NCBI RefSeq assembly: GCF_000337215.1
Contig: NZ_AOHZ01000035.1
Span: 1-37,385 of the forward strand
From: Natronolimnohabitans innermongolicus JCM 12255
Lineage (GTDB): Archaea; Halobacteriota; Halobacteria; Halobacteriales; Natrialbaceae
Length of the DNA stretch: 37,385 bases
Reading direction: 5' to 3'
The notes beneath the pieces are model-generated. The model was given only the letters and a program-made list of their open reading frames with translations. It was not told the DNA's origin and made no database searches. The first letter of the stretch is position 1. The number at the start of each line of letters is the position of its first letter. The translations under genes were made by a program, and so were the position numbers. This document shows, piece after piece, positions 1 to 37,385 of the stretch.

Positions 1-117
1 AAAGTTACTGCGAAAACCAGGGAGAGAAGCGCTCAAACACGCTGTCAAAGCAACGCTGTGAAATCAACAAAGTGCTACACAAGAGCGTAGTGTTTTTTAA
101 AGCAGTGTTTTTAAAGT

Positions 118-1638
118 CTACACCGCCTCGTACTCCAAACTCACCTCACCCTCCAAGTACCGCACCCCTTTCTCAGTCACAACAAACTCATCACCAGACG
201 TTTGCTCAACCACATCTACCCGTTGTAAAACCCTGACACGGCTCTCCACATACCCTTCCTGATACGGCAACTCACTCGCCACAACTTCCAGTTCACAACC
301 ATCCTCTTCCCGGATCTTCCCCGCAATATACATGTCACCAATATCGTCCAAGGAACGGAGATCTTCAACAGAATGCATGGTTTGGAAGAACAACCAGATC
401 AGCTTCGCAGACAACAACTCATCATCATGGAAATCCGTTCTCCGTCCGTGGAGAATATCGTTGCGAGAAGGCCACACAAAACGGGTGTAGTACTGGCGGA
501 ACGGTTCAGGCAGGTCTTCCAAGTGCTGAGGGCTTCCCTCACCTTTTCCTACGACTTGGACACTGGTTAGATCGTCTATGTCTTCTGGCCAGATGCCGAT
601 TTCAACAGCGGTGTCAATGAACACTCCGTCAAGTTGTGAAAGCAGGGCAGGTATGGAAAGTGCGTACCGTCCTTCTTGGTGGGCGTCCAGTGCCTCATCG
701 ATGATCGGTTGTCTCCCGTTGTAGTCGTCGAAGGATCCGAGGTAGTCCTTGAACTCCTTGATATCCTCGTCGTCCCGAAGCTGTGCCGCCAGAAACTCCG
801 CTGCAGCCTCGTTCCCCTCCTCCTTGTAGACCCTGTACAATTGCATGAAGGAGTCGTGGCGGACATCTCGCAGCCATTTAAACTCGAAATCAGACTCTCT
901 GATCTCCTCGTACTGCTCTTGCAGCTGGATCAGAGGCTCGAGATTGGCGCTGAACAACGCGTTCAAACCTGCTATCTGCTCCTGGTACTGCTCCTGCATC
1001 GCCACGATTGGGGCGAGAGAGTGCGTTGCTAACGTGTTCGCAGCTTCCATCTCGGATGCGAACAGTGAGACTGTGGTCTGTGCTTGGGCAGCGATTTTCG
1101 GGCTGAGAATTGCAGCTATTTTGCTGACCTCTGGTTTGATGTCGAGGCTTTGAATCGCCTTGAGATTTGGGTCAGGCGGGTTGTCAGGGAGTTCTTGGTC
1201 TAACTCGACATCGTCTAAACTGGTTTCCCGGAGTCGGGAGCCAACGAACGCTCGTATGTCGTTTTGTATCTCTTCGATTGTCCGGTCGTACTCTTCGGCC
1301 AGATCGTCTTTGGAGTCTCCTTTGAAATAGTCTGTACCGATTTCTTCAGACCGTGATCCGATTTGTTCTCCACCTCCCTCGGTGTAGATCACAGTGTAGA
1401 GTGAGAGTAGTACTCGGGCTTCGTCGAGGTCTACGTTAAGAGCATCTGCTACCTGGTCAACTGTTTCACCAGGGGTGTCAGCAGTGGTGGATTCGAAGAC
1501 TTGACCGGCATCCCGTGCCTTTCTACACTTGTCGAACCGGATCAGTTCCAGGTTCTTCTCCCGTCGCTCCTGGAACATTTGTTTCAGTTCTTCTGCCGAG
1601 GTTACCTTCTGTTCTTCCGGTGGCTCGTCCTCGCTCAT
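118..1638 (-). CDS. HEPN-domain protein with terminal HTH-like segments (possible RNase effector)
   Basis: This 506-residue protein is not recognised as a named family. Around residues 320-420 there is a helical domain with the segment RNDILHG (392-398), which fits the R-x4-6-H signature of HEPN ribonucleases; the preceding helix (about 320-345) and the aromatic helix after the motif (about 407-422) fit that fold. Residues 58-88 look like a small helix-turn-helix, 180-250 is a long Gln/Glu-rich helix, possibly a coiled coil, and the last 60 residues resemble a winged helix. HEPN proteins commonly cut RNA in abortive-infection or toxin systems, so an effector role is inferred. No antitoxin-like partner is adjacent; the next item is a dead IS6 transposase. 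The ATG at 1638 is the only good start. The HEPN assignment rests on the motif and is moderate; substrate and trigger are unknown. Confidence 0.75.
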   Translation of the reverse strand: MSEDEPPEEQKVTSAEELKQMFQERREKNLELIRFDKCRKARDAGQVFESTTADTPGETVDQVADALNVDLDEARVLLSLYTVIYTEGGGEQIGSRSEEIGTDYFKGDSKDDLAEEYDRTIEEIQNDIRAFVGSRLRETSLDDVELDQELPDNPPDPNLKAIQSLDIKPEVSKIAAILSPKIAAQAQTTVSLFASEMEAANTLATHSLAPIVAMQEQYQEQIAGLNALFSANLEPLIQLQEQYEEIRESDFEFKWLRDVRHDSFMQLYRVYKEEGNEAAAEFLAAQLRDDEDIKEFKDYLGSFDDYNGRQPIIDEALDAHQEGRYALSIPALLSQLDGVFIDTAVEIGIWPEDIDDLTSVQVVGKGEGSPQHLEDLPEPFRQYYTRFVWPSRNDILHGRRTDFHDDELLSAKLIWLFFQTMHSVEDLRSLDDIGDMYIAGKIREEDGCELEVVASELPYQEGYVESRVRVLQRVDVVEQTSGDEFVVTEKGVRYLEGEVSLEYEAV

Positions 1639-1722
1639 TTTCTAATTCGTGTTTTTGCCTTTGCAGGGTACTTGACCTTACCATTCAGCCCTTATCCTAG
1701 TCGTTGGACGAGTCGGTGGTGT

Positions 1723-2340
1723 TCAGATAAGCTGATTCTATGCGAATCTGAACGCTCTGAGCCAGTCGTCGGCGGTTTTTGCTTCGGCGTTACTGAAACA
1801 GTTTGAAAACAAGGAAGTCTGTCGCTTTACCTCACCGAAGACACGTTCAACACTGTTCCGATTTTCATAGCGTCAGTATAGGAACTTGAGGCCGTGCCGA
1901 GAACAGGCATCTTTCAGCGAGTGCGGGCTATCGATGAGAAACACGGCGTCTGAAACGTCGTGTTTCTCGTGGAGTTCAGCAAAGAACGCGTGAGCTAGTA
2001 TGTTGTTAGTCGTCGGTTCAAGCTTTGTGTGGAGTAAGTCGCCCATTTCAGGATCGACAGCATCGTACAGCCCATACTGCTCGTCGTTGAGTCGGATCAC
2101 CGTCTCGTCGCCCGCAACGTGATTCGGGATCTTTCCGTTCTCGGGCTGTAGATCATCTTCATGTATCCAATTATGAACGGTAGATCGAGCCCATTTGATA
2201 CCAAATATCTCAAGAAGGGGAAAACAGTATTTGAAAGAGATAACCCAGAAAGGTGCAGCTGAATAAGTTGGGAATGACAAGCCAGAAGTATATACCTTGA
2301 TGCCAGAAGCTCTTGCTATGCCTTGAAGATCGTTTGCCAC
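1723..2340 (-). pseudogene. Decayed IS6-family (haloarchaeal ISH-type) transposase
   Basis: On the minus strand the reading frame has clear IS6-type DDE transposase sequence: a helix-turn-helix RARSTVHNW-like segment (here WARSTVHNWIHE), the first catalytic Asp in GDETVIRL, a DAVDPE motif, the second Asp in FLIDSPHS, and then the third acidic residue in NSVERVFGEVKR. The last part is reached only by reading through an in-frame TGA at 1873-1875, and a TAG at 1738-1740 replaces the usual Trp just before the NQLI end, with the natural stop at 1723-1725. All of this stays in one frame, so damage is by point mutation rather than frameshift. The N-terminal residues (2216-2340) match the family poorly. 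The element is therefore a non-functional remnant. I could not identify terminal inverted repeats with confidence. Confidence 0.85.
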
Positions 2341-2763
2341 ATTCAGATGTGGTTATTTTCCTAAGAGACGCCTAATTATATCTGGATTCTGTATACCAAT
2401 GTCGCCCCGTATTATCTACTAATACAAACCTCAAACCCAACTAAAATCGCATCAGATTCCCGAAATAGTAGTTTTAGAGGATTTCATCATTGGGATGTGC
2501 CTATGCACAGGATTTATGTAGATCGCGCGCCAACACCCTATCAACGCTGACAAAGGTCAGCCTGGTTGAGGAAGACAACATCGGAGAACTCGACCCACGA
2601 TCTGGTTGATGGCCTACCGTGGGTCGAAGGTGCAGCCCCAAATCACCCCTGCGTCGACCACCCGGATTGGGGGTCTGAGAAGGGATAGAGGGGCTTGTCA
2701 AGGTCTTAGGTGTACCTAGACAAGTAATTTTCCCTTCTCTTCAGGTGGCGGCAGGCTCGACAA
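2341..2763. other. Intergenic stretch with a 10-bp inverted repeat
   Basis: No convincing gene lies here; the only longer frame, on the minus strand, is Pro/Ser/Arg-rich and lacks haloarchaeal coding character. A perfect 10-bp inverted repeat, TCGACCCACG at 2590-2599 and its complement at 2618-2627, encloses 18 nt. Nearer the next gene a short dyad (TAGGT at 2707-2711 and ACCTA at 2714-2718) lies about 46 nt before the start codon. These could be an RNA hairpin, a terminator-like structure or an operator; nothing in the sequence decides between them. The AT-rich left part (2341-2470) probably belongs to the flank of the decayed IS6 element. Confidence 0.5.
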
Positions 2764-3333
2764 ATGAGCTCTACACCAGATTCCGACGATCGCAACGTTC
2801 GGTGGGTCGAACTGACTCACCAGAGACAGCAGCTGCTGATGGCCATTGCCGCAGTCAATGGTCACAGTGACTTCGAACGCCCCGAGCTTCGAGACGAGAT
2901 CAAGGCCTCTTCCCGCGTCGAGGAAGTCGTTGACGACAAGGCCCGAGTGCTGAAATCGCTCAACAGCACATCCTTGCTCAATCGTCTTGTGGAGGTCGGA
3001 TTCCTAAACAAGACGTTCCAAGGCGGATCCAGCCCCATCGTGCTCTTCTTAGAGTACGATGAGGACCGGGACGACCATGAGGTCGCACCCTTCGGTGATC
3101 TGAGCAGGTTCCACGACCTTGTCTTCCAAATTCTCGACCTCTACGGGCTCTCCGAGGCCGTACTGGGCGATGTCGACATGACCGACTTCAACGCGGTCAT
3201 CAGAGCGGTGAACCAGGCGGTCGGAAAGACCGTGCTCGTCATTGTCTCCGAACCGAGTACCTATCGGTTTGCAGATGACAGTGCCTACGAGACGGTCGCA
3301 GAGAAGGTCGAAGAAGCGCGCGAAGACAAGTAA
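2764..3333 (+). CDS. Conserved-looking haloarchaeal protein of unknown function
   Basis: This 189-residue acidic soluble protein has no signal peptide or membrane segment and is not recognised. Residues 15-75 form mostly charged helices (VELTHQRQQLLMAIAAVNG, then an Arg/Glu-rich stretch), and the segment NSTSLLNRLVEVGFLNK (67-83) looks like the recognition half of a winged helix, so a DNA-binding role is possible. The second half has a predicted alpha/beta pattern ending in KTVLVIVSEPSTYRF. Haloarchaeal codon choice and an ATG directly after a short intergenic dyad support it as real. It precedes the SWIM gene by 246 nt on the same strand and is probably a separate transcript because a T6 run follows its stop. 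Confidence 0.8.
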   Translation: MSSTPDSDDRNVRWVELTHQRQQLLMAIAAVNGHSDFERPELRDEIKASSRVEEVVDDKARVLKSLNSTSLLNRLVEVGFLNKTFQGGSSPIVLFLEYDEDRDDHEVAPFGDLSRFHDLVFQILDLYGLSEAVLGDVDMTDFNAVIRAVNQAVGKTVLVIVSEPSTYRFADDSAYETVAEKVEEAREDK

Positions 3334-3356
3334 CAGAACACCACACCGATCCACGA

Positions 3357-3362
3357 TTTTTT
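3357..3362 (+). terminator. Oligo-T terminator candidate
   Basis: A run of six T residues begins 24 nt after the stop of the unknown gene ending at 3333. Archaeal RNA polymerase terminates at such runs without needing a hairpin. No stable stem precedes it. Confidence 0.4.
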
Positions 3363-3579
3363 GTGACGACCAGCCTTGTGGCGATTACTATTCTGGATTG
3401 AAACTTTGTTCTGTCCAGGGAGTGAATGCTATTCCATTGTCCATAGCGTGACGTGGCCAGTACGGTGAAACAGTTTAATCGTCATCTCTGCATTTCGGGA
3501 GTGGATACCGCTATAGGAACCGTGCAGCTTTTTTTGCGCCTGAACGGCTGAGGCGCACATCAAACAGCCTCAGTCATCA

Positions 3580-4143
3580 ATGAGTATAGATCACTCCACC
3601 CAGAACGACCTGCATCAAGAACATCAATCGAATCACCAGTCAACGAGCAATCGGGATCGCAGTTACCCAGGCGACGTGGCCCACCTGAACGGCCACGAAC
3701 TCGTAGCAATCGACGAGTGGCTTCCCGGTACTGAGCCATCACCGTACGAGATCGACCTTACAGAGGGCTACGAATACCGTACACGCTACTGGCGCTGCAG
3801 GAAGTGTAGGCAAGAACGTAACCGTCGAGACGAATTCACCAGTCACTGTGATGACCCACAGCCACCGACTGCACTCGAAGCGGGCGGATACTCGATCGAC
3901 GAGCCACGGACCCGTCGCGCACTTACCGAAAACATGGATGTCCGATTCGGCCAACAAGGTCCTGTCTACGATGTTCTCAGTCAGAGTGGCGGCACCTACG
4001 TGGTCGACGTCGAGAAAGAGACGTGCGCCTGTCCTGATTTCGGACGGCGCCAGCCAAATGGTGGGTGCAAGCATCTCCGACGTGTCGACCTCGAGATCCA
4101 CACAGGACTCGTCCCAGCTCCAGACGGGACCTTCATTCGTTAA
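3580..4143 (+). CDS. SWIM zinc-finger domain protein
   Basis: The protein has 187 residues. The C-terminal half carries a SWIM zinc finger: Cys149-x-Cys151, eleven residues, then Cys163-x-His165, inside a beta-rich VYDVLSQSGGTYVVDVEK context. The N-terminal half has a partial zinc-ribbon pair at Cys73 and Cys76 (CRKC) with Cys90 downstream. SWIM domains bind DNA or protein, and are common in small proteins carried on haloarchaeal plasmids and islands; the specific role is unknown. A TFB paralogue follows 88 nt downstream on the same strand, so a link to transcription is possible but inferred. Just before the gene, TGCGCCT at 3535-3541 and its complement at 3551-3557 form a small dyad that might be an operator. 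Confidence 0.88.
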   Translation: MSIDHSTQNDLHQEHQSNHQSTSNRDRSYPGDVAHLNGHELVAIDEWLPGTEPSPYEIDLTEGYEYRTRYWRCRKCRQERNRRDEFTSHCDDPQPPTALEAGGYSIDEPRTRRALTENMDVRFGQQGPVYDVLSQSGGTYVVDVEKETCACPDFGRRQPNGGCKHLRRVDLEIHTGLVPAPDGTFIR

Positions 4144-4231
4144 CTGAGACTACTGGAAAGCTCACTCGAGACGGTTTATGGCCCCAAAAGGGGGTGACGG
4201 GGTTAACAGACAGTTGCCTCGTCGGAGCAAG

Positions 4232-5173
4232 ATGGCTACAAACGAGAGATTCAACAGTCACTTTACTCGAGAGACAGAGCAGACAAGGCGATCGACGACG
4301 TCATGCCCTGAGTGCGGTGGAAACCTACTCCCAGCGAACTACGAAACACGCTGTCGAGAGTGTGGCTTGATCGTCGGTGAAGACTTCCTCGACTACGGGC
4401 CGGAGTGGTTCGACTCACCCGAGAACTCGAGCCGGCGCCGAACAGGCACTCCGCTCACAGCAGGCCGACACGACCGTGGGCTGTCGACTGAGATCGGATG
4501 GAAGAAAGATGGGCAAGGGAACGCACTCCCTGGACGAAAACGTAGTCAACTCAACCGCCTTCGGCGGGAGCATCGCCGCAGTCGGTGGCGAACGAAGCGT
4601 GAACGAAATCTTGGATACAGTCTCGGTGAAGTCCGTCGAATCGTAAGTGCACTCGAGTTACCGGACTCATTGTGCGAACAGGCGTGTATGCTCTTTCGGC
4701 GTGCCCAAGGGGAGGACCTCTGTCAGGGACGGTCACTCGAGGGGGTTGCAGCAGCGAGCGTCTACGCAGTGTGTCGGTGCAACGGACTCGGCCGGGCCCT
4801 TGAGGAGATCAGTCAGCTGGCGACGTGCTCGCGGTCAGCCCTCGAGTGTGCGTACTCGGCGATGAACACCGAACTCGAACTTCCTACACCGATTCCACGG
4901 CCACAGAATTTCCTCCCGCGACTCGCAGCCACACTCGAGGTTCCAGACGAGATTCGACACCGAGCACTCGAGTTGGCAACGCTCGCAGAAGATGCTGGGA
5001 TTACAAGTGGACGTCGCCCTCGAGGATTCGCCGCAACCTGTCTATACCGAGCCAGCCATGAGTTCGGCTACGGGCTCTCACAGCAAGAGGTTGCAGACTG
5101 TGCAAATACGTCGACAGCGACGATTCGAGCACATCGTGACTGTTTGTTCGAGGTCCTCGAAGACCAGGGGTAG
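4232..5173 (+). CDS. Transcription initiation factor TFB paralogue
   Basis: This is an archaeal TFIIB homologue of 313 residues with the start set at the ATG at 4232; an upstream in-frame ATG at 4178 would add 18 unconserved residues. The N-terminal zinc ribbon is Cys25-x2-Cys28 and Cys41-x2-Cys44. The B-reader/linker signature follows (GTPLTAGRHDRGLSTEIG, residues 72-89), then two cyclin-fold repeats (about 125-215 and 220-310). TFB recruits RNA polymerase to TBP at the promoter; haloarchaea carry many TFBs that redirect transcription to gene subsets. Being between a SWIM protein and a double zinc-ribbon protein in an accessory region suggests a factor for element-borne or stress-responsive genes. 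It is shorter in the B-reader than housekeeping TFBs appear to be, which is worth an alignment. Confidence 0.92.
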   Translation: MATNERFNSHFTRETEQTRRSTTSCPECGGNLLPANYETRCRECGLIVGEDFLDYGPEWFDSPENSSRRRTGTPLTAGRHDRGLSTEIGWKKDGQGNALPGRKRSQLNRLRREHRRSRWRTKRERNLGYSLGEVRRIVSALELPDSLCEQACMLFRRAQGEDLCQGRSLEGVAAASVYAVCRCNGLGRALEEISQLATCSRSALECAYSAMNTELELPTPIPRPQNFLPRLAATLEVPDEIRHRALELATLAEDAGITSGRRPRGFAATCLYRASHEFGYGLSQQEVADCANTSTATIRAHRDCLFEVLEDQG

Positions 5174-5269
5174 TTACCCCACAGGGTTCAACTGGAAAAT
5201 GTCGTGGGGTAACTCGTACTGAAAGCTGGACAATCACTTCAGAGAAACGCCGATCGGTCCCGCCTCGAG

Positions 5270-5277
5270 TTTAAATA
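5270..5277 (+). promoter_or_regulatory. TATA box for the zinc-ribbon gene at 5307
   Basis: TTTAAATA matches the haloarchaeal TATA consensus. Its centre lies about 33 nt before the ATG, which predicts a transcription start near 5300 and a leader of only a few nucleotides. Confidence 0.7.
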
Positions 5278-5306
5278 GGAGAACGCGGCCTACGAAGAGT
5301 ACGACG

Positions 5307-6161
5307 ATGGATCAAAGAGAACTCGATCACCATGAACTTCGGCCGCTTGGAGAGGCACTATCCGGTGTAGATCCCGTCCTTGAAGAAAGACAAGACCGCA
5401 ATCTCCGTGCCAGGCGGATGAGGTATGGAAGCAGAGAAACCGAAGAGCGCGAACCGGAGTCAGACTGTCGCTCATGTGGTGCATCAATTCCATCGGACCA
5501 GACCAAATGCCAGTTCTGTCTGAGTGAGCATATCGAGCCGATCGACGAAGACGCGTCACGGTCTACTGAAGTACTCTTGAGCGTGGTTTTCATCGTCACA
5601 GACGCACGGTCATACTACGAGGCTGTGGCGAAAGGAACAGCCGCCTGCCGCCAACTTGTCACTGACGAGGGGCCAATCAATGGGTATCAACTCGTGTACG
5701 ACATCGACGATCCAGCACCACAGCTCGTCAAGCCCTGGACCTCACTGCCCTCAGCGGCTACACTAAATTCCGAACCCGGGCAACAGCTACTCAAGCGACT
5801 CGCCAACGTTAGCGGCGAGGATTCTATCAGATGGTCAACTGCCCATGGCAAGCCACCAATGCTTTACAACGAGTGGGGGCAATCGATCAACGACCTCGAG
5901 GACGTGCTTGGATTTGAAGAGAAAGCTCACCGATGGCTGGTTCCAGCACTTGCACTTCACGAGCAACTGCAGTCACAAGATGCTACCCAAGAAGAGCCGT
6001 GTCCACCAACCAAGAAACGACTCTTCTGTCATCGGTGCGACAAAGAGAGGGTGCATAGGTTTGATAGCCGTGAGTCCGTATCTGATCCATCCAAACTCAG
6101 GACACCGATTTGGAACTGTAGTCGGTGCGAAACGCCACGATACGGGCCTGATCCAGAGTGA
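5307..6161 (+). CDS. Double zinc-ribbon protein, haloarchaeal accessory family
   Basis: The protein has 284 residues and two probable zinc ribbons: Cys54-x2-Cys57 with Cys68-x2-Cys71 near the N terminus, and Cys241-x2-Cys244 with Cys271-x2-Cys274 at the C terminus. Between them is an acidic alpha/beta region (about 85-225) with no catalytic motif that I recognise. There is no signal peptide or membrane segment. The ribbons suggest binding to nucleic acid or to the transcription apparatus. It is co-directional with the SWIM and TFB genes but has its own TATA box at 5270-5277, so it need not share their transcript. Oligo-T runs follow the stop. Function is unknown; the gene call is secure. Confidence 0.82.
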   Translation: MDQRELDHHELRPLGEALSGVDPVLEERQDRNLRARRMRYGSRETEEREPESDCRSCGASIPSDQTKCQFCLSEHIEPIDEDASRSTEVLLSVVFIVTDARSYYEAVAKGTAACRQLVTDEGPINGYQLVYDIDDPAPQLVKPWTSLPSAATLNSEPGQQLLKRLANVSGEDSIRWSTAHGKPPMLYNEWGQSINDLEDVLGFEEKAHRWLVPALALHEQLQSQDATQEEPCPPTKKRLFCHRCDKERVHRFDSRESVSDPSKLRTPIWNCSRCETPRYGPDPE

Positions 6162-6165
6162 AGAC

Positions 6166-6171
6166 TTTTTT
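6166..6171 (+). terminator. Oligo-T terminator, with further T runs to 6230
   Basis: A T6 run starts 5 nt after the stop at 6161, and two T5 runs follow at about 6217-6221 and 6226-6230. Together they form a plausible archaeal terminator ahead of the convergent gene ending at 6260. Confidence 0.5.
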
Positions 6172-6259
6172 GAAAAGGTGCTCCACACGCAGGAGTATCC
6201 ATATGATTTGTAAATTCGAATTTTTAGATTTTTAGAACAGAGGGAACGGTTTCTACTGC

Positions 6260-6988
6260 TTAGATAAGTTCTTCGTCGAGGACGCGCTTAATCACCTTCG
6301 TCTTCGATTGCTTTTCAACCTCCTCCTCAAGATTGTCCGACAGTTCGAAACAGTCACTTAGCGTTCTATCCGAGTCCTGTGCGATTTCACCCCACCACTC
6401 ATCTTCGTCATCCGCCAGCACGAAGAGGAAGGTCTGTGCCCGGTCTTTCTCTGTTTCCTCGTCGATCAGCCTGTTGTACTTGTAGATCTGGCCGAGAACC
6501 TTATTCTTCGATAAATTCCCAGCGATCTTCGACTCGATTAACCAACACCTGCTAGAAGGGACGTGTTCGATATACAGGTCAAATCGCGTCCGAGTATGGT
6601 CGTGGATGCGGTGCTCGCGGTACACTTTGTAGTCATTACCAAACTCGTTTCGCAATGCTCCGTACATCTGCATTGAGACCATGACTTCGCGAGGCCGTTC
6701 GTCACCACAGACCGGAGTATCCTTGAGGATATGCTTGATCCGTGTCTCTGGTAGATACGGACTTTCGCGAAAGATCTCGTCATGGATCTGCCGGACGATC
6801 TCTTCAAATGTGTAATCACCGTCCTCGACCGACTTTTTCGCCGAATTTCGGATCCGCTTGGAGAACCCCGTTTTCGCTTTCTCCGGTGGCTGTACCTCAC
6901 ACCAATCACACCGACGTCGGATCGCACGTAACTCGCTTTTATCAAGGGTGTCAAGAACCCGGTACAGTCCGTGCCATGGACTCGCCAT
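6260..6988 (-). CDS. Predicted PD-(D/E)XK nuclease-family protein
   Basis: With the ATG at 6988 the protein has 242 residues; the frame opens 36 codons earlier, but that part is Trp/Cys/Tyr-rich and unlike haloarchaeal protein. The core fits a restriction-endonuclease-like fold: Glu125 in a helix (VYREHRI), Asp137 in RFDLYIE, then a strand with Glu152-Ser-Lys154 (WLIESKI), followed by a helix containing Gln167 (GQIYKY). That is the order Asp, Glu-x-Lys, Gln expected of active PD-(D/E)XK nucleases. Residues 1-100 are helical and basic and carry Cys27/Cys30 (CDWC). It stands alone between a zinc-ribbon gene and a RelE-like toxin, in a defence-rich region, so DNA cleavage in defence or repair is the likely role. 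Substrate is unknown. Confidence 0.72.
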   Translation of the reverse strand: MASPWHGLYRVLDTLDKSELRAIRRRCDWCEVQPPEKAKTGFSKRIRNSAKKSVEDGDYTFEEIVRQIHDEIFRESPYLPETRIKHILKDTPVCGDERPREVMVSMQMYGALRNEFGNDYKVYREHRIHDHTRTRFDLYIEHVPSSRCWLIESKIAGNLSKNKVLGQIYKYNRLIDEETEKDRAQTFLFVLADDEDEWWGEIAQDSDRTLSDCFELSDNLEEEVEKQSKTKVIKRVLDEELI

Positions 6989-7228
6989 ACGACTCCAGAC
7001 CTCAGCGCAGTGATATAGCTTTGTGGGAATTGCCTGGCTCCAGCAGTAAACACACCAGTAACTGAGCGAATATATTTTCCGTCCCTTAATCCACATATGT
7101 TAGCAAACCGATCCCCACTGTCCTACACAGGAAAATGAGGTTCACGATGATCGAAAATTATTTATCTCTTCCTTGTTTCTGTAGGGTCACCGAGTAGGCC
7201 ATACCCAAAAACCAAATTTGCTTGCCCA

Positions 7229-7295
7229 GCAGAGACTACCAGTCTCTGCCACTGTAGCGTCCACGGGGGACAGTCTGTCTCTCGTGGGCGTTACA
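7229..7295 (+). other. Tandem-hairpin leader before the RelE-like toxin gene
   Basis: Two adjacent inverted repeats end 9 nt before the toxin ATG. The first has perfect 9-nt arms (GCAGAGACT at 7229-7237, complement at 7241-7249) around a 3-nt loop. The second has 21-nt arms, 7253-7273 and 7275-7295; 17 positions are Watson-Crick pairs and the other four are all G-U pairs if read as plus-strand RNA, so the whole arm can pair in RNA. The innermost pairs must open to form a loop. A TATA-like TTATTTAT at about 7157-7166 could start a transcript that includes both stems. This may be a structured 5' leader or a small transposable-element end; no ribosome-binding site lies between it and the ATG. 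Confidence 0.6.
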
Positions 7296-7304
7296 AAGCA
7301 AATC

Positions 7305-7574
7305 ATGGCCTACGAAATCGCGTTCACTGGTTCTATCGAGGAGGCGTTTGACGGGCTTGAAGCGGATGAGCGGAGCTACATCCAGAAGAAGCTGGATCAG
7401 ATTGCTTCATCGGAATTTCGCCATCCGTCGCAGTGGGATTTCAAGCCGCTGAAAGGGCGTGGTGAGGGTCGGTTCCGTATCGGGAACGGTCTCCGGGTCG
7501 GTGCAAATATCGATGATGAAGAGAACACGATCCGTGTGTACTGGGCGGATCGACGCGAGAATTTGTACCGGTAG
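7305..7574 (+). CDS. RelE/ParE-superfamily toxin-like protein
   Basis: The protein has 89 residues with the start at 7305; an open frame continues 29 codons upstream but runs through the hairpin leader and is unlikely to be protein. It shows the compact RelE/ParE pattern: an N-terminal strand (YEIAFT), two helices (FDGLEADERSYIQKKLDQIA), then strands with basic residues (FKPLKGRGEGRFRIGNGLRVG) and a final strand ending RVYWADRRENLYR. RelE toxins cleave mRNA in the ribosome and ParE toxins inhibit gyrase; which applies cannot be told. No antitoxin gene is evident either immediately upstream or in the 143 nt downstream, so it may be solitary, or controlled by the unusual leader RNA. Confidence 0.8.
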   Translation: MAYEIAFTGSIEEAFDGLEADERSYIQKKLDQIASSEFRHPSQWDFKPLKGRGEGRFRIGNGLRVGANIDDEENTIRVYWADRRENLYR

Positions 7575-7717
7575 TCGGCCGGTAGGTCGTTTCGGTTGAT
7601 GCAGGTGTCGTGAAGTCCGCACCGTGAGAACGGTCTCAGTCCACGAGCTTACCGGTCCAGTCCTGTAAACCCAGATACTCACTATTCATATCCATTGCTT
7701 GTGAAAACCCGAGAATA

Positions 7718-8611
7718 ATGCCGACGTTACGAAAACGCCAGGAAAAATCAGAGGACAACCAGTCACCGTGGTTTGTGAGAATCTCAAACTGGTCTCCACC
7801 ACCACCGACACACACATTCCAACTCAAACCCGCCGCAATCCGTATCCTCCGCGGGATGGGCCTCGAATCAGGTGACTCCTTCGAACGGCAGCAGTTCTGG
7901 ACACTTTACAACCTTGACCTCACCTACACGCTTGACGGCAAATCCCCTGCAAATCCTGACCAGGAACTTGCAGAACTGGATCCAGAAAACATCCCGCCAA
8001 AACAACGGGTGGACTTCGTTAAAGAAGTGTTACGAGACTACTCTATCTCTGAAATACAGTCAGACGATTTCTACCGGTTACTGCTCTGCATCGATCGCGG
8101 ACCAGATAATCCTCAGCGTCACCTCGTAGAATTTCTACTCTCTAACACGTCTATCGATCCTTCCCACGTTAAAACACTTGCTGCAGACAGTGACTCAATG
8201 CTCACTTCACCTGTGTTCGGAGCATTGGTCTGCCACGAATTCAACCAGTTCCTCGACGACGTGACCAATGTTGGCACAGGATATTGTGAACCCGTCGCCT
8301 ACTGTAATGAACATGTCTATCTCGTTCACGAGAACATTGCCTGGGATCTCAACCCAGGACTCGCCGATTTCTATCTCGACTTCCCGGACTTCTATCTCAA
8401 CGAAGTTGTCTCCCACCAGCACCCAATGTGTGAAATCACGGTCCTCGAAGAGATCCACGCAGCCCAATTCTTTGCAGATGCGAGAAAGACGTCAGATACA
8501 ATCGGCCGGATACTGCAGAACGGATTCACCGACATCGAGAGCATCGTCATTGTTCCGATACAATCCCTTTCCAACCAGGAGATCAGGCATGCATTCGCCT
8601 TCGAAGAGTAG
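7718..8611 (+). CDS. Protein of unknown function, 297 residues
   Basis: I do not recognise this acidic soluble protein. It opens with a basic segment (PTLRKRQEK) and a Pro-rich SPPPPTHTF stretch, then helices to about residue 165. The C-terminal part holds aromatic, acidic sequence (LADFYLDFPDFYLNEVVSHQHP) and a Cys-rich patch (YCEPVAYCNE near 190). There is no membrane segment, signal peptide or obvious catalytic signature, although HQHP and a nearby Glu-rich helix (LEEIHAA) could bind metal. Codon use is haloarchaeal throughout and the frame is the only long one. It is followed 69 nt downstream by the DUF4238 gene on the same strand, so the two may form one functional unit. Confidence 0.75.
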   Translation: MPTLRKRQEKSEDNQSPWFVRISNWSPPPPTHTFQLKPAAIRILRGMGLESGDSFERQQFWTLYNLDLTYTLDGKSPANPDQELAELDPENIPPKQRVDFVKEVLRDYSISEIQSDDFYRLLLCIDRGPDNPQRHLVEFLLSNTSIDPSHVKTLAADSDSMLTSPVFGALVCHEFNQFLDDVTNVGTGYCEPVAYCNEHVYLVHENIAWDLNPGLADFYLDFPDFYLNEVVSHQHPMCEITVLEEIHAAQFFADARKTSDTIGRILQNGFTDIESIVIVPIQSLSNQEIRHAFAFEE

Positions 8612-8680
8612 CGGATAATCCACACTCAGTCAGTGTAACATGAATATTATGCTGGGTGAGCAACAACTATCAATCCCCCT

Positions 8681-9574
8681 ATGAGCAACACGGTGAAGAT
8701 GCAACACTACGTCCCTCGATTCTATCTTCGAAACTTCGCTGCTGATACCTCCGGATCAACCCCTATTGTCCACTGCTTCGACAAACTGGAACGTAACCAG
8801 TTTCCAACATCTATTAGCAATATCGCAGGAGAGAACTACTTTTACGATATTGCTGAAGACCCCGACCAGAAATTCGAATCGCGGCTCGCAGCGATTGAGG
8901 GCGATTTCAGCCAAGCGTACGAGATCCTCCTCGACAGCGAAGACCTGAACGCGTTGGACGCAAACGACCGATCTGCCATCGCTTACTCAATCGCCGTCCA
9001 GGAGCTCCGCACTCGTGAGAACCACGAACAGCTCCGAGACATGTTCTCCAAAATCCGGAGCCGACTCGAAGGCATACAGATGAGTGACAAGATGGAGGAC
9101 CAGATGGAAGAGCTTCGAGATCTCGACACTGATGAGGGTGCTACTCGGTTCCAGCGCGAATTCCTCCAAAACAACGCCTGGGATCTTGCGGAAATCGTCC
9201 TTGATATGAAGTGGGTTCTCTACGTGAACGACACGGACATGCCCTATTGGACGTCGGATCACCCGATCGTCCGCCACAACGACATCGATCACAGTCCATA
9301 TGGGAGCATGGGGCTGCAAAGCAAGGGAATCCAGATTTACTTTCCGTTGTCACCAACCGTTTCTCTCTCGTTCTGTGATCCGACGATGTTCAATTTCCTA
9401 CCGGCGAAATCGGAAGTCGAAATCGACCACGTCCGATTCCAGAACTCGTTACAAGTCCGTGAATCAACGCGACACGTCATTGCGAATATAGATAACTTCT
9501 CGATGGCTGAGGGTTTTGTCGAGGACTACCCGAAGTACGCCGAACCCGACCGCGATCGCGTGTCCATGGAGTAG
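8681..9574 (+). CDS. DUF4238 domain-containing protein
   Basis: The protein has 297 residues and the hallmarks of DUF4238. These are the N-terminal QHYVPRFYLRNF segment (8-19), a helical middle with an ENYFYD motif near 51, and the C-terminal YWTSDHPIV (189-197), followed by a beta-rich IYFPLSPTVSLSF stretch. The family is widespread in bacteria and archaea, often in accessory or defence regions. Its biochemistry is not established; the conserved His, Arg and Asp residues suggest an enzyme. The ATG at 8681 places the conserved HYVPRF motif 9 residues from the start, usual for the family. A small dyad (ACACT at 8622-8626, AGTGT at 8632-8636) precedes the gene. It probably pairs with the unknown gene upstream. 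Confidence 0.88.
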   Translation: MSNTVKMQHYVPRFYLRNFAADTSGSTPIVHCFDKLERNQFPTSISNIAGENYFYDIAEDPDQKFESRLAAIEGDFSQAYEILLDSEDLNALDANDRSAIAYSIAVQELRTRENHEQLRDMFSKIRSRLEGIQMSDKMEDQMEELRDLDTDEGATRFQREFLQNNAWDLAEIVLDMKWVLYVNDTDMPYWTSDHPIVRHNDIDHSPYGSMGLQSKGIQIYFPLSPTVSLSFCDPTMFNFLPAKSEVEIDHVRFQNSLQVRESTRHVIANIDNFSMAEGFVEDYPKYAEPDRDRVSME

Positions 9575-9983
9575 CATCAACACCAACGATAGGAAACCCG
9601 GCTTTCAGAACAGCAGATCTGCCTGCTCTATTTCATATAGGACTGTCGTCGCTAGCAACACCATCAAAGGGAGTGACGCAGACTTTTGATTAAAATTTTG
9701 CCAGCAAGCATGCGAGTCCAAGAAAGTCTGTGGAAACACCTAACTAATGAATTATTATTTTTGATCGATGAAAATAACGGCGACAGCTTGCTGTATACAG
9801 CACGCGACACCTATCAAGTTCCAAGGGTTTTAGCAGAGCCAGCGTGAAATATGTTCAAATCAGACTCGACGATCCAGAGATTTACATTGGGTTGTGACTT
9901 TCTAAGGTCAACAAACTCATTCTTGTTGGTTTATCTGCCCCTGGAGGGGTTGCGGGGCTCACGAGAGTTACCCGCGGAGAATT
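9575..9983. other. Intergenic region, AT-rich, no gene seen
   Basis: No coding frame with haloarchaeal character was found. The stretch contains AT-rich tracts (around 9690-9770), a 12-bp perfect palindrome GCTGTATACAGC at 9790-9801, and a GC-rich CCCCT/AGGGG mini-dyad near 9947. A GGAG Shine-Dalgarno-like sequence lies at its right end, before the first ATG of the micro-operon. Confidence 0.4.
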
Positions 9984-10055
9984 ATGGAAATGATTGAAAA
10001 GCCAACATCGTTGGCGAACGCTGAGGCGCTCCATTACCGAGGTATCGCCAGATGA
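9984..10055 (+). CDS. 23-codon leader ORF of a micro-operon (tentative)
   Basis: ATG at 9984 is preceded by GGAG 4-7 nt upstream and the frame stops with TGA overlapping the next ATG (ATGA at 10052-10055), the classic translational-coupling arrangement. The product is 23 residues, mostly helical, with no recognised motif. It could be a leader peptide or the truncated end of a once longer gene, since the region upstream is AT-rich and non-coding. The call rests on the ribosome-binding site and the coupling only. Confidence 0.4.
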   Translation: MEMIEKPTSLANAEALHYRGIAR

Positions 10056-10216
10056 GCAGAGGCGATGAGTGTCGAGTTCCGACCTGCTCAGCACCTGCTC
10101 GTAGTCTATCGGGATACGCTGGCCGCTTCTGTTCGAATAGGTGTGAGGTTCGGAACGACCACTTCCGAGCAGACGCTCGAGACGCCGCATACGCTGAACA
10201 GGAAGAAGGTCACTAA
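10052..10216 (+). CDS. 54-residue zinc-finger microprotein
   Basis: This small gene is too short for usual ORF cut-offs but has strong protein character. The product starts MSRGDECRVPTC and has Cys7 and Cys12, followed 15 and 19 residues later by the pair in FCSNRC, giving a four-Cys zinc-binding module, then a charged helix (FRADARDAAYAEQEEGH). It overlaps the upstream ORF by ATGA and the downstream one by TAATG, so translation is probably coupled. A longer frame over the same bases (10065-10337) is Ser/Thr/Arg-rich and has poorer codon bias, so it was rejected. Such zinc microproteins are common on haloarchaeal plasmids; the function is unknown. Confidence 0.7.
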   Translation: MSRGDECRVPTCSAPARSLSGYAGRFCSNRCEVRNDHFRADARDAAYAEQEEGH

Positions 10217-10416
10217 TGCTCGAGCAGCGCGATCACCGAGGCAAGTGGTTCACACTCGGTCACGAGGACAGTGTCGACGATGCAGCCCTCGAACGTTGTC
10301 GGCGAGCAGAGGCACTCGAACGACAGGCTCAACGTGACCTCCGCGAACTCGAGCGTGCAAAGGCAGTTGCCGGTCCCGCTGGGAAACACCCCGATGCTGA
10401 GGTACTCGAGCGATGA
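10216..10416 (+). CDS. 66-residue charged helical protein coupled to the zinc microprotein
   Basis: The start ATG shares its A with the stop of the zinc microprotein gene (TAATG). The product starts with an HRGKWFTLGHEDS segment followed by a long Arg/Glu/Ala helix (about 24-55), possibly a dimerising or adaptor helix. GC-rich third positions agree with coding. Its own stop overlaps another ATG (ATGA at 10413-10416) that opens a 41-codon frame running into the 3' end of the convergent McrC gene, which suggests that a fourth operon member was cut or overwritten when the McrBC block arrived. The function is unknown. Confidence 0.6.
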   Translation: MLEQRDHRGKWFTLGHEDSVDDAALERCRRAEALERQAQRDLRELERAKAVAGPAGKHPDAEVLER

Positions 10417-10473
10417 TACCGAATGAACGAGATCGAATTTGCCGCCCTGGAAAGCACCCGGCTGTGAGATCGA

Positions 10474-11886
10474 TCACGCCGTCGTCCGATTTACTGCCGC
10501 CTGAATCGATTCCTGGAGTCTGTTCTGAGAGTCGATAAGATGGTTCGGATGAAACGGTTCTGAGTACAACTGGTAGTCCTGAACTGGACCACCAGTCCGA
10601 ATACAGGCTGAATTTGCATACAACAGCGACGCTGCCCCTCCTCGAGACGCTGGGATAAGATCCACTGCATACGAGAGTACCTGCCGTACGTCGTCCAAAT
10701 CAGGACTCGATTTGAATTTAGCATCCCCGATCCAGATGGTTTCCCCCTCATACGAGATTGCGAAGTCTGGCTCGCCAACTGACCGGCCGAGATTCGGCTC
10801 AAAATACCGGCTTGTGAACGGTGTCGTCACTTCCTCACCAAACCGCCCACCAGTCGGCTTCGAGGGCTTCTGATTGTAATGGACGACGTATTCCCCAATA
10901 TGATACTCACCTTGGATTGGGTGAGCGATTCCTGAGTCCCCAGCAAGTTCACTCGTTACTTCAAGAAGATGCCGAAGCACCCATAGCTCGTAGGTCTTTG
11001 ACATGGGCTTCAACGCCGAATTAAAGTCAGCACTCAACGCTAACTCCAAATTCACGTTTCGCAAAAATCCCTCCCAGAGATCGATGATATGCTGGAAATC
11101 CGTACCGGCTTGGGATCTCGCCTCATCAATTACTTCGGGCGAGCTGAGCGTGGTTTCCAGCGACTGATCAATTAACCGGTCGAACGGGGATCGTTCAAGA
11201 ACCGAGCGATGATACGCTAATCTATTTGCAAGCACTTGCTCGTAATGCTCGTGTGTATCGATTATGCGGGCAAGTTCGGAAGCCACTGCAACATGGAATC
11301 GGACTAAGAGCAGATTCGGGAGTGAGTCTAAGTGAAACCGCGTCCGACGGGAAACAACTTGCTGTGAGCGCCTTGCTTTTTCCTGGGCTGTCCGTAGCAC
11401 ATCAATCTGGCCACGAGGCGACAAGTGCCGTTCGAGCTCATTTTCAACACGAACCGGTAATCGATGCGAGAGCACTTGTTCCGTCAGGGTCTCCAACGCC
11501 CGACTATACGGACTTAAACGAGCCTTCTGATCAAGCAACAGATCAGGGGAAAACTGTAGGGATGCTGCGATCGTCTCTGGGCCAATCACCTCTGTCCAAT
11601 CTTGGACGTCCGCAACAATCTGCTTGAACTGATCATCAGACAGGTGTCGAGGCGATACTGATACCCCTTCAACAAACTCGCCGACCCACCCACCAGGATT
11701 GAAGACGCCATTTTTCAGAGTTGGTGGACCCTCTTCGAACTCCTCGATTCCGCCATTGTATTCCGAATTGACTACTTCCTTGAGTGTCCATACGCGATTC
11801 TCTAAGTAGGCGAGAGTCTCGTCATCGACAGCGAGGTCGTCGACCTGATAGTCCTGATATGTATCCAGTGGCATCAATGGAGTCAT
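10474..11886 (-). CDS. McrC-like nuclease subunit (DUF2357/PD-(D/E)XK)
   Basis: The protein has 470 residues. The C terminus carries a PD-(D/E)XK nuclease core: PD at about 373-374 (GEPDFAISYEG) and Asp388-Ala-Lys390 (IWIGDAKFK). The N-terminal and middle parts are beta- and helix-rich, as in McrC/DUF2357 proteins, which bind McrB rings and cut DNA. The gene starts with an ATGA overlap at the stop of the McrB-like gene (11883-11886), so the two are translated together. The pair would form a modification-dependent (type IV) restriction complex that cuts foreign DNA carrying modified bases. The sequence is distant from E. coli McrC, and no companion methylase was seen, as expected for type IV. 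Confidence 0.85.
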   Translation of the reverse strand: MTPLMPLDTYQDYQVDDLAVDDETLAYLENRVWTLKEVVNSEYNGGIEEFEEGPPTLKNGVFNPGGWVGEFVEGVSVSPRHLSDDQFKQIVADVQDWTEVIGPETIAASLQFSPDLLLDQKARLSPYSRALETLTEQVLSHRLPVRVENELERHLSPRGQIDVLRTAQEKARRSQQVVSRRTRFHLDSLPNLLLVRFHVAVASELARIIDTHEHYEQVLANRLAYHRSVLERSPFDRLIDQSLETTLSSPEVIDEARSQAGTDFQHIIDLWEGFLRNVNLELALSADFNSALKPMSKTYELWVLRHLLEVTSELAGDSGIAHPIQGEYHIGEYVVHYNQKPSKPTGGRFGEEVTTPFTSRYFEPNLGRSVGEPDFAISYEGETIWIGDAKFKSSPDLDDVRQVLSYAVDLIPASRGGAASLLYANSACIRTGGPVQDYQLYSEPFHPNHLIDSQNRLQESIQAAVNRTTA

Positions 11887-14747
11887 TCAAGGATGCTGCC
11901 AGCCTCTTTCGCTGAGTAGAGCGCACGCGCAGTGCCTGGCAAGCCTAACTCATCCGCAACTGTAACAACATCATCATAGGCTTGAACGATGGCATCCTCA
12001 TCGCCGAGTGTCTCTGCTCGCCGCAACTCGCTGAGCACATGCTCGAATTGCGGAACAATATACGCTTGCGTCGCCTCATCAACTGTCTCTGCCGTCGTCT
12101 CCCCCGGGAATAGTAGCTCGTGTGCCAGTACATATGTCAATGCGTCCATTAGGACTGCATGTCCCAACTCCAGGAGATCTCGCTCATCAGTGTAGCGTGC
12201 GAACGCGACAAGCGTCTCAACGACATACTCGGTCTCGAGGTCGAACTCTCTCTCAGTAAGGGATTCTTGAGCCAACTGGACTCGGCGGGGTGTTGCTAGC
12301 TGGGGGAAGATCGTTACAGGATCAATTACGTTGCCGTTGAATGGTGAATCCGACTCATCGTACATGAGGCGCTCCATGGCGGCCTCAACGATCAAATCGG
12401 CTGTGTCTGTCGTATTTTCGTTCAGTAAGTCTATCGCGTCACTCGCGGTTGTATTTGAAGGCGTCGAAATACTGCAATCACTAGGTGAGGTGTCCGCCGT
12501 CAGAGAGGAAACGCGAACAAATGCAAACCGGCGTCGGAATGCGTACCCAAGCGAGAACAATTGTGCGAGATCATGCGTATTCATCGTCGCCAGAATCCGG
12601 AAGGATAGAGGGAGTTGCTGGCTGTCGTTCCCGTATTCGATTTCGCGATTCGCACGGTAATCGAGATCAAGAAGCGTGAAAACCTCGCCGAAGGCTTGGT
12701 CGAGATTGGCGCGGTTCAATTCATCGATGATCAGCCAGGATGGTTGGCCGTCATCTCGGAGTGAAGATTCAGCAGCCGCTCCAGCGCGGGACAAGACTCC
12801 CGGGACGGCGATCCACTCCTTGTCCGAATCTGTAGAGCCAGCTGGCTGCCACCCACCGGCGATTTCGTGATTTGTCCACTCAGAATGTGCCGTTTCGAGA
12901 TGGACTCCATCTTCGCCGCAAATCATCTTCGACAGTTCTCGTGCCGTGAACGTCTTCCCAGTTCCTGGTGGTCCATAGAAGGCGAGATTCCGGCCTGCAA
13001 CCAGGTGGACAAGTGACTGCTTGTAAAGATCTGGTCGGCGGGCAGAATCAACTTCTGACAACGCTATCTCGAGTGTTCCCGAATGCCAGCTTAGAATGAG
13101 ATCCAGATCCTGTGGTGTTACTTTGAATATTCCTGCGCCGGTGAGGACTTCCTTCGAAAGGTATGGCTTAAGATCATCTAACCGGATCGGGGGGATCGAG
13201 TATACCTCTTCGAAATGGAGATAATAGTGTTGATTGTCTACATTCTCTGATTCGGTATCCGGTGGGTTGACCGGTTCGATATCACCAACCATTCCGATAC
13301 TATCGACCTGCCACCCGTGTTCATCATGTTCTTGAAGTAGTGCGACGACACCGTTTTCCTCCGCGTTCCGTAATTGCCGGCTTCCTGGAATCCCCGCCTT
13401 GAAATGGTAAATATCCTTAGAGTCTTTGTACGATCCAGCATCCTTGATGGCGATAAAGCAGCCATCACGGGGGGTTTCAACGTCTGGTCCTGTCCACGGT
13501 TCGTCAGCAACCTGTGACTGCGGGTAATCTCGCATGAGAACTGGTTCTGGGATGTCAAAGTCGTTGTATTCTGTGAACAGTGATGTCAAAATCTCACTTG
13601 CTCCACCGTCGGACTCAATGAGGTGCGGGTTAAACTGGTCGAAATAGCCCATCCTAGAGAGCAATAGGTTCTCATTATCGGACCCATCCAGCTCTGCTTG
13701 GAATTTTCCCTCTACGGAACTCCATTCTTCAGCAACGGTGAATGGATCGCCGGTCGCGATCCAGATTCCATGGTATTCGTGGGTGTCGTACAGAACTTCG
13801 GAGAGTTCTTCTCGTAGATGATTTGGGAGGTGATTGAGTGAGTATGTTACCTTCTGGAGGTAGCGAACTGTGGAGTCGACCTGATGGAGGACGTAGTCGC
13901 CTCGCTGTAGTGTTGCATATTCGGGCCCATTATTGCTGGAGACACCAAAAATGCGGACATCATCGCCTGCTAGCATGGTGAGCGTCTCTATGTCCGTTGC
14001 AGGATGTTCTTCTAGTACTTTCCGGAGCTTTTGTGCTAATTCCTCATCGATGGAAGCGCCAACTGTTTGTTCGATTTTTTCTGCGAAGTCGTCTGCATTG
14101 CCACGGTTCCGATAAATATTCACCGCCGAAACTGGCTCAGGTTCAACGGAGTCGTCAGATGCAAATCCAAGTGATCGAGCTGTGGCTTCCTCCTCAATCA
14201 CTTCTAAAGCCGACTCCACATGAACGCCGTAATTTTCAACTGCGTTAGTGGTTTCGTCGAGAATTAGACTGCGAATTTCTGTGTAAGAGTCGGTGTGTTC
14301 CTTGCGAGCGGCCCCTCGCATGAAGTTAACCACGCCATCTGTTTCAATGCCATCGATTTGGCCGTCGAAAGTGAGGTCGAGCCAGCCGACGTAGCGATAG
14401 TGCTGGTCACTACTGTCACCGACTGTAGGTGTTGCTTCAAAGTGATAGTCTGAGCGGACGATACCAATCCCCCTGATTGTCGATTTGCCTTGTTTTGCGA
14501 TTAGAAGATCTCCTTCTGAGAGATCAGTAACGAATTTTGCGAGGATTTTGCTTTTCGGCCAGCCTGGCTTGCGACCCAGATCAAATTGGTCTTCGACATC
14601 TCGCTTTCCCGAGATGGTACTGAGATCACCATCGGTCTCAGGATACCCTACTCGGATTTGGCCAGCTTCGACGAGCTCTGGCCATCGGCCATCGTCGCCG
14701 ATTGAGAAGACGTGGATTGGAGCACCGTCAAAGAGATCGTCGTCCAT
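11883..14747 (-). CDS. McrB-like AAA+ motor with N-terminal EVE/PUA-like reader
   Basis: The protein has 954 residues. An N-terminal domain (about 10-165) with KQGKSTIRGIGIV (85-97) and a YRYVGWLDLTF strand looks like an EVE/PUA-type modified-base reader. A second possible reader lies at about 425-560. The AAA+ motor follows: Walker A YGPPGTGKT (591-599), Walker B WLIIDELNRA (671-680), the McrB-type sensor TMNTHD (721-726) and an arginine-finger-like RRRF (738-741). McrB motors hydrolyse GTP and form hexamers that recruit McrC. The gene is first of a two-gene unit, with a TATA box about 27 nt upstream, so its mRNA is probably nearly leaderless. Having two reader-like regions is unusual, and the modification recognised is unknown. 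Confidence 0.88.
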   Translation of the reverse strand: MDDDLFDGAPIHVFSIGDDGRWPELVEAGQIRVGYPETDGDLSTISGKRDVEDQFDLGRKPGWPKSKILAKFVTDLSEGDLLIAKQGKSTIRGIGIVRSDYHFEATPTVGDSSDQHYRYVGWLDLTFDGQIDGIETDGVVNFMRGAARKEHTDSYTEIRSLILDETTNAVENYGVHVESALEVIEEEATARSLGFASDDSVEPEPVSAVNIYRNRGNADDFAEKIEQTVGASIDEELAQKLRKVLEEHPATDIETLTMLAGDDVRIFGVSSNNGPEYATLQRGDYVLHQVDSTVRYLQKVTYSLNHLPNHLREELSEVLYDTHEYHGIWIATGDPFTVAEEWSSVEGKFQAELDGSDNENLLLSRMGYFDQFNPHLIESDGGASEILTSLFTEYNDFDIPEPVLMRDYPQSQVADEPWTGPDVETPRDGCFIAIKDAGSYKDSKDIYHFKAGIPGSRQLRNAEENGVVALLQEHDEHGWQVDSIGMVGDIEPVNPPDTESENVDNQHYYLHFEEVYSIPPIRLDDLKPYLSKEVLTGAGIFKVTPQDLDLILSWHSGTLEIALSEVDSARRPDLYKQSLVHLVAGRNLAFYGPPGTGKTFTARELSKMICGEDGVHLETAHSEWTNHEIAGGWQPAGSTDSDKEWIAVPGVLSRAGAAAESSLRDDGQPSWLIIDELNRANLDQAFGEVFTLLDLDYRANREIEYGNDSQQLPLSFRILATMNTHDLAQLFSLGYAFRRRFAFVRVSSLTADTSPSDCSISTPSNTTASDAIDLLNENTTDTADLIVEAAMERLMYDESDSPFNGNVIDPVTIFPQLATPRRVQLAQESLTEREFDLETEYVVETLVAFARYTDERDLLELGHAVLMDALTYVLAHELLFPGETTAETVDEATQAYIVPQFEHVLSELRRAETLGDEDAIVQAYDDVVTVADELGLPGTARALYSAKEAGSILE

Positions 14748-14770
14748 GAGTTACATTTGGTTGAGAACGT

Positions 14771-14778
14771 CATATAGT
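14771..14778 (-). promoter_or_regulatory. TATA box for the McrBC-like operon
   Basis: On the minus strand ACTATATG forms an AT-rich TATA element centred about 27 nt before the McrB-like ATG at 14747, predicting a near-leaderless transcript. No other promoter candidate precedes the operon. Confidence 0.55.
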
Positions 14779-14987
14779 TGTTATCGTATGGACAATTGTG
14801 ATTAGTTACAGTCAATTTAGTCATCAACCATTTAGCCATGTACACGGCAGGATTTCAAATAAGGACTTAAACTCATGTTGGTGCGTTTTTCAGGTGTCCC
14901 TGCCAGAAAACGTCCGACCATCTATTAATCTTATCTAAAGACCGCCACCAGATGGACAGCTTCCTTCCAAGTAGGGGTAGAACCGGG

Positions 14988-15791
14988 CTACTCCACTTGA
15001 CTAACTGTATCACCATCTTGCTGTACCCGGTCGAATTCCGCGAGATATGCAACCCGATCTCGGACCTCAGCAACGTCTAGGTTCAGATCGACAGCTAGTT
15101 CGTCGATCGTCATCGGGCCGTCAAGCGCCTGGAGTACTTCGAGCCCACGGTAGTACCGCGTCGTCAGCTCCTGGACGCGGTCCTCAATCGGCGTGGTCAC
15201 TCCGTACTGCTCCTCGAGGTCAACCAAGGCCTCGTTCACGAAGGTGGCGAATTGGTCGTCGCCGAGCCGGTCGATCTGCGCTTCGAGTTCACCTCGGACG
15301 ACGTCGTAGTCGAGACCAGTCTGCACGAGCATATTCATGTCTTCGACGTCGTCATCTCGCCCTGCGACCGACTTGAACAGAAAGATATCCTCGTTGCTGA
15401 CCAGGCGGACGGTTAGTTGATCCGTCGCGAGGAACGACTCGCTGCGTTCCCGCATTCCCTCAGTCAGCACGAGCTTGTTCGCGACCTGCTGGTTGAAGAT
15501 GTCGAGGCGGCACCTGTCAGCGTTCTCGACGCAGCTGGTCGCGCCCAGCGCCCGATAATCGGCGTCCAGCGATTGTACCTCCGCATACCCGAGGTCCATT
15601 AGGACAGCCCACAGCTGGCCGTACGCGTCACTGTCAGCGACGACCAGATCGATATCCTTTGTCGCGCCCTTAAGATCGCGTAGCGACATCGCGCCCCCAC
15701 CAATCAGATAGACCGTGAGCGGGTCAGATAATCCATCTGCGATTCGTTGGAACTCGTTCTCGATGTAGTCGCGTCCGAACGTTGGTCTCAT
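14988..15791 (-). CDS. MNT/AbiEii-like nucleotidyltransferase, probable toxin
   Basis: The protein has 267 residues. The nucleotidyltransferase core is at the N terminus: GGGAMSLRDL (31-40) followed by KDIDLVV (45-51), where Asp47 and Asp49 are the metal-binding pair of this superfamily. The family resembles DUF6036 and AbiEii-like toxins, which in studied cases transfer nucleotides to tRNA or other RNA. The C-terminal 60 residues (about 205-267) look like a winged helix (GPMTIDELAVDLNLDVAEVRDRVAYL). Its ATG overlaps the stop of the upstream winged-helix gene by ATGA (15788-15791), the usual antitoxin-first order of AbiE systems. Toxin activity is inferred from this context; repair or regulatory roles cannot be excluded. 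Confidence 0.82.
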   Translation of the reverse strand: MRPTFGRDYIENEFQRIADGLSDPLTVYLIGGGAMSLRDLKGATKDIDLVVADSDAYGQLWAVLMDLGYAEVQSLDADYRALGATSCVENADRCRLDIFNQQVANKLVLTEGMRERSESFLATDQLTVRLVSNEDIFLFKSVAGRDDDVEDMNMLVQTGLDYDVVRGELEAQIDRLGDDQFATFVNEALVDLEEQYGVTTPIEDRVQELTTRYYRGLEVLQALDGPMTIDELAVDLNLDVAEVRDRVAYLAEFDRVQQDGDTVSQVE

Positions 15792-16714
15792 TGGGGTAGG
15801 TCCACCTCATAGTCAGCAGCTAGCTTCTGGAATTCGTCCCACTCGGGGAGGCGGTCGCTGTCGACTGCTCCCTGCGTCTCGAGATATCGGAGCAGGGTGT
15901 CGATTTCGTCTTCGAGGCCGTATTTCGCGGCTTGCTCTCGGAGGTCGCTCTCGTCGATGTCGACGTGGCTGAGCAACAGGAGACAGTACGAGTGGTGGCG
16001 GGACCCATCGTCGATCAGCAATGTGTGACAGCAGAGCTCCACCGGCGAGACTTCCTCTATATCCTCAGAGTAGAGGTAGTATCGATGGCGGGTCAGCAGA
16101 AACTGGAGATCGAAGGCCGCGAACCGCGCAAGCCCGGTCTCGTGGAAGTTCTCTGCCTCGATCTCTATCTCGGTCTGGGAAAGAAATTCGTCGTAGTCCC
16201 TCCAGAGAATCGTCCCGTTCGGCGCAACCGATTCGAGACGCTGTCGATGGAGATGGTGCACAAGTTCGCGAGCAAACTTGTGCAGTCGGTCGAAGTCACC
16301 ATTGAAATGGTAGCGGCTGTCATCAGTGCCGACGAGGCCACGGTCTCGCAGCCGTTTGAGAATCCGGTTGACGGTGTTGCGATAGTTGCCGCTCCGTTCG
16401 GCGACGTCAGCAACGGTCCGTGGCTGGTCGAGGTAGTAGAGGACCTCGAGGGCTTTGCCCGTCAGTAACTCGGGAAAGTCGATGTGAGAGTGCTGGCGGA
16501 CGAGATCCTGGTATATTTCAACAGCCCGGGAATCCGAGGGTGTGACGTATTTACGGCGGCCGTCACGTTCCGTGTAGACCAGCCTTTTCTCGACGAGATC
16601 TCCGACAGCACGGGAGAGGTAACTCTCGCTGTGGTCGAGCTTCGTCGCGAGCTCCGAGATCGTATCACCACGTTCGGCGGTAGCGAGGACCTCGAGTTCG
16701 ATTCGTCGTAGCAC
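15788..16714 (-). CDS. Double winged-helix regulator, probable AbiEi-like antitoxin
   Basis: The protein has 308 residues and two predicted winged-helix segments: residues 1-60 (SELATKLDHSESYLSRAVGDL, then a wing with YTERDGRRKYV) and about 80-135 (VADVAERSGNYRNTVNRILKRLRDRGLV). The C-terminal half is helical and acidic and may neutralise the partner. It is the first gene of a two-gene unit with the nucleotidyltransferase. The TATA box TTTAAATA on the minus strand (16738-16745) sits about 27 nt before the ATG, so the mRNA is leaderless, and an 8-bp inverted repeat flanks that box. This fits an antitoxin that represses its own promoter. Homology to AbiEi is by architecture, not by clear sequence identity. 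Confidence 0.8.
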   Translation of the reverse strand: MLRRIELEVLATAERGDTISELATKLDHSESYLSRAVGDLVEKRLVYTERDGRRKYVTPSDSRAVEIYQDLVRQHSHIDFPELLTGKALEVLYYLDQPRTVADVAERSGNYRNTVNRILKRLRDRGLVGTDDSRYHFNGDFDRLHKFARELVHHLHRQRLESVAPNGTILWRDYDEFLSQTEIEIEAENFHETGLARFAAFDLQFLLTRHRYYLYSEDIEEVSPVELCCHTLLIDDGSRHHSYCLLLLSHVDIDESDLREQAAKYGLEDEIDTLLRYLETQGAVDSDRLPEWDEFQKLAADYEVDLPQ

Positions 16715-16716
16715 GT

Positions 16717-16766
16717 TGTAACACAGTACGAATCTTATATTTAAACAAGTTTCGAGTAGTGTTACA
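16717..16766 (-). promoter_or_regulatory. Promoter and dyad operator of the winged-helix/nucleotidyltransferase pair
   Basis: TGTAACAC at 16717-16724 and its exact complement GTGTTACA at 16759-16766 flank the TATA box TTTAAATA (minus strand, 16738-16745). The half-sites are 42 bp apart, four helical turns, so they lie on the same face of the DNA. The TATA spacing puts the transcription start at the ATG. Two DNA-binding dimers, or one tetramer, of the winged-helix protein could therefore close the promoter. Confidence 0.65.
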
Positions 16767-16804
16767 CCAGAGGGAGGATTGAAGGAGAACGGTCAAACAC
16801 AGTC

Positions 16805-16845
16805 TTAACCAACAATACTATGTCAGCAACGTTTTTGTTGGTTAA
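16805..16845. repeat. 41-bp dyad element, copy 1 (origin side, upstream of 16862 gene)
   Basis: TTAACCAACAA at 16805-16815 and its perfect complement at 16835-16845 are separated by 19 bp. The same dyad, with small changes, recurs at 17311-17351 and 22562-22601. This copy lies 16 bp before the ATG at 16862 and encloses a TATA-like AATACTAT, so it may be an operator as well as a possible replication or partition site. Confidence 0.7.
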
Positions 16846-16861
16846 CACGGATTGAGTTGCC

Positions 16862-17185
16862 ATGTCCTACGAGCCACCGACACCCCCACAGGAACTTCCC
16901 GCCGATGTCGTCGACACACTTGACGACTACTCGCCTGAACTCCTTCGGTACGTCGCCAGGTACACTAAGGATCTTGCAGAATACCGCGAGCGAGAGGCAC
17001 GACTAGCGGAAAACGAAGGGAACAACCAGATCAAGGAGCAACCAGAGGACCTTCCAGATGACGTCCCGTCGAAGGCCACGATCACAGTGAAGGAGATTAA
17101 CGACAACCGCTACTACTACTGGCAGTGGCGGGATGGAGAAAAGATACGCTCAAAGTACAAAGGCCCAGTCGATCCAGAGAACTAG
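16862..17185 (+). CDS. Small DUF6788-like haloarchaeal protein beside the origin
   Basis: The protein has 107 residues: an N-terminal Pro-rich start, a helical middle (LLRYVARYTKDLAEYREREARLAE, about 28-50 in two helices), an acidic linker, and a C-terminal beta motif YYYWQWRDGEKIRSKYKG (84-101). That ending resembles DUF6788-type small proteins, in which an aromatic strand and a basic SKYKG turn are conserved. It starts directly after the first dyad element and lies 35 nt before the first ORB. Small genes in this place often accompany haloarchaeal plasmid replicators, but a role in initiation is only inferred. The ATG at 16862 is well supported. Confidence 0.75.
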   Translation: MSYEPPTPPQELPADVVDTLDDYSPELLRYVARYTKDLAEYREREARLAENEGNNQIKEQPEDLPDDVPSKATITVKEINDNRYYYWQWRDGEKIRSKYKGPVDPEN

Positions 17186-17310
17186 TCCTTGTTTAGGTTG
17201 GTTGGTCGAAGGACGTCGATTTACTGGAAACAGTGGTGTGGGAGTTGGGAATACTGATCCCAGTTGTTCGCTGATCTCGGTTAGAACAGCGTTCTACTCG
17301 CGAAGCGTAA

Positions 17311-17351
17311 TTAACTAACACAAGGCGGAAACCCGTCCACTTGTTGGTTAA
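17311..17351. repeat. 41-bp dyad element, copy 2 (inside the origin)
   Basis: The left half TTAACTAACACAA (17311-17323) is an imperfect form of the TTAACCAACAA half-site, and the right half TTGTTGGTTAA (17341-17351) is exact. Spacing matches copy 1 to the base. It lies between the first ORB and the inverted ORB, with no TATA box or gene start near it. Confidence 0.65.
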
Positions 17352-17461
17352 TCGGTGTAGGTCGTCTGACGAGAGTCAGACACCACCATTTCCACTAATA
17401 CGCTCACACAATGAACTGATGATCGTATCTTATCCACTCTCCCCCCACTGTTTCCAGTAAA

Positions 17462-17555
17462 GCTAGTAGCAAGGGTCTCCTGAGCTGTGGTGTTGTTTTG
17501 TTTCAATAGAATCAAACCCAACAACAAGCCACCTCTAGCTCTCCTACGGACTAGC
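17462..17555. repeat. Long imperfect dyad in the origin core
   Basis: The outer arms GCTAGT (17462-17467) and ACTAGC (17550-17555) are exact. Inner arms pair imperfectly, for example GAGCTGTGGTG near 17482 with the complement of CACCTCTAGCTC, and TTGTTTTGTTT with AAACCCAACAA, around a centre near 17510. It adjoins the inverted ORB and the AT-rich stretch and may help melting. Confidence 0.5.
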
Positions 17556-18060
17556 TCGGACGGTAAGGATATAAACTTTTCTCTGATTTAGAGTTATCTT
17601 TCACTATCCGACTGTCTTCCGTAGTCCTTTACTGGAAATAGTGGGGTGGGGGTGTTCCGTCATTCTTATCCAGTGATTCCCTCTTCTGTCTAGCGATTCC
17701 TATTCTTCCATGGTATACTGGAAACGATGGCGTCTGTACTGTATATAAAAGATTGTTTACTGGAAATACTGGAACCCTGTGGTTTCTGTTCTGTAAGCAT
17801 CCAACTGGAAGCACCGAGAATTACTGGAAATAACGGGGTGAGTTTGATCACTTGTCGGTTGATGTCTTTACTGGAAATAGTGGGGTGTAGTGTCTCAAAG
17901 ATGCTTTCTTAATAACAACCAAATTGACTTTCTTCCAATAGACTGGAAACAATGGGGTCGATATCCAATAGTGGAAACCATGCTCCTCATGGTTATACTG
18001 GAAATAGCGGAAACAGTGGTCGAAACAGTTATGATTCTTGCCTGAATCAGTCGACACAAT

Positions 18061-19299
18061 ATGACTCCACGATTCCAGCCGGACGACACACTGTACAAAC
18101 GACGGAATACACTCAAAGTCGAGTATGTTCCAGACGACATCGTCGGACGGGATAACGAGATTGAGGAGTACGAAGCAGCCCTACAGCCGATCATCAACGG
18201 CGAGTACCCCGATAACATCTTCATTTACGGCAAGACCGGTGTCGGGAAGACTGCTGTGACAAATTTCTTGCTAAACGAACTCCAGGAATCTGCAAAACAT
18301 TTTGAAGTCGATCTCTCTGTCATCACGCTCAACTGCGATGGCCTCAGCACGAGCTATCAGGCCGCGATCAGTCTGGTGAACAATCTCCGAGAACCCGAAC
18401 ACCACATCGCCGAAACCGGTCATCCGCAATCCAAAGTCTACCGCCTTCTCTGGGATGAACTCAATAATCTCTCTGGGACTGTCATCATCGTTCTCGACGA
18501 GATCGACCACATCACGGATGATACGTTCCTCTACCAGATTACTCGCGCAGACAACAACGGATACATCGACAACATTCAGCTTGGCCTCATCGGGATTAGC
18601 AACGACTCGACGTTCCGAGAGCAGCTTGACGCGAAGGTTCAATCGTCTCTGTGTGAAACCGAGATCTCGTTTCCGCCGTATGGAACTAAAGAGCTCCAGA
18701 AAGTTCTCGAACAGCGAGCAGATATCGCGTTCCACCAAAGCGCACTCGAGGACGGAGTGATTCCGTTGTGTGCTGCCCTTGGTCGCCAGGATGGTGGAGA
18801 CGCCCGACGAGCGATTACGCTCCTTCGGAAGGCTGGCGATCTTGCACGCACCGAGAACGCGGATTCGGTTACGACTGATCATGTTGAACGCGCCCAGGAG
18901 AAACTTGAAGCACAACAGAGCATGGACATCATGCGCGACCTCACCGAACACGAGCAACTCACGCTCTACGCGCTGACTACGCTCGCTGCCGAGGACGCTA
19001 CCCCTGCCCGATCGCGGATCGTCTACCAGCGCTACAAAGAACTCTGTGAGTTCCAGGGTCGAGACCCACGTACGGCCCGCCGGATGCGCAGCTTCCTGTC
19101 CGACTTCGAGATTCTCAATCTAACGCTCTCGCACATAGAACACCGTGGTCAGGACGGCGGAACGTACCGCGAACATGAAATCAACCGGGACATCGCGACT
19201 GTCGTCGACGCGCTACAGACGATCATCAGCGAGATCGGTGCCCACCGGAGTATCATCGAGTACCTTCCCGACTCCGGTGAAGAATTTGCGGCGATGTAG
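18061..19299 (+). CDS. orc1/cdc6: Orc1/Cdc6 replication initiator
   Basis: The protein has 412 residues with a full AAA+ ATPase: Walker A GKTGVGKT (57-64), Walker B VLDEIDH (144-150), sensor 1 GISND (178-182) and sensor 2 GGDARRA (245-251). A C-terminal winged-helix DNA-binding domain covers about 300-412. Orc1/Cdc6 proteins bind ORBs and load the MCM helicase; the ORB array ends 40 nt upstream, so this initiator most likely acts on its own origin. The start at 18061 gives the usual short N terminus. A parS-like word pair (TGATTC at 18032-18037, GAATCA at 18044-18049) lies in its promoter, hinting at cross-control by the partition proteins. Haloarchaeal replicons often carry one such origin-specific initiator each. 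Confidence 0.95.
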   Translation: MTPRFQPDDTLYKRRNTLKVEYVPDDIVGRDNEIEEYEAALQPIINGEYPDNIFIYGKTGVGKTAVTNFLLNELQESAKHFEVDLSVITLNCDGLSTSYQAAISLVNNLREPEHHIAETGHPQSKVYRLLWDELNNLSGTVIIVLDEIDHITDDTFLYQITRADNNGYIDNIQLGLIGISNDSTFREQLDAKVQSSLCETEISFPPYGTKELQKVLEQRADIAFHQSALEDGVIPLCAALGRQDGGDARRAITLLRKAGDLARTENADSVTTDHVERAQEKLEAQQSMDIMRDLTEHEQLTLYALTTLAAEDATPARSRIVYQRYKELCEFQGRDPRTARRMRSFLSDFEILNLTLSHIEHRGQDGGTYREHEINRDIATVVDALQTIISEIGAHRSIIEYLPDSGEEFAAM

Positions 19300-19313
19300 C
19301 GCAAGGGTACATC

Positions 19314-19823
19314 TTATTCATCGCCAATATCGTCGAGTTCTTCGCCTGCTATTTCGACCAATTTCTGTAGTCGCTCGTTGAATTCGTCTTCAAACTCTGT
19401 GTGGAGAGATTCATCGTACATTCGTAGAGTACGACCAAGCCCTATCGCGGCCAGCCAGTCACGGACCTGATTGCTATTCATATCCTCAACGGGCGTGGAT
19501 AGCGCTTCAGAGCTTAAACCAGCTGCCCACAGTTGGAGTAGGTCCAATTCTTCGACCATCGCGAGACGGGCGAAATCTTCCAGGGCGGCGTTCACTTCTC
19601 GGGATAATTGCATATACGAAACCGAGTCCCGGTCGAGTTCACGTTCGCCACTGAGTAGACCATTGATGTAGGAGAGCGAACGTAGCGAGAGAAATCCATC
19701 TCGACTTACTGCCATCGGCGGATCTGTTTCTGACTCTGCGACCTTAGAAAGTGCCTGCCCGCATGAACCACAGTAGTGGTGAATATCTTTGACTCGACTT
19801 CCGCAATTTGAGCAATAGGGCAT
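19314..19823 (-). CDS. Zinc-ribbon protein of unknown function
   Basis: With the ATG at 19823 the protein has 169 residues and begins MPYCSNCGSRV; nine codons of open frame upstream were left out because the zinc ribbon normally starts at the terminus. The ribbon is Cys-x2-Cys (CSNC) with Cys-x2-Cys (CGSC) 14 residues later. The remainder is acidic and helical, with no membrane segment or catalytic motif. It converges on orc1 with a 14-nt gap and is divergent from the TIR-domain gene, with about 100 nt between the starts. It may therefore be a regulator of the TIR module or an independent accessory gene. The function is not recognised. Confidence 0.7.
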   Translation of the reverse strand: MPYCSNCGSRVKDIHHYCGSCGQALSKVAESETDPPMAVSRDGFLSLRSLSYINGLLSGERELDRDSVSYMQLSREVNAALEDFARLAMVEELDLLQLWAAGLSSEALSTPVEDMNSNQVRDWLAAIGLGRTLRMYDESLHTEFEDEFNERLQKLVEIAGEELDDIGDE

Positions 19824-19896
19824 ATCGAACACTGCGATTCGTAGGTACACAGGTGTTGCTAGCCGAGCCCAGAAATTAGTGAAAAGTCCCCTTGGG

Positions 19897-19904
19897 TTTA
19901 AATA
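19897..19904 (+). promoter_or_regulatory. TATA box of the TIR-domain gene
   Basis: TTTAAATA is centred about 26 nt before the GTG at 19927, the spacing expected for leaderless haloarchaeal transcripts. An upstream GTG at 19879 lies before the box and would be outside this transcript, which decides the start. Confidence 0.65.
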
Positions 19905-19926
19905 CTCAAATCACGACATATTTGTT

Positions 19927-20775
19927 GTGACGCCAAACGAAAACGACCACGTCACCCGCGTCCCGACAGTCGAGGTTCAAAGCCCCACTGGCTGCCTCGA
20001 TGTGAACTCTTTGGTGAATGGACGAGATGACACCGACCCGTTCTCTGCCCTGTTCAGCGATGGTAATAGCGACAGTGTCTTAGACGCCACTGAACCAACA
20101 TCTGTCCCGACCGGCAGCGACCAACCACCGAACCTTGTCGACCTCGGAAAGGACCTCCTTGTCGGGTATGCTGACTGGAAGGGCGGGCAAGTCGAACACG
20201 ACCCGCACGACGACCCACTTCGATACCTCTGGAACGACGCACCAGAATTGATCATTGCTGCCGCCGCCGCGGGCTATCTCTCATATAAGGGAGCGCAGGG
20301 ACTCGGTGGTCTGGTTTCAGCCGGCTCTACAACTGAAGACACCGATTCACCGGCCCGACCTCGGCTTCCCCTTGATGATCGACCATATCGGGTGTTCGTG
20401 AGTCATTCGTGGAAGTACTCTGATCAGCGCGAACGTATCGAGAAGTTCCTCGATGACGAAGAGCGACTCGACTGGCAGAATTTCAGCGTCCCAGAGGACG
20501 ACCCGCTGGAGTTCGAGGACACGAACGATCTTCGACAGCAGCTCTATCAGCAGGTTCGACAAGCGAACGTTGTCGTCGTTGTTGCTGGAATGTATGTCTC
20601 GCACAGTGAATGGATCGAGGAGGAAATTGAGATGGCGAAACACTTCGAAAAACCCATTATCGGAGTGCAGCCGAACGGGAACGAGCGACTACCCGTCTCG
20701 GTGAGGGACGCTGCGGACGAGATCGTTGGTTGGCGACAGCGGTCGATTGTGAACGCGATTGCGAAACATGGCTGA
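19927..20775 (+). CDS. TIR-domain protein with hydrophobic segment, probable defence effector or sensor
   Basis: Starting at the leaderless GTG at 19927, the product has 282 residues. Residues 1-105 are acidic and unrecognised. A hydrophobic, Ala/Gly-rich stretch (about 108-132, LIIAAAAAGYLSYKG) may insert in the membrane. From about 153 there is a TIR-like domain of the MTH538/DUF1863 (ThsB-like) kind: RVFVSHSWKYSDQRERI, a helix, then QANVVVVVAGMYVSHSEWIEEEIEMA, where Glu232/Glu233 are in the place of the catalytic Glu of NAD-cleaving or cyclic-ADP-ribose-making TIRs, and KPIIGVQP. The next gene overlaps by 8 nt, so the two make one unit. By analogy with Thoeris it may make a signal from NAD; that it is a defence gene is inferred. 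Confidence 0.82.
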   Translation: MTPNENDHVTRVPTVEVQSPTGCLDVNSLVNGRDDTDPFSALFSDGNSDSVLDATEPTSVPTGSDQPPNLVDLGKDLLVGYADWKGGQVEHDPHDDPLRYLWNDAPELIIAAAAAGYLSYKGAQGLGGLVSAGSTTEDTDSPARPRLPLDDRPYRVFVSHSWKYSDQRERIEKFLDDEERLDWQNFSVPEDDPLEFEDTNDLRQQLYQQVRQANVVVVVAGMYVSHSEWIEEEIEMAKHFEKPIIGVQPNGNERLPVSVRDAADEIVGWRQRSIVNAIAKHG

Positions 20776-21382
20776 GGAGGGCTCAACGGAGCTAGAGCCG
20801 TCGTCAGATTCAGATACGACCTCTAACGACTTCCCCAACCCCACGCGCGATGAGACGCTCATCGACCAGTACACACACTACGCCGGGAGTGCGATGGGCG
20901 TTTCTGACCGGAGACTTCGGACAAATCGGTTTTACGTCTCACTCCTCTCCGGAATTCTGGTCGTAATCACGTTTATCGCCCGGGAGCCTCTTTCGCTCGC
21001 TCAACAGATCGGGTTCGTGGCAGTGGGTCTGCTTGGCGTTTGTCTCTGCGGACTCTGGTATCAGACAGTGGACTCCCACCGTCGACTAAACCAGGCCAAA
21101 TATGAGATACTCCATGAGATGGAATCCAACCTCGCGTATCCAGTGTATCAACAGGAGTGGGAGCGTTTAGGCCCAACTGGAGCCACCGAGTCACATGATA
21201 CCCGGTTTCCTCGAATCACGATGCTTGGCGAGGTTCTTTGGGATATCGCTCGAAACACCGACGACGTCCAATATTACGAGCAAACGACAGTAGAGAAGAC
21301 GATTGCCGCACTATTGGCACACCTGTACGTTCTTCTCACATTGTACGCTAGCGGTTTGCTGGTGTATTCCATTGTCTGGTAG
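20768..21382 (+). CDS. Three-span membrane protein, RipA-like, partner of the TIR protein
   Basis: The ATG at 20768 lies inside the TIR gene (8-nt overlap), giving 204 residues; an in-frame ATG 9 nt earlier is possible. There are two close membrane spans (about 55-71, FYVSLLSGILVVITFIA, and 81-99, IGFVAVGLLGVCLCGLWYQ), then the charged helix SHRRLNQAKYEILHEME, then a third span at the C terminus (about 179-203). This layout recalls RipA-family octameric membrane proteins and, more loosely, SLATT-type 2TM effectors that accompany defence sensors. I infer that it forms a membrane complex or pore triggered by the TIR protein. The family name is a judgement from layout and the NQAKYEILHE-type helix, not a verified match. 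Confidence 0.78.
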   Translation: MAEEGSTELEPSSDSDTTSNDFPNPTRDETLIDQYTHYAGSAMGVSDRRLRTNRFYVSLLSGILVVITFIAREPLSLAQQIGFVAVGLLGVCLCGLWYQTVDSHRRLNQAKYEILHEMESNLAYPVYQQEWERLGPTGATESHDTRFPRITMLGEVLWDIARNTDDVQYYEQTTVEKTIAALLAHLYVLLTLYASGLLVYSIVW

Positions 21383-21464
21383 TAGTCCAATGTACAGCTG
21401 ACGTTTGGTGTGACAGAGTTGATGAAACTATCGTCAGGAAGTACTTATGGGTGCCCCCCGGACG

Positions 21465-22046
21465 ATGCGTATGGGACTATTTGAGACCTTATTTAGCTCA
21501 TCCACCGCTGACTCTGTTCCTCAGGCACAGCAGCCAGGTAAGCACGAAATCTTCCCCGACGAGAAGTACAATGTCGCTTACGCCGTCGCTGCCCGACGTG
21601 AGGAGCTGCGGGCATTAGAACAGCTACTAGAAACGGACCAGACCTCACCTACCGCCTTAGAGGCAGAGCCCTTTCTACGGGAAATAATCGATGAAATGGA
21701 GCACGACAAAGAATACTCTCTTCGCCTTCGCACATCAGGCGAGGGTCTTGTCGACGATATTCGTGAGCTCTTGGAGCACTGGGATAAACAGGTAGATGGT
21801 CAGATCGGGACGATTTGGTGGCCTATCGGTGCCGATACTACATTCAGGCTGTACCTTCACTACCTAGAGGTTCGGGCTGATGCAGAGGATGACCAATTTT
21901 CGTTCCCTGAGTCCGCTGGACAGGTTCACACTCTTGTCCAACGCGGACTTAGTGCAATGGCAGATGACGACAACTCAAAGCTCGCTGTAGTGCACAAGCG
22001 AGATATTCCTTGGGAGACTCCAACTGAGGAAGACCAGAACGAATAG
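21465..22046 (+). CDS. Unknown soluble protein downstream of the TIR/membrane pair
   Basis: The start is uncertain: ATGs at 21447, 21465 and 21471 share the frame. A TATA-like TACTTAT at about 21440-21446 favours 21465, which would be leaderless and give 193 residues. The protein is acidic, with helices in REELRALEQLLET, EIIDEMEHDKEYSLRLR and VDDIRELLEHW, and a WWPIGADTTFRLYLHYLEV strand-helix element. No motif, zinc site or membrane span is seen. It is 82 nt after the membrane-protein gene and probably has its own promoter. It could be a third component or a fused cargo gene; its function is unknown. Confidence 0.7.
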   Translation: MRMGLFETLFSSSTADSVPQAQQPGKHEIFPDEKYNVAYAVAARREELRALEQLLETDQTSPTALEAEPFLREIIDEMEHDKEYSLRLRTSGEGLVDDIRELLEHWDKQVDGQIGTIWWPIGADTTFRLYLHYLEVRADAEDDQFSFPESAGQVHTLVQRGLSAMADDDNSKLAVVHKRDIPWETPTEEDQNE

Positions 22047-22100
22047 CTGCTCTCCGAAGGCTTTCTATCAAAATGAAATGCGTTCACGCCCTACGATCTG

Positions 22101-22122
22101 TGAATCACTGATTCACTGATCA
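22101..22122. repeat. Partition-type iterons at the end of the orphan adaptor gene
   Basis: TGAATCAC, TGATTCAC and TGATCA follow each other in 8-bp steps and span the stop codon of the adaptor copy at 22113. The same units occur at 27981-28002 and in the field at 29366-29757. Confidence 0.7.
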
Positions 22123-22373
22123 GCGTTTTGCTTTGCGAGCTCGCGAATTTTCTCCTTCGTCTCCTCTCGATACTCGCCAAAAGCCACCTCGAAGACACCT
22201 CGGTAGTAGTGTTTGTTCTTCTCCAGCGTGACGCCCTCGCGCTTTAGTTGCTTCTTCAGGCGAGTAAATGTGATCTCGATGTCCTCGCTCTGCTCTGGTT
22301 CCACGTATATCGTGACAGAATCCCAATCCTCGCGGATGTTCAGTGGTTCGTCGTCTGATTCTTCTGCTACCAT
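22113..22373 (-). CDS. Orphan copy of the ParA-associated adaptor (short form)
   Basis: The start at 22373 follows a strong AGGAGG ribosome-binding site about 6 nt upstream, giving 86 residues; a longer frame to 22424 was rejected. The product matches the C-terminal domain of the adaptor encoded at 27993-28445 at about 86 percent of positions (NIREDWDSVTIYVEPEQSE, then ITFTRLKKQLKRE and EVAFGEYREETKEKIREL). It lacks the acidic 65-residue N-terminal tail of that gene and has no ParA beside it. Base differences are mostly silent, so both copies seem to be under selection for protein. It probably binds the same iterons, and might compete with or replace the long form. Together with 27993 it brackets a 5.6-kb block holding the GHKL gene. 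Confidence 0.8.
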   Translation of the reverse strand: MVAEESDDEPLNIREDWDSVTIYVEPEQSEDIEITFTRLKKQLKREGVTLEKNKHYYRGVFEVAFGEYREETKEKIRELAKQNADQ

Positions 22374-22500
22374 CGTTTCCTCCTGATATTCCAGTTGAAA
22401 TCTACCTCTCCTGACACCAATCAATCAAAGATTCTGGGTATCACATGCTCTTCCACATATTTCGGTCGTCCCTACCTTCCCGGTGACTACCGTTCCTAAT

Positions 22501-22737
22501 CTATTCTCCGTCATTTCCGTCGCTCACCATGGTTCGAATTTTGGCCGGTACAGACCATTGTTTAACCAACGAAATGGATGGATCGACGGTTTGTTGGTTA
22601 ACGCTTCGTGCCCTATGCTCGATTCGTGGTCGTTGAGCTCCCCTCGCGGGACAACCTGAATCCGCCGCCGCTGCTACCCGGTCCAGCGCGGTTCGTTCGA
22701 ACTCTTGAATTTCTGGGTCGATGAAGATTTCATCCAT
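22501..22737 (-). CDS. Small ORF, uncertain, containing a dyad element
   Basis: The 78-codon frame begins MDEIFIDPEIQEFERTALDRVAAAADSG, which looks like real acidic haloarchaeal protein, but its second half (Arg/Gln/Ser-rich) is built on the dyad element at 22562-22601 and looks non-coding. It may be the 5' fragment of a gene truncated by recombination, followed by non-coding DNA. It lies 96 nt downstream of the GHKL gene on the same strand, with a modest TATA-like AATAT in between. Treat as tentative. Confidence 0.3.
   Translation of the reverse strand: MDEIFIDPEIQEFERTALDRVAAAADSGCPARGAQRPRIEHRARSVNQQTVDPSISLVKQWSVPAKIRTMVSDGNDGE
22562..22601. repeat. 40-bp dyad element, copy 3 (near the orphan adaptor)
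   Basis: TTAACCAAC at 22562-22570 and TTGTTGGTTAA at 22591-22601 repeat the half-sites of the two origin-side copies at almost the same spacing (one base shorter). It is 5 kb from the origin, between the GHKL gene and the orphan adaptor. Confidence 0.65.
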
Positions 22738-22833
22738 GCTAGGGTACCGACGGGTCGGGGGTTGTCGTTACCCATTGGATATTTCACCTAGTCGACTAAT
22801 ACGGTCGAATGGGTACCAGCGACGCTTGACATC

Positions 22834-25800
22834 TCAGCCTTTGAATGTCGATGATTGGTCGTCCGAACGTCGATTGATACGGAGGACAATGCCGTCGTGT
22901 GTGAACCCCTCGACGTCGAGTTCGTCGAGAAGTGCTGGGAGCTCGTCGAGGTGACCGTTCAGATCTATGGCTGACTCGTCCGGGAGCACCCCGACGAGTC
23001 GCCAGTCGCCCCGATACCGCCACGCCTCTTCGGGATCGGATTGTAGGCACACACGGCGATAGACTGAGATCTGGTTCGCACTGAGATGGACGTTGCTCAC
23101 GGGGCCACCGGAGAGCGCCTTCGCCTCATATCTGACTGGTCGGAACCCGCTGTCGTCGTGTGCGAGCCCAACGAGATCGAATCCAGCGCCATCCCAGACA
23201 CGAGAGATGTGCAAGCCCTGGGCCAGTGCTGAGTCATCGTCGGTCGCTCGCCATTCGTTCCATGCCTCACGGACCGACGATCGGGTGGCTCCTTTGGGGA
23301 ACGGTGAGAGGAGGGCCTCTCGGGCCGCCTCGAAGGACTTTGGGCTATCGGCGTGTTCTAATGCGGAGAGGGTTTCGTCACGGACGCAGTGCAGCAGCGC
23401 CACTTCTGCTTCGTCACCGACTATCTTCTGAGCCTTGTGCTTCCGCGCCATCTCTTGTCGGTCGAACGTCCCGTTATCGTTCGGGTGACTCTCCAGACCC
23501 TCTGGCCCATCTCGAGTCCATCCTGCATCGCTCGCGTCTTCGATCTTCGAGATTGATTTGTAGCGTGGCGAGAAACGCCGAATTTCGTCGCTCAGGACCT
23601 CCGGATCGGGAATCTTCGAGGCTGGAATCGAAGCGGTGTAATCCGCGTTGGATAGCCAGCGGACGACAGCCCGAGATTGGTCGAACGTGAGTCGATGGAC
23701 GGCGGAGTCGATGAACTCTTCGAGGGACTGCTTGACGGTCTCTTCGTCTGCATCCTCCACCCCGTTCGACGAGACGAGATTGACCAGATACGACACCAGC
23801 CGTGGTTGTTGATCGTCGAACCAGCGCTGCCACCGGAGGCGATGCTCGTGGGAGCATGAGAATCGGGGCCTGAACCGATCTTGTTCCTCGGTGAGGTCGA
23901 GCTCCTTGAACCGTTGGTTGATTTCCACGTCGCACACATCGTCGGAGCACTCGCCCATCCCGATATCCGATGGTCCGAGCGAGGACAGCTGGGTGGGAGA
24001 TTCGATAGAGGGGTCGAGTGTGAGATCGAACTCCCCCAGCACATCTCTGGTCGCATCGAACAGATTTCGTTTTGCGGCCTCGTCCAGTGGGTAGAGCAGC
24101 TGGGCGTACTGGCTCACGAGAGGTCCAGCATCTTTCCGATCGACGAATCGGTCGAGACGGTCGACACCATCATGGTCGTACTCAGTCAGGGCCCGCTCGA
24201 AGAGGATACCGACCTGGCGTTGATCTTCGAATAGGAGGTCCGCGAGGGCCTCACCGAACGGTGTCAGGTCGTGTGATGGTTCGCCCAGAGCACCATCGAA
24301 CACGATGGTGGGGGCGTCTGTGTCCACGAAGAACGCATAGCTGTCCTCGCCTCTGTATCGTTCCTCGGAGTCGAGCTCCCGTCTGTCCGCGGAGAGAGTG
24401 TACTCCACCCATGCGTCTTCGACCTGCTGGAACCGACTATTGTGCCATCTGTCGATGATGTCGTCGTCTATATCGAGACGTCTGACGGCCTCGCTCAACG
24501 CCAAGAGACGTGGGAGCAATCGCTCAATCGCTTCTTGTTTCTCGGTGGCCCTATCGTCGGTATCCCCGTCGGTTTCGTCAAATCGGACCTGACGGTTGAC
24601 GGTGAGGAGGCGGGATTGCAACGGCGACGAGTCGTTGACGGACTGGCTCGGTAGTACCGCGGTGACGAGGGGGACTGAGTGGAAGATCCGACGCATCTGA
24701 TCGCGGTCGTCGGAGTTCGTGATGATGTAGGCGGGCTCGCCAGAGAGTTGTCGCCATTCAAGGGGACGTTCGTGCAGACCTGTGGACGTCTCTGCGGGAT
24801 GATACGTCAACAACGGTGGGGGATCGGTCCTTGATTCAGCCGAATCGTTGGAGACGATGGCCTGGAGGACTCGCTCGTACAGCCCAATGAGTGCATCACG
24901 AGCGGAGGAGTCGACCTCGACACTGGTCAAGTCGAGGTTTTGGAGACGGTCGGCGAGTCTGCGTGCGGGGGCCGCATCATGCTTCTCGAGGGTTCCCTCG
25001 GATATTCCATCGAGCGCACCGAGCGTCGTCAGGATCTCTTTGTACTCCGACCCCTGGTCGACACTCCACAGGACGCGCTTTCGCCCGTACGAGCGCGTCG
25101 GGAGCACGACCACATCGCGGGGAGCGACCCCGGCAGGGGCATCAGAGAGGTATCGTGGAGGTTCCGCGTGTCCGGTCGGGTCCTCCGTCGATTCGGAGTC
25201 GCTCTGGACGGGGAACCATGGCCGTTTGGCGAGCGGTGGGACCAGATTCGTCGACGCCCTCGACGAATCTTCCTCATCTCTTCGTTCGGCGATCTCCTGC
25301 TCGATGAGGTCAGACAACCAGACGTCCCAGGCGTCTGCGATCGAGACCAACCACGCATCGGACGGGCGGTCATCGTCGAACGACCCGTCCGAGAGCTGTG
25401 GCACCGTCGGGGCGCTGGGCCGTGTCTCCGCGGGGACGATGGCCGGTGGGATGGCTCGCGCATCGACGATGGCGTCTTGTCCACCTTCGATGAGGGTCAG
25501 TGGGATGCCTCCCTCGGGAGGTTCCGGCCCACAACCTAGGAACAGCAGGAATGATTCGACATCGAGAGATGGCGGGAAGTCTCCGAGTCTGTCGGTGTCG
25601 ACCTGGTCGATGGTGAGTTGACGGGCGGGCGCCCATAGTGTACCATCGACGGGTAAATGGAGTGTCGCAATCGATCGGCCCGCCCGCTGCTCGGTACCGC
25701 TTGAGTCTCCGGATAGGAATCGCCACCCCATCTCGTATCCGTCGCTCTCTCCGAACGGGTCGGTCTGGTAACGTTCGTAGAGGAACAGCTCCGCCGCGTA

Positions 25801-27756
25801 TCCGATCAGTTCGCGTTGGAGGGTCGCTGCTCGGTCGGCATCCTCCGCCAATGGCTGGTGATTGAAACGGGCAGGGGAGTTCCGAAGCTGACGGATCTCG
25901 GAGAGCAACTGCACAGGATTGAACGACCGTTCTCCGAGCGACGAGCTATCGCCGCCGACGAACAACGAGGGGAACTCGAATGTCGTCACGGAACAACCTG
26001 ATTCTCGCAAACTGGTGGGGAGGGGAAGCGGACGGTCGTCTTCGTCGTCCCTGACGAACAGCACCCGATCGCTCTTCTCGGTCTCCCAGACCTCACGGCC
26101 CGATTGGGTCGTCGGGAGCGGGACCCGAACCGATTCTTCACCCTCGCTCTCGACCGGGATGATCGGTGTCTCTCGATCGCGGAGTGCGTCGCACAGGGCA
26201 TCGGCGTACTTTCCCAGCGTCACCGTCCCGCAGCCCTTTCCGCAGTGATGGTCCAACCACGCCCTAGACACCCGCCAGAATCGATCGCATTCGCCGGTCT
26301 GGACGCTGTCCTGGTTCTGGAAGTACCGGTCGGCCAGCTCCGCCCAGAGCTCGTATGACTCCCGGGCCTTCATATCGTCGCCGAAGAGGAGTGCTGCGAG
26401 GTGCTCTTCGATTCTCCGAGCAGGGATTCCGCTTGCCCCAGGGTCGAGGAGTGACCAGAAGTCGCGGCGGATGGTATCGTTATCTTGTCCCTCGACGCGC
26501 TCGACATCTTCGGGGTCGATTCTCGTCCACTCGACGGTACTCAGTGGGGCCCCAACCTCCTCGAGGAGTTCGAGGAGATGGAGCTCGGCTCCAGCCTCGA
26601 GGAGCGCTTGGTTGTACCGACCGACGCTATCGTCCTCGACGGTCAGTCCTTTGCGATCTGGCTGCAGGAGGAAATCGCCATTGAAATCGACTCCGAACGG
26701 TGCATCCAGTTCCGTCGGGAGGTAGCCGTAGAGCTGCCCCTCGACATCTCTAGCATCTGACCCAGGCCAGCTGATTGCAGCACCGGGGTTCGAGAGGTCG
26801 TAGTCGGCTTCTGCAGCTTCCTCTGCGAGCGATGTCGACGAGTGACGCTCCGATCTCCAGTACGCCATCGACCGCCCGGAATCCTCGCTCCACGTTCCGT
26901 CGGTCGGCCAGGTTCGACGCTCGAAACAGCGGTCCGACGTCTCGGCTCTCACGCTCAGTCCGCGGCTGTGTTCGAGCAGCCCGGCGAAGTGGAGGTGGCT
27001 CTCGTTAAGGTTCTCCATCATCTTCGAGACCTCGTCCATCCGCTTCGTGGGAATCGGGACTACGACGGCGGTGGTGACCTCTCCGTCGGGTATCGGTGAC
27101 GGTCGTCCCTCGCTCATCAGCGGGAGCGGGAAGTGATAGCTCGGGCGTGTACCGATGTCCGAGTAGGTGGGATCAGTCGTCTCGAGGAACCTCTTGTGAC
27201 CCCGCCGTACGTCGGGGTAGTCGAGGCGCTCGTTCCAAATCTCGTCGTCCAAGTGCGAGTGGAGTTCCATCCCCCACCAGCCATCCTCGTGTCGACTCCA
27301 GACACGAACCCAGTCGTTCAACCAGAAGACTGACCGGAAACCGACTCCCTTGTTCCCGACGCTCTCGTCGGGTGATTTGTTCGACAGGTGGACCGAGCAG
27401 AGTGCATTGAAGTCCGGTCGGTGGGCCTCTTCCGGCGGGTCACGGTAATTAAACTCGGGGTCGACTGAGATGGGAAGTCCGTCGTTCGTGACGACAAGTG
27501 CGTAGGAGCTGGCCGAGGTCGGCGTCTCAACGACGTTGACGGTGATTTCTGCATCCGCTCTGTCGAGTGCATTCTGGAGCAGTTCGAAGACGACACGGCC
27601 AGCGTGTGCACGACGGACGCCCTGTTCGTCGCCACGTTGCTGTAGCGCCGTCTCTCCACGTTGTCTCTCATAATAACAATGATGCTTCTTGAAGATGGTC
27701 TTGAGAGCACTCGGTGCGGGGTAGGTTTCATCCCGTTCGGACACGTCCACGCTCAT
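22834..27756 (-). CDS. Sacsin-type GHKL ATPase fused to a NO VEIN/DUF3883 nuclease-like domain
   Basis: This is a 1640-residue protein. Residues 50-145 have an HSP90/sacsin-type GHKL fold: N box with Glu58 and Asn62 (VFELLQNALD), NDG at 91-93 and the glycine-rich lid ESVGNKGVGFRSV (131-143). A long middle region without recognised domains follows, with no membrane span. The C terminus (about 1440-1600) matches NOV_C/DUF3883: a GDEAEVALL helix, Asp1527 in GFDLVGL, Glu1544-Ala-Lys1546 (RYEAKAL), and a Ser/Asn/Gln helix, i.e. PD-(D/E)XK residues in order. The plant protein NO VEIN shares both ends, and relatives occur in prokaryotic defence islands. I infer an ATP-driven sensor that triggers DNA cleavage. 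It stands alone, flanked by partition-adaptor copies. Confidence 0.85.
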   Translation of the reverse strand: MSVDVSERDETYPAPSALKTIFKKHHCYYERQRGETALQQRGDEQGVRRAHAGRVVFELLQNALDRADAEITVNVVETPTSASSYALVVTNDGLPISVDPEFNYRDPPEEAHRPDFNALCSVHLSNKSPDESVGNKGVGFRSVFWLNDWVRVWSRHEDGWWGMELHSHLDDEIWNERLDYPDVRRGHKRFLETTDPTYSDIGTRPSYHFPLPLMSEGRPSPIPDGEVTTAVVVPIPTKRMDEVSKMMENLNESHLHFAGLLEHSRGLSVRAETSDRCFERRTWPTDGTWSEDSGRSMAYWRSERHSSTSLAEEAAEADYDLSNPGAAISWPGSDARDVEGQLYGYLPTELDAPFGVDFNGDFLLQPDRKGLTVEDDSVGRYNQALLEAGAELHLLELLEEVGAPLSTVEWTRIDPEDVERVEGQDNDTIRRDFWSLLDPGASGIPARRIEEHLAALLFGDDMKARESYELWAELADRYFQNQDSVQTGECDRFWRVSRAWLDHHCGKGCGTVTLGKYADALCDALRDRETPIIPVESEGEESVRVPLPTTQSGREVWETEKSDRVLFVRDDEDDRPLPLPTSLRESGCSVTTFEFPSLFVGGDSSSLGERSFNPVQLLSEIRQLRNSPARFNHQPLAEDADRAATLQRELIGYAAELFLYERYQTDPFGESDGYEMGWRFLSGDSSGTEQRAGRSIATLHLPVDGTLWAPARQLTIDQVDTDRLGDFPPSLDVESFLLFLGCGPEPPEGGIPLTLIEGGQDAIVDARAIPPAIVPAETRPSAPTVPQLSDGSFDDDRPSDAWLVSIADAWDVWLSDLIEQEIAERRDEEDSSRASTNLVPPLAKRPWFPVQSDSESTEDPTGHAEPPRYLSDAPAGVAPRDVVVLPTRSYGRKRVLWSVDQGSEYKEILTTLGALDGISEGTLEKHDAAPARRLADRLQNLDLTSVEVDSSARDALIGLYERVLQAIVSNDSAESRTDPPPLLTYHPAETSTGLHERPLEWRQLSGEPAYIITNSDDRDQMRRIFHSVPLVTAVLPSQSVNDSSPLQSRLLTVNRQVRFDETDGDTDDRATEKQEAIERLLPRLLALSEAVRRLDIDDDIIDRWHNSRFQQVEDAWVEYTLSADRRELDSEERYRGEDSYAFFVDTDAPTIVFDGALGEPSHDLTPFGEALADLLFEDQRQVGILFERALTEYDHDGVDRLDRFVDRKDAGPLVSQYAQLLYPLDEAAKRNLFDATRDVLGEFDLTLDPSIESPTQLSSLGPSDIGMGECSDDVCDVEINQRFKELDLTEEQDRFRPRFSCSHEHRLRWQRWFDDQQPRLVSYLVNLVSSNGVEDADEETVKQSLEEFIDSAVHRLTFDQSRAVVRWLSNADYTASIPASKIPDPEVLSDEIRRFSPRYKSISKIEDASDAGWTRDGPEGLESHPNDNGTFDRQEMARKHKAQKIVGDEAEVALLHCVRDETLSALEHADSPKSFEAAREALLSPFPKGATRSSVREAWNEWRATDDDSALAQGLHISRVWDGAGFDLVGLAHDDSGFRPVRYEAKALSGGPVSNVHLSANQISVYRRVCLQSDPEEAWRYRGDWRLVGVLPDESAIDLNGHLDELPALLDELDVEGFTHDGIVLRINRRSDDQSSTFKG

Positions 27757-27980
27757 CGGCGAAGCTGAGTGTTCAGGTCCTTCACTGGAGCGATGAGTTT
27801 GGCGTGATCAGTGCTTGATTGTCGTCCCTCGAATAATGTCATAGACTTTGTGACGGTGCACTCTCATTTCATGCTTCGCATCATGAGCCATGGGGCACTT
27901 AACTAGATTGACTCCGGTACAGCCTCAAACTAGACAGAGGTAGCGGAACAACCAGGAACTCGTACTATCCTAAATATCCA

Positions 27981-28002
27981 AGAATCACTGATTCACTGAT
28001 CG
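27981..28002. repeat. Partition-type iterons at the end of the long adaptor gene
   Basis: The 8-bp units (A)GAATCAC, TGATTCAC and TGATC span the stop codon of the adaptor at 27993, just as at 22101-22122. Both adaptor genes thus carry a cognate-looking site within their last codons. Confidence 0.7.
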
Positions 28003-28445
28003 ACGTCTTCCTTAGCCAATTCGCGAATCTTCTCTTTCGTCTCTTCCCGGTGCTCGCCAAACGCTACCTCGAAAATTCCATGGTAAAAGTGCTTGTTCTT
28101 CTCAAGCGTGGCGTTCTCCCGTTTCAGCTGCTTTTTCAGCCGCGTGAATGTGACCTCAATATCTTCACTCTGTTCCGGTTCGACGTATATCGTGGCCGAA
28201 TCCCAATCCTCCCGGATGTTCAACGGTTCATCGTCTGTTTTCTCTGCCTTCTTACTCGAGGATTCAGTATCCGCTGTGCCAGTAGCCCCCTGCTGCCCTG
28301 ATTGCTCCTCAGTATCAGCCGCAGGTTCGTGGTCTTGACTCTCTGCTTCCGACATCGTTTCCATCGTCTCGTCATCGGTCGCGGCTTCCTCGTCGTCTGC
28401 TTCCTCAGACGGATCCTCAAATCGCTCGTCCATTCCCCGGGGCAT
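27993..28445 (-). CDS. ParA-associated adaptor protein (probable centromere-binding, ParB-role)
   Basis: The start at 28445 follows the ParA stop after 2 nt (TAA, GA, ATG), so the genes are co-translated; the upstream extension of the frame lies inside parA and is spurious. The 150-residue product has a disordered acidic N-terminal tail (about 1-68; Asp/Glu/Ser/Ala-rich, with MSEAESQDHEPAADTEEQSG-like composition) and a compact C-terminal domain (about 72-150; WDSATIYVEPEQSEDIEV, LKKQLKREN, VAFGEHREETKEKIREL). It is not a canonical ParB: no HTH of that family or CTPase motif. By position it is the centromere adaptor of this locus. Acidic tails of such adaptors commonly stimulate the ParA ATPase, which is inferred here. 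Confidence 0.82.
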   Translation of the reverse strand: MPRGMDERFEDPSEEADDEEAATDDETMETMSEAESQDHEPAADTEEQSGQQGATGTADTESSSKKAEKTDDEPLNIREDWDSATIYVEPEQSEDIEVTFTRLKKQLKRENATLEKNKHFYHGIFEVAFGEHREETKEKIRELAKEDVDQ

Positions 28446-28447
28446 TC

Positions 28448-29359
28448 TTACGCCTCCACCTGCGTTTTGTCGAACGCTCGTTCCATCGTCTCCGCAACCT
28501 CCAGAAAGAGGTCGCGCTCTACTTGCTGATCGTTCGCGTCTTCCCACCCAAAAATATCTCGTCCATTGTCCCACGCACGCTGGATCGCTACTCGCATCGG
28601 GAGTTTGAAAATCGGTGCCATTGACGCGAAGGATTCGTCGAAGGAGTTGAGGAATTTCTGTGACTGACCGTCGTCCCGGTACATATTCGCCAGGAGTCCG
28701 ACGATTGCGATCTCGATCTGCTGGTTGTCCTCGATGGACTCCAGCTGGTCCCACAGGTCGTCAAGTGCATCCCGTGATGTTGCTTGGGTCTGTGCAGCCA
28801 GGAAGACGTTTTGAGCCGCGATGAAGGCCGCGTCCGTCAGGACTGAGAGGTCGGGAGGGCAATCGACTACGATAAAATCGTAGTTGTATCCGTCGTCAAC
28901 CATCTCTTCGAGGGCGAGTTTCAGTGAGAGGCGGGCATTCGCATCGTCCATCCAATCTCGAGCAAGGCCCATGTCCTTGTGACTAGGAATCAGATCGAAG
29001 TTCAGATGGTCGTACTCGTCGGCTTCGATCACGATCTCTGAAAGACTTGTATCGTGCGTGCGCGGATTGTCGACGAGTACGTCGAGCAGATTCTCGTCAT
29101 CGGTGACTAGTGTGTTGGGGAGTTCGTTCTTCGGGCTTGCTGGATCGTTGTCGTCGCCCGGACCTAGTCCAAGCCCTTTCGTCATGTCGGCTTGCGGGTC
29201 CATATCGATTGCAAGAACATCGTGGTCGCGCGTGGCCAACGCCGCGGCACTGTTAATCGTCGCTGTTGTCTTTCCAGTCCCGCCTTTCTGGTTACCGAAG
29301 GCGATCGTAGGGATGCCAGTCGATGGGGTGACGCACCATCCACGAGGTGTCTCGGTCAT
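28448..29359 (-). CDS. parA: ParA/Soj-family partition ATPase
   Basis: The protein has 303 residues with the deviant Walker A KGGTGKTT (25-32), the A' motif AIDMDPQADMTKGLG, and a Walker B-like FIVVDCPPDLSVLT. A poorly conserved middle insertion (GPGDDNDPASPKN) follows switch I. ParA binds DNA non-specifically with ATP and moves or segregates plasmid copies with the help of a centromere-bound partner, here the adaptor directly downstream. A TATA-like TTTATGA about 28 nt before the ATG lies inside iteron units (29366-29385), so the partition complex probably represses its own promoter. The ATG at 29359 is the only start that leaves the full N terminus. Confidence 0.93.
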   Translation of the reverse strand: MTETPRGWCVTPSTGIPTIAFGNQKGGTGKTTATINSAAALATRDHDVLAIDMDPQADMTKGLGLGPGDDNDPASPKNELPNTLVTDDENLLDVLVDNPRTHDTSLSEIVIEADEYDHLNFDLIPSHKDMGLARDWMDDANARLSLKLALEEMVDDGYNYDFIVVDCPPDLSVLTDAAFIAAQNVFLAAQTQATSRDALDDLWDQLESIEDNQQIEIAIVGLLANMYRDDGQSQKFLNSFDESFASMAPIFKLPMRVAIQRAWDNGRDIFGWEDANDQQVERDLFLEVAETMERAFDKTQVEA

Positions 29360-29365
29360 GGTTCG

Positions 29366-29757
29366 ATCATTGAATCAATGACTCATAAATCCATGTCAGA
29401 CACTCAGTTGTATCTCTCTCAATGTGATTCTGCCGAATATCGTCGTTTGATGGGCTAAGGTGGCGAATTCGTCTCTTTTCGGGCACTGTCTTTGAATCAT
29501 TGATTCACTGACTCAATGATTCTTGAAATCAGTACTTCACTGATTCATTGATCCAATAACTTCGTGATGCGAGTCTCGTGTTCCTAAGTCCTCAATTCAA
29601 TACTTCATGCACTCACTAATTCAGTGACTCAATGAATCTATGAGTCAGCGACTCCTCACTCTCTATGACGCTAAGCAACTCAATGAATCATGGGCTCTTT
29701 GATTCCCAACTTCCGGTATCCAATACTTCATGAAATCAGTGACTCAGTGATTCATTG
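29366..29757. repeat. Iteron field, probable centromere (parS) of the partition locus
   Basis: Units of the palindromic heptamer TGANTCA occur in 8-bp steps. Clusters lie at 29366-29385 (in the parA promoter), about 29494-29522 (four units in a row), about 29537-29552, about 29617-29656 (five units, some changed), about 29678-29690 and about 29736-29757. Words such as TACTTCA link the clusters. The 8-bp step is less than one helical turn, so neighbouring sites face round the helix, which suits a spiralling adaptor complex. No gene lies in 29360-29814. The units at the ends of both adaptor genes and a half-pair before orc1 are outlying members of the same set. Confidence 0.8.
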
Positions 29758-29814
29758 AGTTAGTTATTAACCGAAGAAAGACAACTGGAATGACTTGACA
29801 GATGGCGATTGATG

Positions 29815-31122
29815 TTACGTTCTCTCTCCGAAGGCTGCGCTAAGTTGGTCTCGCATGAACTCTCGTCGGACTCGACGAGAACGCGAGTCAGACAGGTAAT
29901 TTTGCATCACCACCAGAGGATCGCTACTACCCTGCTCTGCAGCGATTTCGTCGACACCTTCGAGAACGCCTTCGAGGACTGCTGTATAGGTATCGTACCA
30001 GAATCGACGACAGAGCTGTGGACTTGGTCGTTCACCCCTAATCCGCTTGGGGAGATCTGCTTCCAATGCAAGATTTTGGAACCAATTCCGGATTGTATCG
30101 CGGGTCACGTACGGCGTTTCTCCTTGTGAGGAGGGGAACAGGTATCCAGTCCACGTATCGTCTTCCGCTAGCTCATCGATTCGGGAGTCGAGCACGTCCA
30201 TTCCGTACAATAGAGACACTTCGCCGGGCCCGTTCTTGCGGTTCTCGAACGTGATGAAGGGGACGTCGTCTTCGTGAACGTCACGCTGGAACTGCGAGAT
30301 ATGGAGTGCTGCGACCTCACTTGCTCGAAGTCCCCAGCCAGCTAATGCTACCACGAGCAGCTCTTCTCGCGTCGTCCCCGATGCCTGCATCAGTTTCCGA
30401 ATATGATTCGCTGAAAGCGAAGGAGTCAGGGAATCTTCGACTTCCCACTTGAATTCGTCGTAGAGGCCGCTGGCAGGATTCATCGAGGCGACCCGCCGCC
30501 CGACCAGATGCTGATACCACGCGTCGACGACGCGCCGCACACGCTGTAGAGTCTGTGCACTGTATTCCCGTTCTGCTCCCTCATTCAACCAATCAAATGC
30601 TGCATAGACCGCGTCAACGGCTTCGTAGGCTGGATTCTCTCGGCCCCGTTGAATCGGTGTGAGGAGGTCGTCCGTCCCGTTCGCCTCCTGGTAGGCACGT
30701 ACGTAGAGGTTCAGTCGCGTTCGCAGCGCGTCGACAGAAGACGACGCCAGACTGTACCGTGATTTTCGCCGGTTGAGGAACTGTTCGAGGGCGTCGATTG
30801 TTGCATCATTCGATGTTGCCCATGTGTAGCCTTCTTCATTGTCTCCGAGTTCGAGAACCTCGTTCCAGAACTCTCCAAACGAGCGGTCGTGATGGCGACG
30901 GAGTGCGGCGAGGAACGCCCGCGCATCGTGATCTCGAAACCACTGGTGGGTTGGTTTCTCGCTCGTTGGATCGATACCCTCTGTTTCGAGGCAGGGGGCG
31001 ATCTCGTCCCAGTACAGGTCCGTGAAGTCCTCGAGCGAATACGAGGTCCATCGGACTCCCTCGAATGATGGCACACGCTCAGCGTCGGTCTCGCTCTCAT
31101 GTTCGGCGTCCGATCGATTCAT
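29815..31122 (-). CDS. Tyrosine recombinase/phage-integrase-like protein with altered active site
   Basis: The ATG at 31122 gives 435 residues; the frame is open 16 codons further but that part is Ser/Gln-rich. The N-terminal half (about 90-215) resembles a SAM-like core-binding domain, and the catalytic domain covers about 232-420. Visible active-site places are Arg266 (GWGLRASEV), Lys296 (FENRKNG), then Gln369-x2-Arg372 (PSPQLCRR) where His-x2-Arg is usual, and Tyr409 in NYLSDS as the candidate nucleophile. The Gln in place of His could be tolerated or may mark loss of full cleavage. Its place next to the iteron field fits plasmid multimer resolution or element integration. No tRNA att site is visible. 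Confidence 0.8.
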   Translation of the reverse strand: MNRSDAEHESETDAERVPSFEGVRWTSYSLEDFTDLYWDEIAPCLETEGIDPTSEKPTHQWFRDHDARAFLAALRRHHDRSFGEFWNEVLELGDNEEGYTWATSNDATIDALEQFLNRRKSRYSLASSSVDALRTRLNLYVRAYQEANGTDDLLTPIQRGRENPAYEAVDAVYAAFDWLNEGAEREYSAQTLQRVRRVVDAWYQHLVGRRVASMNPASGLYDEFKWEVEDSLTPSLSANHIRKLMQASGTTREELLVVALAGWGLRASEVAALHISQFQRDVHEDDVPFITFENRKNGPGEVSLLYGMDVLDSRIDELAEDDTWTGYLFPSSQGETPYVTRDTIRNWFQNLALEADLPKRIRGERPSPQLCRRFWYDTYTAVLEGVLEGVDEIAAEQGSSDPLVVMQNYLSDSRSRRVRREFMRDQLSAAFGERT

Positions 31123-31265
31123 TGTAGCGGTCTCTGGGGAACTCGACTGTCTGAAACTGGATTGGTGCAAAACCTCGATAGAAGCTTAGTCGCGGCCCAG
31201 TATGGCGATTCTAAGAGTGGCATATTCGAGTTGTTCAGCGTTTTAGTCGGATTCGTTATTAGTTT

Positions 31266-31302
31266 GTGGGTTCGGCTGACCGGGAGAGTCTGCTGAACCC
31301 AC
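31266..31302. repeat. Inverted repeat between the recombinase and YhaN-like genes
   Basis: GTGGGTTC at 31266-31273 is exactly complementary to 31295-31302; extending inwards gives 10 of 11 matches. It lies 144 bp before the recombinase ATG and 150 bp after the YhaN-like stop. It may be a recombination core, an operator or an RNA hairpin at the end of the YhaN-like transcript. The rest of 31123-31452 shows no gene. Confidence 0.5.
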
Positions 31303-31452
31303 GCCAATACCGGGAATAAAATACGCTGTGATAATAAACCATATAGCGCAATACAATTTTCTTGGGTGATTTCTAGATTCTCGTCTTCATTGGGCCAGAG
31401 ACTTCGAACCAGTAGCTAGCAAGGCACAAGTACCGAATTCAGCGAGAAAGAA

Positions 31453-34400
31453 TCAGTTTTTGTTTATACGTGAAAGCAGGTTTTCAGTCCTGTCTTTGGC
31501 CTCATCTCGAGAGATACCTTCGTCGACGTAACGCTCGATGACACGAGCACGAATCTGGCCCTGATCCAGCGTCTCACGAAGTTCGATGTACTCGTTCTCT
31601 TCAAGATACGTCTCCAGCTCGTTCGCCTTACTGCTATAGAACCCGCTTATTTCGTTGTGCAAGGCCTCAACGATCTGCCTGCCATCGCCATTGACTGACT
31701 CAGCAAGTTTACTAACCTCGTCGATGAAGTTACTGCTTACGGCGCCAGAGGCTTCGAGAACCTCTCGATCAACGGGCTCGCCACGACCAACCTTCCAGGC
31801 GTCGACGAACTCGTTCAGCGCCGCGGCATTCTCTTCTACTACCGTTACCTGTTCGGAATCAACTGAGGAGAGGTCTCCGTTGCCCCACTGCAGCAGGTTA
31901 TTCAGCTGACCCCAGTGCTCGATCCCGAGCTCCAAGAGTTGATGAAGGGTTTCGACATCGTCGACTACGTACCACAGGTGCGCCGTCCCGACGCCACGGT
32001 GCGGATTGAACGAATCCACCTTGAGTTCGTCTCCATACGAGGAATGGTCGTGACCGTCGGGACTGGGGGACTTCGGAGTGAACGACTCGATAGAGTCCAG
32101 ATCGGGGATATGAACGGAGTCGTCGACATCGCGAACCGTTGCAAGGTCGATGATTTCGTGGTTGACGCTGTTCGTACTCTCTAGTGCAGCAGTCCACTTC
32201 GCCACTTCATCGCCCTGTGCGGTGAAATAGAAGACCTGCCGACCGTTCCGGGCGAGTTCGATCGTCGACTCGATGATCGTCTTCGCCCTGCGGTCGTCGG
32301 TGTTGGCAAGCGTCTCGTCGAGGAGGAGTGGAATCTGAACGCCCTGTTCCTGCTGTTCCACGAAGGCGATTCGAACGGCGAGTAAGACCTGCACCCGAGT
32401 ACCGCTCGAAAGCTCGTCGAGCGCGAGTCCCTTCTGTTTGGATTCGTCGAACGCACGGAACTCGGCTTCGGCCTCATCGAAGTCCAACCGATACCGGCCG
32501 CGAGTGATCGTCGTCAGGATTTCACGAGCACGCTCGAAGACGTCCGGGCGACTAGTCTCCATCGTCGCCTCCTGAACGTGATCCACCAGCACGTCGCCGA
32601 CCATCGCAGCACAGTCGTCCTCGAGTTGGTCTTTCAGATCATCGAGCGCCCGATCACGCTCCGCAAGCGCCGTTTCAACTTGGTCGTCGGACTTTGCCTG
32701 CCTGATTTCTGCCTTGATATCGGCAATCCGTGACTGCAGGTCGTCGAAATCCTCAGCAGTTCGTTCCGCCTCACGGAGGTCTTCTCTGAGGTCAGCAATC
32801 TCTTGCTTCTTGAGGTCCGGTTCGAAGCCCGGGTAGCTTTCGAGTTCTTCGGCTTCCGTGTTCGCCCGGATGTTGGCCTCTCGTACGTCCTCCGCAGCCG
32901 ATTCGTATGCTTCGACCTGCTCACAGAGTTCCTCCAACCTCTCGTGGTCATCGGAGTCGAGATCCAGAGCCGCAAAGATTTCGTCGCGTTCGTCCGCCAA
33001 CGCACCTATCTTCTCGGTCGCTTCCTGAATCGTCTCGGTAGCTTGGTCGAGGTCCCGCTGTGCGGCTTCGCGCTGCTGTTCGCGGTTCTCGAGGTTTCGG
33101 ATTGCCTCGGTCGCCTCACCAGACCTCTCGACATCGTCATAGCTGTAGGGATCGAGTTTCGCTTGGAGTTCTTCGCGGGCGGTCTCGATCTGGTCGTCGA
33201 CGGTTTCGATGCTCTCTTGAATCCCCTCAACCTCGTCGTGGGCTTCCTGCCAGTCAAGCACTCGCTTGGAGATCACAGCGAGTTCGACATCAGACGCATC
33301 TGGCGCGGCGCCCAACTGGTCTTGGAGTTTGGCACGCGTTTCCTCCAGATCCTGCTCTTTCTGTTCGAGCGTGTCTGAATCCGTGGCCAGGCTATCGCGC
33401 CATTCGGACCGTCGCTCGGCCAGTTTGTGCGCTGCGATTGCGTCGTACAGTCCGATCAGACGAGACCGAACCTCGTCTTCGGTCCACCCCGCCGGCGGGT
33501 TCAGACCGGTTTTCTCGAACGACTTGCGATGCGGTTCCCGTGAATCCCCTCCGTCTTTGGACTGTGAGCGAGCGCGCAGCCCATACCAGAAGATACCAGC
33601 GCCGACGAGCAGGATGGAGAACAGCAGTGGATGCACCAACAGACCCAGCGCGATGCCCGTCGAGGCGAGAGAAACGGCCGAGAACACAGCGATTCGGAAT
33701 GCCTCTGAACCGTCGTTCGACTCCGTAGAAACGGACGCAGCCAGCCATTCCTCCAGCGACTGACTCGCGCGTTGGAGCGTGGGTAAATCGGGCTCAGGGT
33801 GCTCACCGTCCTCCAGTAGTCGTTGGACGGCCTCCCGGGTTTCACGCTCGGACTGGAGTTCCTCGGCCTCTCGTGCGAACTTCGAGACGGTCTTCCACGT
33901 GACGGGTTCCAAGTCAACGAGGTCCCCGGTATCGACATCTAGGGGAATGTCATCTCGGGCAGTTTCTCGCTGCCGTTGGGCGTCAGCTAAGTCGCCCTGG
34001 AGATCGCGCTTCCTGTCCTCCGCAGAATCAAGGTCATCGCGAAGCTCTTTCAGATGGTCGATACGGCCTGTCGGGAGCCCCTCTTCAGGAAGGTCGGCCT
34101 CATCAAGCCGTTCTTGAGCGTCCGTTTTCGTTTCCTCGGCCTCGTCTTTTTTGTCGGTCCACTCGTCGATGTTATCTTCGAGGGATCGAACACGCTCGAT
34201 TTCGTCTCCGTCGACCTGGTCTAAGATATCGGGGAACTCGTCAAGCCTCGATTCAGCCTGCTCTAGCTGGTTTCTCGCCTGTGCGTAGTCGATCGCCTGC
34301 TCGAGCAGTTCGGATCGCTCTTGTGCTTGACGCGCTGCCTCCAGTTCACCACGTAACCGGGAGAGTTCGTTCTGCTCTTGGCGTAGTTCGGAAACGTCGT

Positions 34401-34926
34401 TCTGCGCCTCACGTAACTCCTGAATCGCTCCCTTGGCGTTCTGGACGACATTCCTGTTGGCCCGACTCGGGGAATCCGAATACCTGAGCTCGTCGTATGC
34501 TGCAGAGAGATCGTAGCCACCAGCTGATTCTCGCTCGATTATCTCGGCGAACGATTCGTTGTTGTTGTCTCGCTGGAGTAGGTCGTGGAGGGAGAGACGG
34601 TAGCGGTCGCGTTGATCGGCTGGAGGAAGGCTCGGACCGTTCGCCTCTTGGCCGTCACGTTGGTAACTCGTGCGGCCATTGTCGACTTCGACTCGCCAGT
34701 CTTCACCGTTCAGTGAGAGCTGCCCCACGAGGGATGCACGCTCATCGGCGGTCTCGGGCCAGCAAAGCCATTCGAGCGACTCAGCGAGCGTCGTCTTTCC
34801 TGCCGCGTTCGGTCCATGAACGACATTGATGCCGGAGCACAGGTCGTCGACAGAGAAGCCACCAGTTTCGAACCCAGGAGCTTGGACGATCTGGATTTCC
34901 TCGAAGCAGATCGGGTCCCTGGTCAT
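31453..34926 (-). CDS. YhaN/SbcC-like ATPase with membrane hairpin and extra C-terminal domain
   Basis: The protein has 1157 residues and an ABC/SMC-type ATPase split by coiled coils: Walker A GPNAAGKTT (38-46), coiled coils (about 165-400 and 500-770), ABC signature LSSGT (839-843) and Walker B IPLLLDE with D loop (865-876). Between the coils, where SbcC/Rad50 has a zinc hook, there is no Cys-x2-Cys; instead residues 410-450 form a hydrophobic hairpin (two spans), as in YhaN. Residues about 920-1157 are an added domain (with AHLWYVVDDVETLHQLLELG) that I do not recognise. Its ATG overlaps the phosphoesterase stop (34923-34926), so the two subunits are made together. A membrane-held nuclease motor is inferred. 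Confidence 0.88.
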   Translation of the reverse strand: MTRDPICFEEIQIVQAPGFETGGFSVDDLCSGINVVHGPNAAGKTTLAESLEWLCWPETADERASLVGQLSLNGEDWRVEVDNGRTSYQRDGQEANGPSLPPADQRDRYRLSLHDLLQRDNNNESFAEIIERESAGGYDLSAAYDELRYSDSPSRANRNVVQNAKGAIQELREAQNDVSELRQEQNELSRLRGELEAARQAQERSELLEQAIDYAQARNQLEQAESRLDEFPDILDQVDGDEIERVRSLEDNIDEWTDKKDEAEETKTDAQERLDEADLPEEGLPTGRIDHLKELRDDLDSAEDRKRDLQGDLADAQRQRETARDDIPLDVDTGDLVDLEPVTWKTVSKFAREAEELQSERETREAVQRLLEDGEHPEPDLPTLQRASQSLEEWLAASVSTESNDGSEAFRIAVFSAVSLASTGIALGLLVHPLLFSILLVGAGIFWYGLRARSQSKDGGDSREPHRKSFEKTGLNPPAGWTEDEVRSRLIGLYDAIAAHKLAERRSEWRDSLATDSDTLEQKEQDLEETRAKLQDQLGAAPDASDVELAVISKRVLDWQEAHDEVEGIQESIETVDDQIETAREELQAKLDPYSYDDVERSGEATEAIRNLENREQQREAAQRDLDQATETIQEATEKIGALADERDEIFAALDLDSDDHERLEELCEQVEAYESAAEDVREANIRANTEAEELESYPGFEPDLKKQEIADLREDLREAERTAEDFDDLQSRIADIKAEIRQAKSDDQVETALAERDRALDDLKDQLEDDCAAMVGDVLVDHVQEATMETSRPDVFERAREILTTITRGRYRLDFDEAEAEFRAFDESKQKGLALDELSSGTRVQVLLAVRIAFVEQQEQGVQIPLLLDETLANTDDRRAKTIIESTIELARNGRQVFYFTAQGDEVAKWTAALESTNSVNHEIIDLATVRDVDDSVHIPDLDSIESFTPKSPSPDGHDHSSYGDELKVDSFNPHRGVGTAHLWYVVDDVETLHQLLELGIEHWGQLNNLLQWGNGDLSSVDSEQVTVVEENAAALNEFVDAWKVGRGEPVDREVLEASGAVSSNFIDEVSKLAESVNGDGRQIVEALHNEISGFYSSKANELETYLEENEYIELRETLDQGQIRARVIERYVDEGISRDEAKDRTENLLSRINKN

Positions 34927-36227
34927 GCGTTACCTCCCTTTTGGCTGAGTAGGGTATCAAGCAGTACCCGTGCCTGCTGTTCGAGATGTTCGATAGCGTC
35001 AGTGCCGTCCGGATCCCCGAGTTCGGTTTCGCGTCGGAGTGGATTGTACGCATTCGCACTATGAGCCTGCCGCACCGCTGCTAACGAGTCATCGACCACG
35101 TTGCCGTAGGATTCGCGAGTATCACCGTTCTCGATTTCGAGCAGGAGGTTAGCGAGGTACGCAGCTGCATTGTCTCCTTCTGCAAGGTCTTCAAGATCGA
35201 TTGCCGGACGAGTGTCGACGTCAATCGATTCGATTCGGACTGAAACCGATCCCTCCCGGAATCCGAGGTCACGCTCCATCGACCGATGCTGATCGACGAG
35301 CGTCGAGTGGGCATCCGTCCGACCGGTAAGATGAACCCGAACTAGACTGAGTTCCAACGATCTCGTGTCGAGTTCGGATCGAACGTGTTCCTTGATTTCC
35401 TCTGAAATTACGGAGGTTGCTTCTTGCGGGTCGTCTACCTCGGACACGTCGACCGAAACCTGGTCGTAGCGAACGGATGCTAGAGGGATCTGTTCAGCAC
35501 GTACCTCTCCGTTTTTGGGTATCGTAATCGTCCACGGGCCGTGGGCCTGCTGTTCACCCGGATCGAGCGGTTGTGGCGATCCAGAGTACAAAGCCAGTGG
35601 ACGCGAGTCGATCTGGATCCCCGGACTGTGAATATGACCGAGAAGCCAGGCATCTGCTGGGGTATCGCGGAGCTCGCTGGACAGAACCGGTGCGTATCGG
35701 CTTCCTCGTGAGTCGAGGTCGGCGTGAAGCACTCCGATCTGAGGCGCGTCATCGGTCTCCGGAAGCTCGTACTCCTCGAGCGGAGACTCGTAGACGTGTT
35801 CGGCCGAAAACGACCAGCCATCGAAATGGGCTACCGGCTCGCCGTCCTGTTCGAGCGTCCAGCGTTCCCACTGACCCTCTCTCCCGAGGAATTGGAGCGT
35901 GTCGGAATCGAGGTTATCAACCATATCAGGGAGGGCATCGAAGTCGTGATTCCCGGCAACCACGACGACTGGGATCCCTGCTTCGTCGAGTTGGGCAATT
36001 CCGTCTTCGAACGCTCCGTACGCCTCGAAATAGCGATTCTCCTGATCAACAATATCACCTGCAATCACGACCGCGTCAACATCCCGGTCGATTGCCTCTT
36101 GGACCGTCGACAGCCAGACGGCTTTCGGTGACAGCTCGGGACCATCCAGATCATCCGGGATCCGACTCGGGTGACGGCCGAGGTGAAGATCTCCCGTGTA
36201 AAGTAGTTCCAGAGCGTCCTCCATCAT
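34923..36227 (-). CDS. YhaO/SbcD/Mre11-like metallophosphoesterase
   Basis: With the ATG at 36227 (36224 is an equal alternative) the protein has 434 residues. The calcineurin-like motifs are in order: GDLHLG with Asp13 and His15, then AGDIVDQ, GNHDFD, LHADLD and GHIHSPG. These bind two metals in Mre11/SbcD nucleases. The C-terminal half (about 260-434) is a helical capping and partner-binding region. The YhaN-like ATPase overlaps its end by 4 nt. A TATA-like TTTATTTG (about 36266-36273) flanked by a TGACA/TGTCA dyad (36262-36280) lies before the start, so the pair probably has its own regulated promoter although a helicase gene is upstream. Likely a DNA end-processing nuclease, in repair or defence. 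Confidence 0.9.
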   Translation of the reverse strand: MMEDALELLYTGDLHLGRHPSRIPDDLDGPELSPKAVWLSTVQEAIDRDVDAVVIAGDIVDQENRYFEAYGAFEDGIAQLDEAGIPVVVVAGNHDFDALPDMVDNLDSDTLQFLGREGQWERWTLEQDGEPVAHFDGWSFSAEHVYESPLEEYELPETDDAPQIGVLHADLDSRGSRYAPVLSSELRDTPADAWLLGHIHSPGIQIDSRPLALYSGSPQPLDPGEQQAHGPWTITIPKNGEVRAEQIPLASVRYDQVSVDVSEVDDPQEATSVISEEIKEHVRSELDTRSLELSLVRVHLTGRTDAHSTLVDQHRSMERDLGFREGSVSVRIESIDVDTRPAIDLEDLAEGDNAAAYLANLLLEIENGDTRESYGNVVDDSLAAVRQAHSANAYNPLRRETELGDPDGTDAIEHLEQQARVLLDTLLSQKGGNA

Positions 36228-36450
36228 TGCGACTAACCAGTGAGCTAGAAGCACATATCACTGACAAATAAACTCTGTCAATTCGTATCGAAATGCCATG
36301 AAAAAGAAGTCCTACCCCGTCGACAACTGATGGTCTATCAACATTCTGACGGTCTACATTTTATCGAATATTTCAGTGTGTGGTGGTGATTTGCACCCTA
36401 ATGACGAAGTCACCGAAGATACTGATTCTCAACGAGGTTCTGAGATATTC

Positions 36451-37385
36451 TTATGAGATTGAGGCAGGCGGTCGCTGTTCTTCGACAGGGGTCACTTCGC
36501 TACCCGTCTCTGGGAGGTGTTCGTTGAGGTCACCCTCCTCCTGATCACCGAGCAGATGCTCGAGGACGTCCGCAGCTGCAGGAGAGTACAGCGGGCGGTT
36601 GTCGTTTCCGCAGCGGTCGTCCATCGTGCAGGCAGGACACCCTTCGTCACGGCCGCACGAACAATCAACAATGAGGTCGTGGGCACGCCGGGCGACATCT
36701 TCGAAGTGTTCGTAAATCGAACGTGAGAACCCGAGACCGCCCTCGATACCGTCGTAGATGAACCATCCACTCTTGTCGGGATTGCCAGGAAGCCGATTCG
36801 TTGCGAGGCCACCGATGTCACCGCCATCGACTTTCAGCTCAAGTGGCGATACGGCAATCATCGCGTGTTCGACGGCGTGAATCCCACCGAGGTACCCGTG
36901 AAGCCGCGGTGGGAGGTTGATGCATTCAGGATTGTGGTACTCCGAGTGCTTGTTGAGCATCGCCCGTTCGATGTCGTTGGGAGTCTCGGCCCAACACAGC
37001 TGGGTTCGCATTTCTAACGGGGGCACACCAGTTTCATTGCCCAGCTCGAGTACGTCCCCGCTTCCGATTTCTCGCTTGAGGTACGTGCTATAGTGGACAG
37101 ATACCGTTCCATACCCCCAGTTGAGCGTGAACGGTCCGACCTCGCGTGAGTCCTCGACGACCGTGTCGTAAATGTTGACCTGGCCTTGGGACTGTGTGTA
37201 ATAGCTCACATTCGCTTTCTCGAGCGAGATGTACGGCTGTGGGATGTCCTCTCGGAGTTCGACGACCTGATACTGCTCGCCCTGGTGGAGAACAGTTGCA
37301 CCTTCGTGGTAGTCTCTGTAGGCCCGGTCACGGCCGATCGGTTGGTGATCAATCGATCCATCGCCAGCTAGTCGGACGTCGAAGG
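36451..37385 (-). CDS. C-terminal part of a DUF1998/MrfA-type helicase (cut by window edge)
   Basis: The frame stays open from 36451 to the right edge; the GTG at 37207-37209 is only an internal Val codon, because the 58 residues before it (beginning FDVRLAGDG) fit the family too. The visible part matches the DUF1998/MZB end of superfamily 2 DEAD/DEAH helicases such as MrfA/YprA: GGIHAVEHAMIAVSPL, then YDGIEGGLGFSRSIYEHF, then a four-Cys zinc cluster CSCGRDEGCPAC with a further Cys in DDRCGN. The motor domains lie beyond the window. DUF1998 also occurs in DISARM DrmB, so this could be a defence helicase; DrmB lacks parts of a motor, which only the missing half could show. The product ends in an acidic, Pro-rich tail. 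Confidence 0.85.
   Translation of the reverse strand, partial: FDVRLAGDGSIDHQPIGRDRAYRDYHEGATVLHQGEQYQVVELREDIPQPYISLEKANVSYYTQSQGQVNIYDTVVEDSREVGPFTLNWGYGTVSVHYSTYLKREIGSGDVLELGNETGVPPLEMRTQLCWAETPNDIERAMLNKHSEYHNPECINLPPRLHGYLGGIHAVEHAMIAVSPLELKVDGGDIGGLATNRLPGNPDKSGWFIYDGIEGGLGFSRSIYEHFEDVARRAHDLIVDCSCGRDEGCPACTMDDRCGNDNRPLYSPAAADVLEHLLGDQEEGDLNEHLPETGSEVTPVEEQRPPASIS

Follow-up and report, generated by a model that had tools for sequence, protein, structure and literature searches.

A candidate centromere of 8-bp-step TGANTCA iterons beside a ParA/adaptor gene pair on a Natrialbaceae plasmid

The DNA that we analysed, a stretch of 37,385 nucleotides hereafter called the window, belongs to a 93.5-kb contig of Natronolimnohabitans innermongolicus JCM 12255. 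It carries on the minus strand a parA gene (28448-29359) encoding a ParA-family ATPase of 303 amino acids. This protein has a deviant Walker A motif, KGGTGKTT, near residue 24, its matches to AAA_31 and CbiA begin at residues 18-19, and an N-terminal HTH extension is absent. Only 2 bp separate the parA stop codon from a second minus-strand gene (27993-28445), which encodes a protein of 150 amino acids that we call the adaptor and propose as the array-binding protein. It is made of an N-terminus reading MDERF, an acidic linker and a C-terminal domain of about 80 amino acids with the predicted order beta-alpha-alpha. A shorter adaptor of 86 amino acids is encoded at 22113-22373 (minus strand); it corresponds to the C-terminal domain only, without the N-terminal motif, the linker or a parA gene of its own, and is 83-86% identical to the long one over this domain. 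These are the only two adaptor copies in the whole genome and both lie on the window's contig. Since its tail is absent, the short adaptor could occupy sites without activating ParA, and it might act as a partition decoy or modulator. A Natronosalvus amylolyticus plasmid (L001:7224-7463) likewise has a second adaptor that lacks the tail and is accompanied by its own array units.

Several other genes of the window deserve mention. The gene directly downstream of the adaptor (22834-27756) encodes a protein of 1640 amino acids whose N-terminal ATP-binding domain is of the sacsin type, and a similarly large gene is present downstream in loci L001 and L002. A possible anti-phage defence pair (19879-21382) consists of a TIR-domain protein resembling ThsB and, after it, a membrane protein of the 8xMP family. 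At 10474-14747, an AAA_5 ATPase of 954 amino acids and the 470-aa protein that comes after it resemble, by architecture only, an McrBC-type restriction pair. A large coiled-coil ATPase of SMC/Rad50-like appearance is followed by a gene whose sequence looks like that of a probable SbcD/Mre11-type nuclease (31453-36254).

A non-coding field (29366-29763, no strand assigned) separates parA from an adjoining gene for a tyrosine recombinase (29815-31170, minus strand). It contains about 20 TGANTCA-like units in 8-bp register, and we propose it as both centromere and parA operator. A preliminary description of this DNA had reported TGANTCA clusters at 8-bp steps over about 400 bp, and these proved to be real. 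Indeed, the self-identity of the field is 0.445 at lag 8 and about 0.2-0.25 at most other lags, with further peaks at lags 16, 24 and 32 and a weaker one at lag 4, the latter because the unit is itself palindromic. Eighteen heptamers with at most one mismatch to TGANTCA are present at 29371-29762, and 11 exact ones at 29371-29754. They do not form one continuous array: the field consists of four or five clusters, each with the 8-bp register inside and with phase shifts between them. Counting single heptamers over the whole window gives a weak enrichment (22 TGANTCA versus 13.5 expected), so that tandem and local statistics are needed. Here the tandem form settles the matter: two tandem exact units, TGANTCANTGANTCA, were found five times in the genome (4,588,634 bp), always inside the window: at 29371, 29493, 29501 and 29740 in the field and at 22101, by the end of the second adaptor gene. 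With this sequence reversed as a control, the genome gave no match. The longest run in the field is of 4 units when one mismatch per unit is allowed. With two mismatches it is of 9 units, compared with at most 3 in shuffled upstream regions.

The units closest to parA form a pair, TGAATCAATGACTCA (29371-29385), at positions -26 and -18 from the parA ATG. Directly before this pair sits a conserved box, TGTCTGACATGGATTTAT in the window (29385-29402, minus strand) and written TGTCTGACRTRGATTTAT across loci. The TATA box of a leaderless haloarchaeal transcript is expected at this position and, since it directly adjoins the pair, a protein bound there should block initiation at parA. Other units accompany the adaptor genes, AGAATCA/TGATTCA/TGATCGA at 27981-28003 for the long adaptor and TGAATCA/TGATTCA/TGATCAG at 22101-22123 for the short one (no strand assigned to either set). 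In both genes the TGA stop codon is itself a half-site of a unit (27989-27995 and 22109-22115). Units had previously been placed inside the ends of both adaptor genes; they are present at both, but they run across the stop codons, with most of their extent downstream.

PLSDB contains 27 haloarchaeal plasmids that encode the adaptor, which is also found in 35 loci of named genome contigs. The 35 distinct upstream regions contain on average 9.6 exact TGANTCA, versus 0.2 after shuffling. One or both of the units at -26 and -18 are kept in nearly all of these loci; further clusters occur around -140 to -200, -260 to -300 and -380 to -410, and the interval from -40 to -120 is a near-empty gap. The spacing between units follows multiples of 8 bp, with 359 pairs of units at a distance of 8, 238 at 16 and 181 at 24. 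When 11 related fields were aligned, column identity was 0.88 in the half-sites (somewhat inflated, the column classes being assigned from unit matches), 0.74 at the central base, 0.69 in the spacer and 0.77 outside the units.

We also searched 391 haloarchaeal genomes, an 8-bp array being scored as (TGANTCAN)3 with at most one mismatch. A close adaptor was found in 53 genomes, an array in 51 and both in 49 (Fisher p = 5e-55, which overstates independence since the species are related). The absence of arrays beside other homologues had been named beforehand as a refuting outcome. Arrays do occur there: one was detected in 49 of the 53 genomes with the adaptor, as against 2 of the 338 without it, and in three of the misses (G212, G270 and G289) it was seen upstream of parA at slightly lower stringency. 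In the remaining miss, G291, the adaptor is present and no parA was found beside it. As for the two arrays without an adaptor, G014 keeps the promoter, the field and the first parA codons, after which the sequence is unrelated, and the field of G317 is truncated; both are decayed par loci. In addition, an unannotated fragment of a window-type adaptor domain lies beside a foreign ParA/adaptor pair of the B' type (described below) in H. salinarum pKBTZ02_38 (L007, 6001-6252), with one TGAATCA shortly after it (6282). Two MAG contigs labelled Spirochaetaceae and Thermoplasmata (L064 and L067) carry haloarchaeal-type adaptor/par genes that are 89-90% identical to the window's adaptor domain; they are probably misbinned.

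As the most conserved units are those that separate the TATA-like box from the parA start, the repeats might serve as a transcriptional operator only, through which the adaptor autoregulates the parA operon, the centromere being elsewhere or nonexistent. RHH-type partition proteins are indeed also autorepressors (PMC9499535). However, about 20 units over 400 bp, found 300-400 bp upstream of the promoter and as far as the adaptor stop codon, exceed the need of one promoter, and the genome has no other tandem array of the TGANTCA unit that could serve as the site. We therefore consider a purely regulatory role rather unlikely, even if it is the most serious competitor of a combined operator and centromere.

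More distant adaptors, with a C-domain identity of about 30%, are encoded after ParAs that are also about 30% identical. In the main group of these, group B, the same place upstream of parA is occupied by 11-21 copies of AACGA, versus about one expected, at 9-bp steps. Pooling 20 group-B loci gave 309 AACGA and a single TGANTCA, and pooling 37 group-A loci, of the window's kind, gave 336 TGANTCA and 14 AACGA. The same separation was observed between genomes, where a 9-bp array was scored from at least 4 matches on one strand. Genomes with only A adaptors have the 8-bp array in 34 of 38 cases and the 9-bp array in 3 of 38, whereas those with only B adaptors have them in 0 of 59 and 50 of 59, respectively. 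The 9-bp matches without a B adaptor that were inspected (G000, G085, G271, G278 and G318) are mostly low-complexity repeats of near-identical units, unlike par arrays. A further group, B', comprises plasmids and the viruses phiH1, phiCh1 and ChaoS9. Its parA genes are preceded by the promoter box of group A with a different operator behind it, and a 9-bp signal is present. For the adaptors of group C, whose ParAs are 34-40% identical, an upstream 9-bp signal was detected in some loci (z up to 5.9), with no consistent unit. Loci L121-L126 of this group hold more distant ParA/adaptor pairs, some of them on contigs longer than 2.5 Mb, and show no recognisable common iteron.

Because the type of array follows the type of adaptor, the adaptor is the best candidate for its binder. 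Co-occurrence alone cannot divide the adaptor from ParA as the reader of the repeats, since the par genes travel together; at nearly all loci ParA and the adaptor cannot be separated genetically, and they diverge in parallel, as would also be expected if ParA itself recognised the repeats. Type Ia ParAs bind their operators via an N-terminal HTH region. The ParA described here has no such region, its Walker A motif starting from about residue 24, and the short adaptor has its own array units without its own parA. Recognition by a host factor would leave unexplained why the repeat sequence and its step differ between adaptor/ParA subfamilies that occur in one and the same group of hosts. Recognition by ParA or by a host factor, instead of by the adaptor, is thus improbable.

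Two other functions were considered for the field and rejected, since ORB-like repeats lie elsewhere and arrays persist without a recombinase. Replication iterons, or a part of the plasmid origin, could be suspected from short tandem repeats on a plasmid, and orc1 is near in some relatives. We find this very improbable: direct and inverted copies of TTTACTGGAAAyAGTGGGGTG, resembling origin-recognition boxes (ORB), are present at 17208-18019, just upstream of the window's orc1 gene (18061-19299), so the replication origin is probably there and separate from the field. Moreover, any orc1 homologue is within reach at only 17 of 40 loci, and the array goes with the par genes. That the field is the recombination site of the adjoining enzyme (a weak match to the XerC/XerD-like group) is hardly credible despite the proximity of its gene, given that any recombinase match occurs at only 24 of 40 loci, several of these matches being short fragments, that eight loci with more than 3.8 kb of upstream sequence (L006, L049, L059, L062, L066, L068, L069 and L077) have no recombinase and keep the array, and that the units per field are far more numerous than a pair of core sites.

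We also examined how the 9-bp repeats relate to the coding sequence. The linkers of B and B' adaptors are rich in E-T-x triplets coded by GAA-ACG-nnn, which is the 9-bp unit; as 9 bp equal three codons, the unit stays in frame. Such in-frame iterons, read as an (E-T-x)n linker, occur in L097-L119, L127-L130 and L007 (groups B and B'), and in B' the repeat also codes for the start of ParA (MTETAETAET). In group B, the ratio of GAA to the other Glu codon is 87:10 before Thr and 106:187 for the other Glu of the same genes (p = 2e-21), and in group B' it is 62:6 and 35:80 (p = 1e-16); both p values rest on related, non-independent sequences. This strong preference for GAA before ACG points to selection acting on DNA and not on amino acids alone, and the B/B' centromere may double as coding sequence. 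In the subfamily of the window, the step is 8 bp and the array is outside the coding sequence save for its ends at the stop codons, which would fit the constraint of the reading frame.

The adaptors of groups A, B' and C, and that of L106, share an N-terminal (I/L/M)xxR(F/W/L) motif, an acidic linker of variable length and the C-domain, the latter with the pattern W-NxRTIYLPDD, a long helix, LxKNRxFYP and a second helix. In the main group B, GIEGNY replaces the Arg motif. No useful match to the window's adaptor was found in Pfam, NCBIfam or PHROGs; its sister adaptors match PHROGs 26668 and 29165, of unassigned function. Scans of viral contigs for adaptor relatives returned B' relatives only. 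In line with the earlier proposal that the adaptor is not a known ParB, no ParB match to it was found in Pfam, NCBIfam or PDB sequences. A search of PDB sequences with two adaptor profiles (A1 and A4) gave nothing convincing, and hhalign gave no match to a small hand-made RHH set (ParG, CopG and omega; a weak test). AlphaFold modelled the C-domain of the window's adaptor with low confidence (pLDDT 61). For the B' relative L137 (pLDDT 81), the model contains strands at 8-12 and 18-22 and helices at 23-44 and 54-64, an order compatible with a ribbon-helix-helix protein plus an extra strand; this model had no convincing match in PDB or BFVD (Foldseek, VIA-align). As the strands of RHH proteins intertwine within a dimer, the model of a monomer says little about this fold. 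Among the possible folds, RHH seems the likeliest. A bolder proposal takes the adaptors for a new archaeal centromere-binding family, possibly with a fold of its own, in which iteron spacing shifts between 8 and 9 bp during evolution. In the 9-bp subfamilies, under this proposal, the centromere would be spread in frame through the adaptor coding sequence, the disordered (E-T-x)n linker being at once protein linker and cis-acting array. This is possible though on balance doubtful.

Taken as a whole, the sequence data make it quite probable that the field is the cis-acting site, operator and centromere combined, of a two-gene, type-Ib-like ParA/adaptor partition system on a Natrialbaceae plasmid. 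In the mechanism that we propose, each TGANTCA heptamer, with its two TGA half-sites, would be bound by an adaptor dimer, and dimers placed next to one another at every 8 bp would build up a nucleoprotein array. Adaptor bound to the pair at -26 and -18, behind the TATA-like box, would repress the parA-adaptor operon. The larger upstream clusters, helped by the small number of units at the stop codons of the adaptor genes, would load enough adaptor for its many N-terminal (I/L/M)xxRF tails to contact ParA-ATP and trigger hydrolysis. The plasmid would then follow ParA over the nucleoid. We infer that the field is most likely the docking site, that is, the centromere, through which daughter cells would inherit the plasmid.

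The location of plasmid and chromosome centromeres in archaea was named as an outstanding question in a 2016 review (PMC5120986). Our literature search, which covered few subscription papers, found no published haloarchaeal plasmid centromere; a prior description may exist. The present work offers a specific, testable DNA element and its candidate binder in more than 50 of 391 sampled species, and a sister system in about 70. These systems are also present in classical elements such as a Haloarcula marismortui plasmid and the viruses phiH1 and phiCh1. The natural pairs with swapped repeat type provide a ready test of specificity, and the module could stabilise haloarchaeal vectors.

We also compared this locus with known partition systems. 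The ParA loci of the haloviruses phiH1, phiCh1 and ChaoS9 (PMC6471424) are related, as their records match the B' adaptor C-domain and, in ChaoS9, an uncharacterised gene next to parA (ChaoS9_255) spans this match; they differ by belonging to another subfamily, with GAAACG repeats at 9-bp steps and not TGANTCA. The type Ia and chromosomal ParABS systems rely on a ParB with ParB-N CTPase and HTH domains; the adaptor has 150 amino acids and no Pfam or NCBIfam match to ParB. The AspA-ParB-ParA system of pNOB8 is also an archaeal plasmid partition system with a dedicated site-binding protein coating DNA (PMC5120986). However, it comprises three genes, a wHTH AspA and one 23-bp palindrome, whereas here, in the window as in L002-L006, parA and one small gene are followed by unrelated genes, with no ParB.

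SegAB of Sulfolobales is closer in some respects: it likewise associates an archaeal ParA-type ATPase with a small DNA binder, the RHH protein SegB, and its sites lie just upstream of segA (PMC12284271, PMC5120986). Like TGA-N-TCA, the core of the SegB site, AGA-S-TCT, is a palindromic heptamer of the form 3-1-3. SegAB differs in being chromosomal and in having single scattered 13-bp palindromes of another sequence, TCTAGA-S-TCTAGA (PMC12284271), where the consensus described here is TGANTCA in tandem at 8-bp steps. With profiles A1 and A4, no SegB chain was found in PDB at E up to 10.

The best resemblance is with the type Ib delta/omega system of plasmid pSM19035, which has an RHH ParB and a heptad parS (PMC9499535). 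In both cases the ParA has a deviant Walker A motif and no N-terminal HTH, and its partner is small, omega with a flexible N-terminus and the adaptor with an N-terminal Arg motif and a disordered linker. The sites of pSM19035 are tandem 7-bp repeats, 7-10 per site, which overlap promoters including that of parA and are present several times per plasmid (PMC9499535); likewise, short tandem repeats lie here upstream of the operon, over its promoter, and at more than one place. Full activation of the pSM19035 ParA takes at least four contiguous heptads (PMC9499535), a number reached by the runs of 4 and 9 units in the window. Unlike in pSM19035, the heptamers are palindromic and spaced at 8 bp, or at 9 bp in the sister subfamily, the adaptor is encoded directly after parA and has an acidic linker, the array straddles the adaptor stop codon, and no match of the adaptor to omega could be detected, either in sequence or in fold. 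The preliminary description had suggested a distinct partition class; the gene order, the small Arg-motif binder, its disordered linker and the short tandem repeats over the parA promoter speak instead for a likeness to bacterial type Ib (PMC9499535). Unless the fold of its adaptor proves to be new, it would be more apt to regard this system as a haloarchaeal variant of the type Ib kind that has so far gone unrecognised.
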